From: Terriglobales bacterium
GTDB taxonomy: Bacteria; Acidobacteriota; Terriglobia; Bryobacterales; Bryobacteraceae
NCBI GenBank assembly: GCA_027485675.1
Contig: JAIXQP010000033.1
Location: forward strand, 62,001-126,000
Direction: 5' to 3'
DNA length: 64,000 nt
Shown here: piece after piece, positions 1 through 64,000 of the stretch
Position numbering within the stretch: position 1 is the first letter of the stretch
Layout of the letters: each line of letters begins with the position of its first letter
Translations under genes and position numbers: made by a program
Notes under the pieces: generated by a model
The model's database searches: none
The model's input: only the letters and a program-made list of their open reading frames with translations
What the model was told of the DNA's origin: nothing

Positions 1-1742
1 CGGCGCTGCCCGGACGGCCTTGGCGGGTTTATTTTCTGCGCTCCTTCACGTTGGAGCCGATGATCCCGCTGCTGCGCGCGGCCGGGGCGTTGGAAGGACT
101 GGATCTGACCGTGGGCGCAGGGCCGCTCGGGACCTACATGCAGGAAGTTCTTTCTGGAGACAGCGACTTATATCGTTTTCACCCCGACACGGTAATCGTG
201 GCCATTCAAACTCGCGACATCGCTCCTTCGCTGTGGGAGAACGGGGTTCCCGGCGCGGCTTTGACCGCTGTGGCCGATTACGTGATTGATCAGTACACCA
301 CGCTGATTCAGACTTTCCGGAGCCATAGCCGGGCGGACCTGATCCTACACTCCCTGGAGGAGCCGGTCCATCCGAGCTTTGGGGTGTTCGATGCGCAATG
401 CCAAGACGGCCAAGCCGCGGCGGTCCAGTCGATCAATCGAAGTCTGCGGCGGTTAGCGAGCCGGTGGCCAGGAGTGTATGTCTTGGACTATGACCGCCTC
501 GTGGCGGCCCATGGCCGCCAGAACTGGCATGACGAGCGGAAGTGGCTGCTTGTCCGGTTACCAATCCGCGCCGAGTATCAACACCTCATGGCGCACGAGT
601 GGCTGCGTTATCTGGTGCCGCTGGCTGGTTGCGGCGCCAAGGTTCTGGTTTCTGACTTGGATAACACCCTTTGGGGCGGTGTCCTCGGAGAGGATGGTCA
701 CGAGGGCATTCAAGTCGGCCTCGAACATCCCGGTGCTCACTACCGGGCTTTACAGCAGGTCTTGGCGGACCTTTCGAGGCGCGGGATCCTGCTTGCGCTC
801 TGCAGCAAAAACGAAGAGTCCGAGGCTCTCGCGACGATTAATCGACATCCGGGCATGCTGCTGCGAAGCACCGCATTTGCCGCAATCCGGATCAACTGGA
901 CGAACAAAGCCCAGAACCTGCGCGAGATTGCTCAGGAACTGAATGTCGGACTGGATAGCCTGGCGTTCGTCGACGATAGCCCGATTGAGTGCGAGCGGGT
1001 GCGCCGGGAGCTTCCTGAGGTTACGGTGATCGAACTGCCGGCCGAGCCGGCCGCTTATGCCGCAGCCGTGCGGCGCCATCCAGCGTTTGAACGATTGGCA
1101 CTGAGCAAAGAAGACAGCGCACGCGGGGAGATGTATCGGGCGCAACGGGCCCGCGCTTTGGCCCAAGGGCAATCCGGATCGATCGAAGGCTTTTATGAAT
1201 CGCTGCGTCAAGAGTTGGCGATGTCGCCGGTTGAGCCTGTCCACGAGCAGCGAGTCGCCCAACTGACGCAGAAGACCAATCAGTTTAACCTCACGGGCAA
1301 GCGCTACAGCGAACTGGAGATTCATGATCTGGCCCGCCGGAAGGATGCTTGCGTGTTTCAGGTCTCCGTACGCGACCGGTTTGGCGACAACGGAATCGTG
1401 GGCGTGATCGTGCTGCTGCACAGCGGAGATGCCGGAGAGATCGACACGATGTTGATGAGTTGCCGGGTGATTGGCCGAACAGTGGAAACCGCCATGTTAG
1501 CGACGCTCCTCCAATGCAGCCGCGAACTCGGTCTGCATTTCCTCGAGGGAACTTTCATTCCGACCGCGAAGAATGGACCAGCGAAAAACTTCTTCGCGGA
1601 CCATCAGTTTGAACTCATCGAGTCCAGCGCGACCGGTTCCAGATGGCGTCTCGATGTGGAGAGGAACTCGGTGGTTGCTCCGCCCTGGATTCGTATCTCG
1701 CGGTGTAAGGACGGTATATACGGTGAATCTCTTGCCTCTTGA
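1..1742 (+). CDS. FkbH-like HAD-family protein (5' truncated)
   Basis: The reading frame is open from base 3, so the start lies upstream of the window. The in-frame TTG at 51 sits inside conserved FkbH sequence and is not taken as the start. The HAD nucleophile motif DLDNT is at bases 654-668 and the late acidic motif FVDDSP begins at base 966. A GNAT-like C-terminal part follows (about bases 1200-1700). FkbH-family enzymes dephosphorylate a three-carbon phosphoglycerate and load glyceryl onto an acyl carrier protein, and an acyl carrier protein gene overlaps the 3' end here. In this polysaccharide operon the likely role is to supply an ACP-bound glyceryl or related hydroxyacyl unit. The family is clear; the substrate is inferred. 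Confidence 0.85.
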   Translation, partial: ALPGRPWRVYFLRSFTLEPMIPLLRAAGALEGLDLTVGAGPLGTYMQEVLSGDSDLYRFHPDTVIVAIQTRDIAPSLWENGVPGAALTAVADYVIDQYTTLIQTFRSHSRADLILHSLEEPVHPSFGVFDAQCQDGQAAAVQSINRSLRRLASRWPGVYVLDYDRLVAAHGRQNWHDERKWLLVRLPIRAEYQHLMAHEWLRYLVPLAGCGAKVLVSDLDNTLWGGVLGEDGHEGIQVGLEHPGAHYRALQQVLADLSRRGILLALCSKNEESEALATINRHPGMLLRSTAFAAIRINWTNKAQNLREIAQELNVGLDSLAFVDDSPIECERVRRELPEVTVIELPAEPAAYAAAVRRHPAFERLALSKEDSARGEMYRAQRARALAQGQSGSIEGFYESLRQELAMSPVEPVHEQRVAQLTQKTNQFNLTGKRYSELEIHDLARRKDACVFQVSVRDRFGDNGIVGVIVLLHSGDAGEIDTMLMSCRVIGRTVETAMLATLLQCSRELGLHFLEGTFIPTAKNGPAKNFFADHQFELIESSATGSRWRLDVERNSVVAPPWIRISRCKDGIYGESLAS

Positions 1743-2025
1743 TCGAGCCCTCCAGACCGGACCCGGGCTGCTCACGACCCAAGTCCTGAGGATTGCGGCA
1801 GACGTGTTTGCTGTTCCGATGGAGGGGTTGACGCCGTCCAGTTCGCCGGACTCCATCGAGTCGTGGGATTCGCTGAACCATCTGAACATGGTCCTCGCCT
1901 TGGAGCAGGAATTGAGCGTTCAGTTCTCGCCCGAAGAGATGGAAGAACTGCTCTCGATAGAACTGATCGTGGCCCTACTCGAAGAGAAGTTACGGGCGAA
2001 TGGGAATCACTCCGGGGGGAGATAG
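1723..2025 (+). CDS. Acyl carrier protein
   Basis: A 100-residue protein with an acyl-carrier fold pattern. The phosphopantetheine attachment site is the serine of SWDSLNHLNMV, followed by the usual acidic helix (EEMEELLSIE). The GTG start at 1723 is chosen because an AAGGA-like site lies about 10 bases upstream and the protein then has ACP length; an in-frame TTG at 1732 is an alternative. It overlaps the FkbH-like gene by 20 bases and ends 3 bases before the next gene, so the three are probably translated together. It most likely carries the acyl unit made by the FkbH-like enzyme. Confidence 0.85.
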   Translation: MNLLPLDRALQTGPGLLTTQVLRIAADVFAVPMEGLTPSSSPDSIESWDSLNHLNMVLALEQELSVQFSPEEMEELLSIELIVALLEEKLRANGNHSGGR

Positions 2026-2028
2026 TTC

Positions 2029-3195
2029 ATGAGCGTTACGTTCCGATATGCAGACCTGGCTGAGTATCCCCAGATAAGCCGTTTTCTGAACGACTACTGG
2101 GCGGCAGACCACGTTTATTGCCGCCAGCAAGACCTATACCGGTGGGCCTTTGGCCGGGGCACGCCGCGTGGGGGGCCGAACGAGGGCGGTCCCAGCACCA
2201 TGGCGGTCGCGGAGAACCAGGGGGAACTGGTTGGAATCCTGGGTGGAATGCCGTTCGTGTTTAACCAATTCGGAGAAAGTAAGCGGGGTGTCTGGATTAC
2301 GAACTACGTTGTTCGACCGGATCATCGGAAGGGATCGACGGCCTTGCAACTACTCAGCATGTTCCGCGGGAACTCCGGGCGGGGAGAACATGACTATGAC
2401 ATCACGGTGGCCTTCGGAATCAACCCGGCGACCGCAACTATCTACAGAGTGCTCCGCGGTGAAGTGCTCGCCGACATACCGCGGCAGCTGTTAGTGTTTC
2501 CCGGTGCGAGCGAACGCATGGCGCACATACTCGAACTGGCCCATCCGGAGTGGGAGGAGAGCCGCCGCCAGAGCTTGGCTGCTGCGTTTGAATTGCGCGA
2601 AATGCCGAAGGTTTCCGATATCGTATCGGATCAATTCGACCTCGCCGATTGGGACGAAAAGAACTGGGCGATCCTCGCCCGGGAGACCGTGGGAGCGGCC
2701 CGCGATGCCAGCTTTCTGCAATGGCGTTACTTCGACCATCCGCTCTTCAGCTATCGAACGGTGACGGTCCGAGAAGGCAGCCGAACGGGTCTGGCGATCT
2801 GGCGAATGGAAACGATTCACCGGGTGGTTGATGGAGCACGAGAACCGGTGGATCGGATCGCCCGCCTGGTGGAATTCCTACCCGCTTCCGATGAGAACGC
2901 CAAAGAGCTCTTCACGGGGGTTCTCTCGCAGGCCCAACAAGCGGGCGCGTTCGCCGTGGATTACTACGGCTACCATGGCCGTTACGGAAAGCTCTTGGAG
3001 GCAAGCGGCCTGCGAAGGGTTTCAGAAGTAGAAGGCGGAGAATTGATCCCAACCCGATTCCAGCCGCTGGACGGTAAGGGGGGCGGGATCATGAGCGCAA
3101 TGCTCGTCCAGTTCGCCACGCCCGCCTGCGTTGCGAATGTTGCATGCCCCTGGTATTGGACCAAGGCGGACTCCGACCAGGACCGCCCCAACTAG
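2029..3195 (+). CDS. GNAT-like acyltransferase family protein
   Basis: A 388-residue soluble protein. The N-terminal half resembles a GNAT domain: a strand ending in VVRPDHRKGSTALQLL around residues 92-110 fits the acyl-CoA/pantetheine-binding loop. The C-terminal half (about 190-388) has no motif I can name. The ATG at 2029 follows a GGGGGGA site. It sits directly after an FkbH-like gene and an acyl carrier protein, so the simplest inference is transfer of the ACP-bound acyl group to an amino sugar or sugar hydroxyl. It could instead use ordinary acyl-CoA. Family confidence is moderate and the reaction is unproven. Confidence 0.6.
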   Translation: MSVTFRYADLAEYPQISRFLNDYWAADHVYCRQQDLYRWAFGRGTPRGGPNEGGPSTMAVAENQGELVGILGGMPFVFNQFGESKRGVWITNYVVRPDHRKGSTALQLLSMFRGNSGRGEHDYDITVAFGINPATATIYRVLRGEVLADIPRQLLVFPGASERMAHILELAHPEWEESRRQSLAAAFELREMPKVSDIVSDQFDLADWDEKNWAILARETVGAARDASFLQWRYFDHPLFSYRTVTVREGSRTGLAIWRMETIHRVVDGAREPVDRIARLVEFLPASDENAKELFTGVLSQAQQAGAFAVDYYGYHGRYGKLLEASGLRRVSEVEGGELIPTRFQPLDGKGGGIMSAMLVQFATPACVANVACPWYWTKADSDQDRPN

Positions 3196-3205
3196 AGAGG
3201 CGACG

Positions 3206-4129
3206 ATGGAACAATCCACGCTGACCGTCGTGATGTACCACTACGTACGCACTGCCCCCCGGAATCCGTTTCCTGCCTTGAAGTCCATGGATACTGATGC
3301 CTTCGTCCAGCAGGTAACTGACTTAGCGACCCGGTATGAGATGGCAACGATGGATTCCACCCTTGCCTTTTTGGAGGGTGAGTATCACCCTCGGCGGCCA
3401 CTGTGCCTGTTGACCTTTGACGATGGGGTGCAGGACCACTACCGTGAGGTTGGTCCGGTGCTTGCCGAACGCGGAATACAAGGACTGTTCTTTCTCGTGA
3501 CGGGTTGCATGGAGGAGGGAGTCGTGGCGGCAGTTCACAAGAACCACTTCTTAACCGCTGGACTCGGGTTCCCCGAGTGGCGGCGGCGGTTCTTCCGCCG
3601 AGCCCGGACATGCGGGTTAGCGATGCCTGTCGTGGATCCCGGCGCCGCGGCCCGGACCTATCCCTGGGACACGGCCAAGGTCGCAGAGTTCAAGTACGCA
3701 TTCAATTTTGAGCTGCCAGCGATCGAACGCGACGCAATAGTCGATGAGCTGTTTATCGAGGAATTCGGTGACGAATCAGCCTTCGCCCGGCAACTGTATC
3801 TCAGTTGGGAAGAGGCGCGGCAGATGCAGTGCGATGGAATGGTTCTGGGCGGTCACACGCATCGGCATCAACCCCTCGCCTCGCTGAACGCTGCGGAGCT
3901 GCGCAGCGACTTGAACGAGTGCCGGCGGATCCTGGACCTGCGGTTGCGGCCGCAGCCCTTCACTCCGTTCAGTTATCCATACGGCAAGCGCGATTCGTTC
4001 ACCGGCGAAGCGGTTCGCCGTTTGCGCGAACTCAATTTCTGCTGCGCATTCAGTACCGAGGTTGGCCGAAATCAAGCCGGATCGGACCGCTACGCGCTGC
4101 AGCGAGTGGATTGCAAGCAGGCTGCGTGA
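3206..4129 (+). CDS. Polysaccharide deacetylase family protein (NodB-like)
   Basis: A 307-residue protein with the two hallmark NodB motifs: TFDDG at residues 70-74 (metal and catalytic aspartates) and HTHRH at 217-221 (metal-binding histidines). A PYGKRDS segment near residue 262 matches the third motif region. The ATG at 3206 is preceded by AGAGAGG; a longer upstream reading would run into the previous gene. No signal peptide is evident, so it may act on a cytoplasmic or lipid-linked sugar intermediate. The family removes N- or O-acetyl groups from glycans. Removing an acetyl group would expose an amine for the acyltransferase encoded upstream, but that is an inference. Confidence 0.85.
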   Translation: MEQSTLTVVMYHYVRTAPRNPFPALKSMDTDAFVQQVTDLATRYEMATMDSTLAFLEGEYHPRRPLCLLTFDDGVQDHYREVGPVLAERGIQGLFFLVTGCMEEGVVAAVHKNHFLTAGLGFPEWRRRFFRRARTCGLAMPVVDPGAAARTYPWDTAKVAEFKYAFNFELPAIERDAIVDELFIEEFGDESAFARQLYLSWEEARQMQCDGMVLGGHTHRHQPLASLNAAELRSDLNECRRILDLRLRPQPFTPFSYPYGKRDSFTGEAVRRLRELNFCCAFSTEVGRNQAGSDRYALQRVDCKQAA

Positions 4130-4160
4130 AGCCAAAGCAACAAGTGTCAGGAACATGCCC

Positions 4161-5378
4161 ATGAAACGTAGAAGAGTATGTGTCGTCTTGGTAGACCGGG
4201 CCAACTACGGCCGACTGAAGCCGGTTATGACCGCCATCATGGCACGGCCAGAGTTGGAAATGGTCGTGGTCGCCGCGGGAACGATGGTGCTGGAGCGCTT
4301 CGGCTATCCGGCTGAAATTGTCCGCAACGACGGGTTCCCGGTGGATGGAGAGATCCACATCGAACTCGAAGGTTCGAAGCCGTCGACCATGGCCAAGTCC
4401 GTTGGCTTTGGCGTGGTGGAGTTCGCCAGCGAGTTCCAGCGGCTTCGGCCGGACCTCGTGCTTTTGATCGGAGATCGCTATGAGGCGCTCTCCGCTGCGA
4501 TCGCGGCGGCCTACATGAATCTCTGCCTTGTTCATATCCAGGGCGGGGAGGTATCGGGTTCGATTGATGAGAGTGCTCGGCACGCGATCAGCAAGCTGTC
4601 GCACTACCACTTCCCGAGTACGGTGCGGTCCGCGGAGTACCTTGTCCGCATGGGCGAGCGGCCGGAGTGCATCCTGGGCGTCGGCTGCCCGGGCAGCGAT
4701 ATCGCCCGGGAGATGGATCGATCGATTCGCGCCGATATCGTCAACGCCTCCGGCAGCGGAGCGCTGATCGATACGGATCAGGCGTTCCTGCTGGTGATCT
4801 TCCATCCGACTACTACCCGTTTTGGTGGCGAAAATCGACAAATGGGCGAACTCCTCGAAGCCTTGCGCCAGATCGCCATGCCGACAGTGCTGCTCTGGCC
4901 CAACATCGACGCCGGCAGCGAACAGATCAGCAAGGCGATACGGGTGTTCCGCGATCAGGCCGCTCCCACCTGGCTGCGCACCATCACGAATTTAATGCCG
5001 GAAGAGTATCTGGCGGTCCTGAGCCAGGCGGCTTGTGCCGTCGGCAACTCCAGCAGTTTCGTCCGTGATGCAGGCTACTTCGGTACCCCGGTGGTGTTGG
5101 TGGGCGAGCGGCAGGAAGGGCGCGAAACGGACGTGCATGTGGTGAACTCCGCGCCCGTGGCCGACGAACTCGCGGTCCTGATCCGGCAGCAACTGGCGCA
5201 CGGTCGCTACCCCGCCAGCGGGCTGTACGGCGATGGAAGAGTATCGCGGCGAATCGCCGAAGCGCTCGTTGCCTTAACGCCCTTCGTGCAGAAGCGGCTT
5301 CACTACATCTACGACGTGCCGCCTGGCACCCCTGTTGCTGCGCCGCCCAGCGGTGTGGCCGTTGGCGGAAGCCTGTAG
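4161..5378 (+). CDS. NeuC-like UDP-N-acetylglucosamine 2-epimerase (hydrolysing type)
   Basis: A 405-residue protein. It shows the family signatures GDRYE at residues 104-108, HIQGGE shortly after, and SIDESARHAISK from about residue 134. This combination is typical of NeuC/LegG-type hydrolysing epimerases that release ManNAc or a related sugar for nonulosonic acid synthesis; WecB is less similar. ATG 4161 is preferred over ATG 4155 because the AGGA site at 4149-4152 is 8 bases from it. The nucleotidyltransferase downstream (6256) fits the same pathway. No NeuB-type synthase is in the window. Confidence 0.85.
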   Translation: MKRRRVCVVLVDRANYGRLKPVMTAIMARPELEMVVVAAGTMVLERFGYPAEIVRNDGFPVDGEIHIELEGSKPSTMAKSVGFGVVEFASEFQRLRPDLVLLIGDRYEALSAAIAAAYMNLCLVHIQGGEVSGSIDESARHAISKLSHYHFPSTVRSAEYLVRMGERPECILGVGCPGSDIAREMDRSIRADIVNASGSGALIDTDQAFLLVIFHPTTTRFGGENRQMGELLEALRQIAMPTVLLWPNIDAGSEQISKAIRVFRDQAAPTWLRTITNLMPEEYLAVLSQAACAVGNSSSFVRDAGYFGTPVVLVGERQEGRETDVHVVNSAPVADELAVLIRQQLAHGRYPASGLYGDGRVSRRIAEALVALTPFVQKRLHYIYDVPPGTPVAAPPSGVAVGGSL

Positions 5379-5399
5379 CGCGTGAGAGGAACATCGGCC

Positions 5400-6242
5400 A
5401 TGGGTCAGAATACACCAACGTTTTCCGTCGTCATCCGGGTCCGTAACGCGGAACAATTCATGGATAAGGTCCTGGGGGCCATTGCGCTGCAATCCATTCA
5501 ACCGAACGAGGTCATCGTCGTAGACAACGAGTCCTCTGATGGAACTCGCGAGATCGCCTTGCGCCATGGCGCCCGGGTGCTGTCGATTGCCCGCGCGGAC
5601 TTTACCTATGGTCGGGCCTTGAACATGGGGATCCGGGAGTGCACCGGCGAGATCGTGTTCTTCATCAGCTCCCACAGTTTGATTGTCGGCAAAGACTTCT
5701 TTCGAACTGCCATTGCAGAGTTCGCCAATCCCGAGGTGGCAGCGGTCCGCTGCACCACCGTGAGCAAGACAAGGGATGTGGAGTCCTGGATGGAACAAAG
5801 AGTCCTGCGCTGGCCGTTGGATCTCTACACCATCGTCGAGAATGGCCCGATTGCCAGCGGTTGTGCGATTCGGCGCAGCCTTTGGGAGGAGGTCCCGTTT
5901 GACGAAACGCTCGAAGCCGTTGAGGACAAGCTGTGGGCTCGCGAAGTGATGAAGCGAGGCTACATTGTCGTCAGCTCCGAGGCCATGTACCTGCACATGC
6001 GCCGCCGCGGGATGGTGGAAGCGATCCGCATCATGACCCGGGAGCGGCTCGCCATTCTTCGGAGCACGGGCGAGATCTGGCCTCTTCCCCGTCCTACTCT
6101 CCCGAAGCTGCTGAAGGCTTTGTTGATCAGCGCTCCCCGCGCCGCGTTCCGTCTGGCGGCTCGCGAGATCCTGATCTACTGCTACATCAAAAGCATCCCA
6201 TTTCAAGCCCGCACGAAGCCGAAGGTCGGATCGATCGTCTGA
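5400..6242 (+). CDS. Glycosyltransferase family 2
   Basis: A 280-residue GT-A protein. The N-terminus FSVVIRVRNAEQFMDKVLGA and the VVDNESSDGT segment around residues 40-50 are classic GT2 nucleotide-sugar binding features. ATG 5400 follows AGAGGA at 5385-5390 with 9-base spacing. It lies between the NeuC-like and NeuA-like genes, so it may add the nonulosonate or an early sugar to the repeat unit. Donor and acceptor cannot be read from the sequence. Confidence 0.85.
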   Translation: MGQNTPTFSVVIRVRNAEQFMDKVLGAIALQSIQPNEVIVVDNESSDGTREIALRHGARVLSIARADFTYGRALNMGIRECTGEIVFFISSHSLIVGKDFFRTAIAEFANPEVAAVRCTTVSKTRDVESWMEQRVLRWPLDLYTIVENGPIASGCAIRRSLWEEVPFDETLEAVEDKLWAREVMKRGYIVVSSEAMYLHMRRRGMVEAIRIMTRERLAILRSTGEIWPLPRPTLPKLLKALLISAPRAAFRLAAREILIYCYIKSIPFQARTKPKVGSIV

Positions 6243-6255
6243 TCGGAGAACGCAA

Positions 6256-6990
6256 ATGCCGCCACTATCCGTGTTGGGTATTGTGACCGCACGAGGCGGT
6301 TCTAAAGGAATTCCGCGGAAGAACCTGGCTCCTGTCCTGGGCCGTCCACTGCTGGCCTACACTGCCGAGGCGGCGTTGCAGGCCAAACGCCTGTCTCGGG
6401 TCGTGCTTTCGACGGATGACGTGGAGATCGCCAACGCCGGCCAAGAACTGGGACTGGATGTGCCAGTGCTTCGTCCGGCGGAACTCGCCCAGGATGATAC
6501 TCCGACGATTCCCGTGCTTCAGCATATGGTTCGTCACCTCGAAGATCAGGGCGACCATTACGACGCGGTTCTCGTCCTGCAGCCGACTAACCCGTTGCGC
6601 CGGGCCGAGGATATCGATGGCGCGATCAGCCTGTTGGAAGTGACGAAGGCCGACTCCGTGATTTCGTTCACCGCGGTTGGCGAAAGGCACCCGGCCCGGA
6701 TGAAGCTGATCGATCCGGACGGATGGGTAGCGGATCCGCCCTTCAGCGAGTGCTTCGAAGGGCAACCTCGACAGCAACTTCCTCCGCTGTACCTGCGGGA
6801 AGGCTCGATCTATCTAACGCGCCATGACGTGTTAATGGTGCATAACTCCCTCAAAGGGGCCCATTGCCAAGCGTGGATCATGCCCCCCGAACGTTCCTGC
6901 AACATCGACGAAGCGTTCGATCTTCGTCTGGTGGAGTTTCTTCTCGCCGAAGCTGACACCCATGCGAATTCTCGTTGCCGAATCGGCTGA
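6256..6990 (+). CDS. Acylneuraminate cytidylyltransferase family protein (NeuA-like)
   Basis: A 244-residue protein with the N-terminal CTP-binding signature ARGGSKGIPRKN and the LQPTNPLRRAEDI segment, both diagnostic of the CMP-sialic acid/CMP-nonulosonate synthetase family. It is expected to activate an eight- or nine-carbon acidic sugar as its CMP derivative in the cytoplasm. Its 3' end overlaps the next gene by 29 bases. Together with the NeuC-like epimerase it marks the operon as a nonulosonate or similar acidic sugar locus. The exact sugar is unknown. Confidence 0.85.
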   Translation: MPPLSVLGIVTARGGSKGIPRKNLAPVLGRPLLAYTAEAALQAKRLSRVVLSTDDVEIANAGQELGLDVPVLRPAELAQDDTPTIPVLQHMVRHLEDQGDHYDAVLVLQPTNPLRRAEDIDGAISLLEVTKADSVISFTAVGERHPARMKLIDPDGWVADPPFSECFEGQPRQQLPPLYLREGSIYLTRHDVLMVHNSLKGAHCQAWIMPPERSCNIDEAFDLRLVEFLLAEADTHANSRCRIG

Positions 6991-7918
6991 CTTTTCCCCC
7001 GCTGCGGCGCGGATCCTGGAGTCCGCCGCCGATGTGACCTGGGCCGATGCGGACTCCCGTTCGCTCGCGAAGCTGCTACCCGGGCACAGTTTGCTTTGGG
7101 TGCGCTTACGCAGCCGGATCGATCAGGCGACTCTCGCCGCAGCGCCCGAACTCCGGGCCGTTGCGACCCCAACGACCGGGCTGACACACATCGACCTCGA
7201 AGCCGCCAGGGAACGTGGCATCGCGATTCTGAGTTTACGCGGGGAGACCGAATTCCTGCGAACGGTTCGCGCCACCGCGGAGTTGACGATCGGCTTGATG
7301 CTAGCGCTCCTCAGGAAGTTGCCGTCAGCCATGCAGCACTCGACCTCTGAACCCTGGCGCCGAGACCGGTTCCGCGGACAGGAACTGTTTGGCAGCACAG
7401 TCGGGTTGGTGGGCCTGGGCCGTTTGGGGCAACTGGTCGCCCGGTACCTCCATGCCTTTGAGGCGACGGTTGTCGCCTGCGATCCCTATGTCAATCCAGC
7501 GGCGGTTCCCTCTTATGTCCGGCTCTGCGGACTGGATGAGTTGCTGGCTCAATCGGAGTTGGTCAGCCTTCACGTCAATCTGACCGCCGAAACGGTGGGG
7601 CTGCTGGGAGCGCCGCAGATTGCCGCGATGCGTCCCGGTGGGCTGCTCGTCAACACGGCTCGCGGGGAGTTGGTTGAGGAAGCGGCGCTGCTCGCCGCCT
7701 TGCAGAACGGGCATTTAGCGGGTGCTGCTTTGGACGTCCTAGCGGACGAACATTCGCTGACCCTGGACCATCCCCTGCTGGAGTATGCCCGCCGGAGCAG
7801 CCATCTGCTGATCACTCCGCATATCGGCGGATGCACGGCGTCCTCTATGGAACGAACGGAAGTGTTCCTGGCAGGAAAGGTCTCCCGTTGGATTGAAGAA
7901 CAGCGCGGCGGGCAATAA
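6962..7918 (+). CDS. D-isomer-specific 2-hydroxyacid dehydrogenase
   Basis: A 318-residue protein. The Rossmann motif GLVGLGRLGQL lies near residue 143. The catalytic region has VNTARGELV (arginine), a downstream acidic region and TPHIGG (histidine). These match the D-3-phosphoglycerate/D-lactate dehydrogenase family, which interconverts 2-oxoacids and D-2-hydroxyacids with NAD(P). The start at 6962 overlaps the NeuA-like gene by 29 bases. In this context it may supply a D-hydroxyacid for the FkbH/ACP acylation route; that link is speculative. Confidence 0.85.
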   Translation: MRILVAESADFSPAAARILESAADVTWADADSRSLAKLLPGHSLLWVRLRSRIDQATLAAAPELRAVATPTTGLTHIDLEAARERGIAILSLRGETEFLRTVRATAELTIGLMLALLRKLPSAMQHSTSEPWRRDRFRGQELFGSTVGLVGLGRLGQLVARYLHAFEATVVACDPYVNPAAVPSYVRLCGLDELLAQSELVSLHVNLTAETVGLLGAPQIAAMRPGGLLVNTARGELVEEAALLAALQNGHLAGAALDVLADEHSLTLDHPLLEYARRSSHLLITPHIGGCTASSMERTEVFLAGKVSRWIEEQRGGQ

Positions 7919-7928
7919 GGAGACGTTG

Positions 7929-9689
7929 ATGTGCGGCATTGCTGGAATCTTTGGAACTGGCTGGGATGCCATTGACCTGATGGCGATGGTCTTCACGCAG
8001 GAGCATCGCGGGCCCGACACTCGTGGGGTTTACATTTCGCCGGGCGGCACCGCGGGCCTCGGTCATAACCGTCTCAGTATTCTTGACCTATCGGAGTCCG
8101 GGCGCCAACCCATGCGGGACGCTTCGGGACATCGGTGGATCGTCTTCAACGGCGAGATCTACAACTACCTGGAACTCCGCCGCGAACTGGATGGATATCC
8201 GTTCCGATCGCAGTCCGACACCGAAGTGCTTCTCGCGGCCTACGACCGCTGGGGGGAAGCGTGCCTCGATCGTCTCGTAGGGATGTTCGCTTTTCTGCTT
8301 TGGGATGAAAGGGAACAGTGTCTGTTCGCCGCACGCGATCGTTTCGGCGTGAAGCCGCTCTACTATCACCAGCGGACGGATGGCACGATGCTGGCTTCCA
8401 GTGAAATGCGCGCCCTCTACGCGGGCGGTGTCCCCGAACAAGCGAATCCCCAAGCGTGGAGTTCTTATTTGACCTACGGTTTGCACGATCACACAGAGCA
8501 AACCTTTTCCTCTGGGATTCTATCCCTTCCGCCCGGCCACCGCATGACTTGGCGGGCCGGAAAGTTACTCGTGGAACGGTGGTATGACTTAGCGGAGCGG
8601 GTGGGGCCCGAGTTCGACGAGCGGAGCGTTGCGGTGGTTCAGGAAGAGTACACCGCGCTCCTGCGCGAGTCGGTGGCCTTACGCTTCCGCTCGGACGTTC
8701 CGGTGGCGATCAACATCAGCGGCGGGCTGGATTCGTCCCTGTTACTTGGCTTGGTCGACACCATGACCCAAGGAGCGGGCAGTGAAGTCTTGGCCTTCAC
8801 CTATACGACGGGTGACGCAAAATACGACGAAACGCCTTGGGTGGAGCAGATGTTGTCCCGGACGCGGCATCGTTCGGTAGAGAGTCAACTGCATCCGCGC
8901 GATGTGCCGTCCTTGGCGGTTGCCGTGCAGTCCAACGCGGACGGCCCGTTTGGCGGCCTTCCTACGCTGGCTTACGCCGGTCTGTTTCAACTCGCCCGGT
9001 CGCTCGGCGTTGTGGTGCTTCTGGATGGGCAAGGAATGGACGAGCAGTGGGCAGGTTACGACTACTATGGCCCCCTGGCTGAGCGCGGGGCCTCCGGCCT
9101 CGGGGTGAATGCTCCGCTGCAAGGGACTCGCACTCGAGCGCTACGTCCGGAATGTCTGTTGCCGGAGTTCCGGGCCTTGGCCGAGCCGCTGCTGCCGGAG
9201 GAACGGTTCCCCGATGCCATGCGTAACCGGCAGTACCTGGACACCTGCTTCACCAAACTCCCCCGCGCGCTTCGGTTCAACGATCGCGTTTCGATGCGGC
9301 ATTCGACGGAACTGCGCGAGCCGTTCCTCGATCACCGCCTCTTCGAACTGGCGCTGCGGCAGCCGGCCGACCGGAAGGTCCGCGACGGCTGTCACAAGTG
9401 GATGTTGCGACGGATCGGCGCTGCTTTGGCGCCCGCCGGGGTGGTCGAGTCTCCGAAACGCCCGGTACAAACCCCCCAACGAGAATGGCTGGCGGGACCT
9501 CTGCGGCGATGGGCCCATGAGTGCATTGAGTTGGCAGTCGAAGAGTACCGTGGCGAGTGGTTAGACTCCGCGGCCATCGCCGAAGCATGGCGAGACTTTC
9601 AACGGGGCAATAGCGACAACAGCTTCTATGTCTGGCAGTGGATCAATCTGGGCCTCGCGGTCCAAAACAGGGTGGCAAAGATAGCATGA
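7929..9689 (+). CDS. Asparagine synthase-type glutamine amidotransferase (AsnB family)
   Basis: A 586-residue protein. The start at 7929 places Cys2 (MCGIAGIFG) as the glutaminase nucleophile; an upstream in-frame start would bury it. The PP-loop SGGLDSS at 264-270 marks the ATP-dependent synthetase domain. TAAGGAG precedes the ATG by 7 bases. Homologues are common in polysaccharide and exosortase-associated loci, where they probably amidate uronic or nonulosonic acid carboxyl groups and do not make asparagine. Its stop overlaps the next start (ATGA). The amidation role here is inferred from context. Confidence 0.85.
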   Translation: MCGIAGIFGTGWDAIDLMAMVFTQEHRGPDTRGVYISPGGTAGLGHNRLSILDLSESGRQPMRDASGHRWIVFNGEIYNYLELRRELDGYPFRSQSDTEVLLAAYDRWGEACLDRLVGMFAFLLWDEREQCLFAARDRFGVKPLYYHQRTDGTMLASSEMRALYAGGVPEQANPQAWSSYLTYGLHDHTEQTFSSGILSLPPGHRMTWRAGKLLVERWYDLAERVGPEFDERSVAVVQEEYTALLRESVALRFRSDVPVAINISGGLDSSLLLGLVDTMTQGAGSEVLAFTYTTGDAKYDETPWVEQMLSRTRHRSVESQLHPRDVPSLAVAVQSNADGPFGGLPTLAYAGLFQLARSLGVVVLLDGQGMDEQWAGYDYYGPLAERGASGLGVNAPLQGTRTRALRPECLLPEFRALAEPLLPEERFPDAMRNRQYLDTCFTKLPRALRFNDRVSMRHSTELREPFLDHRLFELALRQPADRKVRDGCHKWMLRRIGAALAPAGVVESPKRPVQTPQREWLAGPLRRWAHECIELAVEEYRGEWLDSAAIAEAWRDFQRGNSDNSFYVWQWINLGLAVQNRVAKIA

Positions 9690-10960
9690 GTGAAACTGCA
9701 ATTCGAATTTGCAACCTCTCCAAGCGATACCGGATTGGTGCGCCCCAACAGCGTTATCAAACGCTTCGGGATAGCATCGCCAGCGGGGTGACCGCCTCCT
9801 GGCAGAGATTGAAGAGCCTTGGACGGTCAAGACCTGCCGCGGAGGAATCGATTCTCTGGGCGTTGCGGGACCTCGACTTTGAGGTGAAGGCCGGAGAGGT
9901 GGTCGGGGTTATCGGCAAGAACGGGGCGGGGAAGAGCACGTTGCTGAAGGTGCTATCCCGGATTACGGAACCCACAACCGGCTACGCCGAAATTCGCGGT
10001 CGCATCGGCTCACTACTCGAGGTCGGAACCGGCTTCCACAATGAGTTGACCGGCCGCGAGAACATCTTCCTCAACGGGGCTATTCTCGGCATGAAGCAGG
10101 CCGAGATTCGGCGCCAGTTTGACGCTATCGTCGCGTTCTCGGAGGTGGACCGGTTTGTGGATACTCCCGTGAAATTTTATTCGAGCGGGATGTATCTACG
10201 ACTGGCCTTCGCCGTGGCCGCTCACCTGGAACCGGAGACGCTGCTGATTGACGAGGTGCTGGCCGTTGGCGATCTGGCGTTTCAGAAAAAGTGTCTGGGG
10301 AAAATGGGCGAAGTGGCGCAGCAGGGAAGAACCATCCTTTTCGTGAGCCACAACATGGGGGCGGTGCGGTCTTTATGCAGCCGGGGGATTGTTCTCGATG
10401 GCGGACGCCTGCTGTACCATGGCGACATCGGTTCCGCTATCGAGACCTACTACAACGTAACGTCGGTATCGGGTAAGGATGCAGACGCGGGCCCACCCAA
10501 GTCGGGCTTCGGCTTTGGTCCGTTGCAACTCGCCGACCGGGAAAGCCGAACCGTGGATCAGAAAGAAGGTTTCGAGGTGACGGCTACCCTGCACCTCGCC
10601 CAGCCGGTCTGCGGTTTCACGCTGCTCTGCCAGATGGAAGACATGCATCAACGGAACGTGTTCCATCTTCGCCGGGAGAGCTCGGACTTCGGTTCGGAGA
10701 AGGAGTGGCAGGGAGTGTACGACCTTCGAATCAAGATCCCCGCACTCTGGCTGGAGCCGGGGATGTATGGCGTCTATTTCAAGGTTCTGCTGCGAGGCAA
10801 TCTGGCCAGTTCCCGCTACGTGTCCGACGTGCTTCACCTCGATTTCGCCGGGGAAAGCAGCGGATGGGGCGCGGTGCTGACTCCAGCGACCGAGTGGTCG
10901 ATGCTTCGACAAACTGTCGGATCTACCGAGTCCGCAGGTGTGCCCGCCGCAATTCGTTAA
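9686..10960 (+). CDS. Wzt-like ABC transporter ATP-binding protein
   Basis: A 424-residue protein. Walker A is GKNGAGKST at 77-85, the ABC signature is YSSGMYLRLAFAVA, and Walker B is TLLIDEVLAVGD. An extension of about 150 residues after the ATPase core resembles the carbohydrate-binding Wzt C-terminal domain of polysaccharide exporters. Its ATG overlaps the asnB-type stop. The matching two-component permease (Wzm) is not in the window and may lie upstream. It probably powers export of the lipid-linked glycan across the inner membrane. Confidence 0.88.
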   Translation: MSETAIRICNLSKRYRIGAPQQRYQTLRDSIASGVTASWQRLKSLGRSRPAAEESILWALRDLDFEVKAGEVVGVIGKNGAGKSTLLKVLSRITEPTTGYAEIRGRIGSLLEVGTGFHNELTGRENIFLNGAILGMKQAEIRRQFDAIVAFSEVDRFVDTPVKFYSSGMYLRLAFAVAAHLEPETLLIDEVLAVGDLAFQKKCLGKMGEVAQQGRTILFVSHNMGAVRSLCSRGIVLDGGRLLYHGDIGSAIETYYNVTSVSGKDADAGPPKSGFGFGPLQLADRESRTVDQKEGFEVTATLHLAQPVCGFTLLCQMEDMHQRNVFHLRRESSDFGSEKEWQGVYDLRIKIPALWLEPGMYGVYFKVLLRGNLASSRYVSDVLHLDFAGESSGWGAVLTPATEWSMLRQTVGSTESAGVPAAIR

Positions 10961-10980
10961 GGAGACTTCGCCAAGGAAAT

Positions 10981-12462
10981 ATGCCGAGTTCACTTGCTCA
11001 TTCCTCTCCGCTCGATTCGTCGGATCGAGCGCTTCCGAGTTCCGCTGCCGCCCGGTTACGCATCGAAGCGATCCTGCCGCGGGGGGAAGCGATTCGCAAT
11101 TTCGTCTATACCGGGGCCCTCGACCGAATCCGCTCCCAGATGGATGTGGATGTCATCAGCGTACTTCCGGACGAAGCCATCAACAAACTCATGGAAAACC
11201 GATACGACTCCGTGATGGAGTTGACGGAGATCCCGGAACGCTGGCTGGTGCGTGCCATTCGAGGCGTGGTGGAGATGGCGCATGGCCGGTGGCTGTGGTC
11301 AGAAGCAGCCCAAGATCGCTGGCGGCTCCGCGACCATGAAGCGACCTCCCTGTCGCTCAAGGCCAAGCGAATTCTGTCGAAAGCGATCTGCCTCCCGTTT
11401 GCCAACCGGGTCGGCTTGGATGTTCTTTGCGCAGCGGAACGACTGAGCAGCCGGGTGCTTCGCACTTCTGATTACTACCTGGATCTGTTTCGGAAACGGC
11501 GGCCCGATCTTGTTTTCAATGGATCCCACGTGCACTGCCGCGTCGCCATTCAGGCCGTTCAAGCGGCCCAGTGGCTGCGAATCCCGACGGCCACCTTCGT
11601 CTTCTCGTGGGACAACCTCACGTCCCAGGGACGCATCATGCTGCCGTACGATTTCTTCCTCGTCTGGAGCGACGACATGCGGGCTCAATTGATGGATCTA
11701 TACCCGCGAATCCCTGCGGACCACATCTTCGTCACCGGTACCCCCCAGTTCGATTTTCACTTCGATCCCCAATACCACTGGACACGCGAAGAGTATTGCC
11801 GGCGCCTCGGGCTGGATCCCGCGCGACCCTTCTTCGTCTACACGACCGGCATGCCCAATTACATGCCGGAGGAGATGCGTGTAGTGGAAGGCATAGCCGA
11901 CCTTCTCGCCGGCATGACGGATCTTGGCTCTCCTCAACTCCTTGTGCGGGTCTACCCGAAGGACCGGACCACGCGGTTTGACGAATTGCGCCACCGCCGC
12001 CGCGACATCATTTTCTCGCCGGTCAATTGGGAGCAAGTCTGGCTTACCCCCAAACCGGACGATGTCGAAATGTATACCAATACGCTCCGCCATTGCGCGG
12101 CCGGAATCAACATTTCGTCGACGGTCTCGCTGGAGCTGTGCATGTTCGATAAGCCCGTCCTCAACGTCGGATACAACCCGCCGGGCGCCGATATATCGCC
12201 GGTTTCGTTCGCCTCTTATTACAAGTTCGACCATTACCGCGAAGTAGTCGAAAGTGGCGCCGTAACCGTTGTCCCATCGCAAGACGAAATGGGCGTCTGC
12301 CTCCGTCGCGCGCTGCAGCAACCCGAATACAAGCGGCAGGAACGCCGAACGCTCATCGAAAAAATGTTCGGAAATTTGCTGGATGGCAAGAGTGGCGTCC
12401 GTGTCGCAGAGGCGCTGGTCAACGCCGCACGGCTATCGCAAGGCAGCACGCGGCCCAAATGA
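10981..12462 (+). CDS. Predicted GT-B glycosyltransferase (capsule-type), unassigned family
   Basis: A 493-residue soluble protein; ATG 10981 follows an AAGGAA site. The middle part (FNGSHVHCR, FVFSWDNLTSQGR, FVTGTPQFDFHF) looks like the two-Rossmann architecture of capsule or teichoic-acid-type transferases. The C-terminal part (NISSTVSLELCMFDKPVLNV) fits the nucleotide-diphosphate binding region of such enzymes. It ends in an ATGA overlap with a methyltransferase gene. I cannot assign donor or acceptor. A non-catalytic glycan-assembly role cannot be excluded. Confidence 0.55.
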   Translation: MPSSLAHSSPLDSSDRALPSSAAARLRIEAILPRGEAIRNFVYTGALDRIRSQMDVDVISVLPDEAINKLMENRYDSVMELTEIPERWLVRAIRGVVEMAHGRWLWSEAAQDRWRLRDHEATSLSLKAKRILSKAICLPFANRVGLDVLCAAERLSSRVLRTSDYYLDLFRKRRPDLVFNGSHVHCRVAIQAVQAAQWLRIPTATFVFSWDNLTSQGRIMLPYDFFLVWSDDMRAQLMDLYPRIPADHIFVTGTPQFDFHFDPQYHWTREEYCRRLGLDPARPFFVYTTGMPNYMPEEMRVVEGIADLLAGMTDLGSPQLLVRVYPKDRTTRFDELRHRRRDIIFSPVNWEQVWLTPKPDDVEMYTNTLRHCAAGINISSTVSLELCMFDKPVLNVGYNPPGADISPVSFASYYKFDHYREVVESGAVTVVPSQDEMGVCLRRALQQPEYKRQERRTLIEKMFGNLLDGKSGVRVAEALVNAARLSQGSTRPK

Positions 12463-13283
12463 CGACGAAAACGAAAATCAAAGACGGCTTGACGAACCTT
12501 TTCACCTGGCTGGGCCTTCATCCCAATGGATGGAGCGTCGGCAACGCATTCAAGGTGCATGAGTTCAAAGAACTGGTAGACCGGGCGAGGTTGCAGCCTG
12601 GCGCTGTTGTCCTCGACTTGGGCTGCGGACAAGGCTTGCAGACCCAACTCTTGGCGCGTCGTTGCGCCAATGTGGTCGGGGTGGATGTAAGTTCTTCCGC
12701 TATTGAAAAAGCGAAATGGCGCCAGCGATTCAGCCCCGTTCGTTCGCGCTTGCACTACTACTGTTCGCCACTGGAGGCAGCCGGCCTTCCCGCGAACCAC
12801 TTTGATCATGTCTTCAGCTTCTGTGTGCTCGAACACATTCCCAATCTCGATGTCGTCCTCGCGGAGTTGGCCCGCATCGTGAAGCCCGGCGGTACGATGC
12901 ACTTCACCGTGGACTCCCTCGGAACCATCCACGACCCGGCGTTGATCGAGCGGCACCGGAAGGACCACAGCGTGATCGAGTACTTCACCGCGGATTCGAT
13001 CCGCCAGCGGCTGTCCAGCGCTGGATTCGACGTGACGGAGTGCTACCCGATTTTCACCAGTGCCCGCGCGAGCGAGGAGTTTGCCAAGCGCATCGTCTCC
13101 GGAGGAAGTGTGAGCCTGCCGGAGAAGATTCGGCTCTACCGGGAGTTGCGCCGGGAGGATCGACGGAATCCCTCGCCCGAAGGCATCATGGTGCTGGTAC
13201 GGGCAAGAAAGCCGTTGCGGAATGTGCAGGTTGGTGAACTGCCGGCTCAGCAGGAATCCGGTCGCGAGTCGGCCGCGGCATAG
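12459..13283 (+). CDS. Class I SAM-dependent methyltransferase
   Basis: A 274-residue protein with SAM-binding motif I VVLDLGCGQGLQ near residue 49 and the post-motif VVGVDVSSSAIEKA. The CVLEHIPNLD segment is typical of the UbiE/COQ5-like Methyltransf_11 group. The start overlaps the preceding stop by 4 bases and its stop is 1 base before the next ATG. It probably methylates a sugar hydroxyl or the glycan end; chain-terminating methylation is known in some ABC-exported O-antigens, but nothing here shows which. Confidence 0.85.
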   Translation: MTTKTKIKDGLTNLFTWLGLHPNGWSVGNAFKVHEFKELVDRARLQPGAVVLDLGCGQGLQTQLLARRCANVVGVDVSSSAIEKAKWRQRFSPVRSRLHYYCSPLEAAGLPANHFDHVFSFCVLEHIPNLDVVLAELARIVKPGGTMHFTVDSLGTIHDPALIERHRKDHSVIEYFTADSIRQRLSSAGFDVTECYPIFTSARASEEFAKRIVSGGSVSLPEKIRLYRELRREDRRNPSPEGIMVLVRARKPLRNVQVGELPAQQESGRESAAA

Positions 13284-13284
13284 T

Positions 13285-14532
13285 ATGCGACGGATCTTGG
13301 TGGTTTCTCACGTCTTGCCCTTCCCAGCGTCCGCTGGCCAGCGCCAGCGCGTTGGACTCACGCTGCAGGCTCTCCGTCAGGACTTTCACGTCACCTTTGC
13401 GACCATCGTGCCGTCCGCCGAGGTGGAGCACACCTGGGCGGCTCTGGCCGGCTGGTGCGATGAGGCGATCGTTGCGCCCGCTGTTGTGCCTGCCGGCCGA
13501 TTCGACGCCTTGCGGCGGAAGGTAGCGATGGTTGCCTTCTGCGCCCGCACTGGACTGCGCCCCTCCAACTATGTGCTGTCGCAAGTGGAGTTCTCGGCTT
13601 CCCGCTTGCGTGCGCTCATCGGCGAGCGTGAGTTCGACTGCGTGCTGTTGGAGTATTGGCACGCAACGGCTTCCATGACCGTGTTCCGCGATCGCGATAT
13701 CCCCGTGGTACTGGATACGCACAATGTTCTGTGGCAGGCCTACCGCGCTGACCTGGATCGCAAAAAGTGGATACCGGCTTGGTGGAAGAAGCGGGTCGTG
13801 GAACTCTACAAGTCCGCGGAAGAAGAGGCCTGGCGGCAGTTCGACGGGCTGATCGGAATCAACCGGCAAGAGCATCACTATATGCAGGCGGTTGCTCCGA
13901 GTGTCCGGCACTTTTACGCGCCGATGGGCGTGGATGTCGAGCACCGGTGGCGCTACCGGTGGCGTCCCGAGGGCGTGCGCCTATGTTGTTATGGCGGCTT
14001 CGGCAGCGCCCACAACGCCGCGAGTGCCTTGCGATGCGCGCAAACGATTATGCCGCTCATCTGGTGCGAGTTTCCCTTCGCCGAACTGTGGATCGTCGGT
14101 AGTAATCCGCCCCCTGTGTTGCAGGCGCTGCAGGTGGATTCGAGAGTTCATGTCACAGGGTTCGTTGACGAAGTGCAGCCCCTGCTGGGCACGATGCGGC
14201 TGATGCTTTGCCCATGGAAGGGCACCTACGGCTTTCGAAGCCGCTTGGTGGAACTCATGGCCGTGGGTGTGCCCATCGTTGCGAATCCGGATGCCGTCGA
14301 CGGAATGGAAATGGAGCACGAGCAGGGCGTTCTCCTGGCGGACACCGACCAGGGGTTGGCTGAGCACGCCCTTCATCTGTTGTCCGACGGCGAGTTTGCC
14401 GCTGAGCAGAGCCGGCGCGCACGCGCACTGGTCTCCGCCTGCTACGGGTTCCCGTCGACCTATGGCAAATTGAGCCGCGAACTGCGGGAGTGGGCGGAGA
14501 TTCATGCGAGCCGAACATGCAACTTCTCGTAA
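13285..14532 (+). CDS. Glycosyltransferase, GT4-like
   Basis: A 415-residue GT-B protein. The N-terminus ILVVSHVLPFPASAGQRQRV is an acceptor-domain beginning with a glycine-rich loop. The C-terminal GFRSRLVELMAVGVPIVAN carries the ExxxxxxE-like retaining GT4 signature. It is somewhat reminiscent of sugar transferases of exosortase-linked exopolysaccharide loci, but I would not assign that subfamily from sight. It overlaps the next gene by 16 bases. Confidence 0.8.
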   Translation: MRRILVVSHVLPFPASAGQRQRVGLTLQALRQDFHVTFATIVPSAEVEHTWAALAGWCDEAIVAPAVVPAGRFDALRRKVAMVAFCARTGLRPSNYVLSQVEFSASRLRALIGEREFDCVLLEYWHATASMTVFRDRDIPVVLDTHNVLWQAYRADLDRKKWIPAWWKKRVVELYKSAEEEAWRQFDGLIGINRQEHHYMQAVAPSVRHFYAPMGVDVEHRWRYRWRPEGVRLCCYGGFGSAHNAASALRCAQTIMPLIWCEFPFAELWIVGSNPPPVLQALQVDSRVHVTGFVDEVQPLLGTMRLMLCPWKGTYGFRSRLVELMAVGVPIVANPDAVDGMEMEHEQGVLLADTDQGLAEHALHLLSDGEFAAEQSRRARALVSACYGFPSTYGKLSRELREWAEIHASRTCNFS

Positions 14533-15680
14533 TCTCCCACAAACTCTGCTGGCATTCCGCGGATTCGCCCACCGGCTTCGCCACGGACGGTGGATTTCCC
14601 GCCCAAATTGAGGCCGTGTCGCATCTCTTCACCAGCACCCGCGTTGCAGTTCCCGTAGGCATTCATCCGCCGGGAAAGGGCGAGAGCCCCATTCGTGGCC
14701 TAGCTCTCTCCGTGGTTCCGCTCACGGAGCCCGCCGGTCTGGCTTGGCGTCGCAAATTGGAGATGCCGGGATGGTTGGCCCGGAACATCGGGACACTCTG
14801 GCGGGAGGCCCGGTCGGCTGACGCGATCTATGCCTTGATTCCCGGCGACATTGGCTTACTTGGCCTGATGATGGGCCTTTTATTGCGGAAGCCCCTGTTT
14901 GCCCGATATTGCGGCAACTGGCACGAGATGAAGTCGCCCTACCAAACCTTTACGCGATGGCTCATGGAGCGGACCGCCGGCGGGCGGAACGTGATGCTGG
15001 CTACCGGAGGAGACGCGGCCCCGCCTTCGCCGCGTTACCCGAACGTTCGATGGATCTTCTCGACGTCGTTGCGGCGATCCGATTTGCAACGTTGCGCAGC
15101 CGCGCAATCACGGACCAACGCTCCCCTGCGGCTGATCAACTCCTGCCGTCAGGAGCCCTACAAACGGACGGAGCTTGTGATTCAGTCCATGCCCTTGCTC
15201 TTGCAGCGATTTCCGGATGTGACGCTCGATATCGTCGGTGATGGGTCGTCCATTCCAGCGCTGCGCCGGACGGCAAAGGATCTCGGCCTGTCAGGCCGTG
15301 TCCGCTTCCACGGCCATGTTCCTCAGAGCGCCGTGATCCCGTTGCTGCAAAACTCCTCCGTGTTTTGTTACCCCACCGCTACCGAAGGTTTTCCGAAGGC
15401 CGTTCTTGAGGCCTTGGCTTGCGGGTTGCCCGTCGTAACGACGCCGGTTTCCGTGCTTCCCCGCCTGGTTCCGGACGGGGTCGCTGGGGTGTTGCTGCCG
15501 GATCCTTCGCCCGCCAATATCGCCAGCGCAATTGAGAGATGCGCCGCCGACCCCGAGGTCTATGGGTTGATGTCGAGCGCCGCCAGCCGGCAGGCGCTGC
15601 GGTACTCGCTGGAGGCGTGGAACGCCGAAGTGGGCCAACTGCTCGCCGCGGCTTGGGGAGGGCAATCCGTTGTCCATTGA
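14517..15680 (+). CDS. Glycosyltransferase, GT4 family
   Basis: A 387-residue GT-B transferase. The acceptor-side N-terminus is LLVISHKLCWHSADSPTGF. The donor-binding region has EGFPKAVLEALACGLPVV with the EX7E signature of retaining GT4 enzymes. ATG 14517 lies inside the end of the previous gene. The next gene starts before its stop, so the run of three transferases is translationally coupled. Sugar specificity cannot be predicted. Confidence 0.85.
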   Translation: MQLLVISHKLCWHSADSPTGFATDGGFPAQIEAVSHLFTSTRVAVPVGIHPPGKGESPIRGLALSVVPLTEPAGLAWRRKLEMPGWLARNIGTLWREARSADAIYALIPGDIGLLGLMMGLLLRKPLFARYCGNWHEMKSPYQTFTRWLMERTAGGRNVMLATGGDAAPPSPRYPNVRWIFSTSLRRSDLQRCAAAQSRTNAPLRLINSCRQEPYKRTELVIQSMPLLLQRFPDVTLDIVGDGSSIPALRRTAKDLGLSGRVRFHGHVPQSAVIPLLQNSSVFCYPTATEGFPKAVLEALACGLPVVTTPVSVLPRLVPDGVAGVLLPDPSPANIASAIERCAADPEVYGLMSSAASRQALRYSLEAWNAEVGQLLAAAWGGQSVVH

Positions 15681-16767
15681 TCTCGACCGCCTGCGCATCA
15701 CCTTTCTGGCCGGGTCGCTAGGCCAGGGCGGAGCCGAACGGCAACTCATCCACATGCTGCGGATGTTGCAAAGCCGAGGCGCGGTGCCGTCCGTACTGTC
15801 CCTGACGAAGAATGAATTCTGGGAGGGCCCGATCCTGGCGATGGGCATCCCGGTGACTTGGGTAGGGCAGTCGTCCGCACAACCCATTCGCCTCGAAAGA
15901 ATCGTGGTTGAGCTCTGGCGGAACAAGCCACAAGTTTTGCAGAGCTGCCACTGTTTCACGAACGCCTATGTTGCCGCGGCGGCCCGGATAACAGGGATTC
16001 GCGAAGTGGGCGCCATTCGATCCGACACCCAACAGACGGTCTCGGGCCGGTTCTCCATGATCCGGCGTTGGAGCCTCCATCACCTGCGGTCCATTGCCGT
16101 CAATTCGCGTGCATCGCTCGAAAGCGCGATCGAACTCGGCGTCCGTCCCAACCGTCTGTTTCATCTGCCGAATGTGGTCGACACCAGCCAGTTCTATCCC
16201 GCCGGCGATCCGCCGTCCCGGGAGGGACCAGTCCGTCTGTTGGCCGTCGGCCGGCTCAGCGCCGAAAAGCGGTTCGACCGGCTGCTGCGGATCCTGGCGA
16301 ATCTCCCGGTTGAGCTACGGCCAATAGTGCGAGCCAGCATCGCTGGCGATGGACCGCTCCGGCCGAGTTTGGAACGCCAGGCCCGAGAACTCGGTCTCGA
16401 CCAGACGGTGTGCTTCTTGGGGCCCCAGGCGGATATGGCGCCGATCTATCGCGACCATGATCTGCTTGCCTTGACCTCGGATTCCGAGGGCAGCCCCAAC
16501 GTCATTCTGGAAGCGATGGCAAGCGGCCTCCCTGTGCTCGGCACGCGCACCGGCGGGGTGACGGAGTTGGTGGATAACGGAGTCACCGGACTGGTGGCGC
16601 GTCCGAGTGATGAAGTCGCCCTCGCTGTCGCGCTGGAGACTTTGCTGCGAAATCGGGACCTGCGCCGCCGCATGGGGGCTCAGGCGCGCGACCGGGCCTT
16701 GCTGAATCACTCCCCGGCGAGTCTGCCCCGTTCGCTTGGAAACCTCTATGAGATGGCCTTGACATGA
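15670..16767 (+). CDS. Glycosyltransferase, GT4 family
   Basis: A 365-residue GT-B transferase. The loop LAGSLGQGGAERQLIHML is the typical GT4 N-terminal motif, and EGSPNVILEAMASGLPVLGT is the EX7E donor-binding motif. The chosen TTG start at 15670 precedes the conserved N-terminus by nine residues and overlaps the previous gene by 11 bases. The stop overlaps the next ATG by 4 bases. It likely adds one sugar of the repeat unit on the cytoplasmic side. Confidence 0.85.
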   Translation: MSIDLDRLRITFLAGSLGQGGAERQLIHMLRMLQSRGAVPSVLSLTKNEFWEGPILAMGIPVTWVGQSSAQPIRLERIVVELWRNKPQVLQSCHCFTNAYVAAAARITGIREVGAIRSDTQQTVSGRFSMIRRWSLHHLRSIAVNSRASLESAIELGVRPNRLFHLPNVVDTSQFYPAGDPPSREGPVRLLAVGRLSAEKRFDRLLRILANLPVELRPIVRASIAGDGPLRPSLERQARELGLDQTVCFLGPQADMAPIYRDHDLLALTSDSEGSPNVILEAMASGLPVLGTRTGGVTELVDNGVTGLVARPSDEVALAVALETLLRNRDLRRRMGAQARDRALLNHSPASLPRSLGNLYEMALT

Positions 16768-18152
16768 GCACTGGCTACGTACAACTACACATTCCCGAGG
16801 AGTTTCTCCGGGAGCGCGAAACCGGGGCGTTCGATACCCGGCTCTGGTTCCTCGCGTTTGCCGCCCATGTGCCTCTGGCGCTCCTGCTGCAGGCCGACCC
16901 CACTATTGGTGCGGTTCACGGTCTGCTGTTGTTGGCGTTCGGGCTCTACGCCGCACTCGCTGGACGCGTGGACCGCGTTGCCTACACGGCAGCTTATCTC
17001 GCTGGCGCGGAAGTCCTCTGGAGAATGACGAGTTCGGGCCTGTTCTGGGAGTTCGGCAAGTATGCCGTCGTGATCCTGTTCGCTACCGCAATCATCAGAA
17101 ATCACACGTGGCGAGTGTCGCCTTTGGCGCTCACTTATTTCGCCGTGCTGCTCCCTTCGTGTGTGATGACTCTGCAGGTGCTCGACTTCGATGAGGCTCG
17201 CAAGCAGATCAGCTTCAACTTGTCAGGTCCCCTCTCCTTGGCAATCAGCGTCTGGTTCTTCACGAATTGCCGATTTACTCGCCAACAGATATCGCATCTC
17301 CTGTTGGCCTTCATGATTCCCTTGGCCAGTGTTGTGACCATCACTGGGATCGCAACCTTTCTGGCCGGGCCCATCGTCTTCGGTACGAACTCGAACTTCG
17401 CTACCAGCGGAGGCTTCGGGCCGAATCAGGTGGCCTCCAGCCTCGGCCTAGGCGTGTTGTTCGGATTCTTGGCGCTGACGATTACACCGCGCATCTCCTT
17501 TGCCGGCCGAATGCTCCTCATCCTCGTCACAATCGCCTTTGGCGTGCAGAGCGCCATGACGTTCTCCCGGAGCGGGCTGATCCTTACCTTACTGGCGGGA
17601 ATGGCGGGAATGCTGTTTCTCTTGCGCGATTCCAAGGCCCGGGTCCGCTTGGTGACCCTTTGCGTCTCCGGCTATCTGGCGGTGACCTATCTGATCCTTC
17701 CGGCCCTCGACTCCTTCACCGGAGGCGCGCTGGTGCACCGCTTTGAAAGTACGAACCTCAGTCATCGCGACGACCTTGTATTCGCGGATCTCGCCATCTG
17801 GCTCGAGGACCCCATCGGGGGCAGCGGCCCGGGCGTAGCCAAGTCCGTACGGGCGTCGATGACCCATTCGAGCAGCATCGCCCATACCGAGTTCAGCCGT
17901 CTGTTATCGGATCACGGCCTGTTTGGCATCGTCGCGATGGGCATCCTGTTGCTGATCGGCGCGCGCATGCTTCTTGCGGCCGAGCCTGGCGGACATCGCG
18001 CCTTCGTGGCGGTCATGGTGTCCTGGGCTCTGATCTATATGGCCGTCAACGGAATGCGGCTGGTGGCGCCTTCTCTTTTGCTTGGGCTAGGGGCGCTGCA
18101 CTGGCAGGCTGCCAGCTTCGACCGGCAGTTCTACGTCAAGGAGGAGATATGA
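16764..18152 (+). CDS. O-antigen polymerase/ligase-like membrane protein (Wzy/WaaL family)
   Basis: A 462-residue polytopic protein with roughly ten or more hydrophobic segments. The larger extracytoplasmic stretch around residues 320-390 includes HRDDLVFADLAIWLEDPIGG and GSGPGVAKSV, resembling the periplasmic loop of the Wzy_C/O-antigen ligase family. It should act in the inner membrane, either polymerising repeat units or attaching finished glycan to a carrier. Starts and stops are coupled by 4-base overlaps on both sides. Polymerase and ligase cannot be told apart here. Confidence 0.8.
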   Translation: MSTGYVQLHIPEEFLRERETGAFDTRLWFLAFAAHVPLALLLQADPTIGAVHGLLLLAFGLYAALAGRVDRVAYTAAYLAGAEVLWRMTSSGLFWEFGKYAVVILFATAIIRNHTWRVSPLALTYFAVLLPSCVMTLQVLDFDEARKQISFNLSGPLSLAISVWFFTNCRFTRQQISHLLLAFMIPLASVVTITGIATFLAGPIVFGTNSNFATSGGFGPNQVASSLGLGVLFGFLALTITPRISFAGRMLLILVTIAFGVQSAMTFSRSGLILTLLAGMAGMLFLLRDSKARVRLVTLCVSGYLAVTYLILPALDSFTGGALVHRFESTNLSHRDDLVFADLAIWLEDPIGGSGPGVAKSVRASMTHSSSIAHTEFSRLLSDHGLFGIVAMGILLLIGARMLLAAEPGGHRAFVAVMVSWALIYMAVNGMRLVAPSLLLGLGALHWQAASFDRQFYVKEEI

Positions 18153-18994
18153 GCTCCAGACTCAAAGTGGTCCCTTTCCGGCTCGAGTTCGTACCGAAGT
18201 CCGATCTGCCGTGTGTCATCGGGCGAACGGAGGCCCCTCTCCATTCGGCCCCGCAGCGCTGGCTGCAATCCTCCATGGGGCTCCTGGATATTCATACCCG
18301 CCAGAAGTGGGTTCTCCTGCGGCCATTACTGGGCAGCCTGCCCCGACGCGGCGTCCGCCTGCTCGACGCCGGATGCGGCACCGGCCGGTGGGCCCTTGAA
18401 CTGGCCGCCCGCCGGCCCGAATGGCATGTCACGGGCCTGGATATGGATGAACGGTCGATTGCCGAAGCGCGGGCTCGCTGCAAGCGGCTGGCCATCAAGA
18501 ACTGCACGTTTGAATTGTCCAGCTTTTTGGACTTCGAGCCGTCGGAGCGATTCGACGTTCTGCTGTCGGTTGCCTCGGCGCACTATCTGGCCCGGGAGGG
18601 AAAGGCGCAGGCCCTCTTCTCCCGGTTCTCGCAGTGGTTAGTTCCCGGGGGGACACTCCTCCTTTATGGTCCCCGCGAACCCGAGTCGATCCCGGTAGTC
18701 AATTGGCTGCCGCATTTAACGAACGACTGGGGGTTCTCCCGGCTCCATTTGTTGGAGCTATGCCGGGCGAATCGTCTGGAGACCGCGATAGAAGGCGCCT
18801 ACGGGCTGTTTCCCGTCATCGGGAAGGCCGCCACCCTTGCCAAGCAAATCGCCATCGCCACCGATGAGAATCCCATCACTCGTGCCGTTGCCTACCCCTT
18901 CGTTCTCACGTTAGGGTCGATTGGCCTTCTCAGTCCCCGGATCGAAGAGCCCTCCGCGGCGTGGCTGCTCGTGGCGAGGCGGTGCGACCGATGA
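18149..18994 (+). CDS. Class I SAM-dependent methyltransferase
   Basis: A 281-residue protein. SAM motif I LLDAGCGTGRWALELAAR is near residue 68 and is followed by VTGLDMDERSIAEA. It is a second methyltransferase of the operon, not closely alike in sequence to the one at 12459. It has 4-base overlaps with both neighbours. A role in methylating the polysaccharide or its precursor is likely; the target atom is unknown. Confidence 0.85.
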   Translation: MSSRLKVVPFRLEFVPKSDLPCVIGRTEAPLHSAPQRWLQSSMGLLDIHTRQKWVLLRPLLGSLPRRGVRLLDAGCGTGRWALELAARRPEWHVTGLDMDERSIAEARARCKRLAIKNCTFELSSFLDFEPSERFDVLLSVASAHYLAREGKAQALFSRFSQWLVPGGTLLLYGPREPESIPVVNWLPHLTNDWGFSRLHLLELCRANRLETAIEGAYGLFPVIGKAATLAKQIAIATDENPITRAVAYPFVLTLGSIGLLSPRIEEPSAAWLLVARRCDR

Positions 18995-19863
18995 CCGGCC
19001 GCCTGCTTCTGTTTTGGGACTATGACACCCAGTGGGGAGCCGATCGCTCCCGCAGCGGGAACGGTCCGAAAGCCTGGGGCGAAGATGAGTTCGTCAACAC
19101 CGAGCGTCTGTTGCCGCTCCTCGCCGAGTACCAGGTGCCCTCTTGCTTTGCCGTGGTGGCGGCCGCCGCCAGAGCCGGAGACCGTCCGTATCACGATCCG
19201 CGGCAGATTCGCGCCATTCACGGCGCCGGGCACGAAGTGGGCAGCCACTCGCTGCACCACGATTGGTTGCCCGGCCTCTCTGCGAGCCAGCTCGAAATCA
19301 ATCTGTCGCGAAGCCGCGAACTGCTCGAGGATTGTATCGGTGCAGCTGTCGGCGCCTTCGTGCCCCCCTACAACCAACCGTTCCACTATCCCGCTGCCCT
19401 CTCGTTTAGCCGTTCCGAGCGCCGGGAAGCCGGGCGGACCCACATCGGCTTCTCCGAGCTCTGCCGCACTTTAAAACTTACCGGCTATCGATTTTGCCGC
19501 GCGGCCTATCGGCCGTTCCCCCAGCGAATCCTGGAGGCCGTTCTGCGCCGCCCGTGCGATTATCCCGGCGCCCTCAAGTCCATCGCTGGCGTCGCCTGCG
19601 TTCGACTGAATGCGGGTTGTGGATTCGCCGATCGCTCTATCGACATGGTTCGACGCTGCGCCCGGGAAGGTGGCTATGCCGTACTCTATGGGCACCCCCA
19701 TTCCCTCTCCGTTCCGGGACCGCAATCGTTCGATTGCCTGCGGCGGACTTTAGCCATCGTCAAGGAACTGGTGCGGAACGAACAGCTGCAAGTCGTCCTA
19801 CCCAGGGACATTTGCGCGCCACCAGTTACGGTCGCCCGAGAAGTATTTCATGAGCACCATTAG
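18991..19863 (+). CDS. Polysaccharide deacetylase-like protein with variant motif 1
   Basis: A 290-residue protein. ATG 18991 overlaps the previous stop. The overall plan fits a polysaccharide deacetylase: a leading acidic motif, then GHEVGSHSLHHDW with the H-S-x-x-H metal site near residue 82, then AFVPPYNQPF. The first motif reads FWDYDTQWG in place of the usual FDDG, a pattern seen in divergent deacetylase-like subfamilies. It may deacetylate a glycan, or it may have another C-N hydrolase activity. It ends 14 bases into the next gene. Confidence 0.7.
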   Translation: MTGRLLLFWDYDTQWGADRSRSGNGPKAWGEDEFVNTERLLPLLAEYQVPSCFAVVAAAARAGDRPYHDPRQIRAIHGAGHEVGSHSLHHDWLPGLSASQLEINLSRSRELLEDCIGAAVGAFVPPYNQPFHYPAALSFSRSERREAGRTHIGFSELCRTLKLTGYRFCRAAYRPFPQRILEAVLRRPCDYPGALKSIAGVACVRLNAGCGFADRSIDMVRRCAREGGYAVLYGHPHSLSVPGPQSFDCLRRTLAIVKELVRNEQLQVVLPRDICAPPVTVAREVFHEHH

Positions 19864-20926
19864 GCAAGCCGCTATCGTTGGGATCCCGGGTTCGGTTCTC
19901 GTTGTCGGGAACTTTCTGTCTCGGTCGGTCGATGTTCGCTGTGTTTGCGAGGACCTCTCGGAGCGGCTGCAGGAAGCCGGATGGTCTGTGCAGCGGACCT
20001 CGAACGTTCTCTCCCGGCCCTTGCGATTGCTCGACATGGTAGCCGCCGCTTGGCGCCACCGGGATGGATATGAGGTTGCCGTTGTTGACGTTTACAGCGG
20101 TCTGTCCTTCCTGTGGGCTGAGGCAGTGTGCCAGGTGCTCTCGCGGGCCGAAAAGCCATTTGTGCTCACCCTCCACGGCGGAAATCTCCCGTCGTTTGCC
20201 GCGCGATGGCCGAACCGGGCCGCCCGCCTGCTTCGCTCGGCCGATCTGGTGACTGCGCCGTCCGCCTACCTTCGGGAGCAGATGCTGCCCTATCGAAGCG
20301 ACATCCAGTTGATCCCCAATGCCATCGATCTGGCGGCCTATCCTTACCGCGCCCGGCCCAACGTTTCGCCGCGTCTTGTGTGGCTGCGCGCCTTTCATGA
20401 GATCTACAACCCCACGCTCGGTCCGCAAATCCTTGCGCTTCTGGAGGACGAGTTTCCTGATGTGGAACTGACCATGATCGGCCGGGACAAGGGCGATGGC
20501 AGTCTGCAACGCACTCGAGAACTCGCTCAGCGACTCGGCGTATCGGACCGGTTGCACACTCCCGGCGGCATCCCCAAGCGCGATGTTCCGGCTGGACTCA
20601 ATCAAGGGGACATCTTCCTCAACACGACGCGCGTCGACAATACGCCGATCAGTGTTCTTGAAGCCATGGCCTGTGGGTTGCCCGTTGTCAGCACGAATGT
20701 CGGTGGCATCCCGTACCTGCTCGAGCACGAACGCACGGCATTGCTTACCAGCAGCGGCGACGCTGCCGAAATGGCTGGGGCCATCCGTTCTCTGCTCACG
20801 GAACCCGCAAAAGCAGCTCGTCTGTCCACCGCCGGACGTGAGTTGGTGAACTCATTCAGTTGGCAACGTGTCCTGCCGCAGTGGCAGAACCTCTTGCAAT
20901 CCGTACGTGCGCGGCGCCGCCTATGA
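19850..20926 (+). CDS. Glycosyltransferase, GT4 family
   Basis: A 358-residue GT-B protein. The donor-binding motif NTPISVLEAMACGLPVVSTN is clear, and the LTLHGGNLPSFA segment is the acceptor-side glycine loop. It starts 14 bases before the deacetylase-like stop, and its own stop overlaps the next ATG. It is another cytoplasmic sugar transferase of the operon with unknown specificity. Confidence 0.85.
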   Translation: MSTIRQAAIVGIPGSVLVVGNFLSRSVDVRCVCEDLSERLQEAGWSVQRTSNVLSRPLRLLDMVAAAWRHRDGYEVAVVDVYSGLSFLWAEAVCQVLSRAEKPFVLTLHGGNLPSFAARWPNRAARLLRSADLVTAPSAYLREQMLPYRSDIQLIPNAIDLAAYPYRARPNVSPRLVWLRAFHEIYNPTLGPQILALLEDEFPDVELTMIGRDKGDGSLQRTRELAQRLGVSDRLHTPGGIPKRDVPAGLNQGDIFLNTTRVDNTPISVLEAMACGLPVVSTNVGGIPYLLEHERTALLTSSGDAAEMAGAIRSLLTEPAKAARLSTAGRELVNSFSWQRVLPQWQNLLQSVRARRRL

Positions 20927-22326
20927 ATCCCATCTTCTACGACCTCTACGCGAAGCTGCCCCCGTCGCTTCGTACGGTTCCAGCCACTCTGCGCGGCTAC
21001 TATCTGCGCTCCTGGCGCTATGGCCCGGAGACCCCGGAGATCGTCGCGCAAGCGCTTGAGCGGGAACGATGGAGCGCCACGCAATGGCAGCAGTGGCAAC
21101 ACGAGCGCCTGTCCCGCCAGCTCCATCGCGCCGCCACTTGCGTTCCCTACTATCGCGAGCAATGGCGGCAGCGCCGGCTCAAAGGCGACAAGGCATCCTG
21201 GGAGGTACTGGCCAACTGGCCCGTGCTCGACAAGAGAACCGTTCGCGAAGTGGGCCCGGCCCTGGTCGCCGACGATTGCGATCGATCAACCATGTTCGTG
21301 GACCGCACGAGCGGCACCACGGGCACACCGCTGGCCATCTGGCAGCGGCGGGGCGCCATCCGCGAGTGGTACGGTCTGTTCGAAGCCCGGACCCGCCTGT
21401 GGTACGGAGTCTCGCGATCGTCCCGCTGGGCCATCCTTGGTGGCCAGACCGTTACGCCGCTCTCGCAGCGCAAGCCACCGTTTTGGGTGTGGAATCATGC
21501 CCTGCATCAGTTGTATCTGTCGACATTCCATCTAAAGGCGGAACACATTCCGGACTACGCCGACGCCCTCCGCCAACATCGCATCGAGTACCTGGTTGGC
21601 TACAGCGCCGCGCTTCATGTTCTCGCCCGTCACCTGTTGACCAAGGGTCTGCGGCTTCCCATGAAGGTGGTCGTCACGAACGCCGAGCCGCTTTTTCCGC
21701 AGCAGCGAGAGGCGATCGCGGAGGCATTCTGCTGCCCCGTACACGCTACTTACGGTATGGCTGAGGCTGTTGTGGCCGCTTCCGAGTGCGAACGCGGTAC
21801 GCTCCATCTGTGGCCGGATGCCGGGGTTATGGAAGTCCTGGCGGACGGCCGGCCGGCCGCACCCGGCGTCACCGGCGACCTCATCTGTACGGGCCTGCTC
21901 AACCCGGATATGCCTTTGATTCGCTACGCCGTCGGTGATCGTGGGCGCCTATCTGCCGCTTCCGAACCCTGCGCCTGCGGACGAACGCTGCCGCGCCTGG
22001 AGTCCGTGGAGGGCCGCGCCAACGATTCCCTGGTTACTCGGGATGGGCGGCGAGTGTTCTGGTTGAACCCGGTGTTCTACAGCCTGCCTGTAGCCGAAGC
22101 ACAAATCATCCAGGAGTCGCTCGATCTCGTTCGCATTCTCTACGTGCCGGCGGATGGGTTCAATGACCAGTCCGCGCAAACCATCATCCACCGCACCCAG
22201 AAACTGATCGGTCCGGTAGAGGTTCGGCTCGAAGCCGTGGCGCAAGTACCCAGGGAGCCGAGCGGAAAGTTTCGTGCCGTGCTTTGCCGGGTGCCCGAAC
22301 CGTCCCTATCCGAAGCCCATCGATAA
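20923..22326 (+). CDS. Phenylacetate-CoA ligase-like (PaaK/CapK) adenylate-forming family protein
   Basis: A 467-residue protein. The adenylation P-loop RTSGTTGTPLA is at about 128-138. The later ATYGMAEAVVAASECERG and YAVGDRG segments are typical of the PaaK/CapK branch of AMP-forming ligases. Members in capsule loci (CapK) have no firmly established reaction but should activate a carboxylate as an adenylate or thioester. With an acyl carrier protein in the same operon, it could activate an acid for attachment to the glycan. Start and previous stop overlap by 4 bases. Confidence 0.8.
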   Translation: MNPIFYDLYAKLPPSLRTVPATLRGYYLRSWRYGPETPEIVAQALERERWSATQWQQWQHERLSRQLHRAATCVPYYREQWRQRRLKGDKASWEVLANWPVLDKRTVREVGPALVADDCDRSTMFVDRTSGTTGTPLAIWQRRGAIREWYGLFEARTRLWYGVSRSSRWAILGGQTVTPLSQRKPPFWVWNHALHQLYLSTFHLKAEHIPDYADALRQHRIEYLVGYSAALHVLARHLLTKGLRLPMKVVVTNAEPLFPQQREAIAEAFCCPVHATYGMAEAVVAASECERGTLHLWPDAGVMEVLADGRPAAPGVTGDLICTGLLNPDMPLIRYAVGDRGRLSAASEPCACGRTLPRLESVEGRANDSLVTRDGRRVFWLNPVFYSLPVAEAQIIQESLDLVRILYVPADGFNDQSAQTIIHRTQKLIGPVEVRLEAVAQVPREPSGKFRAVLCRVPEPSLSEAHR

Positions 22327-22337
22327 AGAGGCCCTCC

Positions 22338-23327
22338 ATGCCGTCTCCCCTTGTGTCCATTGTTATCGCCTGCCGCAATGAAGCCCGCTACATCGAACCC
22401 TGCATTCGCGGCTTCCTGAACGGCACCGTTCGTGAGATTGAAGTGCTCGTCGTCGATGGGGACTCTGATGATGGGTCCGCCGCCATCGTCGAGCGCATCG
22501 CGGCCACCGAAGACTCTCGGGTTCGACTCCTGCACAATCCGGCTCGCCGCACGCCGATGGCTTTTAACATTGGCATCCGCGCAGCCCAGGGCCGCTTCAT
22601 CTCCATTTTCGGAGCGCATTCCGTGCCGGCCCCCGATTGGGTTGCGGCCAATCTGAGAACCCTGGCCGAGCACCCGGAAGCCGCCGCCGTCGGGGGCGTC
22701 CTCAACACGATCAGCCACACCTTCATCGGCAAAGCCATCGCCGCCGCTCTCAGTTCCCCTTTCGGCGTCGGCAACGTGCGCTTCCGCGTGGGTGGCCAGC
22801 CTGGTCCGACCGATACCGTTGTTTTTGGCTGCTATCGGCGGGAGGTATTTGACAAGTACGGACTGTTCGATGAAAACTTTCTGACCAACCAGGATGACGA
22901 GCTGAACCTTCGCCTGGTCTCGAACGGCGAGATCCTGTACTTTGACCCCGCCATCCGCCTGGATTACAACGCCCGCCCCACATGGGGCAAGGCGCTCGAT
23001 CAATACTGGCGGTACGGTCGCTACAAGCTCAACGTGTTTCGCAAGAACGGCCGCATCGGAAGCTGGCGTCAACTGGCGCCCGCCGCCTGGACTGCCTTCC
23101 TGCTCTTTGCCGCGGTCGGCGCCGTCTTTGTGCCGGCACTGCGGGTACCTGCTCTGCTCGGCGTGGCCGCCTATCTGGCGGTCGGTATTGTCGCCATGTT
23201 TGCCAAGATTCCGCGCTACGGTTTGGCCTGCCTCTTGTTCCTGCCCGTCGCGGCCTCGATTCATCTCGCCTACGGCATCGGCACCTGGCAGGGACTTTTC
23301 GAGACCGGCTACACCCAGCGCCACTAA
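22338..23327 (+). CDS. Glycosyltransferase family 2 with C-terminal membrane segments
   Basis: A 329-residue protein. The GT-A core starts VSIVIACRNEARYIEPCIRG and has the VVDGDSDDGS metal/nucleotide region. The hydrophobic C-terminal third (about 240-320) contains two to three predicted membrane segments, as in succinoglycan-type (ExoA-like) transferases. ATG 22338 follows AAAGAGG. It probably acts at the cytoplasmic face of the inner membrane on a lipid-linked acceptor. Confidence 0.85.
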   Translation: MPSPLVSIVIACRNEARYIEPCIRGFLNGTVREIEVLVVDGDSDDGSAAIVERIAATEDSRVRLLHNPARRTPMAFNIGIRAAQGRFISIFGAHSVPAPDWVAANLRTLAEHPEAAAVGGVLNTISHTFIGKAIAAALSSPFGVGNVRFRVGGQPGPTDTVVFGCYRREVFDKYGLFDENFLTNQDDELNLRLVSNGEILYFDPAIRLDYNARPTWGKALDQYWRYGRYKLNVFRKNGRIGSWRQLAPAAWTAFLLFAAVGAVFVPALRVPALLGVAAYLAVGIVAMFAKIPRYGLACLLFLPVAASIHLAYGIGTWQGLFETGYTQRH

Positions 23328-23347
23328 GCGAGTTGTCGAGAACGATC

Positions 23348-25102
23348 ATGATCTCCACTCCCGCCGTTCCCCGTGCCGTACCCATCGTGTCGCCGAAACT
23401 GTGGCTCCTGGGCCTGGTCGCCAGCCTCGCCCTGGCCGGTGTCGCGGCGACTGGTTGGTTGACGTGGGACCGGCATACGAAGTTCGCCCTGCTCTTCGTC
23501 CAGTACGCGGTCGTGTTGCCAGTTGCAATCTCTCTCTGGCGCGCCGTTCCAGCGTCCCGGATCGAACCCACTACTTACGGTTGGCGAACTGCCACGCTCG
23601 CGTTCTTCTGTTGCCTGGTTTTCCCGCTCGCAGGCTTTCTGGGCGAGGCCACCTATTCCGGCGACGAAAGCGCCTACATCTTCCAGGCCCAATTGTTTGC
23701 CCAGGGAAAGCTGACCGCTGAGGCCCCAGGAGCAGGGCCCGTAGCGGCCTCTTCTCTGCTGGCCGATTCCGCCGTTCGGCAGAAGGTCTTCCGCTACCAG
23801 CATCACCTGACCTACCAGGGTCGCTGGTTCGGAAAGTATCCTCCCGGATGGTCCGCCGTGCTCGCCCCCGCCATGCTCTTGCATCTGGAACGCCTGGTGA
23901 ATCCGCTCGCCGGTCTCGCTATTCTCTGGGTAACGTGGCGCATAGGTTTACTCCTGTTCAACGCCATGGTCGCCGAACTCGCGCTCTTGCTTCTGGTCGC
24001 CTCGCCGTTCTTTACCCTTAGTTGCGTTGACTACTTATCGCACGCCTTGGCGGGTCTACTCCTCATCCTCGCCCTCTATTGCCTTCTGCTAGCCTGGCGG
24101 CGCAACCTGCCGGAACCCAGTGCCCATCCACTCCCGCGGTACCCCGCGGGCTGGTACCTCGCCGGCATGATGTTGTCTCTCTTCCTTCTTTGTCTCGTGC
24201 GGCCATATGTCGCAGCTTGGACGGGAACGATCCTCGGCGTCGGGGCCCTGTGGGTGATGCGCTTCCGCGCCAAGGATTCGCTTCTACTGATCTCCGTAGG
24301 CGGGGTCACCGCGGCGCTCGCAGTCTTCCTTCTCTTAGCCTTCAACAAACTCTTGACGGGCGCCTACTGGCCATACACCTATGCCCTCTATACCGGCACG
24401 GCCGGCATTACAGAGGTGGCGTTCTCGCCCTCGCAGCTCTGGGTCAACCTGACCACGCTGACTGCCACCTCGTTGGGCGAAACTGTCCTGGCCAGCTTTC
24501 CGTTCGTGTTCCCGCTGGCCGCCTTCGCCGTCTGGCGCGACCGCCGCCGGTCGAAAATCGTCTTGCTGCTGGCTGCCCTGGTCGCTTCGCTGATCGTCGC
24601 CTATCTGGGCCAGAATCATTCCTCGTTTTCGCTCACCGGGGAACGCTACTACTTTGAAACCTTCTCGATTGTCGCCATCCTCGGTGCCTGGGGGTGGGTG
24701 CTGCTCTGGCGGCACCGGCTCTTCGCCACGGCCAAGTGTGTGCTGGCTGCACTGGTCCTGTCCCAGGCGATGCTCTACCCCGCTTTCTTAGGCCGGTTGG
24801 TCCAAGCGCATGAACCCTCTCGCCAAGTCATCAGTGCCTTGAGCCAGATCCGTGCGGAACGCGCGGTGGTCTTTCTCCAAAGCAGTCAACGCTTCCGGGC
24901 GTTCGACCTGAATCCCAATGTCCCGGACTGGCGTCTAGCGCCGCTGTTCATCATGGTGGATCCCGGAGCCGCTCTCCGGCGGGATGTTGCCTGTTCGTTG
25001 GGCCGAAGCCGCTGGATCGAAGTGGGCTACAACGACCGGTCCGGCCAGGCGATTGTCGGCTCCGCGCATCCGGTTGACTGCGCAGCGTTACAGGAAAACT
25101 AA
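23348..25102 (+). CDS. Polytopic membrane protein, GT-C (family 39-like) candidate
   Basis: A 584-residue protein with about ten or more hydrophobic segments. An extracytoplasmic loop after the second or third segment carries GDESAYIFQAQLFAQGKLTA, with acidic residues placed as in GT-C transferases that use polyprenyl-phosphate sugars. ATG 23348 is preferred because the longer frame runs through the previous gene. It may add a side-chain sugar on the periplasmic side. Function is inferred from topology only. Confidence 0.6.
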   Translation: MISTPAVPRAVPIVSPKLWLLGLVASLALAGVAATGWLTWDRHTKFALLFVQYAVVLPVAISLWRAVPASRIEPTTYGWRTATLAFFCCLVFPLAGFLGEATYSGDESAYIFQAQLFAQGKLTAEAPGAGPVAASSLLADSAVRQKVFRYQHHLTYQGRWFGKYPPGWSAVLAPAMLLHLERLVNPLAGLAILWVTWRIGLLLFNAMVAELALLLLVASPFFTLSCVDYLSHALAGLLLILALYCLLLAWRRNLPEPSAHPLPRYPAGWYLAGMMLSLFLLCLVRPYVAAWTGTILGVGALWVMRFRAKDSLLLISVGGVTAALAVFLLLAFNKLLTGAYWPYTYALYTGTAGITEVAFSPSQLWVNLTTLTATSLGETVLASFPFVFPLAAFAVWRDRRRSKIVLLLAALVASLIVAYLGQNHSSFSLTGERYYFETFSIVAILGAWGWVLLWRHRLFATAKCVLAALVLSQAMLYPAFLGRLVQAHEPSRQVISALSQIRAERAVVFLQSSQRFRAFDLNPNVPDWRLAPLFIMVDPGAALRRDVACSLGRSRWIEVGYNDRSGQAIVGSAHPVDCAALQEN

Positions 25103-25119
25103 GTCTCTCCCGGGATCCG

Positions 25120-26505
25120 ATGCGCCTGCTCTCTTACTCACCGTTGCTCGTTGCCTCGTGCGTCTGTTGTGCCGCGGAGTTCTACGTAACCCCCTTCGGG
25201 TCGCCCTCCGGCAACGGCACGGCCACTCATCCCTGGGATCTCGCCTCCGCGCTCGCCCATCCCGCGGCCGTTGCTCCCGGCGATACGATTTGGCTCGGCG
25301 AAGGCACATACCGGGGCTCATTCACAAGTCGCCTGGCCGGAACCGCCGCCCTGCCCATCGTCGTGCGCGCCGAACCTGCAACCCGGGTGGTCATCGATGC
25401 CGACCGGGACACGCAATTGCCCGCCGTGCTCACCGTACGTGGGGCACACACCTGGTTTTGGGGTATCGAAGTGATGAATTCGAATCCCGCGCGGATCTAT
25501 CCCTCCGTCGCGGGCGGCCGTCCCACTGGGGTTGACATCTTTGGAAGTGGCGTCCGCCTCATCAATTGCATCCTGCATGACAATGGAAGCGGCATCGGCT
25601 TCTGGGCCAACTCGCAGGACTCGCAGGTGTACGGCACCATCGTCTACAACAACGGATGGGAAGGGCCAGAACGGGGACACGGCCATGGCGTCTATGCCCA
25701 AAACGAGAAGGGCCTGAAGCGGATCACGGACTCCGTCTTCTTCAACTCCTTCAGCCACGGGATTCATATCTATGGCTCGGAGGAAGCCTCGCTCAATCAC
25801 TTTCGGGTCGAAGGAAACATCTCCTTCGATAACGGCGCGCTATCCCGCACCGGGATCACCCGCAATATCCTGCTCGGCGGCGGCACCGTCGCGTTGGACA
25901 ATCTCCTTGCGGATAACTACACCTACTTTTCTCCTTCTTCCTTGGTTGGTCAGAACAACATTGGCTATCGCGCTGGATGTAATGGCATCACCGTCAGGCG
26001 GAACTACTTCGCCAACGGAGGATTGGTCGCCATTGAATGCCGCAACGCCGTCATTGAGGATAACTTCTTCCACCCCTACATCTTTGGCTTTCCCATCGAA
26101 CAGCTTCCCTCTAACACCTACAGCCGCTCCCGACCTACCGGTACCCGGATCTTTCTCCGCCCGAACGAGTATGAGCCCGGCCGCGCCCACGTTGCAGTTT
26201 TCAACTGGGATCGTCACAATGCCATTCTGGCCGACCTCTCCTCCGTGCTTCGTCCTGGCCAATCGTTCCAGATTCGCGACTTGCAGAATCCGCTTGGGCC
26301 GCCGGTGTTGGCTGGGGTCTATTCCGGGCAGCCGCTCAGCATCCCTCTGCATCTCACCGTAGTCGCTACCCCGGTGGGCGAGCCCGGTGTGGCGTCCCGG
26401 CACACGCCGTCTGAGTTCGGCGCCTTCCTTGTGCTCCCTTACGCCGCGTCCACTCGGGTCCGCGGCGATGACGGCGGCTCCGGCCGCCTGCCCATGAAAC
26501 CGTAA
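25120..26505 (+). CDS. Secreted right-handed parallel beta-helix protein (short paralogue)
   Basis: A 461-residue protein with an N-terminal signal peptide (cleavage near residue 18). The body begins FYVTPFGSPSGNGT and contains PGDTIWLGEGTY, NCILHDNGSG, RGHGHGVYAQN and SHGIHIYGSEE, a set of right-handed beta-helix (pectate-lyase-like) coils. Two long paralogues lie at 28884-31745 and 32027-34891; this one lacks their Ig and malectin domains. It sits in the polysaccharide operon, so it may bind or process the exported glycan. No catalytic residues can be named with certainty. Confidence 0.8.
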   Translation: MRLLSYSPLLVASCVCCAAEFYVTPFGSPSGNGTATHPWDLASALAHPAAVAPGDTIWLGEGTYRGSFTSRLAGTAALPIVVRAEPATRVVIDADRDTQLPAVLTVRGAHTWFWGIEVMNSNPARIYPSVAGGRPTGVDIFGSGVRLINCILHDNGSGIGFWANSQDSQVYGTIVYNNGWEGPERGHGHGVYAQNEKGLKRITDSVFFNSFSHGIHIYGSEEASLNHFRVEGNISFDNGALSRTGITRNILLGGGTVALDNLLADNYTYFSPSSLVGQNNIGYRAGCNGITVRRNYFANGGLVAIECRNAVIEDNFFHPYIFGFPIEQLPSNTYSRSRPTGTRIFLRPNEYEPGRAHVAVFNWDRHNAILADLSSVLRPGQSFQIRDLQNPLGPPVLAGVYSGQPLSIPLHLTVVATPVGEPGVASRHTPSEFGAFLVLPYAASTRVRGDDGGSGRLPMKP

Positions 26506-26537
26506 CGCCGCAAACGGCAAAGGAACCCAGCACCGCC

Positions 26538-28859
26538 ATGACCCTTCTCGCCTCCCTCATCCTGATCTCTCTTAGTGGATCGCTTCTAGCGTTCTTCCTG
26601 TTTCGAAGCTATTGCGCCAGCGCGCAGCTACCCTCCAACCGTATCCGCCGCTGGCTACTTGGCGAGTTTACGCCCCGGCAACTGGGTGGTTTCTCCTACC
26701 GCGCCCTGATCCTGGTCAGCTTATTTGGCTTGTTCTTGGAGTTACTCATGATTCGCTGGGTCTCCTCGGAGATTCGGATCTTCGCCTACTTCAAAAATTT
26801 CGTCCTCATCGCCTGTTTTCTCGGATTCGGTCTCGGGTCTCATCTGTCCAATCGGCCCATCCGCTTCGGCCTTCTTTTGCTGCCCCTCTGCTGGCTCGCC
26901 CTGCTCATCAAGTTGCCGATTCCGGCCCTCCGGCAATTGGTAAGCGAGCTTCCGGACTATCTGGGCGCCTTCTCAAGCGTGCACATTTGGAGCGTTCCCT
27001 CCATGTCATTCACGCCCCAGTCAATCAAGGCCTTAGCCGGCGCGATGGCCGTGGTCATCCCCATCTTTGCGTTGATCTCTCTGCTGTTCGTTCCGATCGG
27101 ACAACTCGTCGCTTGGTACCTCGAACATGCCCGGCGCGGCATCACGGCATATACAGTAAACGTCGGCGCCAGCTTGGCCGGGATTCTGCTCTATACGCTG
27201 CTCTGCTTCTACTATCAGCCACCGGCGGTCTGGTTCCTCATCGGTGGCCTGACGCTGGTGCTACTGCTGCTGCCCTTACGCCGTTTAGCGGCGGCGGCTG
27301 CCTTGGTCTTCCTCTTGTGTGCCGCTTTGGCCCAGATCACGCCCGCCGGCCGGGAGGTCCTGTGGTCGCCCTACCAGAAACTGTCGATCTCCGAGTGGCG
27401 CGATACGGATGGCACCGTGATCGGACACAACGTCAATACGAATGACAGTTGGTATCAGGTGATTATTGACCTGTCCGACTCGTTCGTCGCCGCGCATCCG
27501 CACCTGCTCCGCGGTGTCCCCATCGAATGGAATGCCTACAACCTTCCTTACCATTTCGTGAGCCGTCCGCCTTCGGTCCTCGTGCTCGGCGCCGGCACCG
27601 GTAACGACGTGGCCGCTGCCGTGCGCAATGGCGCCGGCCGCGTGGTGGCGGTGGAAATCGACCCCCTGATCTTGCAAGAAGGGAAACGGCTTCACCCCGA
27701 ACGGCCCTACGACTCGCCGAAGGTTCATGCCGTACTGGACGACGCCCGCGCCTATGTGCAAAACAGCCCCGAGAGATTCGACCTCATTTTGTTCTCTCTC
27801 CTGGACTCTCACACTACCTCGTCCCACTTTTCGAACATCCGCATCGACAACTACGTGTATACCGTCGAGGCCTTGGCCGCGGCCAAGAAGCTGCTCAAGC
27901 CGGACGGGCTGCTGGTAATGAAGTTTTGGGTGGATCGTCCTTGGATCGCCGGCCGTCTGCAGGCCTCGCTGACCCAGGTCTTCGGACAACCTCCTCTGCA
28001 ACTGGAGGCCGAGCCGTCCTACACCACCGAAGGCAGTTTCTTTATCTCCGGATCGGAGGTGACTCTTCGTCGTGCACTGAGCGATCCCCGCTTGCGGGAC
28101 TACCTGGCTGCCCACAACAAAATGCACATCTCCGCGGCGCCTGTCACGACGGACGACTGGCCGTTCTTCTACCAGGAACGCCCCGGCCTTCCGGTGAGCG
28201 TCGCCCTCATTTCCATCATCATTGCTCTGGTCTGTGCCTTTGCCTTCCGCGCTACCGGCCAATCGGGTCTGTTCGGGGCGAGCACTTTGGGGCGCCGCAC
28301 CCATTGGCACTTCTTCTGTCTGGGAGCGGCCTTCCTTTTGCTGGAAGCGCAGATCGTCAGCAAGATGGCGTTGCTGTTTGGCACCACTTGGATCGTGAAC
28401 TCGGTGGTCATCTCCGCCCTGCTGCTACTCATCATGTTGGGAAACACTTTGGTGGGGCGCTACCCGAACCTCCCCGCTATGGTTCCTTACGCAGGGATCT
28501 GGATGAGCATTCTGGTCGCCTACTTCACGCCCGTAGCCGCGCTGCTGTTGGAGTCGTTTTGGCTTCGTGCGGCGGTAGGTGGATTTGTCCTGTGCTTGCC
28601 GGTCCTGTTTGCCAGCATGATCTTTATCCGCAGCTTCTCTGCCGCTGGTTTCTCCGGTTCGGCCTTGGGGTCGAATTTGATGGGGGCCTTGATCGGGGGC
28701 CTCGCAGAATCGATATCCATGGCTACTGGGCTTCGGTCTCTGACCCTGCTGGCGGGAGCGCTCTACCTCACGGCGTTCCTCTGTCGCATGCGCCAAGAGA
28801 ACTCTGTCGCGGGCGCTCTCTCCCCGACAGTAGAGGAAAGGGAGCCTCACGTCGTGTAA
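26538..28859 (+). CDS. Membrane protein with a spermidine-synthase-like domain
   Basis: A 773-residue protein: about seven membrane segments (to about residue 270), a soluble Rossmann domain (about 280-530), then about seven more membrane segments. The nucleotide motif VLGAGTGND (349-357) and VVAVEIDP match the spermidine/spermine synthase fold. However, the GGGDG loop and the later D-x-D-P-x-G-P pattern of true aminopropyltransferases are absent (here LLDSHTTSSHFSN). Polyamine synthesis is therefore doubtful, and a membrane-tethered SAM-type transfer acting on glycan intermediates is another option. It is the last gene of the operon. Confidence 0.7.
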   Translation: MTLLASLILISLSGSLLAFFLFRSYCASAQLPSNRIRRWLLGEFTPRQLGGFSYRALILVSLFGLFLELLMIRWVSSEIRIFAYFKNFVLIACFLGFGLGSHLSNRPIRFGLLLLPLCWLALLIKLPIPALRQLVSELPDYLGAFSSVHIWSVPSMSFTPQSIKALAGAMAVVIPIFALISLLFVPIGQLVAWYLEHARRGITAYTVNVGASLAGILLYTLLCFYYQPPAVWFLIGGLTLVLLLLPLRRLAAAAALVFLLCAALAQITPAGREVLWSPYQKLSISEWRDTDGTVIGHNVNTNDSWYQVIIDLSDSFVAAHPHLLRGVPIEWNAYNLPYHFVSRPPSVLVLGAGTGNDVAAAVRNGAGRVVAVEIDPLILQEGKRLHPERPYDSPKVHAVLDDARAYVQNSPERFDLILFSLLDSHTTSSHFSNIRIDNYVYTVEALAAAKKLLKPDGLLVMKFWVDRPWIAGRLQASLTQVFGQPPLQLEAEPSYTTEGSFFISGSEVTLRRALSDPRLRDYLAAHNKMHISAAPVTTDDWPFFYQERPGLPVSVALISIIIALVCAFAFRATGQSGLFGASTLGRRTHWHFFCLGAAFLLLEAQIVSKMALLFGTTWIVNSVVISALLLLIMLGNTLVGRYPNLPAMVPYAGIWMSILVAYFTPVAALLLESFWLRAAVGGFVLCLPVLFASMIFIRSFSAAGFSGSALGSNLMGALIGGLAESISMATGLRSLTLLAGALYLTAFLCRMRQENSVAGALSPTVEEREPHVV

Positions 28860-28879
28860 GTGCTCCCTTTCCATTTTTT
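28835..28879 (+). terminator. Rho-independent terminator
   Basis: An 11-bp perfect inverted repeat has arms GGAAAGGGAGC (28835-28845) and GCTCCCTTTCC (28862-28872), a 16-base loop and then a run of six T (28874-28879). The left arm and the stop codon of the preceding gene lie within it. It closes the long plus-strand operon and separates it from the convergent gene ending at 28884. Confidence 0.85.
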
Positions 28880-28883
28880 GAGG

Positions 28884-31745
28884 TTAAAAGACTTCGATGC
28901 CGTTCACCAACGGGTTCTCGACTTGCTTCACGAATTCGATCACCAGTTGGCCATTCGGCGCCGGTACATCGAACTGATAGTCCACCGGACGCCATCCGCC
29001 CCCGGCCTCTTTCGCGATATCAAAGCGGCTGAGTACGGTGACGCCATTAATCCGAACGTCGAAGAGGCGTTGCCCGGCGATCGCGTAATAGGTCTCGGCG
29101 AACCGCAGTTTCACCTTGCGCATTCCGGCCGGTACGTTCAAGCGGTAGCTGAAGACGCCGAAGCGACAGGTCTGGTAAAGCGCCTGCTCTGGCGTTCCGG
29201 CGATTGCTTGCCGCGTTTCGAAGGCCGCTCCTCCCGTTGCCCCGGTATCCGCCTGCCACGTATTTCCCTCCTGGTCCCGAAACGCCGCCGATCCTGCGTT
29301 GATGCGCAGCGCAAAGGTAGGTTGGACAACAGGAGACGCTTCTAAGGTTAACGAGGCGGTGGAGAACTTGGTTGGGTCGGCCACGCTCACCGCCTTGGCC
29401 ACGACGGTCTGCAATTGAGCGACGCTGGCCGGTGCGGTGTATTCGCCAGTAGCGGAGATCGTGCCGACCGGCGGAGTAAGCGTCCACGTTACCGCCGTCG
29501 TGCCGGCGTTGGTAACCGTCGCCGTCAATCGGATCGTCTGGCCCGGTTGGACCGTGGCGATGGACGGGGAAACAGCAATCGTCGTTGCTGGCGGTGTTAT
29601 CGGGCCAGTTTCCGCGGGTACAATCTCAATGGCGTTCACCTGGGGATACTCTCGCTGAGTGACCAGGTCCAGTTGGATCTGTCCGTTCGTGACGGTTGCC
29701 GGGAATTCACGCTCGATATACTGCCGAAATCCACCCGCCGCTTGGAAGATGTCAAAGTTGCGAAGCACCGCTTGTCCCTGCAGATCCACTCCGAACACCC
29801 GCTGCTGCGCGGTGGTGAAGTAGAGTTCGGCGAACTTCAGTCGTACCGTGTAGCTTCCGTTGGCCATGGGAATCCGATAGCCGAGGCCGCCGTAGCGCAG
29901 GGTGCGTAGCGCCGCTGCGGCCTTCGGCGCCGCCACCTGCGCGTCGATCTGGTAAACGCTCCCGCCCGTAAAGTTGCGGTCGGCCTCCCAGCGGTCGCCG
30001 TTCGTATCCGTGAACGCCTCGCCGCCAGCGTTGATTCTGACGGTCGTCGGGAGCGGAACATTGACAGGCGCTGGGTTCACCGTCACCACGAGATCATCAA
30101 ATCCCGCGCTCGCCCCGTCGTTGGCCGTGAGCCGGAGAGTGTACTGCCCGGCAAGGCTAAATGCTGCCGTGGTTGCGGCCGCATTCGGAGCTGAAAAGGT
30201 TACCGTGCCAGGACCGGCAACCTTCGTCCATGTCCTCGACAACGTGCCGTTGGGTAGACCATCGTCAGTGACTGTGGCGTTCAGGTTGGCCTGCGAAGGC
30301 AGGGTGAGTGCCTGGTCTCGCCCGGCATCTACCGACGGCGGAAGATTCGGGGTCGGCGTCGGGCCCGGCGGAATGTCGGTGACGACGCCAGCCCGCTGGA
30401 TGACGAAGGCGCCGAATTCACCCGACGTATGAATCTGTGCCACCTGGAGCGCACCAATCGCCGGGGCGAAGCGGGTACTGGTCATCGGGATGGACACCGA
30501 GCCATTGTAAGTTCCGGTCGCGATGGGCGCGTCGAGATAATTTTCCGCGTCGCGTATCTCATACCGGTCACCAGGATTGAGGACGTTATTCAGCGCAACG
30601 GTCACCGAGGGTAGCCCGTCCCAATTGAAAACAGCGACATGAGCCCGGCCTGCCTCGTACTGGTTGGGATAGACCAGGATACGGGAGCCCGTCGGGCGGC
30701 TCTGCGTGAAGGTATTCGACGGGAAGTGATCCCCCGCGAAGTTATAGGAAAAGTGGAATAGGTTCCCCTGTATCTGTGCGCCGGACGTACAGCTAACTAG
30801 AAGATTGGCGCTGTTCGCAAAGTAGTTGCCGTCCAGAATCAGATTGTTGCATCCTGCCCGATAACCGAAATTGTTTTGCCCAACCCGGCTGTCCGGGCTG
30901 AAGTAAGTTGCATTCTGCCTTACTACCCCATTCTGGGCGACTTTGTCGCCGCCAAGCAGGATATTGCGCGTGATGCCCGTGGCCGAAATCCGTCCGTTGT
31001 TGAACCCGATGTTGCCGTCGAGAACAAAGTTGTCCAGGTAGGCCGTGCCGGAACCATAGATGTGAATGCCATGGCTGAAGGCGTTGAAGTAGATGTTGTG
31101 AGCAATGCGCTTCGTGCCATAACGATTCTGCCCGTAGATGTTGTGCCCGTGTCCCCGGTCCGGAGCGTCCCAGCCGTTGTTGAAGATCAGGTTGCCATAT
31201 ATCTCAGAATCGTCGGCCCCGGCCCATGACCCCATGCCGTTGCCATGGTCGTGGATGATACAGTTGATCACTTTGAGCCTCATGCCCTCGACGTTCACTC
31301 CCGTGGGGCGGGCGTTGTAGGGGTTCGATCCGCTCGTCTCGAATACCCGCTTCGGATGGGAATTGCGGATCTCCAGATCACGAAACCAGGCGTCCTGGCC
31401 GTTTAATTGGAGTGTTGCGGGCAATAGGACATCGGAGTTGCTATCGAGAATGGCGCGCTCGCCAGGAAACGAGCGGACCTGAATCGGGGCTGTCGGCGAA
31501 CCCTTCAGGCGGCTTTGATACTTTCCCGCATAGACTCCTCCCTTAAGCCAGATCGTGTCTCCCGGCTTGACGGCCGACGGATGGTTTAGCGCCGTCTGCA
31601 AGTCCCAGGGCCAGGCCTGCGATCCGACGCCTCCAGGGGTGCCTGTCGGAGCGACATAGAAGTCGGCGGCGCCGAGCGCCAGCGCGCCCCAGATGGCAAG
31701 CGCAGCCAGTTTCTGGGCAGGGCGAAGTATAAATCTCTTTTCCAC
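28884..31745 (-). CDS. Secreted beta-helix protein with Ig-like and two malectin-like domains
   Basis: A 953-residue protein. The GTG at 31743-31745 is chosen because AAGGAG lies 7 bases upstream and a signal peptide (cleavage near ALGAA) follows; the ATG at 31802 has no such support. Order: beta-helix (about 25-450), a PKD/Ig-like module (about 460-555), a first malectin-like domain starting VRINAGGEAF (about 560-700), a bacterial Ig-like module (about 705-790) and a second malectin-like domain (about 800-953). Malectin domains bind carbohydrate. It is likely secreted or surface-bound with a glycan target. The substrate is unknown. Confidence 0.82.
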   Translation of the reverse strand: MEKRFILRPAQKLAALAIWGALALGAADFYVAPTGTPGGVGSQAWPWDLQTALNHPSAVKPGDTIWLKGGVYAGKYQSRLKGSPTAPIQVRSFPGERAILDSNSDVLLPATLQLNGQDAWFRDLEIRNSHPKRVFETSGSNPYNARPTGVNVEGMRLKVINCIIHDHGNGMGSWAGADDSEIYGNLIFNNGWDAPDRGHGHNIYGQNRYGTKRIAHNIYFNAFSHGIHIYGSGTAYLDNFVLDGNIGFNNGRISATGITRNILLGGDKVAQNGVVRQNATYFSPDSRVGQNNFGYRAGCNNLILDGNYFANSANLLVSCTSGAQIQGNLFHFSYNFAGDHFPSNTFTQSRPTGSRILVYPNQYEAGRAHVAVFNWDGLPSVTVALNNVLNPGDRYEIRDAENYLDAPIATGTYNGSVSIPMTSTRFAPAIGALQVAQIHTSGEFGAFVIQRAGVVTDIPPGPTPTPNLPPSVDAGRDQALTLPSQANLNATVTDDGLPNGTLSRTWTKVAGPGTVTFSAPNAAATTAAFSLAGQYTLRLTANDGASAGFDDLVVTVNPAPVNVPLPTTVRINAGGEAFTDTNGDRWEADRNFTGGSVYQIDAQVAAPKAAAALRTLRYGGLGYRIPMANGSYTVRLKFAELYFTTAQQRVFGVDLQGQAVLRNFDIFQAAGGFRQYIEREFPATVTNGQIQLDLVTQREYPQVNAIEIVPAETGPITPPATTIAVSPSIATVQPGQTIRLTATVTNAGTTAVTWTLTPPVGTISATGEYTAPASVAQLQTVVAKAVSVADPTKFSTASLTLEASPVVQPTFALRINAGSAAFRDQEGNTWQADTGATGGAAFETRQAIAGTPEQALYQTCRFGVFSYRLNVPAGMRKVKLRFAETYYAIAGQRLFDVRINGVTVLSRFDIAKEAGGGWRPVDYQFDVPAPNGQLVIEFVKQVENPLVNGIEVF

Positions 31746-31792
31746 GTAGATTCTCCTTGGTGGTAAATGGTTAAGAAGGCAGCCAAGTAAGA

Positions 31793-31813
31793 TCGAATAC
31801 AAGCGTAGTCGAT
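31793..31813 (-). repeat. Shared upstream element of the two long beta-helix genes (copy 1)
   Basis: On the minus strand the block reads ATCGACTACGCTTGTATTCGA, 48-68 bases upstream of the GTG start of the gene ending at 28884. A near copy precedes the paralogue (34916-34934). It may be a shared control site or a trace of duplication. Confidence 0.35.
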
Positions 31814-31982
31814 ATACTCAACGAGTACGGCAACTGAATGGGAAAGGCTGATAATGGTAGTGAATCCCGGAGTCCTGGCTCAGGCAATTGGGAGATGACA
31901 TTAAGGAGGCGTGCAGCGCGCCTTAGGGTAGGAAAGTGAGTACGAAGTGATTACGGTGAAGTTAGTGAAGCATGGTAGCGCG

Positions 31983-32002
31983 CCCCCGGCCTTTGCCGGG
32001 GG
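31983..32002 (-). terminator. Possible terminator hairpin in the gap 31746-32026
   Basis: A perfect 8-bp stem, CCCCCGGC and GCCGGGGG with a CTTT loop, lies 24 bases beyond the stop of the gene ending at 32027. There is no T-run on the minus side, so a rho-independent role is only possible. The rest of the 281-base gap holds the upstream region of the gene starting at 31745 and no gene that I can see. Confidence 0.4.
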
Positions 32003-32026
32003 AGTCTAGGTTGGGCTGCGGCGGTA

Positions 32027-34891
32027 CTACCTGATTTCGATCGCGGCGAGGCTGGGGTTCTCCACGATCGGAATGAACTCGATAAGAATGGAACCGTTGT
32101 CAACAGAGACCGGGAACTCTCGGTCGACCGCCGACAAAGCGCCGCCGGCGGCGACGATATCGAATCCCGCCAGGACCCGGGTGCCATTGATGCGGACATC
32201 AAAGACCCGCCGGCCTGTTTGGTTGTAGTAGATTTCGGCGAACCGTAGGCGCACCGTCCGGCCGCCATTAGTGACAGGCAATAGGTAACGGAAAGTCCCA
32301 TAGCGGACTGTCTTATACAAGGTGGGGTCGGCTGTGTTACTAATCGAGTTGGTTGTCGAATAGAGCGCGCCGCCCGATACGTTGCCATCGGCCATCCAAA
32401 CGTTACCGGTGGCATCGGTATAGCCCGGTCCGCCGGTGTTCAGGCGGATGGGAGTGAATGAGGGGGATGGCGGCGGCGGGGGTTGAATCGTAACCTGTGC
32501 GGTGGCGCTCTCGGTTGGATCGGCCACACTGGTTGCGGTTACCGTTACGACGGTCGCGGTGGTGACGACCGGCGCTTGAAACAATCCGCTCGGGCTCATG
32601 CTGCCGATCGGGGCGGAGAGTGTCCAGGTGACGGCGAGGTTGGTCGCGTTGGTGACAGTGGCGGCGAACTGTTGTGTGCCCCCGGAGGCTACCGTGGCCG
32701 TGGCCGGGGTGACGTTCACCGAAACGGCAGGTAGGGGCGGCGGCGCCGTGGTCAACGGTTGGATCTCAATGGCGTTGACGAGGGCATAGTCAATTAACGA
32801 AACGAAGCCAATGGCGATTTCCCCGCTCGTGACCGCGATATCGAATTGCCGGTCTATCGGAGAGAAACCACCGCCTGCGGCGTAGAGATCAAAGGAGCTC
32901 AGTTTGGGTTGGCCGTTGATGTCGACCGAGAAGACCCTAGATCCGGCTCGCTGGTGGTAAATCTCGGCGAAGCGCAGGATCACCCGGTACGCGCCATTGG
33001 CCAACGGTTGCCGGTAGGTGAAGTTTCCGTACCGGACGGTTTGGTAGGGGTCCATTCCCGCCGGCCCGCTGATGGAGCGAGTGACGGTGAAGGTCGCCCC
33101 TCCCGAAAATCCCCTGTCCGCTTCCCAAACTTGCCCGGAGGAGTCTGTCAGAATGCCGCCTCCCGCGTTGATCCGGATGACGCCCGGCGTCGAAGGAGGG
33201 GGTGGGGGAGCCGGCGCCGCATTCACCGTCACCTGCGTTGTCGCCGAACGGGAAAGCTGACCATCGGAGGCCATCAGTCGGAGTTGGTAGGTTCCGGGGC
33301 TCGAGAAAGAGACTCCAGTGGTAGGCCCGCTCGGGTTGGTGAACGTGACCGGACCCGGGCCACTGCTGAGGGACCAGGAGTAGCTGAGCGCCGCCGTCGG
33401 CTGACCATCGTCAATCGCCGACCCGGTGACGGTAGCCGTCGCGGGAAGCGTGATGGTCTGCGCCGGTCCGGTCGTCACCGTGGGGGGCTGATTCGGAGGC
33501 GGTAAGGCAACGGATCCCGAAGCCGGCAGCACAAGGAAGCTGCCAAATCGAACGGGAGTATGAACCAACGCCACTTCGGCGACGCCCGTCAGCGGGGTGA
33601 CCGCCGTCCCGGTCATCGGGATGGTGACGGTTCCGCCCTGGTAGACGCCAGTCACGACCGGCGGCCCATAGAAGTTCTGCGCATCCCGAATCTCGTAGGC
33701 CGTCCCAACCGGGAGGATAGAGGCCAGGCTCACATTGACGCTGCTGAGGTTGTCCCAGTTGTATACCGTGACATTGCCCCGGCCCGGCTCGTACCGGTTG
33801 GGCCGCAGCAGGACTTGCAAGCCTCTCGGTTGGACGGTGGTATAGGTGTTGTTCGGAAACTGGGCGGCCGACATGCCGTCCAAAGTGCCATAGAAAAGAT
33901 TCCCGGTGAACGTCACTGCCGTACAGCTGAGTTTCATGGCCAGCGGTGCGACGAAGAAGTTTCTTTCGGCCAGCAGGTTGGTGCATCCGGCGCCGTACCC
34001 GATCTCGTTCCGGCCCGCATTGCCGGAGAAAAAGCTGGCATTGTCACGCAGCGTCAGGTTGTTCGAAACCCTGCCGCCGCCGATGATGAACTGGGTCTTG
34101 GCCCCGGCCGAAGGCGAAAGCACGCCATTGTCAAACCCGGTGTTGCCTTCGATCACGTAGTTGTCGAGGTATGCATTCTCGGAGCCGTAGATATGGATCC
34201 CGTGGCTGAAGGACTTGAAGTAGATGTTGTCGGTGATCCGCTTCACGCCCAACCGATTCTGAGAGTAGATGCTGTGGCCGTGGCCCCGATCTCCGCCCTC
34301 CCAGCCGTTGTAGTAGATCAGGGTGCCATAGATCTCCGAATCGTCCGCCCCGTTCCAGAGGCCGAATCCGCTTCCGTTGTCATGGACCACCATGTTAATG
34401 ATCTTGATGTTGGGCCCGTACACATCGATCCCGGTGGGCCGGCTGTCGCCGAGGCGCCGGACCGGATTGCTATTGGTGATTTCAAAACCCCAGAACCAGG
34501 TCCAAGCTCCTGAGACGGTCAGCACGGCCGGGGTCGATGTATTCGTGTTGGCGTCGATCGTCGCCCGCTCGCCGGGATACTGCCTGACGATGATGGGCTG
34601 GTTGACTGCCCCGCGAAGCACGCTGTTGTACTTGCCGGGATAGGTTCCCCCACGGACCCAGATCGTGTCGCCCGGCCGGATGACTGCCGGGTGGTTCAAG
34701 GCGGTCTGCAAGTTCCAGGGGTTTTGGATTTGGCCGGTGCCGGAGGGAGATCCGTTCGGCGCTACGTAGTACTCCGCGGCGGAAGCGGAGTATAAACAGC
34801 CCAGAAGGGCGAAAGCGAATCGGATGACAGGATGTCGGACGGTAGAAGCGAAAGGAGTGAAAAGGAGGGGATCCGGTCGGAATCGGTTCAT
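32027..34891 (-). CDS. Secreted beta-helix protein with Ig-like and two malectin-like domains (paralogue)
   Basis: A 954-residue protein with the same plan as the gene at 28884: signal peptide (cleavage near residue 38), beta-helix with PGDTIWVRGGTY, NMVVHDNGSG, RGHGHSIYSQN and SHGIHIYGSEN (about 40-470), a PKD/Ig-like module (about 480-570), malectin-like domain 1 (IRINAGGGIL, about 580-715), an Ig-like module (about 720-810) and malectin-like domain 2 (about 820-954). The start ATG has an AGG-containing site upstream. The two genes are tandem copies with clear sequence divergence. A carbohydrate-directed role outside the cytoplasm is likely. Confidence 0.82.
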   Translation of the reverse strand: MNRFRPDPLLFTPFASTVRHPVIRFAFALLGCLYSASAAEYYVAPNGSPSGTGQIQNPWNLQTALNHPAVIRPGDTIWVRGGTYPGKYNSVLRGAVNQPIIVRQYPGERATIDANTNTSTPAVLTVSGAWTWFWGFEITNSNPVRRLGDSRPTGIDVYGPNIKIINMVVHDNGSGFGLWNGADDSEIYGTLIYYNGWEGGDRGHGHSIYSQNRLGVKRITDNIYFKSFSHGIHIYGSENAYLDNYVIEGNTGFDNGVLSPSAGAKTQFIIGGGRVSNNLTLRDNASFFSGNAGRNEIGYGAGCTNLLAERNFFVAPLAMKLSCTAVTFTGNLFYGTLDGMSAAQFPNNTYTTVQPRGLQVLLRPNRYEPGRGNVTVYNWDNLSSVNVSLASILPVGTAYEIRDAQNFYGPPVVTGVYQGGTVTIPMTGTAVTPLTGVAEVALVHTPVRFGSFLVLPASGSVALPPPNQPPTVTTGPAQTITLPATATVTGSAIDDGQPTAALSYSWSLSSGPGPVTFTNPSGPTTGVSFSSPGTYQLRLMASDGQLSRSATTQVTVNAAPAPPPPPSTPGVIRINAGGGILTDSSGQVWEADRGFSGGATFTVTRSISGPAGMDPYQTVRYGNFTYRQPLANGAYRVILRFAEIYHQRAGSRVFSVDINGQPKLSSFDLYAAGGGFSPIDRQFDIAVTSGEIAIGFVSLIDYALVNAIEIQPLTTAPPPLPAVSVNVTPATATVASGGTQQFAATVTNATNLAVTWTLSAPIGSMSPSGLFQAPVVTTATVVTVTATSVADPTESATAQVTIQPPPPPSPSFTPIRLNTGGPGYTDATGNVWMADGNVSGGALYSTTNSISNTADPTLYKTVRYGTFRYLLPVTNGGRTVRLRFAEIYYNQTGRRVFDVRINGTRVLAGFDIVAAGGALSAVDREFPVSVDNGSILIEFIPIVENPSLAAIEIR

Positions 34892-34915
34892 TGATTACCT
34901 GTTGGTTGAATTTTG

Positions 34916-34934
34916 TCGAACAGCGGTAGTCGAT
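34916..34934 (-). repeat. Shared upstream element of the two long beta-helix genes (copy 2)
   Basis: On the minus strand it reads ATCGACTACCGCTGTTCGA, 25-43 bases upstream of the ATG at 34891. It matches copy 1 (31793-31813) in the first nine bases and, with small gaps, through the final TTCGA. Confidence 0.35.
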
Positions 34935-35114
34935 TTTGCTTGCATTCCATCTTGAGAACGCGTACCATTGGTGTTAAATCTAAACGTCTATTCTCTTCTC
35001 TGTCAACAGGTTTTCGCCTAAAAACAGATTGAGGACAAGTGTATACGTACGTCCAGTAGTGCTTTGAGCGGCATGCGTGTACCCATTTTTTCCTGTGTTT
35101 TGTAGTGTTTGGCC

Positions 35115-35133
35115 CGGATCTGTCACAGATCCG
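35115..35133 (+). promoter_or_regulatory. Palindrome next to the PEP-CTERM gene ribosome site
   Basis: Perfect inverted repeat CGGATCTG-TCA-CAGATCCG. It ends about 6 bases before the GGAGG ribosome site of the gene starting at 35151. It could be a protein-binding operator or a 5' leader hairpin that affects translation. Confidence 0.5.
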
Positions 35134-35150
35134 CTGCCGGAGGTATTTTT

Positions 35151-35819
35151 ATGCATTTGCATTGGCTCCTGCCCGTTGTTGCTCTCATGGGCCTGCCGGT
35201 CTTCGCTCTTCCTCTCTACCAGAATGACTTCGAATCTTCGGATTTGGCGGGCTGGTCAGCGGGTGGGATCGTGCTGGCGCCGAACGGCTCCACCCGCTTC
35301 CTTGGGTTGTTCGACCGGAACAATTCCACTACCTTCACGCTCTCCGGGCTCACCCCCGGCGAGCTCCTCTATTTCCAATTCGACCTGTACATCAATCGAA
35401 GCTGGGACGGGAACACCACCGCCTTCGGCCCCGATATCTTTACCGTCGAGGTTGTCGGCGGTCCCATTCTGCTGCAGAGTACGTTTAGTAATACCGAACT
35501 GTCCGGATTTGAGCAGTCCTTTCCGGATCCCTGGAACCCCGGTGCTCCGGTTTCCAACGCAGCTCGTTCCGGTGCTTTTGCCGTCAACACTCTCGGCTTT
35601 TTCGCCGAAGGGGACACGACTTACCGGCTGATCCTGCCGATTACTCCCAACTCTGCGAGCCTTTCGTTACGTTTCTCCGGTCTCAATCTACAGGACGCCA
35701 TAGATGAAAACTGGGGAATCGATAACGTAACCGTCAGCGCCGTCCCGGAACCTACTACCGCCTGCCTCCTCCTGGGCGGATTGGGTCTGCTCGCCTCCTG
35801 GCGCCGCTTTCGGCGTTAG
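35151..35819 (+). CDS. PEP-CTERM sorting-domain secreted protein
   Basis: A 222-residue protein. ATG 35151 has GGAGG 7 bases upstream. An N-terminal signal peptide (cleavage near residue 20) leads into a beta-rich body with no named domain. The C-terminus [20 protein letters not shown] followed by RRFRR (198-222) is a textbook PEP-CTERM tail: the VPEP motif, a membrane segment and a basic cluster. Such proteins are sorted to the surface by exosortases, usually alongside exopolysaccharide. No exosortase lies in the window, so one must be encoded elsewhere if this is functional. Confidence 0.88.
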
Positions 35820-35830
35820 CTTCTCTCCAC

Positions 35831-35857
35831 GGCGGCCGCCGGTCCTCGGCGGCCGCC
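35831..35857. terminator. GC-rich hairpin between the PEP-CTERM gene and glmS
   Basis: Two copies of the self-complementary GGCGGCCGCC (35831-35840 and 35848-35857) flank a 7-base loop and can form a 10-bp stem just after the PEP-CTERM stop. No T-run follows. It could act as a transcription barrier or 3' end stabiliser. Confidence 0.4.
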
Positions 35858-35904
35858 CAACCCCCTCCTCATTCAGTCCACCCCCCGAAGACAAAGGAAC
35901 CCCC

Positions 35905-37758
35905 ATGTGCGGAATTATTGGCTACATCGGAAATCAGACGCCCGTGCCGATCCTCCTCGATGGCCTGCGAAAGCTCGAATATCGCGGCTATGACTCAGCG
36001 GGCATCGCGGTGATCGGACAAGACGGCAACCTATCGGTTCGCCGGGCGTCCGGCAAGCTCTGCAACCTGGAGGAGGCTGTCCGCCGGGCGCCGATAGAGG
36101 GCCGCTATGGCATCGGGCACACCCGCTGGGCCACTCACGGAAGGCCCACGGAGGCCAACGCTCACCCGCATGCCGGCCCGGCGAACAACGTCGTGCTCGT
36201 TCACAACGGCATCGTCGAAAACTATCTCGCTCTCCGCCGCGAGTTACAAGCAGAGGGCCACGAATTTGTCACGGAGACGGACACCGAGATAGTTGCTCAC
36301 TTAGTCGAGAAGTACATGGATGGGAACTTAGAAGAAGCTGTCCGCCAAGCCGTCAAGCGACTGAGTGGTGTCTTTGCCCTCGCCGTCCTTGCCCGTTCCG
36401 ATCCGAGTAAGATTGTCGCGGCCCGCTCCGGCCCGCCGGTGGTCATTGGGGTAGGGAAGGATGAGTTTCTCGTCGCCTCCGACGTACCTGCCATTCTGGC
36501 CCACACCCGCGATATGTTCTTTCTCCGGGACGGGGACCTTGCCGTGCTCACCCCCACGGCGGTGACCATCTCCGATTTCGAAGGCGCCGCACTCTCCTGG
36601 AAGCCTACCCGCATCTCCTGGGACCCCGCCATGGCCGAAAAAGGGGGGTATAAGCACTTCATGCTCAAGGAGATCTTCGAGCAGCCCCAAGCTGTCCGCG
36701 ATACCTTCCTGGGCCGCATTTCTCCCCGGTCCGGAGAACTGCACCTCGATGAGATCGGCATCACCGCGGACCAGCTCCGTTCCTGCCGGCAGATTCGGCT
36801 CGTGGCCTGCGGCACGAGTTGGCACGCGGCCCTTACGGGAAAGATCATGATCGAGAAGTTGGCGCGCGTCCCGGTTGAGGTCGACTACGGCAGCGAGTTC
36901 CGGTATCGCGACCCGATTCTGGATGAGCAGACGCTGACCGTGGTCGTATCGCAGTCCGGCGAAACGGCCGACACCCTGGCCGGCCTCCGCGAAGCTCGCC
37001 AGCAGCATTCCCTTACGCTGGCCATCTGCAACGTCGCCGGATCGATGATCACCCGCGAAGCGCACGGAAGCCTCCTGACCCACGCCGGACCCGAGATCGG
37101 GGTAGCTTCCACCAAAGCCTTCACCTCCCAGGTCACCGCCTTGTTTTTACTGGCGCTCCATCTGGCCCAGGTGCACGGCCGGCTCACCGAGGCCCAGACT
37201 CACCAACTCGTCACCGAACTCGGCCGCCTGCCCGCGAAAATACAGCAGGTGCTCGGGATCTCCGACCAGTGCGACGAGCTTGCCAAGAGCCTGTTCCGGG
37301 CGAAGGACTTTCTCTATCTGGGCCGCGGCATCCATTTCCCGATCGCCCTCGAAGGCGCCCTGAAGCTCAAGGAAATCAGCTACATTCATGCCGAGGGCTA
37401 CCCCGCCGGGGAGATGAAGCATGGCCCGAACGCCTTGATCGACGGCTCACTTCCGGTTGTCGTCCTGGCGACCTATGACCCCGCCGATGCCGCCTCCCGC
37501 CTCCGCTATGAGAAAACGCTCTCCAACATGCAGGAGGTAAAGGCGCGCGAAGGAATCGTCATCGCGCTCTGTAACGCCGGTGACGAAGATGTCCGCCAGA
37601 TCGCGACCCATTGCATCGAAGTGCCGCAGACGGTCGAACTCCTCCTGCCGATCCTCGAGATGGTTCCCCTCCAACTGCTGGCCTACCACATCGCTGTCCG
37701 CCTGGGCTGCGATGTGGATCAACCCCGCAATCTGGCGAAGTCCGTGACAGTCGAGTAG
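35905..37758 (+). CDS. glmS: Glutamine-fructose-6-phosphate aminotransferase (isomerizing)
   Basis: A 617-residue protein of normal GlmS length. Cys2 ([10 protein letters not shown]) is the glutaminase nucleophile. The N-terminal GATase domain is followed by two SIS sugar-isomerase domains: [12 protein letters not shown] and SQSGETADT in the first, [20 protein letters not shown] in the second. The C-terminus [10 protein letters not shown] is the typical GlmS tail. It makes glucosamine-6-phosphate, feeding UDP-GlcNAc to peptidoglycan and to the NeuC-like enzyme upstream. The short leader (85 bases) leaves no room for a glmS ribozyme. Confidence 0.97.
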
Positions 37759-37759
37759 C

Positions 37760-38389
37760 CTATCGCCGCAGCAGAGAGAAGCCGATGTCGCGGCCATATC
37801 CCTGCACCATTGCCAGCGAGATCCAAAGCAGAGCGAACGGTTCGAGCAAGCGCGCCTGCTTCAACGGGCCGGCATCCTCAACCGCGAATCCCACGGCGAT
37901 GGCCAACTCCCGCACCGTCGCCTTGGCCGCGGCATCGTCCCCGCAATAGAACAAGGTGGCCGGCTGGCCGCCGAAATCCGGATTCTCCATCACGTTGTAA
38001 CCCACGGTGTTGAACGCTTTCACCACCTTGGCCCCCACTGCCCATCCCGCCACCTGCTCCGCCCCGGAGGTCGAGTTGGCGTACTCCAACCCCGCCAACT
38101 TCGGCAGCAGCGGGTTGGTGGCGTCGATCAGCACCTTCCCCTCCCAAGCCAAACTCTCCACCACCCCCTTCGTCGCCGGCCAAGGCGTCGCCACCAGGAT
38201 AACTTCGCTCGCCGCCACGGCCTCGGCTGCCGTGGTCGCGCGGGCGTTCGGACCCGCGGCGGCCACTAACTCGGCCATCGCCGCCGACCCCGGCTCCCGC
38301 GACGCGAACGCCACCGCGTGGCCGGCCCCCGCCCATCGCTTCCCCAACGCTCCCCCCACATTCCCTGATCCCAAAATTCCAATTCGCAT
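37760..38389 (-). CDS. NADPH-dependent F420 reductase-like oxidoreductase
   Basis: A 209-residue Rossmann protein. The N-terminal IGILGSGNVGGALGKRW is the NAD(P)-binding GxGxxG motif; the following AFASREP carries the arginine typical of NADP preference. It belongs to the F420_oxidored/NPD family, though many bacterial members do not use F420. The stop lies 1 base from the glmS stop (convergent). It is divergent from a TetR gene whose palindromic operator overlaps its promoter, so it is probably TetR-controlled. Confidence 0.75.
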   Translation of the reverse strand: MRIGILGSGNVGGALGKRWAGAGHAVAFASREPGSAAMAELVAAAGPNARATTAAEAVAASEVILVATPWPATKGVVESLAWEGKVLIDATNPLLPKLAGLEYANSTSGAEQVAGWAVGAKVVKAFNTVGYNVMENPDFGGQPATLFYCGDDAAAKATVRELAIAVGFAVEDAGPLKQARLLEPFALLWISLAMVQGYGRDIGFSLLRR

Positions 38390-38448
38390 AGCTCTCCTGT
38401 ATAGTTACGATACTGTACCGTATCGATACGAATTGTCAAGATAGAAGT
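38390..38448. promoter_or_regulatory. Divergent promoter with TetR-type operator
   Basis: On the minus strand a TTGACA -35 box (38434-38439), a 16-base spacer and a TACAGT -10 box (38412-38417) precede the oxidoreductase gene; its AGGAG site is at 38394-38398. The spacer and -10 carry a 12-base palindrome CGTATCGATACG (38419-38430) and an overlapping inverted repeat CGATAC/GTATCG (38408-38425). Binding there by the adjacent TetR protein would block this promoter and might autoregulate its own gene. Confidence 0.65.
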
Positions 38449-39039
38449 GTGGCGTCTGTACCAGTTTCCGTCCGCCCTCCCGGCCGCCCGCGCGATGCCG
38501 AGGCCGAAGCCCGCATTCTCCAGGTAGCCTTGCGCCTGCTCGCCGAGGATGGCTACTCCCGCATGTCGCTCGATGCCGTGGCCGCCGAGGCGGGCGTGAG
38601 CAAGCCCACCATCTACCGCCGCTGGTCTTCGAAAGCCGACCTGGCCACCGCCGCTCTCCGCACAATTCAAACCAGCGAACCGGCCGTCGCCACCGGATCG
38701 ACGGTGGGGGACCTGACCGCCACGCTGCAGAACTTTTCCCGGTCTCTACTGCGTCCCAACGGCATGTCCCTGATCGGCACCGTACTGGCCGAAGAAGCGC
38801 ATACGCCGGAGCTGCTGGCGCTCTTCCGGGAACGCCTGGTGGCGCACCGACGCCAGCAACTGCATCAGATTCTCCGCCGGGCCCAACAGAGCAAGGAGCT
38901 GCGGCCGGGCGTCAGCCTGGATGCAGCCGTAAATATGCTCGTGGGCGCCTTCTACGCCCGCTATCTGGCCTCTTCCACGGTGCCGCCCAGCTTCGCCAAG
39001 GAACTGGTCGATATCGTTTGGAAAGGGCTCAGCAAGTAG
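38449..39039 (+). CDS. TetR family transcriptional regulator
   Basis: A 196-residue protein starting at GTG 38449. The N-terminal HTH reads ILQVALRLLAEDGYSRMSLD, then AVAAEAGVSKPTIYRRWSSK (about 23-65), the standard TetR DNA-binding domain. The helical C-terminal part (about 75-190) would bind the ligand. It is divergent from an NAD(P)-dependent oxidoreductase with a palindromic operator between them, the usual arrangement for local repression. Confidence 0.9.
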   Translation: MASVPVSVRPPGRPRDAEAEARILQVALRLLAEDGYSRMSLDAVAAEAGVSKPTIYRRWSSKADLATAALRTIQTSEPAVATGSTVGDLTATLQNFSRSLLRPNGMSLIGTVLAEEAHTPELLALFRERLVAHRRQQLHQILRRAQQSKELRPGVSLDAAVNMLVGAFYARYLASSTVPPSFAKELVDIVWKGLSK

Positions 39040-39047
39040 CTGTTCGC

Positions 39048-40658
39048 TTACTGCTTTTCGATGCGGCGTTCGGCGCCGTAGATCGTTAGCAGCGGATGCT
39101 TCACCCACGCCCGGAACTCGTAGATCCCGTTCGGATTCAATCCCGTCACCGGCAGCGTGAACTCTCCGGTGGCGGTCATGGTCCGCGCCGGACCGGCTTG
39201 CCAAGGGATGGACCGGTCGCTCGCGTCCAACCCAACAATACTCCGGTAGTCGAAGCCCACCTCCAGTTGTGCGGCTTTACCCATGTCGGTCAGCTTGCCG
39301 GTGAGCGTGGCGGTTGTTCCGGTCCAACGGCTGCCGCCCGTTTCGAGCCGCGGCGGGATGAAGGCCGGCCTGGCATTGGTGATCTTGATGACGATCGGGT
39401 TCGGCCACTTGCTGTTGTCCTGTAGCCGGTGGGTGAACATGGCCCGGATGTGCAGGCCATCGGGTTCCTGACGGAACGTAGGCGTGGGGTTCACCTCCGG
39501 CCGGTACTCCAGCACGCGCCCATTCTGCCCAAGGATGGTCACCTTTGTCGCCGGTGTAGCGGCCACGCTCTTCAGCACGAAGTCCCGCCACTGCCCGCGG
39601 ACCCAAGGCGTATCCTGCTTCACGATGGCATAGAGCGTATCTTCGTTCTTGGCCTTCGTGAACCAGATGTTCTGCTCATTGGTGATCACCCATGGCCGCA
39701 CGCCGTAGATGCTCTCCTGGTTTACCTGCATCCAGAGCGCCAGTTCCCGCAGGCGCTCCTCCTGCTCAATGGGCAACTCGCCATCAGGCTTCGGACCCAC
39801 GTTGAGCAGCAGGTTCCCGCCCTTGGCCCGGGTCTCCACCAGGATGTCGATCACCCGGCCGCCCGACTTGTAGCTTTCGTTCTGCGGCTGATACTGCCAG
39901 GCGGTGCCCATCGTGAAACAGGCCTCCCACGCGCCCTCGATGGGCACGCCGGGCACGTAGAGTTCCGGGGTCTGCATCGCGCCGCGCGTCACCACGGTGT
40001 TGGGCTGCAACTGCCAGGCCAGTTCCCGCAACTGGTGCGGTTCGCCATCGAGAAAGACGTAGTCGATGGGGCCGTACTTGGTCATCAGCTCTCGCATCTG
40101 GGCCAGGTCGAGCGCCATCAGCCCCGGATTGTTGCGCGGTTGCACGGCCGGGATGTTGCGTTGAATGTCGATCTTGTTTTTACGCAGCCACCAGAAGTCG
40201 TCGGGCGAAAAGTAGAGGCCGGGACGAATGCCCTGCGCCGAAAAGGCGTCGAGCACCTCCTTGGTGATGTCCCGTTTAAAGGGCGTCTGCAGGATGCCGA
40301 AGTCGGTGGTCTTCGTATGCCACATCGCGAAGCCGGAGTGGTGCTTCGCCGTGAAGACGACGTACCGGATGCCGGCCAGTTTCGCCAGCGCCGCCCAATC
40401 CTGCGGGTAGAACTTGCGCGGGTTAAACGTCTTCGGCAGGTCGTTGTAGAAGCGGTCGGTGTAGGCTTCGTCCGCGCCGGCGAGCGAGTGGGAGATCACA
40501 ACGCCGGTTTGCGAATCGACACTCCAATGAATGAACAGGCCGAAGCCGAGATCACGAAAGGTTTCGAGCCGCTCCGGCTTGTTCTGCGAGCCGGGCGGCA
40601 GTTCGGGCTGCGCGAACGCGCCAAAGGCGCAAAGGAAAAGGGGAAGGACGAACCGCAT
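39048..40658 (-). CDS. Alpha-L-fucosidase family (GH29) secreted protein
   Basis: A 536-residue protein. The ATG at 40656-40658 is chosen since a signal peptide (MRFVLPLFLCAFGAFA) starts there; the longer frame upstream is not hydrophobic. The GH29 barrel features are GLFIHW, YVVFTAKHHSGFAMW, GLYFSPDDFWW and DYVFLDGEP, whose aspartate is the expected nucleophile. A beta-rich C-terminal domain covers about residues 360-536. It hydrolyses terminal alpha-L-fucose from glycans outside the cytoplasm. It is followed on the same strand by DinB and PQQ-like genes upstream. Confidence 0.85.
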   Translation of the reverse strand: MRFVLPLFLCAFGAFAQPELPPGSQNKPERLETFRDLGFGLFIHWSVDSQTGVVISHSLAGADEAYTDRFYNDLPKTFNPRKFYPQDWAALAKLAGIRYVVFTAKHHSGFAMWHTKTTDFGILQTPFKRDITKEVLDAFSAQGIRPGLYFSPDDFWWLRKNKIDIQRNIPAVQPRNNPGLMALDLAQMRELMTKYGPIDYVFLDGEPHQLRELAWQLQPNTVVTRGAMQTPELYVPGVPIEGAWEACFTMGTAWQYQPQNESYKSGGRVIDILVETRAKGGNLLLNVGPKPDGELPIEQEERLRELALWMQVNQESIYGVRPWVITNEQNIWFTKAKNEDTLYAIVKQDTPWVRGQWRDFVLKSVAATPATKVTILGQNGRVLEYRPEVNPTPTFRQEPDGLHIRAMFTHRLQDNSKWPNPIVIKITNARPAFIPPRLETGGSRWTGTTATLTGKLTDMGKAAQLEVGFDYRSIVGLDASDRSIPWQAGPARTMTATGEFTLPVTGLNPNGIYEFRAWVKHPLLTIYGAERRIEKQ

Positions 40659-40669
40659 GGGAGACGCTC

Positions 40670-41884
40670 CTAGCTTTGGAGACGGTATAGATGGCGGTCG
40701 CCGCGCAGGTAGATGGCCCCGCCGGAGACCGCCAGCGAGGCGAGCGTCCGTTCGCCCACTTCGCTCTTGGCGACTTCCTGGTAGGTGGTTCCCGGCGTGA
40801 TCACCGTGCATTCGCCCTCTTCACTCAGGAAGTAGATCTTCCCGCCGATGAGCGTGGGCGAAGCCGAATGGTTGCCGCCAATGCGGTGTTGCCAAATGGG
40901 CTTGCCGGACTTCGCGTCGAGGCACGTGGCCACGCCATTGTCGCTCACCATGTACAGTGCCTCGCCCACCACGATCGGCGACGGCGTTAGCGGCACGGTG
41001 CGGGGGAAGGTCCAGGCGACTTCGGACTTGGTGACGTTGCCCCGGCCCCCCGGCCGCACGGCGAACAGAACCGGTTGGAAGAACCCGGAGCAGATATAAA
41101 CGAGGCCGTGGGCGTAGACCGGCCGCGGCACGTTCGAAAAGCCTTCGCCGTACTCGATGTACCAAAGCTCCTTGCCGGTGCGCGCGTCGTAGGCATAGGC
41201 GTGGTGCGCTCCGGGGCTGATCACCTGCGGCTGGCCGTTGACGTTGATAACGAGCGGCGTCGTGTACGCTTGATTGCCTTTGCCCCGCGGCGTCTTCCAG
41301 CGGACCTTCCCCGTGGCGGCGTCCAGGGCGACGACGAACTGAGCATCGAACCCGTCGCAACTGATGATGAGCAGATCCTCAAACAGGGCGGGGGAGCCGC
41401 CCGGACCGTGTTGCGGCTCATACTTCAAGACCTGCTTCCAGAGGATTTCGCCCTTGGTGTTCAGGCAGGCGGTGCCATAGAAACCGAAGTGCACGTAAAG
41501 GCGGTCGCCCTGCACGATGACGGTGGGCGAGGCGAACGTGTTTTTGGTGTGGATCCCAGGGCCGACGTCCTTAACGCGGAAGACCTCCGTATCGAGAGTG
41601 ATCTTGCCGGACGCCGTGTCGACCGCCAGCAGCCGCAGCGACGTGTTCTTTTCGGTGGCCGTGGTGAGATAGATCCGGTTGCCCGCGACGGCGGGGCTGG
41701 ACCATCCGGCGCCCGGCAGCGGCGCCTTCCAGCGAACGTTCTTCGTGTCGGTCCAGGTGGTGGGCAGGCCGCTTTCGGCGGAATGTCCCTGCCCGCCGGG
41801 GCCGCGGAATTGGGGCCAATCCTCGGCGAGGAGGGGAGCCGTCAGCAGTTGACCAAGGAGAGTACGCCGTCGCATCCCTCTCAT
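40670..41884 (-). CDS. PQQ-like beta-propeller repeat protein
   Basis: A 404-residue protein. The N-terminus RRRTLLGQLLTAPLLA resembles a twin-arginine or ordinary export signal. The body starts DWPQFRGPGG and contains repeated propeller blades such as LLAVDTASGKI, VVALDAATGKVRW, YAYDARTGKELW and CLDAKSGKPIW. This outer protein family is common in Acidobacteriota and Planctomycetota and often has no known enzyme activity. The start is uncertain: the ATG at 41884 overlaps the upstream stop by 4 bases, while a second ATG at 41875 is also possible. Confidence 0.75.
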   Translation of the reverse strand: MRGMRRRTLLGQLLTAPLLAEDWPQFRGPGGQGHSAESGLPTTWTDTKNVRWKAPLPGAGWSSPAVAGNRIYLTTATEKNTSLRLLAVDTASGKITLDTEVFRVKDVGPGIHTKNTFASPTVIVQGDRLYVHFGFYGTACLNTKGEILWKQVLKYEPQHGPGGSPALFEDLLIISCDGFDAQFVVALDAATGKVRWKTPRGKGNQAYTTPLVINVNGQPQVISPGAHHAYAYDARTGKELWYIEYGEGFSNVPRPVYAHGLVYICSGFFQPVLFAVRPGGRGNVTKSEVAWTFPRTVPLTPSPIVVGEALYMVSDNGVATCLDAKSGKPIWQHRIGGNHSASPTLIGGKIYFLSEEGECTVITPGTTYQEVAKSEVGERTLASLAVSGGAIYLRGDRHLYRLQS

Positions 41885-42327
41885 TGGATCACAGGGATCA
41901 TTCGCTTGAGCAGGGCGATCTGGCCGGCGTGGTAGAGCGTATGTTGGATCACGCCGTGCAGGAGGAAGTAGACGTCATAGGCCTGCCCGGGGACGGCAGC
42001 GTGCAGGTCGGCCCTTTCGATGGCGGTCAGCAGAGTTTCCGTCGCGTCGCCCAGCCGTTGCCGGGTCTCTTCCCAACTGCCGGGCTCCGGCCAATCGGCA
42101 TCGTTCAGCAGCAGCGCCGGGTCGCTTTGGAGCCGGCGGGTAGCGGCTTCCAGCCAGATGGCGATATGCAGCGTCAACTCGGCGATTGAGTGTGCGGCAT
42201 GTGGCGGGCGAGCCGCTGCCTGCTCCGGAGAGATGCCGGCGAGCAGTTCGAAAACTGCATCGCCGTGCCAGGCCTCGCCATAAACTGCACGTCGCAATTG
42301 GTCCGCAATCCGATAGTTCTCCTTCAT
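41881..42327 (-). CDS. DinB-like protein
   Basis: A 148-residue helical protein. The histidines of HSIAELTLHIAIWL and HGVIQHTLYHAGQIALLKR occupy the metal-site positions of the DinB/YfiT four-helix bundle. The ATG at 42325-42327 has GGGAG 5 bases upstream; the ATG at 42339 has no site. Family members are often thiol-dependent transferases or of unknown role. Its stop overlaps the PQQ-like start. Confidence 0.8.
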   Translation of the reverse strand: MKENYRIADQLRRAVYGEAWHGDAVFELLAGISPEQAAARPPHAAHSIAELTLHIAIWLEAATRRLQSDPALLLNDADWPEPGSWEETRQRLGDATETLLTAIERADLHAAVPGQAYDVYFLLHGVIQHTLYHAGQIALLKRMIPVIQ

Positions 42328-42427
42328 CTGTACTCCCATCGTAAGGCAATCGGCTTGTGTTGCTTCGAGAAAGGGAGTAACGTGCAAAGCGGTCCTGTTT
42401 AGACCGATAGACAAGGAGATTGCAAAG

Positions 42428-42877
42428 ATGAGGAAAGTAACAGTGCTGTTGCTTGCCGGAGTATTTGCGGCCATGGCCGCGGACTTTTCCGGAACCTGGA
42501 AACTGGACACCGCGAAGTCGAAGGTGGTAGGCATGCCAATGCCCAAGGAGCAGACTACGACATACACACCCAAGGGCAGCGGCTACGAATACACGGCCAA
42601 GGGGATTTCGGCGACCGGCGAACCGGTAACGAGCGGATTCACGTATCGGAAGGATGGTGAGGAGGTGAAGACCACCGGATTCCCCTACTGGGATGCGATC
42701 ACCGTCACCGGCGGCCAGGCCGCGAAGACGACCGTGCAATTGAAACGGGCTGGAAAGGTAATCGGAACCGTGACGCGAACGCTCTCTGCTGACGGGAAGA
42801 GCCTAAAGCTCGATGGGTCGTTAACCCTGCCCGATGGGAAGAAGGCCACCTACAACTACCACTACGACAAGCAATGA
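42428..42877 (+). CDS. Small secreted beta-barrel-like protein of unknown function
   Basis: A 149-residue protein with an AAGGAG site and an N-terminal signal peptide (RKVTVLLLAGVFAAMA). The mature part begins DFSGTWKLDTAKS and continues with beta strands, a pattern common in Acidobacteriota secreted proteins that resemble lipocalins. No function can be named. It is divergent from the DinB gene; the 100-base gap between them contains a short CGGTC/GACCG stem near 42391-42407. Confidence 0.75.
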   Translation: MRKVTVLLLAGVFAAMAADFSGTWKLDTAKSKVVGMPMPKEQTTTYTPKGSGYEYTAKGISATGEPVTSGFTYRKDGEEVKTTGFPYWDAITVTGGQAAKTTVQLKRAGKVIGTVTRTLSADGKSLKLDGSLTLPDGKKATYNYHYDKQ

Positions 42878-42890
42878 CGGATGGGGGCCG

Positions 42891-44114
42891 CTATCCCGCC
42901 AGCAGCGTCTTGCGCAGCCAGTCGAGAGCCTGGATGACGGCCAGACCGCGGACGCGGTGGCGGTCCCCAAACAGCTTCAACTGGCGGCAGTGGACATGCT
43001 TCGGCGTGGCGAGGCCGGCGTAGCAGAGTCCGGCCTGTTCGCCTTCGGCATACCCGGTCAGGGAGAGCGCATAGGTGGCGCCCGTGCGTTCCCGCGCGCC
43101 TCGCGCCATGGCCAAAGCCACCGGTTCGGAGACTGCGGTGTGCGCGGCCAACAGCGCCGGATCCACGCCCAGCAACTGCGTCTTCATCGCCTCCGTGTAG
43201 GTCTGAAACCCGCCCACGTAGTAGGCGCTACTGCCGGAGGTCTCCGTCACCCGGGCGCCCAGCAAGCCAGCCGTGATGCTCTCGGCGGTGGCCAGCGTGG
43301 CTCCTTGTTCCTGCAACAGGCGACCCACGGTCTGCTCGAGCGTGGCGCCGTCGGAACTATAGATGCGGTCTCCCAGAAGGGCGACGATGGGGTCCGCCAC
43401 CGCGGCCAGGAGCTGTTCGGCAGCGGCTTCCTCATCGGTGCGTGCCCGGAAGTGAATATGCACGTCGCCGGGGGCGGCCAGGATCGTCGTCACCGGGTTC
43501 GAGTACTGGGTATAGATCGGAGCGATGAGCGCATCCAGATCACTCTCGCCGATACCCGCGACGCGATACCAGCGGGTGCGGATCACCGATGGCGGGATGA
43601 GCTGGCGGAGGCGGGGCAGGATCTGATCCTGCACCATGGGCTTCAACTCCCGCGGAGGACCCGGCAGCAGAGCGACGTAGTGGCCGGGCGACGGCGAGAT
43701 CCACAGGCCCGGGGCCGTGCCGTTCGGATTGGGCAGCACTTCCGCACCGGCCGGAACGTTGGCCTGGCGGCGGTTGTTTTCGCTCGGCGTGCGGCCGAAC
43801 TTCGCGAACCGTTCGAGGATGGCGTCCCAAACGGACGGGTCAAAGTGCTGCTCCACGCCCAGGGCGGCGGCGCAGGCGTCGCGGGTGACATCATCCTCGG
43901 TGGGCCCCAGGCCGCCCGTCAGGATGACGAGTTCCGAGCGCAACGTGCTGCTGCGGATTTCGTTGGTCAGGCGCGCGCGGTCGTCCCCAATGATGCACTT
44001 GGCGACCACTTCGATGCCGAGGTCATTCAAGTGCTGCGTCAGGTAGAGCGAGTTGGTATCGACTTTTCCGGGCGTCAGCAGTTCGCTGCCAACGGCAATG
44101 ATTTCGGCGTTCAT
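42891..44114 (-). CDS. cinA: CinA family protein (nicotinamide-nucleotide amidohydrolase type)
   Basis: A 407-residue protein. The ATG at 44112-44114 is used because conserved CinA sequence (MNAEIIAVGSELLTPGKVDT) begins there. The N-terminal molybdopterin-binding-like domain contains LTGGLGPTEDDVTRDA. The C-terminal CinA domain contains TAESITAGLLGARVT and SSAYYVGGFQTYTE. The family handles pyridine-nucleotide salvage (NMN deamidase, ADP-ribose pyrophosphatase) and is linked to competence in some species. It starts 4 bases after the preceding gene ends. Confidence 0.9.
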   Translation of the reverse strand: MNAEIIAVGSELLTPGKVDTNSLYLTQHLNDLGIEVVAKCIIGDDRARLTNEIRSSTLRSELVILTGGLGPTEDDVTRDACAAALGVEQHFDPSVWDAILERFAKFGRTPSENNRRQANVPAGAEVLPNPNGTAPGLWISPSPGHYVALLPGPPRELKPMVQDQILPRLRQLIPPSVIRTRWYRVAGIGESDLDALIAPIYTQYSNPVTTILAAPGDVHIHFRARTDEEAAAEQLLAAVADPIVALLGDRIYSSDGATLEQTVGRLLQEQGATLATAESITAGLLGARVTETSGSSAYYVGGFQTYTEAMKTQLLGVDPALLAAHTAVSEPVALAMARGARERTGATYALSLTGYAEGEQAGLCYAGLATPKHVHCRQLKLFGDRHRVRGLAVIQALDWLRKTLLAG

Positions 44115-44118
44115 AGGC

Positions 44119-45144
44119 TTACGAGATCGGGCGGCCGGGGATGCCAACATCGAGCCGGTAGATCGTATTCGTCGTGGAAATAGCCATGGCGCCCGCCGGC
44201 GTAAACGCCAAGCCGACCATCCCCGGACCGCTCACGAAAAGGCTGGGTTCGCGGTCCGGCGTGATGCGGACAACGCCGCGCCGTCCTGCGTGGGAAGCGG
44301 CGACATACAGGTTGCCCTCAATGTCGAACGCCAAGCCCTGCGGCCGGCCGAGGCCGCGATAGAACACCTCCACCTCGCCATCCCGTGAGATGCGGTGGAC
44401 GCAGTCGTAGCTCGACGTCGTCGGGCCGGTCACGTACAGATAGCCCTCCGGGCCGAAGGCCAAATGGTAGGCGGCAATCGAAGGTTCGATCGTGGCGAAG
44501 ACATAGATCTGGCGATCGCGCGAAATCTTAAAGATGGTGCCCGAGCGGTCGCCGACGTAAAGGTTTTCGTCCTCGTCGAAAGCAAGGCCGGTCGCCACAC
44601 CCATGCCTTCGACATAGACGGCCATCTCCCCGCGCGGCGAGACCTCATAGACGATGCCTTCGTGCCGGGACGATACGTAGAGAATCCCGTCGGCATCGAA
44701 GGCGAGCGCCGTCGCGTTCATAATGTCGGAGAGGAACGGCTGCGCTCCTTCATTGGCGTCGATGCGATAAACGCTCACCGGGGTGCGCTGGCCGCGGGAG
44801 CCGGAAAACGTGGTGAAGATCTGGCCGAAGCTGTCAACGGCCGGGCTGGTCACCGGATGCAGTCCCTCGGCGAGCGGGATGCCGATGTCGCAGAACCACG
44901 GCGAACTCACCGTCTGCCCGCTGGCGATCATCAACTCACCGGAGGCGTTCTCCGGCACCCGGGCGATGACGAGCGAATCCGAGCCCACCACGATAGGGGC
45001 GAAGCTCTCCCCCAGCATCACGCGCGGGCGGGAGCCGTGTGCGAAGCCTTTACCACGGATGCGGAATTCACCACCCGGAATGGCGGCTTCCGGGGACACT
45101 TGAGAGATCTGCGGGGCGGGGTCGGACACTTTGCGGGGGGGCAT
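44119..45144 (-). CDS. IPT/TIG plus NHL/SMP-30-like beta-propeller protein
   Basis: A 341-residue protein. The N-terminal module ISQVSPEAAIPGGEFRIRGKG (about 12-90) is an IPT/TIG Ig-like fold. The rest is a propeller with repeats such as ALAFDADGILYVSSRHEG, GLAFDEDENLYVGDRSG and GLAFDIEGNLYVAASHAG. It lacks a clear signal peptide from the chosen ATG at 45144. It lies 4 bases from cinA, so they are probably cotranscribed, although the functional link is unclear. Confidence 0.7.
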   Translation of the reverse strand: MPPRKVSDPAPQISQVSPEAAIPGGEFRIRGKGFAHGSRPRVMLGESFAPIVVGSDSLVIARVPENASGELMIASGQTVSSPWFCDIGIPLAEGLHPVTSPAVDSFGQIFTTFSGSRGQRTPVSVYRIDANEGAQPFLSDIMNATALAFDADGILYVSSRHEGIVYEVSPRGEMAVYVEGMGVATGLAFDEDENLYVGDRSGTIFKISRDRQIYVFATIEPSIAAYHLAFGPEGYLYVTGPTTSSYDCVHRISRDGEVEVFYRGLGRPQGLAFDIEGNLYVAASHAGRRGVVRITPDREPSLFVSGPGMVGLAFTPAGAMAISTTNTIYRLDVGIPGRPIS

Positions 45145-45160
45145 GATGGATATACAGGGC

Positions 45161-45610
45161 CTAATAAAGATTGTTCCACCCGGCCACCCACATGACAACC
45201 GCGCCGAACACGCCGGCCAGTACGTCGTCGAGGATAATGCCGTATCCGCCGGGGAGCTTTTCCACGCGGCGGATAGGCCAGGGCTTGGCAATATCGAAAA
45301 ATCGGAACAGCACGAACGCCAGCAGCCAGGCTTGCCAGGTGCGGGTATGGACGGCCGCGGCGAGCGTGATCCACTGACCGAGCACCTCGTCGATCACCAC
45401 GTCCTGCGGGTCTTTCTTGCCGGTAACCCGGGCGTGCACGTCCGCCGCCCAGATGCCCGGGAGGAGAAAGGCGGCGGCCAGCATCCAGGGTGGCACAGGG
45501 ACGAGCCAGGCGACCAGCAGACCGCCCAGCGCACCCGCCGTACCCGGGCCCTTGGGAACCCGGCCGCAGCCGAACCAGGTCGCCAGCGCGCTAGCGATCT
45601 GATTCGTCAT
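45161..45610 (-). CDS. pgpA: Phosphatidylglycerophosphatase A
   Basis: A 149-residue membrane protein of standard PgpA length. Hallmarks are [15 protein letters not shown] near the N-terminus, [16 protein letters not shown] in the middle and [20 protein letters not shown]. It dephosphorylates phosphatidylglycerol phosphate in the inner membrane. Its start lies inside the end of the yacG-like gene (20-base overlap), indicating coupling. Confidence 0.92.
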
Positions 45611-45770
45611 CCAGTTCCAGATTGGCGAGTTCGCCGGGGCTGAGCGGCGTCGAGATCACATACTTCTCATCGGCCCAGTTGCCGAGGTCGACGAGTTTGC
45701 AGCGTTCGCTACAAAAGGGCATGAAGGGGTCGCTCAGCGTGACAGGCTTCTTGCAGATAGGGCACTTCAT
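45591..45770 (-). CDS. yacG: YacG-type small zinc-binding protein
   Basis: A 59-residue protein. It begins [14 protein letters not shown] and carries a CxxC-x13-CxxxC zinc site (Cys3, Cys6, Cys20, Cys24), then [14 protein letters not shown]. This matches the YacG DNA gyrase inhibitor family. It follows rimO by 6 bases and overlaps pgpA by 20 bases. Its small size makes it easy to miss. Confidence 0.9.
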
Positions 45771-45776
45771 GATCGG

Positions 45777-47186
45777 TTATCGATGAGGCAGCACGTTCGG
45801 CGTGGAGTGGGCCGCCAGGATGGGGAAATGATTCTGGATCGCTTGCACCGGGGCGCCCGTATCGATGAGATTGCCCACCACATCATAGTCGTGGGCCTCC
45901 GTCACGAGCATGCGGCGAATCTGCCCGGCGGCCAGCACGCCTTCGCCGGGGTCGGAGATGTAGCAAACTCCGTCAATCTCCGGGGCCTGTGTGGAAAGCC
46001 GAGCCTGCCACAGCAGATCCGACTCAGCTGACGGACCCTCAACGAGGACACTCATCTCTTGGCCCACAAGGGCCTGGTTAGCCTTCCGGCTGATCTTGCG
46101 CTGGATCGACATCAGGCGGCGCTTGCGGTTATAGATCGTTCTGGCATCCACCTTCTGATCGAGGTGGAAGCTCTCGCTCGTCTCTTCGTCGGAGTAGGAG
46201 AAGACGCCAAGCCGGTCAAACTTCGCGGCCTCGACAAACTGGCACAGCTCTTCGAAATCGGCTTCGGTTTCTCCGGGAAAGCCAACAATCATCGACGTCC
46301 GGACGGCCACGCCGGGGATGGTCTTGCGAATGTTCTCGAGCAGCTTCAGGAACGCGTCGCCATGCTGGCCGCGCTTCATGCGCTTGAGCACGTTGCGGGA
46401 GGCATGCTGCAGGGGCATGTCCATGTACTTGACGAGGTGCGGGTGGGCCGCGATGGTTTCGAGCAGCACCGGCGTCACGCGATTGGGATAAGCGTAGAGG
46501 AAACGAACCCACTTCTCGTAGGGCGTTTCGATCTCCGCCAGACGCCCGAGCAACGTCGCCAGACCGTTCTTCAGACCAAGATCCTCGCCGTAGCTGGTGA
46601 CGTCCTGGCCGATGAGATTGATCTCGCGAACCCCGTCATCAAACAGGCGGCGCGCTTCCACGATCAGCCCCTCAAAGCGGCGGCTGCGGAACTGGCCGCG
46701 AAACTGGGGGATGATGCAGAACGTGCAGGGGTGGTCGCAACCTTCGGCAATCTTGATATAGGCGTGGTGCTTCGGCGTGGTGCGTACGCGCGGCGAACCT
46801 TCGTGGTAGAGGAACGGTTCGATCGGGTTCTTCGCCGGCTCCAGGCCTTCGCAAAGCGCGGCGATGTTGGCGAGTTCGTTGGTGCCGATCACCGCGTCCA
46901 CCTCCGGCATATTGGCCACGATATCCGCGCGATGGCGTTCGACAAGACAACCGGCCACGATCAGGCGTTGCGCGCGTCCGGTCTCCTTGTACTGCGCCAT
47001 TTCGAGGATCGTGTCGATGGACTCTTTCTTCGCCGGGTCAATAAACGAACAGGTATTGACGACGATCACGTCGGCGTCCTCGGGATGCGGGGTGAGCTCG
47101 TGTCCTTTCGAGACGAGATCGCCCATCATCACTTCCGAGTCGACGAGGTTTTTGGGGCAGCCGAGACTTACAAAACCGATTTTCAA
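45777..47186 (-). CDS. rimO: Ribosomal protein S12 methylthiotransferase
   Basis: A 469-residue radical-SAM protein. The MTTase domain has Cys10, Cys46 and Cys80 for one cluster. The radical-SAM site is Cys150, Cys154 and Cys157 (CDHPCTFC). A C-terminal TRAM-like domain follows (about 370-440). SLGCPKNLVDSE is the typical RimO N-terminus. It adds a methylthio group to the conserved aspartate of S12. It heads the yacG-pgpA-TIG/NHL-cinA run on the minus strand. Confidence 0.95.
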   Translation of the reverse strand: MKIGFVSLGCPKNLVDSEVMMGDLVSKGHELTPHPEDADVIVVNTCSFIDPAKKESIDTILEMAQYKETGRAQRLIVAGCLVERHRADIVANMPEVDAVIGTNELANIAALCEGLEPAKNPIEPFLYHEGSPRVRTTPKHHAYIKIAEGCDHPCTFCIIPQFRGQFRSRRFEGLIVEARRLFDDGVREINLIGQDVTSYGEDLGLKNGLATLLGRLAEIETPYEKWVRFLYAYPNRVTPVLLETIAAHPHLVKYMDMPLQHASRNVLKRMKRGQHGDAFLKLLENIRKTIPGVAVRTSMIVGFPGETEADFEELCQFVEAAKFDRLGVFSYSDEETSESFHLDQKVDARTIYNRKRRLMSIQRKISRKANQALVGQEMSVLVEGPSAESDLLWQARLSTQAPEIDGVCYISDPGEGVLAAGQIRRMLVTEAHDYDVVGNLIDTGAPVQAIQNHFPILAAHSTPNVLPHR

Positions 47187-47210
47187 GATTGCTACCAGTT
47201 TAGCATCCGC

Positions 47211-48284
47211 CTACCCCACCTCCTCATTGGCCCGGCGCAGCATGGCGCGCATCGCCGCGATGCAATAGGCCACTCCCGCCCGGCGCATGCCGCTGTCTCC
47301 GGCGAACTCCGGCACATGGTCCGGCACGATGATCCCGTTGAAACGCACCTCGCGCAGCGCCTTCATCACCTGGTACATATCGACGTAGCCGTCGTCCTGA
47401 AAGGTCTCGACAAAGCGCGGCAGCGGGCTCGAAACGTTCCGGAAATGCACGTCGAGAATCTTGCCGCGCCGGCCGTAGTCGGCGATCATGGCGAAGATAT
47501 CTTTGCCCATCTGGTGGCCGCCCTCCATCCACGTGCCCACGCAGAAGGTGAGGCCCCAGGCTTTCGAATTGCCGGCGATCTGCTCGGCGCGGGCATAGCC
47601 ATCGGCGTGGACAAAGACCTTGGCGACGCCGTTCATCATCGCCAGCGGCGGATCGTCCGGATGGAGCGCGAGCTTCACTCCGGCCTTCTCGGCCACCGGC
47701 AGCACGGCCTTCATGAAGTAGGTATAGGTGGCCCAGATCTCTTCGGCGGAGTAGTCGCGATCAAAGGCCCGCTTCTCGATCTTGGCGCGGAAGTCGGGCT
47801 CGGAGAACTCGCGAGCGCGATAGCCGCGTGGGGAATCGACGAGAGCCGTCGTGTAGGTGTTCGCGGGGTGCCAGTCGTAGTCCGAAACGGGGATGCCCAG
47901 GCGGCCGCAGTCGCGCAGGAAACGGCAGTACTTCTCGATGAGTTCGTCGCGGCGGCCGCGGCCGAGTTGGACATCGAGTTCGCGATAGGTGTAATCGACA
48001 GCCGAGAAGATCTCCATGCGGAAGCGGCGTAGGCGCTCCTGCGTGGCTTTCATGAACTCGTAGGAGGCATCGGCGCCGAACTCGATGCGCGCCCAGCGGA
48101 TGCCGAGTTGCTGGAGGAAGAGCAGGTCGTCGTCGGACAGGCTCTTGATGGGCATGCGATGCGAGAGCTTGATATTGGCCGGGTCGTACTCGTCGATCTT
48201 GCGGCCGGGCCCGCGCTGGTTGGGCAGTTGCGCGGGGAGCGCAGCGGCGGTGGAGGCGAAGGCGAACAGGCGGCGGGTCAGCAT
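47211..48284 (-). CDS. Mannonate dehydratase-like TIM-barrel protein with N-terminal export-type signal
   Basis: A 357-residue protein. The core resembles UxuA-type mannonate dehydratase and sugar isomerase folds: DYDWHPANTY, LALHPDDPPL, and VDMYQVMKAL near the end, with HPDDPP supplying metal-site residues. The first residues LTRRLFAFASTAAALPAQL look like a Tat or Sec signal, although UxuA is normally cytoplasmic. It could be an exported isomerase-like protein, as is common in Acidobacteriota. The export call is based on sequence appearance only. Confidence 0.75.
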   Translation of the reverse strand: MLTRRLFAFASTAAALPAQLPNQRGPGRKIDEYDPANIKLSHRMPIKSLSDDDLLFLQQLGIRWARIEFGADASYEFMKATQERLRRFRMEIFSAVDYTYRELDVQLGRGRRDELIEKYCRFLRDCGRLGIPVSDYDWHPANTYTTALVDSPRGYRAREFSEPDFRAKIEKRAFDRDYSAEEIWATYTYFMKAVLPVAEKAGVKLALHPDDPPLAMMNGVAKVFVHADGYARAEQIAGNSKAWGLTFCVGTWMEGGHQMGKDIFAMIADYGRRGKILDVHFRNVSSPLPRFVETFQDDGYVDMYQVMKALREVRFNGIIVPDHVPEFAGDSGMRRAGVAYCIAAMRAMLRRANEEVG

Positions 48285-48297
48285 CGCCGGGATTCTA

Positions 48298-48960
48298 TCA
48301 CTGGCGGGAAACGGATTCGCAAAGGATGGTGATCTCGCCCACCTGCTCGGCGCATACGTGTTTCCGGTCCGGTGGGTGGTTCACCAGTTGGATACGCAGC
48401 CGGGACGGGCCAAGCCAGTCTAATCGGGGCGATTTTTGGCCGGTTTGCGGCAGAGCAGCGTAGCCAACGTAAGCATCGGAGGCGAAGGGCGACCACGTCT
48501 TCCGCACCCAGATCCGTGCGCCTTCGGGACCAACGGCGCCCTGCGTCGAAAAGCGGATGACGGCGGCGTGTCGGCCACCAGGAGAGTACAGCGGTTTCTC
48601 CCGTCGAATGCAGGATGGCTGCAGGACAAGCATTAGGACAAGCAAGAAGCCGGTGCAGATACTCACCAGCGAAGCAACCATTCCCACCGGCCCCCGAGTC
48701 CATCGGGAGCGCAGCCGGGAAGACATCCACGCGCCGATACCGGCGAGCAGGGGGATCAGACTCAGTGCGAGATAAGGTACCAGGTCTTTGATCTCCACCG
48801 ACCCGGCCGGCATGCTCGTTACCCAAAAGCCTGCCGTAACGGCGGCGATGTATCCAGCAGCCAGACGCAGCCAAGTGCGGCCCCGAAAGGTCGCGTACCC
48901 GAGCACGCCCGCACTCGCCGCCAGGAGAACCACCAGCCAGATCGCGGGCTCCCACGGCAT
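48298..48960 (-). CDS. Hypothetical membrane protein
   Basis: A 220-residue protein with four hydrophobic segments in its first 115 residues, then a soluble extracytoplasmic or cytoplasmic C-terminal part of about 105 residues. The soluble part (PLYSPGGRHAAVIRFSTQG and later LGPSRLRIQLVNHPPDR) is reminiscent of small beta proteins but I cannot name it. It starts 13 bases after the large propeller gene ends and ends 13 bases before the mannonate-dehydratase-like gene, so all three may share a transcript. Confidence 0.65.
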   Translation of the reverse strand: MPWEPAIWLVVLLAASAGVLGYATFRGRTWLRLAAGYIAAVTAGFWVTSMPAGSVEIKDLVPYLALSLIPLLAGIGAWMSSRLRSRWTRGPVGMVASLVSICTGFLLVLMLVLQPSCIRREKPLYSPGGRHAAVIRFSTQGAVGPEGARIWVRKTWSPFASDAYVGYAALPQTGQKSPRLDWLGPSRLRIQLVNHPPDRKHVCAEQVGEITILCESVSRQ

Positions 48961-48973
48961 CGGCTCGACGCCC

Positions 48974-51850
48974 TTACCGGCGAATCGTAATGACGATCGG
49001 GTCGCTCTGCTCAGCCCGGCTCAAACTTCGCACCTGCAGCACCGCCGGCCCCGGCTGCTGCGTCTCCGGAATCTGCGCGGAAATCTGGCCATCGGAGGTC
49101 TGAATCAACGGCAGCGGAAGCTCGTTAATCACGACGCACGAACCACCCAGCACCGTCGGCGCCGGCAACGTATCCGCCACCGCCGGCGCGGCCAAACGCG
49201 AGCCGGTAATCGTCACGAACGAGCCGGGCCGGAAGTTCTGCGTCCCGTCAATCGAGTTCACCACCCCGCGCGTCCCCGTCGCCACCACTGGCCGCGGCGC
49301 CGTGCCGTTGGGATACACCGGAATCACGCTCAACCCGCTCACCCCAATGCTGTAGGCGTTCCCTTGGCTATCCACCACCAACTGGCGTGGCGGCGAATTC
49401 ACCCGGGTCGCGCCGAAAACGCTAAACGGCGGATTCTCCGGCGCCACCGCAATCACGGTCTCCGCGCCGGTCTCGATGTTCACCAACTCGAGAGTCGGCC
49501 GCGCGTCGTCCCGCGTCACGCTGGTCAGGTTCTGGCGCACCGGCGTCGTCATGCGGAGAAACCGCTTGTCATCGAGTGGATAAACGCTGGCAACGTTCCG
49601 CTGCCCATTGGACACGATGGTCTGCGTTGGCGGTTGGCCGGGAGCGGGAGGCGGGCCGAACTGCGTGACGCCGGGCCGCTCGCTGCCGCCGATAATCGCC
49701 AGCGAGGGACTCAAAATCAGCCCGTTGGCCAGGAAGTAGGCGCCATCTTTAGAACCGGCGAGCGGACCGAAGTAGCTCACCGGCGCTTGATCATAGAGCT
49801 GGCGGCTGGCCGTGTACGTATCGGCCAGGGCATCGTAGAGGTAGGCGTTCGAATTCCCCGCCATCGTGAGGATCGCCTCGCCTCCCGGAGTGGCCACCAT
49901 CGAAATGGGCCCCGGGATGGTAACTGGAGTAATATTGTTCGCCCGCCGCGGCAAGGCCTGGTTGCCGATCACTCGCCAGAAGCTGCCATTCGACATCATG
50001 AACTGCAAGCCCGAAAGTCCATATGCCAGGGCCAGCGGCCGAACCGCCCCCTGGGCGCCGACGCGCGGAATCGGCGGAAACTCGATTTTTCCAAACGGCT
50101 TCTGCGAATCGAGGTCGATCACCGTAATCGACTCGCCTCCCGAGTCGCCCACGTAGAGCGTGCTGCCGTCCGGCGTCATCGCCATCGAGTGCGGCAGTTG
50201 CCCAACCTCAATCGGCTCCACCAGTTTCTGCCGCCGAATGTCGAACACCTCGATCCGATTGAAGCCCGCGTTCGAGATATAGAGGCGTCCCCGCGGCTCA
50301 TCGAGCACCATATCCCAGAGACCTTCGTTGTTATTCAAGGCCACCGGAATCGGATAGATCACCCCGCGCTGGTCCCGCACCCGGAAGTTCATATACACCC
50401 GAATGGTGTTCGGGAAATTGATCGCGTCGTTCGAGGCGATGTTGACGTTGAGCGCCGCACCCCCGCCGCCCGCCGCTGCCGTAAAGAGATTGGTGCCGGG
50501 CTGCCGGACCACTCCGCTCCGCCCGGAATCCATCGTCATCGTGATGGTCGATGGCGCCAGTCCGCTCGATACCTGCATGATCAGCGCGGTGGTCGTATTC
50601 GGAATGCTATAGCTCAATCGGCCCTTGCCAATATTGGTCATGCGCACGGTGGCGCGGGCCGCCCCCTTGTTGCACTCATCGTTGGCCAGGAAGACCTGCG
50701 TCGTCTCCGGCACCAGAATCGGATAGTCGTAAATCGTCGAAACGGGCAGATGCAGCAATCCGGATTCGCTAAGAGCCCACAGGTCATCACCGCTCGCCGA
50801 CGAAACCATCTGGCCCAGAATTGACTCGCGCAGCTTCAGCCCGAGCCGCACGCCAAGATTGCTCGCGTTGGTGACATAAAGCACGTTCGACACGGGACGC
50901 GCCGTGGTCGCCGCCGTGTTAAAAGCGCTATAGATCGTTTCCCCCTCGCGGTTGAACGCGCTGCCGCCCAAATTGCGTTGGATGTTGAAGCCCGGGTTAA
51001 ACCCCGCCCCCACGAAGAACGGCAGGTTGGCTGTGCTCATCTGGCCAATCACGGCCAGCGTTGTCGTGTCATAGAGCGTGGAGCCGGCCATGAACCGGCT
51101 GCCGTCCGGCGCCATCGAAAGAATGGTCGATTGTCCGGTCACTGTCCGGCTTTTCACTACCGTGCCGGAGGCGACCTCGTAGACGAACAGCGTGGTCTGC
51201 GCGGCATTCGTTGTCTGGTTGATCGCCACCATGCCGATCAGAAAGCTCCCACCCGGCGTCGGCAGCACGCGGCCGGGAAACGGCGTCGCGGGCCGACCGA
51301 AGAAAACCGCCGGCAGCGGGTTCGGCGTCGTAATCGCGGGAGGGAAGGGAACCGAGTAGATCTGCTGCCCGGACTGCTGCGTCCGGTCGTAGAGCAACAG
51401 CGTGTTTAAGCCATTGTTGGTGCCGGTGCCTTGGGTGGTCACCAGTGCCCGCCCGTCGGAACCGACCGCCACACCCTCCGGCCGCGCCGGCAGCGAGATC
51501 GAATTCACCACGCTCTCCGTCCCGAGATCGATCACCGAAAGCGAAGCGCTCTGCGTGTTCGTGACGTACAGGTAATTGTTGTCCGGCGAGAGCGCCGCCG
51601 CTAGCGGAAACTGTCCAACCGCAATCCGGTTCACCACGCGCTTCTCGGCGGTAGAAAAAACATCCACGCGGTTCGCGGCCGAGTTGACGAGGTACAACTT
51701 GCCCCGGATCTCGTCGAGCACGATGTCGGATGGCGTGCCGCCCAAACTGTAAACGGTGCCGAATGTCGCTCCCGTGTTCTGGGCCAGCACCGGGAAAGCG
51801 GCCAGAAGGAGAACGGCAGAACAGCGGGCGAGGACCGATTGCAGGAGCAT
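48974..51850 (-). CDS. Large secreted YVTN beta-propeller protein with Solibacter-type C-terminal domain
   Basis: A 958-residue protein with a signal peptide (CSAVLLLAAFPVLAQ). It contains many propeller blades of the YVTN kind: GKLYLVNSAANRVDVFS, NNYLYVTNTQSASLSVIDL, GRLYISNAGFNRIEVFD and STLYVGDSGGESITVIDL. The last ~110 residues (NSIDGTQNFRPGSFVTITGS and onward to the C-terminus) match the widespread Solibacter-type C-terminal domain in general pattern. It is probably extracellular or outer-membrane-associated, with unknown partner. Confidence 0.8.
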   Translation of the reverse strand: MLLQSVLARCSAVLLLAAFPVLAQNTGATFGTVYSLGGTPSDIVLDEIRGKLYLVNSAANRVDVFSTAEKRVVNRIAVGQFPLAAALSPDNNYLYVTNTQSASLSVIDLGTESVVNSISLPARPEGVAVGSDGRALVTTQGTGTNNGLNTLLLYDRTQQSGQQIYSVPFPPAITTPNPLPAVFFGRPATPFPGRVLPTPGGSFLIGMVAINQTTNAAQTTLFVYEVASGTVVKSRTVTGQSTILSMAPDGSRFMAGSTLYDTTTLAVIGQMSTANLPFFVGAGFNPGFNIQRNLGGSAFNREGETIYSAFNTAATTARPVSNVLYVTNASNLGVRLGLKLRESILGQMVSSASGDDLWALSESGLLHLPVSTIYDYPILVPETTQVFLANDECNKGAARATVRMTNIGKGRLSYSIPNTTTALIMQVSSGLAPSTITMTMDSGRSGVVRQPGTNLFTAAAGGGGAALNVNIASNDAINFPNTIRVYMNFRVRDQRGVIYPIPVALNNNEGLWDMVLDEPRGRLYISNAGFNRIEVFDIRRQKLVEPIEVGQLPHSMAMTPDGSTLYVGDSGGESITVIDLDSQKPFGKIEFPPIPRVGAQGAVRPLALAYGLSGLQFMMSNGSFWRVIGNQALPRRANNITPVTIPGPISMVATPGGEAILTMAGNSNAYLYDALADTYTASRQLYDQAPVSYFGPLAGSKDGAYFLANGLILSPSLAIIGGSERPGVTQFGPPPAPGQPPTQTIVSNGQRNVASVYPLDDKRFLRMTTPVRQNLTSVTRDDARPTLELVNIETGAETVIAVAPENPPFSVFGATRVNSPPRQLVVDSQGNAYSIGVSGLSVIPVYPNGTAPRPVVATGTRGVVNSIDGTQNFRPGSFVTITGSRLAAPAVADTLPAPTVLGGSCVVINELPLPLIQTSDGQISAQIPETQQPGPAVLQVRSLSRAEQSDPIVITIRR

Positions 51851-51946
51851 AAGCGAGTTCGCTAGTCTAACCCATTAGCATCGCAAAAGTTTCCCTGGCC
51901 GGCGCAACATATTCCCGGCTGTTGGGTTCAAGAGGGACATCGCATC

Positions 51947-52315
51947 GTGATCGTCAAACTGTCAGTGAAAAACTTGACCCGGGGAACTCTTGTTGCCTCC
52001 GAGGCCGATATCGCTGACACCAGCGCCAAGCGGCGAACGGGTCTGCTGCCCCGTTCCGAACTCCGCCCCGGCGAAGGGCTGTGGATAGTTCCTTGTGAAG
52101 GCGTCCACACGTTTGCCATGAAGTTTCCGATCGACGTCCTGTACTTGAGCAAGAAACGAAAGGTGCTGAAGATCCGCGACAACATGAAGAAAAGCCGGAT
52201 CTCTTTCTGCCTCACTGCACATTCCGTCCTCGAGCTTCCCGCCGGCATGGCGGCGCAGACGGGCACCGTCGTTGGGGATGAACTCGAAATCGAAAAACGG
52301 CAGGTGGCCGAGTGA
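51947..52315 (+). CDS. DUF192 family protein
   Basis: A 122-residue protein with a GTG start at 51947 and an AGAGGGA site. The DUF192 signature is clear: RRTGLLPRSELRPGEGLWI, then VHTFAMKFPIDVLYL. No signal peptide is present. Its stop overlaps the start of the TPR lipoprotein gene (GTGA), so it is translationally tied to the Tad pilus locus. DUF192 function is not known. Confidence 0.85.
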   Translation: MIVKLSVKNLTRGTLVASEADIADTSAKRRTGLLPRSELRPGEGLWIVPCEGVHTFAMKFPIDVLYLSKKRKVLKIRDNMKKSRISFCLTAHSVLELPAGMAAQTGTVVGDELEIEKRQVAE

Positions 52316-53271
52316 GACTGCTGCTCCTCACCCTGGCTGCGCTCTCCGCCATCGGGTGCGGAAGCCACCACCGGGCCGCCCGGATGCAGAGGCCGGCCCT
52401 GCCGCCCATGATGCAACAGCAGGTCCTCAACGCCGTCCACGCCGGCGATGGCAACCTCCGCGTCCAGCGGCTGCGCGAGCGTCTGACAGCGGACTCCCGC
52501 GACGTGAACGCGCGCCTCGAACTCGCCTCCGAGTACGCCGCCATGGGCTTCCCCGAACTCGAACTGGAGCATTGCCGCATCGCCGTCGAGCGCTTCCCGG
52601 AGTCGGCGGCTGCCGTCGAACGTCTGGCGAAAAGTTTGCGAAAGAACGGTTCGCCGCAGGAAGCGGCCAAAGTTCTCTCCGGCTTGGTCGCGCAGCAGCA
52701 GAAGCCCGCCGTCGAAACGTTGTCCTGGGCCGGTATTCTGTTCGATGAAGCCGATCGCCTCGGCGACGGCGAAGCCATGCATCGCCGGGCTCTCGCCCTC
52801 GATGCGCGTCGAGACTACCTGCACAACAACTTGGGCTACAACCTGCTGCTGCAGGAGCGCTACCCCGAAGCAGCGGCCTCTTTCCGCCGAGCGCTCGAGT
52901 TGAACCGCTCCTCGACAACGGCCCGTAACAACCTCGGCCGCACGCTGATGCGCATGAGCGCCGCCGACGCCGTATCCCAGTTCCAGCGCGCCGCCGACCC
53001 GGCCATCGCGCACAACAACGTCGCCGCCGCGCTCTATGAAAAGGGCGATCTCGAAGGCGCGCGGAAAGAGCTCGAGGCCGCCCTCGCCATCCGCCGCGAT
53101 TTGCCCCAAATTCTCGAAAACCTGCGGCTTGTGGCCGTGGCCGATGGCAAGCCCATCGTGATGCCGCCGCCGCGCCCCGGATTGTGGCAATCAGTCAGCC
53201 ATGCGTTTAAAGTAGCGTTCGGCACCCCGGACGTGAGACAACAGACAGGGACGGCGGAAGCTGCCCGGTAA
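52312..53271 (+). CDS. TPR-repeat lipoprotein (TadD-like)
   Basis: A 319-residue protein starting at GTG 52312. A short signal ends in a lipobox-like SAIGC (Cys at 16). TPR helices follow: ARLELASEYAAMGFPELELE, YLHNNLGYNLLLQERYPEAA, ASFRRALELNRSSTTARNNL and NNVAAALYEKGDLEGARKEL. TadD in Flp pilus systems is a TPR lipoprotein that helps the secretin. Its position just before flp supports this. The family is confident; the TadD equivalence is by context. Confidence 0.75.
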   Translation: MRLLLLTLAALSAIGCGSHHRAARMQRPALPPMMQQQVLNAVHAGDGNLRVQRLRERLTADSRDVNARLELASEYAAMGFPELELEHCRIAVERFPESAAAVERLAKSLRKNGSPQEAAKVLSGLVAQQQKPAVETLSWAGILFDEADRLGDGEAMHRRALALDARRDYLHNNLGYNLLLQERYPEAAASFRRALELNRSSTTARNNLGRTLMRMSAADAVSQFQRAADPAIAHNNVAAALYEKGDLEGARKELEAALAIRRDLPQILENLRLVAVADGKPIVMPPPRPGLWQSVSHAFKVAFGTPDVRQQTGTAEAAR

Positions 53272-53289
53272 GTGCTTAGAGGAGTTCCC

Positions 53290-53478
53290 ATGATGAAACA
53301 GATTTTGCTTCGGCTTTGGAATGAGGAAGACGGCCAGGACCTCGTCGAATACGCGTTGATTGTGGCGGCGGTGGGCCTTGCTCTCATCACCACGGTGAAT
53401 CAGCTCTCGACGGCCATCGTCAGCCTGTATTCGTCCATCACCCAAGGATTGACCTCGATCGGCGCCACCGGTCAGTAG
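53290..53478 (+). CDS. flp: Flp-type pilin
   Basis: A 62-residue prepilin. A short basic leader ends at Gly15; the mature N-terminus QDLVEYALIVAAVGLALITT carries the Flp Glu-Tyr pair (E20, Y21) in the processing and assembly segment. ATG 53290 or 53293 both follow an AGGAG site. It is the major pilus subunit, cleaved by a prepilin peptidase not encoded in this window. Confidence 0.93.
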   Translation: MMKQILLRLWNEEDGQDLVEYALIVAAVGLALITTVNQLSTAIVSLYSSITQGLTSIGATGQ

Positions 53479-53491
53479 TCCCGTTGTTCTG

Positions 53492-54892
53492 ATGGAGCCG
53501 CGTTCGCCATCGACGATGGTCCGTTGGCTCCTGCCGGACCTGAGCCTGCTGCTTGTCGCCGCTACGCTGTTCTACGCGTTGGTGCTCTACCACGCGCCGA
53601 CGCAGCTATTCCGCGATTCCGACGCGGGATGGCACATCCGGAATGGCGACCTGATTCTCTCGTCCGGATCCGTGCCCCACGCGGATCCATGGTCGTTCTC
53701 CAAGCCCGGTGAGCCTTGGTTCGCGTGGGAATGGGGTGCTGATGTGGTGATGGCGTGGGCGCATCAACGCGCCGGGTTGCGCGGCGTTGTCCTGCTCTAC
53801 CTCGTCCTGATCGCCTTCGCCTCCTGGCTCTGGATGCGTCTGCAGTGGGTCTATGGCGGCTCGTTCGGCCTCGCTGCCTTGTTTGCCGCCCCGTTGTTGA
53901 CGACGGTGCAACTCCATTGGCTGGCCCGGCCGCACGTCTTCGGCTGGGTTTGCCTCCTGCTGGCGCTGTACTGCGTCGAACGCGCCCGCTACGGGTGGCT
54001 TCTCCCGCTCGCCGTCCTCTGGGCCAATCTGCACGGCAGCTTCATCCTGTTGCCCGGCCTGCTGATCTGCTATGGCTTCCGCGACCGGCGCTGCTGGCTC
54101 TGGGCCCTGGGCTGCGGTGCGGCGACGCTGCTCAATCCCTACGGGTGGCACGTCCACGCCCATATCTGGAGCTATCTGCGGAACACGGAGCTCCTCTCTC
54201 GCGTCGCTGAATTCCAATCGTTCAACTTCCATGCCGATGGCGCCAGCCAGGTCATGGTGGCCCTGCTGCTGGTGATGGCGGGCGCCGTCTGTGCCTTCGA
54301 ATCCGGCCGTTGGCCGCACGCCCTTTGGATGCTCGGCCTGGTGGCGCTCGCTCTCCGCTCCGCCCGCGGCCTCCCCGTGCTGGCCCTGGCCGGCCTGCCG
54401 ATGGCCAACGCCGCGCTCTCCTCCGCGCTGGCGGTCCGTTGGCCCGAGCAGTTCGCCTACTTCGCCCGCTTGCGCAATTGGGACCGTCAGGTGCACGGCG
54501 GCGCCTTGGCCGCTGTGCTGGCCGTGGTGTTCGGCTTGGCTGCGCTGGGCTCAACCGCCCAGTTCCCACCGGCCCAATTCCCCGTGGCCGCTCTGGCGCA
54601 TGTGCCCCCCACGGCTCGCCTGTTGGCGCCCGATGCCTATGGCGGCTACCTGATCTACCGCGGCCGCAATGTCTACTTCGATGGCCGCAGCGACTACTAC
54701 GGCGCCGAGTTCATGAAGGAGTACGTCCGACTGGTCGAAGTGCGCCCCGGCTACCGCGCGATTCTCGAAAAGTACAGGTTCACCCACGCCCTGCTGCCGG
54801 TCCGCTACTCCCTCGTCGAAGCCCTCACCATGCAAGGCTGGCGGGAGCTCTACCGGGATGAAGTTTCTATACTTCTCGAACGGAACTTCTAG
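53492..54892 (+). CDS. Polytopic GT-C-like membrane protein in the pilus locus
   Basis: A 466-residue protein with around nine hydrophobic segments. The first extracytoplasmic loop DSDAGWHIRNGDLILSSG, followed by WFAWEWGADVVMAW, resembles polyprenyl-linked GT-C transferases, which place acidic residues there. It starts 13 bases after flp, so it may be cotranscribed with the pilin. A role in modifying the pilus by a glycan is possible but unproven. An ordinary membrane protein with unknown role is the alternative. Confidence 0.6.
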   Translation: MEPRSPSTMVRWLLPDLSLLLVAATLFYALVLYHAPTQLFRDSDAGWHIRNGDLILSSGSVPHADPWSFSKPGEPWFAWEWGADVVMAWAHQRAGLRGVVLLYLVLIAFASWLWMRLQWVYGGSFGLAALFAAPLLTTVQLHWLARPHVFGWVCLLLALYCVERARYGWLLPLAVLWANLHGSFILLPGLLICYGFRDRRCWLWALGCGAATLLNPYGWHVHAHIWSYLRNTELLSRVAEFQSFNFHADGASQVMVALLLVMAGAVCAFESGRWPHALWMLGLVALALRSARGLPVLALAGLPMANAALSSALAVRWPEQFAYFARLRNWDRQVHGGALAAVLAVVFGLAALGSTAQFPPAQFPVAALAHVPPTARLLAPDAYGGYLIYRGRNVYFDGRSDYYGAEFMKEYVRLVEVRPGYRAILEKYRFTHALLPVRYSLVEALTMQGWRELYRDEVSILLERNF

Positions 54893-54946
54893 CGCTATGC
54901 TGTGTTATTACTTTCTCCACCCCGCGTACCGATTGAAGGATAAAGA

Positions 54947-55915
54947 ATGGACCGGCAGAAGCTTCTGATGATCTTCGGCGGTGCTGCAGTTGCTGCGGCT
55001 CTGCTGACGTGGTTTCTTTATTCCTCCACCGTCGCTCCCAAGAGCGAGAAGCTCGTGCAGGTCTTGGCTTCGAGCGCGAACCTCCCCGCCGGAACCCGCC
55101 TGCAAAAGAATCACTTCAAGAAAATCACCGTCGCCGCGAAAGATGTTCCGCCCGGTGTCTTGCAGGATGAAAAGGCCGGCATCGATCGCACACTGCTCTA
55201 TCCGCTCGGCCTCAACGAGCCGGTTCTCGCGAGCCGCCTCTCCAGCGTCTCTGGCGCCGATGGCGTAGCGTCCCTCATTGAACCCGGCAAGCGCGCCGTC
55301 AGCGTCTCGGTCAACGATGCCTCCAGCGCCAGCGGCCTCATCCAGGCCCGCTCCCATGTCGATGTCTTGTTCACCAAGCCCGGCTCCATGCTCGAAGCGG
55401 TCACCACCACGGTCCTCGAAGATGTCGTCGTGCTTTCTGTCGGCCGCGTCGTCGAACCCGCCGCCGCCCCGGCCCCCGTACCCGCGGGCGGCACGGCCGC
55501 TCCGCCGCCGGTGAACACCGGCCAGAGCCGCGCCGTTACTCTTCTGGTCACCCCCGAACAGGCCCGCATTCTTGAACTGGCCAAGAACCAGGGACGCGTC
55601 TCGCTCGCCCTGCGGAACCCCAAGGATGAGTCGAAGTCCGATGCTCCCGAGCCGCCCTCCGTCACTGCCGAAGCCATCGACCCTGGCGGCGCCTATCGCT
55701 CCCAACGCCTGAAGATGCAAGCGCAGAACCGCCTGCGCGCCGTGCCGAACCTGCGTGACGACCAGGCCTGGGCCAAGCTGATTGGCGAAGACCCGGATCC
55801 CAACAAGCCCGCTGCCGTCCTCCGCCCACCCGAAAAGAAAGATCCCCCGAAGCCGAAATTTGTCGTCGACGTCTTCCGCGGAGAAAAGCACGTTCAAGAG
55901 TCATTTCAGGAATAG
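54947..55915 (+). CDS. cpaB: Flp pilus assembly protein CpaB/RcpC
   Basis: A 322-residue protein. A single N-terminal membrane segment (LLMIFGGAAVAAALLTWFL) leads into a SAF-like domain: VQVLASSANLPAGTRLQKNH, then LGLNEPVLASRLSS. A RcpC-type domain follows (ISVSVNDA-like block and VDVLFTKPGSM). The C-terminal part is lysine/proline-rich and low in complexity. It sits in the periplasm and links the secretin. A GAAGGA site precedes the ATG. Confidence 0.9.
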   Translation: MDRQKLLMIFGGAAVAAALLTWFLYSSTVAPKSEKLVQVLASSANLPAGTRLQKNHFKKITVAAKDVPPGVLQDEKAGIDRTLLYPLGLNEPVLASRLSSVSGADGVASLIEPGKRAVSVSVNDASSASGLIQARSHVDVLFTKPGSMLEAVTTTVLEDVVVLSVGRVVEPAAAPAPVPAGGTAAPPPVNTGQSRAVTLLVTPEQARILELAKNQGRVSLALRNPKDESKSDAPEPPSVTAEAIDPGGAYRSQRLKMQAQNRLRAVPNLRDDQAWAKLIGEDPDPNKPAAVLRPPEKKDPPKPKFVVDVFRGEKHVQESFQE

Positions 55916-55926
55916 CCCGGCAACTC

Positions 55927-57336
55927 ATGCGTTCGAAGCCCCTCTCTCTTCTAATCCCACTCTTGGTGTTGTGTTCGATGGCGTGGGGACAGGCCGCACC
56001 CGCCAAGGAACTCACGCTCACCGTCGGCCGCGGTGAACTCCTGCAGTTTGAAGGAGACGTGAAGACCGTGGCCGCCTCCGAACCCAAAATCGCCGATGTC
56101 GTCGTCGTCTCGCCGCGCGAAGTGATGGTGAATGCCAAAGGCGTCGGCAAAGCGACCATCGTCATTTGGGAAGACCGCGCGCTACCCAAGCGCTACGAGA
56201 TCAATGTCACCGGCGATCCGCAGCAGTACGATCTGGTTCGCCAGGCCGTCCAGCAGGCCGTGGGCGATAGCGCCGTCAGCGTGCAGGGCAACATCGAAAC
56301 CATGGTGCTCTCGGGTGCCGTCAAGTCCCTCGACGAGTCGAAGCGCGCCGAAGCGATCGCCTCCACCTACAGCAAGAAGGTGGTCAATCTGCTCACCGTG
56401 CCGCCCCCGGCCGATCCGCGGCAGATCCTGCTTGAAGTGAAATTCGCCTCCGTCGATCGCTCGGCCCTGCAGGAGATCGGCTTCAACTTCGTCTCGCGAA
56501 ACTCGAAGATGCTCGGCTTGGGCAGCACCCAGCAGTTCGCCACCCCTCGCTTCAGCCAGTTGCAGTTTCAGGATCAGGAGTTCGCCAACTCCACGCTGAA
56601 CTTCTCTGACCTGCTGAACCTGTTCGTCTTCCGCCCCGATCTCAACCTCGGCGCCACCATCCGCGCCATGCAGGCGCGCAATCTGCTCCAGGTTTTGGCC
56701 GAACCGAACCTCATCGCGCTCGAAGGGAAAGAAGCCAGCTTCCTCGCCGGCGGCGAGTTCCCGTTCCCCACGCTCACGGCCACCTCCACCGGCGGCGCCA
56801 CCGCGCCCGTCGTTACGGTGCAGTTCAAAAAGTTCGGCGTCCAACTCGACTTCACCCCCACGGTCACTGCCTCCGGAGGCATCCACCTCAAAGTCCGCCC
56901 GCAGGTCAGCTCGCTCGACTATGCCAACGCCGTTACCCTGCAAGGCTTCCTGATTCCGGCCGTCGCCACCCGCGTCGCCGAAACCGAAGCGATTCTCAAG
57001 GACGGCGAAAGCTTCGCGGTCGCCGGCCTGATCGACAGCCGGGTCATCCAAAGCCTCAGCCGCGTCAAGTGGCTCGGCGACGTGCCCATCCTCGGCCAGC
57101 TCTTCCGCAGCCGCTCCGTCCGCAAAACCAACGACGAACTGCTCGTCGTCGTCACCCCGCGCTTCGTTCGCCCCGTGCCCGCGGGAGAAAAGGTGTCGTT
57201 GCCGGATACGGTAGAAGAGTTCCTGCCGGCTACCAAGGACGACAAAGACGCCGGCCTCAAAAAGCCCAAGGCCAAGAAGAAAAAGTCCAGCCCGGAGTTC
57301 ATCGGCCCCAGTGGACATCAGGAACCCAAGAAGTAA
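55927..57336 (+). CDS. cpaC: Type II/IV secretion secretin CpaC/RcpA
   Basis: A 469-residue outer-membrane secretin. Signal peptide (residues 1-21), pilus-and-secretin N domain (LTLTVGRGELLQFEGDV to about 90), a BON-like block (VRQAVQQAVGDSAVSVQG), then the secretin core: LEVKFASVDRSALQEIGFNF, LLQVLAEPNLIALEGKEASF and VPILGQLFRSRSVRKTNDEL. The tail is lysine-rich. It forms the pilus exit channel. It overlaps the next gene by 26 bases. Confidence 0.92.
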   Translation: MRSKPLSLLIPLLVLCSMAWGQAAPAKELTLTVGRGELLQFEGDVKTVAASEPKIADVVVVSPREVMVNAKGVGKATIVIWEDRALPKRYEINVTGDPQQYDLVRQAVQQAVGDSAVSVQGNIETMVLSGAVKSLDESKRAEAIASTYSKKVVNLLTVPPPADPRQILLEVKFASVDRSALQEIGFNFVSRNSKMLGLGSTQQFATPRFSQLQFQDQEFANSTLNFSDLLNLFVFRPDLNLGATIRAMQARNLLQVLAEPNLIALEGKEASFLAGGEFPFPTLTATSTGGATAPVVTVQFKKFGVQLDFTPTVTASGGIHLKVRPQVSSLDYANAVTLQGFLIPAVATRVAETEAILKDGESFAVAGLIDSRVIQSLSRVKWLGDVPILGQLFRSRSVRKTNDELLVVVTPRFVRPVPAGEKVSLPDTVEEFLPATKDDKDAGLKKPKAKKKKSSPEFIGPSGHQEPKK

Positions 57337-58612
57337 TCGGCCCCCGGCAACGCGGCGTCGCCGCCGGCGGGGCAGTGTGTCCATGCAGGTCCTGGTTCTC
57401 ATGGTCCCGGTCTTCTTCGGGTTCATGGGCTTTGCCATCGACCTCGGCCGGCTGTACATGGCCCGCAATGAACTGAAGACCGCGGCCAACGCGATGGCCA
57501 TCGCCGCCGCTCAGCGGCTGAACGGTACGGAGTCGGCTATCGAAGCCGCGACGCTCTACGCCCGCATCCCCATCGATGCCACCAGCGGCGTCGCCAACAA
57601 GTACGATTTCGGCGGCTCCACCATCGGCGAAACTAACGGCACCTTGAACAGCGAAGAGCCTGTTCTTACCTTCTACGATGCCTCCTCGGCCGCCCTCGGC
57701 ACCGAAGGCGCTTCCGGCGGTGAGGCCGGCGGAGCCACGGCCAAGCACGTTCGCGTTGTAGTCCGCGGCGAGGCGCCCACCATCTTTTGGCGCTTCCTCG
57801 CCATCGGCCTGGACGGACGCGTCAACCTCGCCGCTCAGTCCGTCGCCGGTCACAGCTCCCCGGTCTGCCAGGCCTGCGGCATCGAACCCATCGCCGTTCA
57901 GGCCGTCTCCATCGAAGACACCGTAGACTTCGGCTTCGTCCCCGGGACCCGCTACACGCTCGGCTACCTCTGCAACGGCGGCCCCACGCCCGGCGCCCTC
58001 GCCAACACGACCACTCGCGTGCCCTACGTCATGCTCAACCGGTTCAACGAAGGCGCCAACTTCCTTGCGGACGAGCTCACGCAGCTCTACCGCATCGGAT
58101 CCCAAGGACTGCCCCCCGCCTCCGATCCCGCCGTCTACTGCATGCGCGTCAATGGCGAAGAACCCGTCTGGGTCAATGCCGCCCCGCTCGCCTGCAATGC
58201 CAATCGCGTCGCCAACCAGGTCTCCACGTTCCTGTGCGGACTCGCCGCCCGCTTCGACAACGCCACCGTGCCCGCCGTCTGCAACGCCGTCGCCGAATCG
58301 GAAACGGTCCTCGCCGCCAACCCCGCTGACTCCGACCTCGCCGACATCGAAGACTTCACCGCCTACACCGGCAACAACCGGCGCATCATTACCGTCCCCA
58401 TCGTCGAAACCGCCGCGGAATCCACCATGGTCGTCCTCGGCTTTCGCCAGTTCCTCGTCGAGCCTGCGGCCAACGATTCCACGGTCAACGCCGCCGACCA
58501 GAACGGCCGCTTCGCCGCCCTCTATCTCGGCAGCCGCATCCCCGTCAAACAAGGCCGCATCGATGGATGCACCCAAGCCGCCGGACCCGGCAAGGTAGTA
58601 TTGCACCAATGA
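57311..58612 (+). CDS. TadG-like pseudopilin/pilus assembly protein
   Basis: A 433-residue protein. A basic N-terminus (RRRRRR) precedes one membrane segment, VLVLMVPVFFGFMGFAIDLG, followed by RLYMARNELKTAANAMAIAA. This is the TadE/TadG-like N-terminal signature. The long remainder has no von Willebrand A motif that I can identify, so it is a divergent TadG-like protein. GTG 57311 is the chosen start; an internal ATG at 57383 would remove the basic leader. It ends overlapping the next ATG. Confidence 0.75.
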   Translation: MDIRNPRSNRPPATRRRRRRGSVSMQVLVLMVPVFFGFMGFAIDLGRLYMARNELKTAANAMAIAAAQRLNGTESAIEAATLYARIPIDATSGVANKYDFGGSTIGETNGTLNSEEPVLTFYDASSAALGTEGASGGEAGGATAKHVRVVVRGEAPTIFWRFLAIGLDGRVNLAAQSVAGHSSPVCQACGIEPIAVQAVSIEDTVDFGFVPGTRYTLGYLCNGGPTPGALANTTTRVPYVMLNRFNEGANFLADELTQLYRIGSQGLPPASDPAVYCMRVNGEEPVWVNAAPLACNANRVANQVSTFLCGLAARFDNATVPAVCNAVAESETVLAANPADSDLADIEDFTAYTGNNRRIITVPIVETAAESTMVVLGFRQFLVEPAANDSTVNAADQNGRFAALYLGSRIPVKQGRIDGCTQAAGPGKVVLHQ

Positions 58613-59118
58613 GCCGGCGCCACACCCAACGCGGAAACTCCCTGCTCGAAGCCGTGCTCTTCCTGCCAATCTTGATGCTGCTGCTCTGGGGCCTCATCGA
58701 ATTCGGCCGCATCACCTTCACCTACTACACGCTCCACAAGATGCTTCAGACCGTCGCCCGCTACACCGCCCAGCAGCCCGGCCTGAACTTCTGCGACGAG
58801 TCCGATGTCCAGCTCGCGCAGGCCAAAACGCTCGCCCTGCGCGGCGCTGGAGAAACTACCGGCCCCGAGATCATCACCAATCTCTCCGCCGACCAGATCC
58901 GGATCCGTCTCGAACGGGTCGACCCCGATACCTCCCAACTCGGCGAATGCGAATGCTCCGCCACCGGTTGCGACATCGCCCAAGGCGGCCGTCACCCCGA
59001 TTTCATCGTCGTCTCCTTCACCGACGGATTCCCCATGCGGCCGAACATCCCGTTCTTCAACGCCGCCGAATCGTTTGCGTTGCGCCCGCTCGTGCGGATG
59101 CCCGTGGGGGGCAACTGA
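58609..59118 (+). CDS. TadE-like pseudopilin
   Basis: A 169-residue protein. The start at 58609 overlaps the preceding stop. The N-terminus QRGNSLLEAVLFLPILMLLL with the following GLIEFGRITFTYYTLHKMLQ is the TadE signature: a prepilin-like cleavage region with Glu in the hydrophobic start and a membrane segment. The soluble C-terminal domain has several cysteines. It is a minor pilus component or assembly helper. Confidence 0.85.
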   Translation: MSRRHTQRGNSLLEAVLFLPILMLLLWGLIEFGRITFTYYTLHKMLQTVARYTAQQPGLNFCDESDVQLAQAKTLALRGAGETTGPEIITNLSADQIRIRLERVDPDTSQLGECECSATGCDIAQGGRHPDFIVVSFTDGFPMRPNIPFFNAAESFALRPLVRMPVGGN

Positions 59119-59618
59119 TGCGCCGTCGCAAGGGCCAGGCCTCGCTCGAATACGTCATCGTCTCGGCGGGCGTCCTCATCCCCCTGTCGTTCATGATCGT
59201 CTTCACGGCGCAGCTGCTCTGGACCTGGCACTCGGTGGTTGAATGGACCCGACTCGGCGCCCGCTACGCCGTCACACACTGCTACCAGAACGCGGGCGAA
59301 AATGTCCGCACCTTCATGCGTTCAAACGTCCCGCCGAACCTGGACCAGCTAGAGTTTCAATCCGGCGGCGCCACCATCGAAATCGCCTACTTCCAACGCG
59401 ACCCCGAAACCGGTACCCTCATCGAGTTCAACTGCTCCGGCGGCGACTGCTCCACCGAGTGTGTCCCGGACGCGGTCACCATCGGCGTCTCCGGCTATCA
59501 GTTCCGCGCCTTCATGGCGTTCCTCGGCTTGCCTCCGGTGAGCCTTCCTAACTTCCAAACTTCGCTGCCCGTTGAAAGCGCCGGCTGCGATGCCGAATCC
59601 GGCACCTGTACCCCGTAA
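59118..59618 (+). CDS. Small TadE-like pseudopilin
   Basis: A 166-residue protein. The start at 59118 overlaps the TadE stop by one base. The N-terminus RRRKGQASLEYVIVSAGVLI has a Flp/TadE-like processing region with a Glu-Tyr pair (EY) and a membrane segment. The C-terminal half contains paired cysteines (FNCSGGDCSTEC) that could form disulfides outside the cell. It is a third pilin-like subunit. Confidence 0.75.
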   Translation: MRRRKGQASLEYVIVSAGVLIPLSFMIVFTAQLLWTWHSVVEWTRLGARYAVTHCYQNAGENVRTFMRSNVPPNLDQLEFQSGGATIEIAYFQRDPETGTLIEFNCSGGDCSTECVPDAVTIGVSGYQFRAFMAFLGLPPVSLPNFQTSLPVESAGCDAESGTCTP

Positions 59619-59636
59619 GGAGACCTTCAACCCCGC

Positions 59637-60806
59637 ATGTCCTTCACTCTGATGATCGCCTCCGCCGACGAGCAAGTCCGGGAATTGGTCCGCGACGCCG
59701 TAGCCGCCACCCCCGGCGCCCGCGTCCTTACGGAGTTCGTCGACGTCTCGGCCAATCTCTACATTCGCGTCCTGCAGGAACTCGACCGCACTCCCGAAGC
59801 CGCGCTCCTGCTCGATATCTCCGGCGATCCCGTCGGCGGCCTGAAGGCCCTTGAAAAGCTACGCCAGGCCGTTCCCGAACTCTACATCGTCGCCACGGAC
59901 TACAGCGAAGATGGCGAAAGCATCCTGCTCACCATTCGCTCCGGCGCCACCGACTATCTCACCATGCCGCTCAAGCGCAGCGACCTGCGGGACGCTCTTC
60001 TCCGGCTCGACCGCGCCCCCCGCCGGGCCATCACCGGCGGCAGTCAACTCGGCAAAATCTACACTTTCCTCGGCGCCAAAGGCGGGGTCGGCACCACGTC
60101 GCTCGCCGTCAACTTCGCCACCATCCAGGCCCAACGCAAAAAGCAAACCGTCCTGCTCGATCTCGATTGGGCCTCGAACGACGTCGCCATGATGCTCGGC
60201 GCCGCGCCGCAATACACCCTTGCCGAAGTCGGCGAAAACCTCGATCGCATGGATCAGACGCTCTTTGAAGGCTTCGTCTCCCGCGACCCCACCGGCTTCT
60301 TCTACGTCGGCCCGCCCGACTCCCTCGAAGCCAATCGCGGCGCTTTTACCGACTCCATGCTCCGCGAGTTCGGCACCTTCCTCGTCGAAAAGTACGATTG
60401 CATCGTCATCGATGCCGGCCGCAACATCAACGACGATCTCGCCCTCGCCGCCCTGCAGGTTTCCACCTCCGTCTTCCTCGTCACCACGCAGGAGTTCCCC
60501 GCCGTCCGCAACGCCCAGCGCTATCTCGGCTATCTCATGCGCCTTGGCTTCACGCAGGACCAGATCAGAATCCTGATCAACAAATACCAGAAGAAGCCCG
60601 CCGCCCAGTACGCTACCCTCGATCAGGTGAAGCAGACGCTCAACCAGCCGGTCTTCTACGGCATCCCCGAGTCTGGCGCCGTCCTGGCGAGCATCAACAA
60701 ATCCCGGCCTCTGGTGACCGACCGCCAGGCCTTCGCCGACATGGACAAGACGCTCCGCGCCTTCGTCGACAAAGCCACCGGCGTCAAACGGGAGCAGGCC
60801 GCTTAA
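59637..60806 (+). CDS. cpaE: Pilus assembly ATPase CpaE/TadZ
   Basis: A 389-residue protein. The N-terminal ~125 residues form a receiver-like domain (LLLDISGDPVGGLKALEKL, later SGATDYLTMPLKRSD). A ParA/MinD-like ATPase follows with deviant Walker A GAKGGVGTTS at 146-155 and DLDWASNDVAMML. It is thought to localise the pilus machine to a cell site. It precedes cpaF by 6 bases. Confidence 0.88.
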   Translation: MSFTLMIASADEQVRELVRDAVAATPGARVLTEFVDVSANLYIRVLQELDRTPEAALLLDISGDPVGGLKALEKLRQAVPELYIVATDYSEDGESILLTIRSGATDYLTMPLKRSDLRDALLRLDRAPRRAITGGSQLGKIYTFLGAKGGVGTTSLAVNFATIQAQRKKQTVLLDLDWASNDVAMMLGAAPQYTLAEVGENLDRMDQTLFEGFVSRDPTGFFYVGPPDSLEANRGAFTDSMLREFGTFLVEKYDCIVIDAGRNINDDLALAALQVSTSVFLVTTQEFPAVRNAQRYLGYLMRLGFTQDQIRILINKYQKKPAAQYATLDQVKQTLNQPVFYGIPESGAVLASINKSRPLVTDRQAFADMDKTLRAFVDKATGVKREQAA

Positions 60807-60812
60807 CCCCGC

Positions 60813-62138
60813 ATGGCCACCCGCGCTCCCATTCGACCCAACCCCGGCGCCACCACCGGCAACGCCCGGTGGCATGGCATCCGTTCGAAGGTCCATGCCA
60901 AACTCCTGCAGTTGCTCACCCCGGACCAACTCCGCGCCCTCAATAAAGACGGGGTCCGCGAACAACTCGGCATTCACATCGAGCGCATTGTCCGCGAAGA
61001 GAACATCCCCCTCACCCAAGCCGAACGCGACCGGCTCATCGAAGAGGTCCTCGATGAAGTCTTCGGCCTTGGCCCCCTCGAAATCCTCTTCAAAGACCCC
61101 ACCATCAGCGACATCATGGTCAACGGGCCGGACTCTATCTACGTCGAACGCAACGGCAAAGTGGTCGAAACCGACATCCGCTTCAAGGACCAGGCCCACC
61201 TCCGGATGATCATCGATCGCATCGTCTCCAACATCGGCCGCCGCATCGATGACTCCTCGCCCATCGTCGACGCCCGCCTCGCCGACGGCAGCCGCATGTG
61301 CGCCGTCATCCCCCCGCTCTCGCTCATCGGCCCGGTCATGTCCATCCGCCGCTTCGGCAAACGGCAGCTCACGATCGACGATCTCATCAAACTCGAAACG
61401 TTCACGACGGGCATGTATCAGTTCCTCGCCGGCGCTGTCCGCGCCCGGCTGAACATCGTCGTCTCCGGCGGCTCCGGCTCCGGCAAAACGACCATGCTCA
61501 ATACGCTGTCGCGCTTCATCCCCGAAGACGAACGCATCGTGACGATTGAAGACACCGCCGAACTCACCCTGCAGCAGGAGCACGTCGTCCGCCTCGAAAC
61601 GCGCCCCATGAACATCGAAGGCGCGGGCGCCATCACGCAGCGGGACCTCGTCATCAACGCCCTTCGCATGCGCCCGGAACGCATCGTCATCGGCGAATGC
61701 CGCGGCCCGGAAGCCATGGACATGATGCAGGCCATGAACACCGGCCACGATGGCTCCATGACGACGACCCACGCCAACACCGGCCGCGACGCCTTCTCGC
61801 GTCTCGAAACCATGGTGATGATGGCGAGCTCCTCCATCCCGGACCGGGTCATCCGCCAGATGCTCGCGAGCGCCGTACAGCTCGTCGTCCACTGCTCCCG
61901 CCTGACGGACGGTACCCGCAAGATCGTCTCCATCGCCGAAGTCGTCGGCGTCGAAGGCGACCTGGTCCGCATGGAGGACATCTTTGTCTTCGAGCGGGAA
62001 GGCATCTCGCCGGGGGGCCGCGTCCTCGGCCGCTTTAAGGGCACCGGCTATCGCCCCCACGTTGCCCAACGCATCAAAGCCTACGGCACCAAACTCGACG
62101 ATGCCATCTTTGACGAAGTGCGGGAGGTCGTCGACTAA
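60813..62138 (+). CDS. cpaF: Pilus assembly ATPase CpaF/TadA
   Basis: A 441-residue type IV secretion/pilus ATPase. The Walker A motif GGSGSGKTT lies at 219-227, followed by [20 protein letters not shown], the [19 protein letters not shown] Walker B region and [17 protein letters not shown]. It powers polymerisation of Flp subunits. Its stop shares one base with the next ATG. Confidence 0.95.
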
Positions 62139-63106
62139 TGGGCTTCTTCCTCGTCGCCTTCGTCATCTTCAGCGTCGCCTTCCTCGCCGCCGGCTACTAC
62201 GTCTTCAGCGTCCCTCAGCAGCAGGCCGCCGATGTGCTCGGCTCCCGGCTCCGCGAACTCCGCGCCCGTACCGGCGCCCGTCCCACCGGCCGTGGCAATC
62301 TCGTCCGCCGCGAGGAGCGCGGCTCGTTCGCCTTCCTCGCCGATCTCTTCACTTGGGGCGGCCTCGTCGGCCGGCTGCAGAAATCCATCCGCCAGGCCGA
62401 CCTCCGCTATCAGGCCACCGACGTCATCGGCCTCTGCCTCATCCTCTTCGTCGGCTTCCTGCTGCTGTTCAGTCTGTTCGTCCCCTCCCTCCTGCTCCGC
62501 GTCCTCTTCTCCGGTCTGTTTGGCTTCGTTCCGGTGGCCTATATCCTTCGCCAGCGCGCCGCCCGGCTCGGCAAGTTCGAACATCAACTCCCCGACGCCA
62601 TCGATCTCTTTAACCGCTCGATGAAAGCAGGCCACAACATCCAGTCGGGTCTCGAAACCATCTCGACGGAAGCCTCCGATCCAGTCAAACAGGAGTTCAA
62701 GAAGTTGATGGAAGAGATGTCGCTCGGCTCCACGCTCGATGCCGCGCTCCACAATCTCGGCGAACGTGTCCCGCTCATCGATCTCAAGTTCTTCATCACC
62801 GGCCTCATCCTGCAACGGCAAACTGGCGCCAACATGGTCGCTGTTCTCGAGAACCTCTCGACGCTCGTCCGCGAACGCCTCGCCCTGCAGGAGAAGATGA
62901 AAGCCGCCACCGCCCAGCAGCGTTGGTCCGCCGCGCTGCTCTGCGGCATGCCCATCGTTTTCGGTCTTGCCCTTTGGGTCATGAAGCCCGAATACATCGA
63001 CGTCCTCGTCAACGATCCCGTCGGCAGTAAGTTCTTCGCCTATGGCGTCGTCTCCGAGGTGGTCGGCATTCTCGTCATCCGGAAGCTGTCGAGTCCGAAA
63101 ATATGA
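62138..63106 (+). CDS. tadB: Pilus assembly inner-membrane protein TadB
   Basis: A 322-residue membrane protein with N-terminal and C-terminal membrane segments around a T2SF (GspF-like) cytoplasmic domain: LPDAIDLFNRSMKAGHNIQS, then FFITGLILQRQTGANMVAVL. It is the platform protein paired with TadC. It overlaps cpaF and tadC at both ends. Confidence 0.92.
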   Translation: MGFFLVAFVIFSVAFLAAGYYVFSVPQQQAADVLGSRLRELRARTGARPTGRGNLVRREERGSFAFLADLFTWGGLVGRLQKSIRQADLRYQATDVIGLCLILFVGFLLLFSLFVPSLLLRVLFSGLFGFVPVAYILRQRAARLGKFEHQLPDAIDLFNRSMKAGHNIQSGLETISTEASDPVKQEFKKLMEEMSLGSTLDAALHNLGERVPLIDLKFFITGLILQRQTGANMVAVLENLSTLVRERLALQEKMKAATAQQRWSAALLCGMPIVFGLALWVMKPEYIDVLVNDPVGSKFFAYGVVSEVVGILVIRKLSSPKI

Positions 63107-64000
63107 TCACCGCGCTCTTCTTCCTCCTCACCTTCGCGGCGATCGCCGCCCTCCTCTGGAGCGGCTTTCAACTCCTGCAGCCGCCCGACAATCCGCTCGA
63201 TGACCGGCTCGACGAGCTCATGTCCATCAGCCGCGGCGGCGCCGGCCCGCAGAAGCGCCGTCAGTTCGGCACCGGCTTCTGGGAGCGCTTTCTCTACTTC
63301 CTCAATCTCGTTCCTGGCGTGGACAGCATTCTCGAAGAGAGCGAACTCCTGCTCCGCCAAGCCGGCATCCGCCGCCGCGAAGCGCTGGCTTACTATGCGA
63401 TGTTCAACCTGCTCTTCTTCATCGTGCTCTTCGCCGGCTCCTGGTTCATCCAGCCGGACGATAAGCCGCTGATCAACCGTCTCCTCGGCCTGGTCCCGGC
63501 GGTCCTCCTCGGCTGGCTCCTGCCGAAGCAGGTTCTCTACCGCCTCATGAGGCGCTACCGCAACAAGCTGCAGGAGTCGCTCCCCGATACGGTCGACCTG
63601 CTCGGCATCGTCCTTGGCACCGGCCTCGCGCTCGATCAGGCTCTCACCCGCGTCTGCGAAGAGATGCAGTTCATCTACCCCGAACTCTCCGCCGAGTTCT
63701 TCACGGTCGTCATGCAGGTGAAGGCCGGACAGGACCGTTCGAAAGCCTTCCAGCAACTGGTCCGCCGCACCGGCATTGAAGACATCAAGTCGCTCGCCGC
63801 CATGATCATCCAAAGCGAACGCTTCGGCACCAGCCTCTCGCAGGCGCTTAAGGTCTATGCCGATGCGCTCCGCGCCCGCCGCCGGCTGCGCGGCGAAGCG
63901 ATGGTCGGCAAGGCCGGCATCAAGATGGTGCTCGCTACCGTCGTCTTCATCCTGCCGGTGGTCTTCATCATCACGCTGGTCCCCGCGATGATATCGATGC
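63103..64000 (+). CDS. tadC: Pilus assembly inner-membrane protein TadC (3' truncated)
   Basis: Starts ATG 63103 overlapping the tadB stop and stays open to the window end (299 codons). An N-terminal membrane segment (ITALFFLLTFAAIAALLW) leads to two more, then a T2SF domain: LPDTVDLLGIVLGTGLALDQ, then RTGIEDIKSLAAMIIQSERF. Together with TadB it forms the inner-membrane platform. The C-terminal end is outside the window. Confidence 0.9.
   Translation, partial: MITALFFLLTFAAIAALLWSGFQLLQPPDNPLDDRLDELMSISRGGAGPQKRRQFGTGFWERFLYFLNLVPGVDSILEESELLLRQAGIRRREALAYYAMFNLLFFIVLFAGSWFIQPDDKPLINRLLGLVPAVLLGWLLPKQVLYRLMRRYRNKLQESLPDTVDLLGIVLGTGLALDQALTRVCEEMQFIYPELSAEFFTVVMQVKAGQDRSKAFQQLVRRTGIEDIKSLAAMIIQSERFGTSLSQALKVYADALRARRRLRGEAMVGKAGIKMVLATVVFILPVVFIITLVPAMISM

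What the first reader, a model, noticed from the sequence alone, without database searches (positions are those of the whole stretch)
25120..34891. Three paralogous beta-helix proteins beside a polysaccharide operon, two with paired malectin-like domains
The N-terminal ~450 residues share PGDTIW, HDNGSG-like, RGHGH and SHGIHIYGS motifs in all three. The two longer copies each add Ig-like, malectin, Ig-like, malectin modules. Malectins bind sugars, so these may be surface-attached glycan processors or binders specific to the polysaccharide made upstream.
Basis: partly seen in the sequence, partly recalled or inferred. Interest (0 to 1): 0.6.

Follow-up and report, generated by a model that had tools for sequence, protein, structure and literature searches.

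The report
Beta-helix trio at a polysaccharide locus
Three related, apparently secreted proteins sit in and beside a large gene cluster that builds a surface sugar polymer in soil acidobacteria, and they probably trim or remodel that polymer; the family is uncharacterised, but the idea of a bacterium keeping such an enzyme beside its own polymer genes is known.

Summary
Three paralogs (A 25120-26505 +, B 28884-31802 -, C 32027-34891 -) share a ~440-residue domain (B and C 51% and 48% identical to A). B and C each add PKD, malectin, Ig-like and malectin modules.

A is predicted to be a right-handed beta-helix plus a beta-sandwich. Its nearest solved folds are polysaccharide lyases and a glycoside hydrolase. 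It passes the Pfam cut-off of no family but generic Beta_helix.

A lies inside the polysaccharide operon. The block is syntenic in 4 of 18 other genus genomes; the other 14 have no strong A match and no match to the operon marker tested. In 396 Acidobacteriota genomes, 14 hold the family; 13 of these also hold a close homolog of the operon's AMP-binding gene, against 18 of 382 others. In 8 of the 13 both genes share a contig, within 48 kb.

Best reading: secreted enzymes, probably lyase- or epimerase-like, acting on the cell's own polymer, B and C being duplicates with binding modules. Catalysis, substrate and surface attachment are not shown. Near-invariant Tyr192 aligns with the catalytic Tyr of one alginate lyase, but that enzyme's second catalytic residue is not matched. 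New variant of a known kind.

The parts
25120..26505 (+). Gene A: 461-aa beta-helix protein inside the polysaccharide operon (helix about residues 18-335, C-terminal beta-sandwich about 336-440; signal peptide by eye)
   Evidence: ORF; Pfam Beta_helix; AF2 model pLDDT 85.7, pTM 0.88; gaps of 17 and 32 bp to the neighbours
25672..25695 (+). RGHGHGVY motif of A (R185, H187, H189, Y192), the candidate active-site strand
   Evidence: conservation in 41 family members: Y192 40/41, H189 37/41, R185 34/40, H187 34/40; aligned to the catalytic Tyr184 strand of PsAly
25753..25779 (+). SHGIHIYGS motif of A (residues 212-220), next coil of the helix
   Evidence: identical in A, B, C; less conserved in the wider family (H213 15/41, H216 24/41, Y218 33/41); coordinates checked
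28884..31802 (-). Gene B: beta-helix + PKD + malectin + Ig-like + malectin, 972 aa (TTG start, true start uncertain)
   Evidence: of the 4 other syntenic genomes only G017/SbA3 has it
30393..31670 (-). B: beta-helix and sandwich domain (edges approximate)
30078..30326 (-). B: K319L-like PKD domain
29661..30044 (-). B: first malectin domain
29430..29588 (-). B: Big_2-like Ig domain (just under the Pfam cut-off)
28887..29351 (-). B: second malectin domain
32027..34891 (-). Gene C: same architecture, 954 aa
   Evidence: orthologs in all 4 other syntenic genomes
33512..34780 (-). C: beta-helix and sandwich domain (edges approximate)
33224..33469 (-). C: K319L-like PKD domain
32756..33184 (-). C: first malectin domain (edges approximate)
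32492..32728 (-). C: Ig-like stretch by alignment with B (no Pfam call)
32030..32476 (-). C: second malectin domain; best PDB sequence match is malectin 2jwp, E 4.4e-14
51..25102 (+). Polysaccharide operon: FkbH-like, deacetylases, UDP-GlcNAc 2-epimerase, CTP transferase, AsnB-like, Wzt-like ATPase, GT2/GT4s, PaaK-like AMP-binding enzyme; continues upstream of the window
   Evidence: upstream part
20860..22326 (+). g19: PaaK/CapK-like AMP-binding enzyme, the marker that co-occurs with the beta-helix family
19850..20926 (+). g18: GT4 glycosyltransferase next to g19
26538..28859 (+). Gene after A on the same strand, spermidine-synthase-like membrane protein; syntenic, not part of the family

Best explanation
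A, B and C belong to one uncharacterised family of secreted right-handed beta-helix proteins that act on the polysaccharide made by the locus they sit in. A is made with the biosynthetic operon and would work in the periplasm or just outside, most likely as a lyase- or epimerase-type enzyme whose active strand is RGHGHxxY. It would cut, trim or epimerise the polymer during or after export. B and C arose by duplication within this lineage and gained two malectin-type modules, which would hold the same catalytic core on the finished polymer outside the cell. Shown: family, fold prediction, operon position, synteny, co-occurrence, purifying selection. Inferred: secretion, catalysis, substrate, carbohydrate binding, division of labour.
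For: Fold: the AF2 model (pLDDT 85.7, pTM 0.88) best matches pectate lyase Pel9A (Z 29.7, 3.6 A over 321), BT_1002 glycoside hydrolase (Z 29.1, 2.8 A/302), rhamnogalacturonan lyase (Z 28.2), alginate lyase PsAly (Z 27.1, 2.6 A/270), alginate epimerases (Z 24.7-25.9) and RbmB (Z 23.5). Sequence: the 16-row profile reaches PsAly at 5e-8. Near-invariant polar residues in 41 members: E117 41/41, Y192 40/41, H153 40/41, H189 37/41. Y192 falls on PsAly's catalytic Tyr184 in three alignments (role from passages of PMC6796002). Context: operon gaps of 17 and 32 bp; synteny of 23 to 26 or more genes in 4 other genomes; strong A matches and the operon marker are in the same 5 of 19 genus genomes. Phylum: 13 of 14 A-family genomes hold g19 against 18 of 382 without (Fisher 3.6e-15), or 11 of 12 genera against 15 of 199 (1.2e-10); 8 of 13 on the same contig within 48 kb. 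dN/dS 0.03-0.10 on the helix domain. A UDP-sugar dehydrogenase and NeuB in the locus would supply acidic sugars, as a lyase would need (inference).
Against: A shared fold shows no function; Foldseek TM-scores are moderate (0.48-0.53 of the query for the top lyases). Beta-helix proteins not thought to be enzymes (PfbA, NosD; recalled) score Z 21.6 and 23.0. The PsAly sequence link depends largely on the N-terminal cap: a 35-row profile of residues 104-330 alone does not find PsAly. PsAly's second catalytic residue (Lys221) is not matched, and HMMER does not put SHGIHIYGS on that strand; that register is my inference. Y218 is Phe in 7 of 41 and H213/H216 vary. Members exist outside such loci: G053, G454, L035 (SbA4) and a Poribacteria contig, L036. 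In G039 and G044 the A relative and g19 lie on different contigs. In the first malectin domain one of the aligned aromatic positions is His in the C-type proteins. Co-occurrence is not corrected for phylogeny beyond genus counts.
Confidence: 0.5

Rival explanations
1. Non-catalytic matrix or export proteins: the beta-helix is a rigid scaffold that binds the polymer (as matrix adhesin or export guide), and B and C are cross-linkers with two sugar-binding modules each.
For: Repeated addition of binding-type modules (malectin, PKD, Laminin_G, CHB_HEX_C, FG-GAP); repeated lineage-specific duplication; beta-helices recalled as non-enzymatic (PfbA, NosD) also match the model; no known catalytic set is complete.
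Against: Near-invariant Tyr, His and Glu residues across 41 divergent members (nine lettered families of the phylum, further named Acidobacteriota contigs and one Poribacteria contig) are more than a scaffold would seem to need; Pfam finds no binding module in A.
Confidence: 0.25
2. Glycoside hydrolase: a beta-helix hydrolase (BT_1002-like or GH28-like) that uses acidic residues such as the invariant Glu117 to trim the polymer or its side groups.
For: BT_1002 is the second-best structural match with the lowest rmsd of the top four (2.8 A over 302); the C-terminal sandwich resembles the Melibiase_C domain of glycoside hydrolases in 2 of 16 members at E<=0.1; E117 41/41.
Against: A retaining or inverting pair of acids could not be identified; no significant sequence match to BT_1002 (not listed for A at E<=1; the best seen was E 0.5 for L036).
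Confidence: 0.15
3. Catabolic enzymes for environmental (plant or other microbial) polysaccharides that merely lie beside a biosynthetic locus.
For: NCBIfam gives far-under-cut-off hits of B and C to beta-arabinosidase-type proteins and of A and C to pectate lyase PelN; the Poribacteria relative sits beside a sulfatase-like gene (read by eye).
Against: A is within the operon, and the block is syntenic in five genomes while its two tested genes have no strong match in the other 14 of the genus; co-occurrence with biosynthetic genes across the phylum.
Confidence: 0.1

Closest known systems
Vibrio cholerae RbmB (VPS lyase; PMC11637428, abstract, outline and two passages seen; PDB 9ozd)
   Same: Beta-helix enzyme for the cell's own matrix polysaccharide; the model of A aligns with Z 23.5, 2.9 A over 266 residues.
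   Different: 14% identity; the activity of A is unknown; different polymer and export type (VPS is called Wzy/Wzx-like in the passage seen; here an ABC-2 permease and a Wzt-like ATPase).
PsAly alginate lyase of Paenibacillus (PDB 6kfn; PMC6796002, passages seen; CAZy family PL31 is recalled)
   Same: Best sequence match of the 16-row profile in the PDB (E 5e-8); fold Z 27.1, 2.6 A/270; catalytic Tyr184 aligned to Y192; cation ligand Glu181 aligned to H189.
   Different: Catalytic Lys221 and the acidic cation ligands not matched; the PsAly alignment ends before A's C-terminal sandwich (model range 18-329).
PL9 lyases (Pel9A 1ru4; BT rhamnogalacturonan lyase 5olr)
   Same: Highest and third-highest fold scores (Z 29.7 and 28.2).
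   Different: PL9 uses a catalytic Lys and Asp-bound calcium (PMC6627557, passages seen); no Lys of A reaches 85% conservation in the family (K200 is 28/41); sequence matches are confined to the cap or not significant.
AlgL, alginate lyase of the P. aeruginosa alginate operon (PMC8829089, abstract and outline seen)
   Same: Periplasmic lyase gene inside the biosynthetic operon of its own substrate.
   Different: Unrelated (alpha/alpha)5 toroid fold.
Malectin / CBM57 domains (Xenopus malectin 2jwp; the name CBM57 for malectin is recalled)
   Same: C's second malectin, the one of four that was searched, matches malectin at 4.4e-14; the W, Y and Y positions checked are identical in all 7 B/C proteins in both domains.
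   Different: Bacterial, in tandem with a beta-helix; ligand unknown; the position next to the second Tyr in the first malectin is His in the 5 C-type proteins and Phe in the 2 B-type.

Membership tests
Malectin domain (PF11721) | Score above the Pfam gathering cut-off, two stretches in each of B and C | tested here: met
   177.4 and 178.2 bits against 23, two stretches each
Malectin domain (PF11721) | Binds carbohydrate | not testable with these tools
   Only conservation of aligned aromatic positions was seen, with one His exception; which malectin residues touch the ligand is recalled
Right-handed beta-helix superfamily | Pfam Beta_helix above cut-off and parallel beta-helix fold | tested here: met
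   A 30.4 bits vs 25.9; C 18.7, under it; 14 of 16 members match at E<=0.1; AF2 model and Z>20 to many beta-helices
PL9 (Pel9A) | Sequence membership (Pel9A-like profile) | tested here: not met
PL9 (Pel9A) | Catalytic lysine | tested here: inconclusive
   No Lys of A reaches 85% among 41 members (K200 is 28/41), but no residue-level superposition with 1ru4 was available
PL6 (chondroitinase B / alginate lyase) | Pfam Chondroitinas_B above cut-off | tested here: not met
   14.1 bits against 24 for A; 6 of 16 members match at E<=0.1, best 0.0027
PsAly-type alginate lyase | Catalytic Tyr184 | tested here: met
   Y192 aligned; 40/41 conserved. Whole-sequence E-values 5e-8, 1e-4, 0.0035; not recovered by the core-only profile
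PsAly-type alginate lyase | Catalytic Lys221 and acidic cation ligands | tested here: not met
   Glu181 position is His189; no Lys of A reaches 85% in the family; by my coil register Lys221 would be Y218
Own-locus polysaccharide-processing enzyme (AlgL, RbmB type) | Gene lies within the biosynthetic locus and co-occurs with it | tested here: met
Own-locus polysaccharide-processing enzyme (AlgL, RbmB type) | Acts on the polymer of that locus | not testable with these tools
   needs biochemistry
Surface-anchored protein | Recognisable sorting or anchor signal | tested here: inconclusive
   No sorting-signal family among the Pfam and NCBIfam hits of A, B, C at E<=0.1; a signal peptide ending AAE/AAD was read by eye only

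The most novel reading that the evidence does not exclude
The family is a new class of beta-helix polysaccharide lyase or epimerase with a Tyr/His active strand (RGHGHxxY) in place of the Lys/Asp-calcium or Arg centres of known beta-helix lyases. It is dedicated to a conserved acidobacterial surface polymer whose locus carries a GT4/PaaK-like pair. Lineage after lineage has duplicated it and fitted copies with different binding modules, giving such species a set of self-matrix remodelling enzymes.
Probability: 0.3. Interest if true: 0.6.

Novelty: new variant of a known kind. Interest (0 to 1): 0.42.

Why it matters
Acidobacteriota are abundant in many soils, and their surface polymers are little characterised (both recalled). 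A phylum-wide pairing between a beta-helix family and one polysaccharide locus gives a concrete enzyme-substrate pair to test. If it holds, it yields a tool enzyme for an unstudied polymer and possibly a new active-site type on a well-known fold.

Tried and rejected
Full-length fold of C: pLDDT 60.1, pTM 0.40 with 7 sequences; not used. The C-terminal sandwich of A was not folded or searched by itself; one search says its rows span mainly residues 18-345.

PsAly link by the core alone: a 35-row profile of residues 104-330 (35 of 41 rows given) found no lyase at E<=1; it listed 5 chains, a subunit named CA3, an acyltransferase and three alpha-galactosidase entries. This lowers the weight of the Tyr192/Tyr184 match.

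A three-histidine metal site (H189, H213, H216) looked attractive in A, B and C, but H213 is His in 15 of 41 and H216 in 24 of 41; rejected as a family feature.

I first called gene 10705-12462 an ABC permease (label g10_perm). NCBIfam puts it nearest a glycosyltransferase family (BFO_1060, 42.7 bits against a cut-off of 200). The ABC-2 permease is upstream of the window. One search is therefore a test with a glycosyltransferase-like operon gene.

Is g19 the special partner? The other operon genes co-occur nearly as well (g18 11 of 14, 2-epimerase 11 of 14), so the link is to the locus, not shown to be to g19 alone. The thresholds for the 61 relatives (E<1e-30, E<1e-100) were chosen after seeing the rows; those were set before each run, informed. 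In those runs only the best few candidates per genome were scored, so misses are possible.

Paper searches (listings only, unless said elsewhere). Nothing on this family was found in: beta-helix + exopolysaccharide + malectin, 1 unrelated; WcaM + colanic acid + beta-helix, 0; Sulfopaludibacter + polysaccharide, 2, titles and abstract starts seen; CapK and related terms, 15, 10 listed; Acidobacteria + exopolysaccharide + gene cluster + beta-helix, 0; malectin + polysaccharide lyase + CBM57, 3; Acidobacteri + malectin, 1 unrelated. Searches (RbmB; Pel9A; AlgL and others) gave the papers cited. Absence from print is claimed only for these searches.


Full report
What is there. Three ORFs (A 25120-26505 +, 461 aa; B 28884-31802 -, 972 aa; C 32027-34891 -, 954 aa) share an N-terminal domain of about 440 residues. 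They are the only matches to A in the 6.59 Mb genome at E<=0.001. B and C continue with a PKD domain, a malectin domain, an Ig-like stretch and a second malectin domain. The second Ig-like stretch is called weakly in B and only by alignment in C. The span also contains 26538-28859, an unrelated spermidine-synthase-like membrane protein.

Setting. A lies inside a long + strand operon, 17 bp after the preceding gene and 32 bp before the next. The operon encodes an FkbH-like protein, two polysaccharide deacetylases, a UDP-GlcNAc 2-epimerase, a cytidylyltransferase, an AsnB-like enzyme, a Wzt-like ATPase, several GT2 and GT4 glycosyltransferases and a PaaK-like AMP-binding enzyme. Upstream of the window, between about C29:46.5 and 62 kb, the locus goes on with a UDP-sugar dehydrogenase, a polysaccharide export protein, a Wzc-like protein, a sugar transferase, DegT, a CapD-like dehydratase, an ABC-2 permease, a NeuB-family enzyme and a MaoC-SDR fusion. 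The polymer is therefore likely acidic, which is an inference. B and C form a separate - strand pair behind the operon, 224 bp apart.

Conservation in the genus. The genome belongs with Candidatus Sulfopaludibacter-like Acidobacteriota: a named relative is SbA3 (CAMDCN010000008), whose contig length equals that of G017. In four other genomes (G009, G015, G016, G017) the block through A, the spermidine-synthase-like gene, C, the PEP-CTERM gene and glmS is syntenic. It was seen from the FkbH gene on in three of them; in G017 the fetched stretch begins in the GT2 gene 5382-6242. B is present only in the window genome and G017. Of 19 genus genomes, the same 5 hold strong A matches and the operon marker 11020-12459; G010 has one weak 85-residue match to A (E 6e-4). 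dN/dS, from three genomes for A and C and one for B, is 0.03-0.10 over the helix domain, 0.03-0.17 over the sandwich and 0.06-0.23 over the added modules where defined. Synonymous sites are near saturation (pS 0.53-0.80) and three comparisons were undefined, so these are rough.

Wider distribution. Among 61 genomes (the window's and 60 relatives), 10 have A-family matches at E<1e-30 and 9 have g19 matches at E<1e-100; the 9 are all among the 10. The exception is G053. In G039 and G044 the two are on different contigs. In an even sample of 396 Acidobacteriota genomes, 14 hold the family at E<=1e-25 and 31 hold g19 at E<=1e-60; 13 overlap, against 18 of 382 genomes without the family (Fisher 3.6e-15). 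By genus it is 11 of 12 against 15 of 199 (1.2e-10). g18 overlaps in 11 of 14 (22 genomes in all) and the 2-epimerase in 11 of 14 (32 in all). In 8 of the 13 genomes, the window's included, A and g19 are on one contig, 1.2 to 48 kb apart; in the other 5 they are on different contigs. Counter-examples are G454 (none of the three genes at these thresholds), G053, the SbA4 contig L035 and a Poribacteria contig L036, where no operon homolog was seen in the stretch held. No phylogenetic correction beyond genus counting was made.

Family history. A tree of 41 members (49 hits less 5 duplicates and 3 short pieces) puts the 12 A, B and C orthologs in one group (99/97), with A, C and B each one group (100/100). 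So the duplications happened in this lineage and predate the split of these five genomes; B was then lost, or is missing from the assembly, in three. Other genomes have their own sets in separate groups: G252 four, G235 three, G338 two (plus a fragment), SbA4 two. The added modules differ among relatives: of 9 long ones scanned, the hits were CHB_HEX_C and fn3, tandem PKD, CAP (two), FG-GAP (two), Laminin_G (two, one with PKD), and malectin with GH115_C and BACON (one). Malectins are thus one of several attachments to a common core.

Fold and active-site candidates. The model of A is good over most of residues 18-440 (mean pLDDT 85.7, pTM 0.88; signal peptide, a loop at 241-244 and the tail are low). 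Second-look alignments rank pectate lyase Pel9A (Z 29.7, 3.6 A, 321 residues), BT_1002 (29.1, 2.8 A, 302), rhamnogalacturonan lyase (28.2), PsAly (27.1, 2.6 A, 270), alginate epimerases (24.7-25.9) and RbmB (23.5, 2.9 A, 266). By sequence, PsAly is the best PDB match of the 16-row profile (5e-8) and of A alone (1e-4), and the second of the 3-row profile (0.0035). In these three alignments the strand RGHGHGVY lies on PsAly AGFGEGIY, so Y192 meets Tyr184 and H189 meets the cation ligand Glu181. PsAly's roles come from passages of PMC6796002; the numbering offset was set from its His154 and Arg156. The next coil, HGIHIY, has the same spacing as PsAly Glu216, Asp219 and Lys221, but HMMER aligns it elsewhere; this register is my inference. 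A profile of the core without the cap does not find PsAly. Across 41 members E117, N195, N295 and N315 are invariant; Y192, H153 and R355 are 40/41; H189 37/41; R185 and H187 34/40; Y218 33/41 with Phe in 7; H216 24/41; H213 15/41. No complete catalytic set of a known family is met.

Mechanism. I take the trio as secreted enzymes for the self polymer, lyase- or epimerase-like, with A serving the export stage and B and C serving the outer matrix through their malectin modules. Precedents are AlgL, a lyase inside the alginate operon that clears polymer from the periplasm (PMC8829089, abstract), and RbmB, a beta-helix lyase that cuts the cell's own VPS (PMC11637428, abstract and passages). Secretion, catalysis, substrate and the split of roles are inferred; family, fold prediction, linkage and selection are shown. 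Rivals are a binding scaffold (0.25), a hydrolase (0.15) and a catabolic enzyme that merely lies there (0.1).

Verdict. A real, well-conserved feature and a family for which no description was found in the searches made, but of a known general kind.

Noticed in passing
35109-35819: PEP-CTERM protein divergent from C, syntenic in all five genomes; the genome has an exosortase elsewhere on the same contig (G000:C29:202153-202914). Whether it has any part in holding B and C at the surface is unknown.
   Followed up: partly
26538-28859: Spermidine-synthase-like domain inside a protein with many hydrophobic stretches (by eye), the gene after A on the same strand, conserved in all five genomes; role in a polysaccharide locus unclear.
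   Followed up: no
L059, L074 (G235); L060, L073, L076, L079 (G252); L058, L072 (G338); L035 (SbA4): Independent lineage-specific duplications of the same beta-helix family, two to four copies per genome, each set in its own group of the tree.
   Followed up: partly
L062 and L063 (G351, G335): Beta-helix family members fused to a CAP (cysteine-rich secretory protein) domain.
   Followed up: no
39048-40811: GH29 alpha-L-fucosidase gene near the locus; not found in the fetched downstream stretches of G016 and G017, so probably not part of the system.
   Followed up: partly
51-1742 and upstream L046 18490-19842: FkbH-like protein and a MaoC-SDR fusion in the polysaccharide locus, together with the PaaK-like enzyme, hint at an unusual acyl substituent on the polymer.
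   Followed up: no
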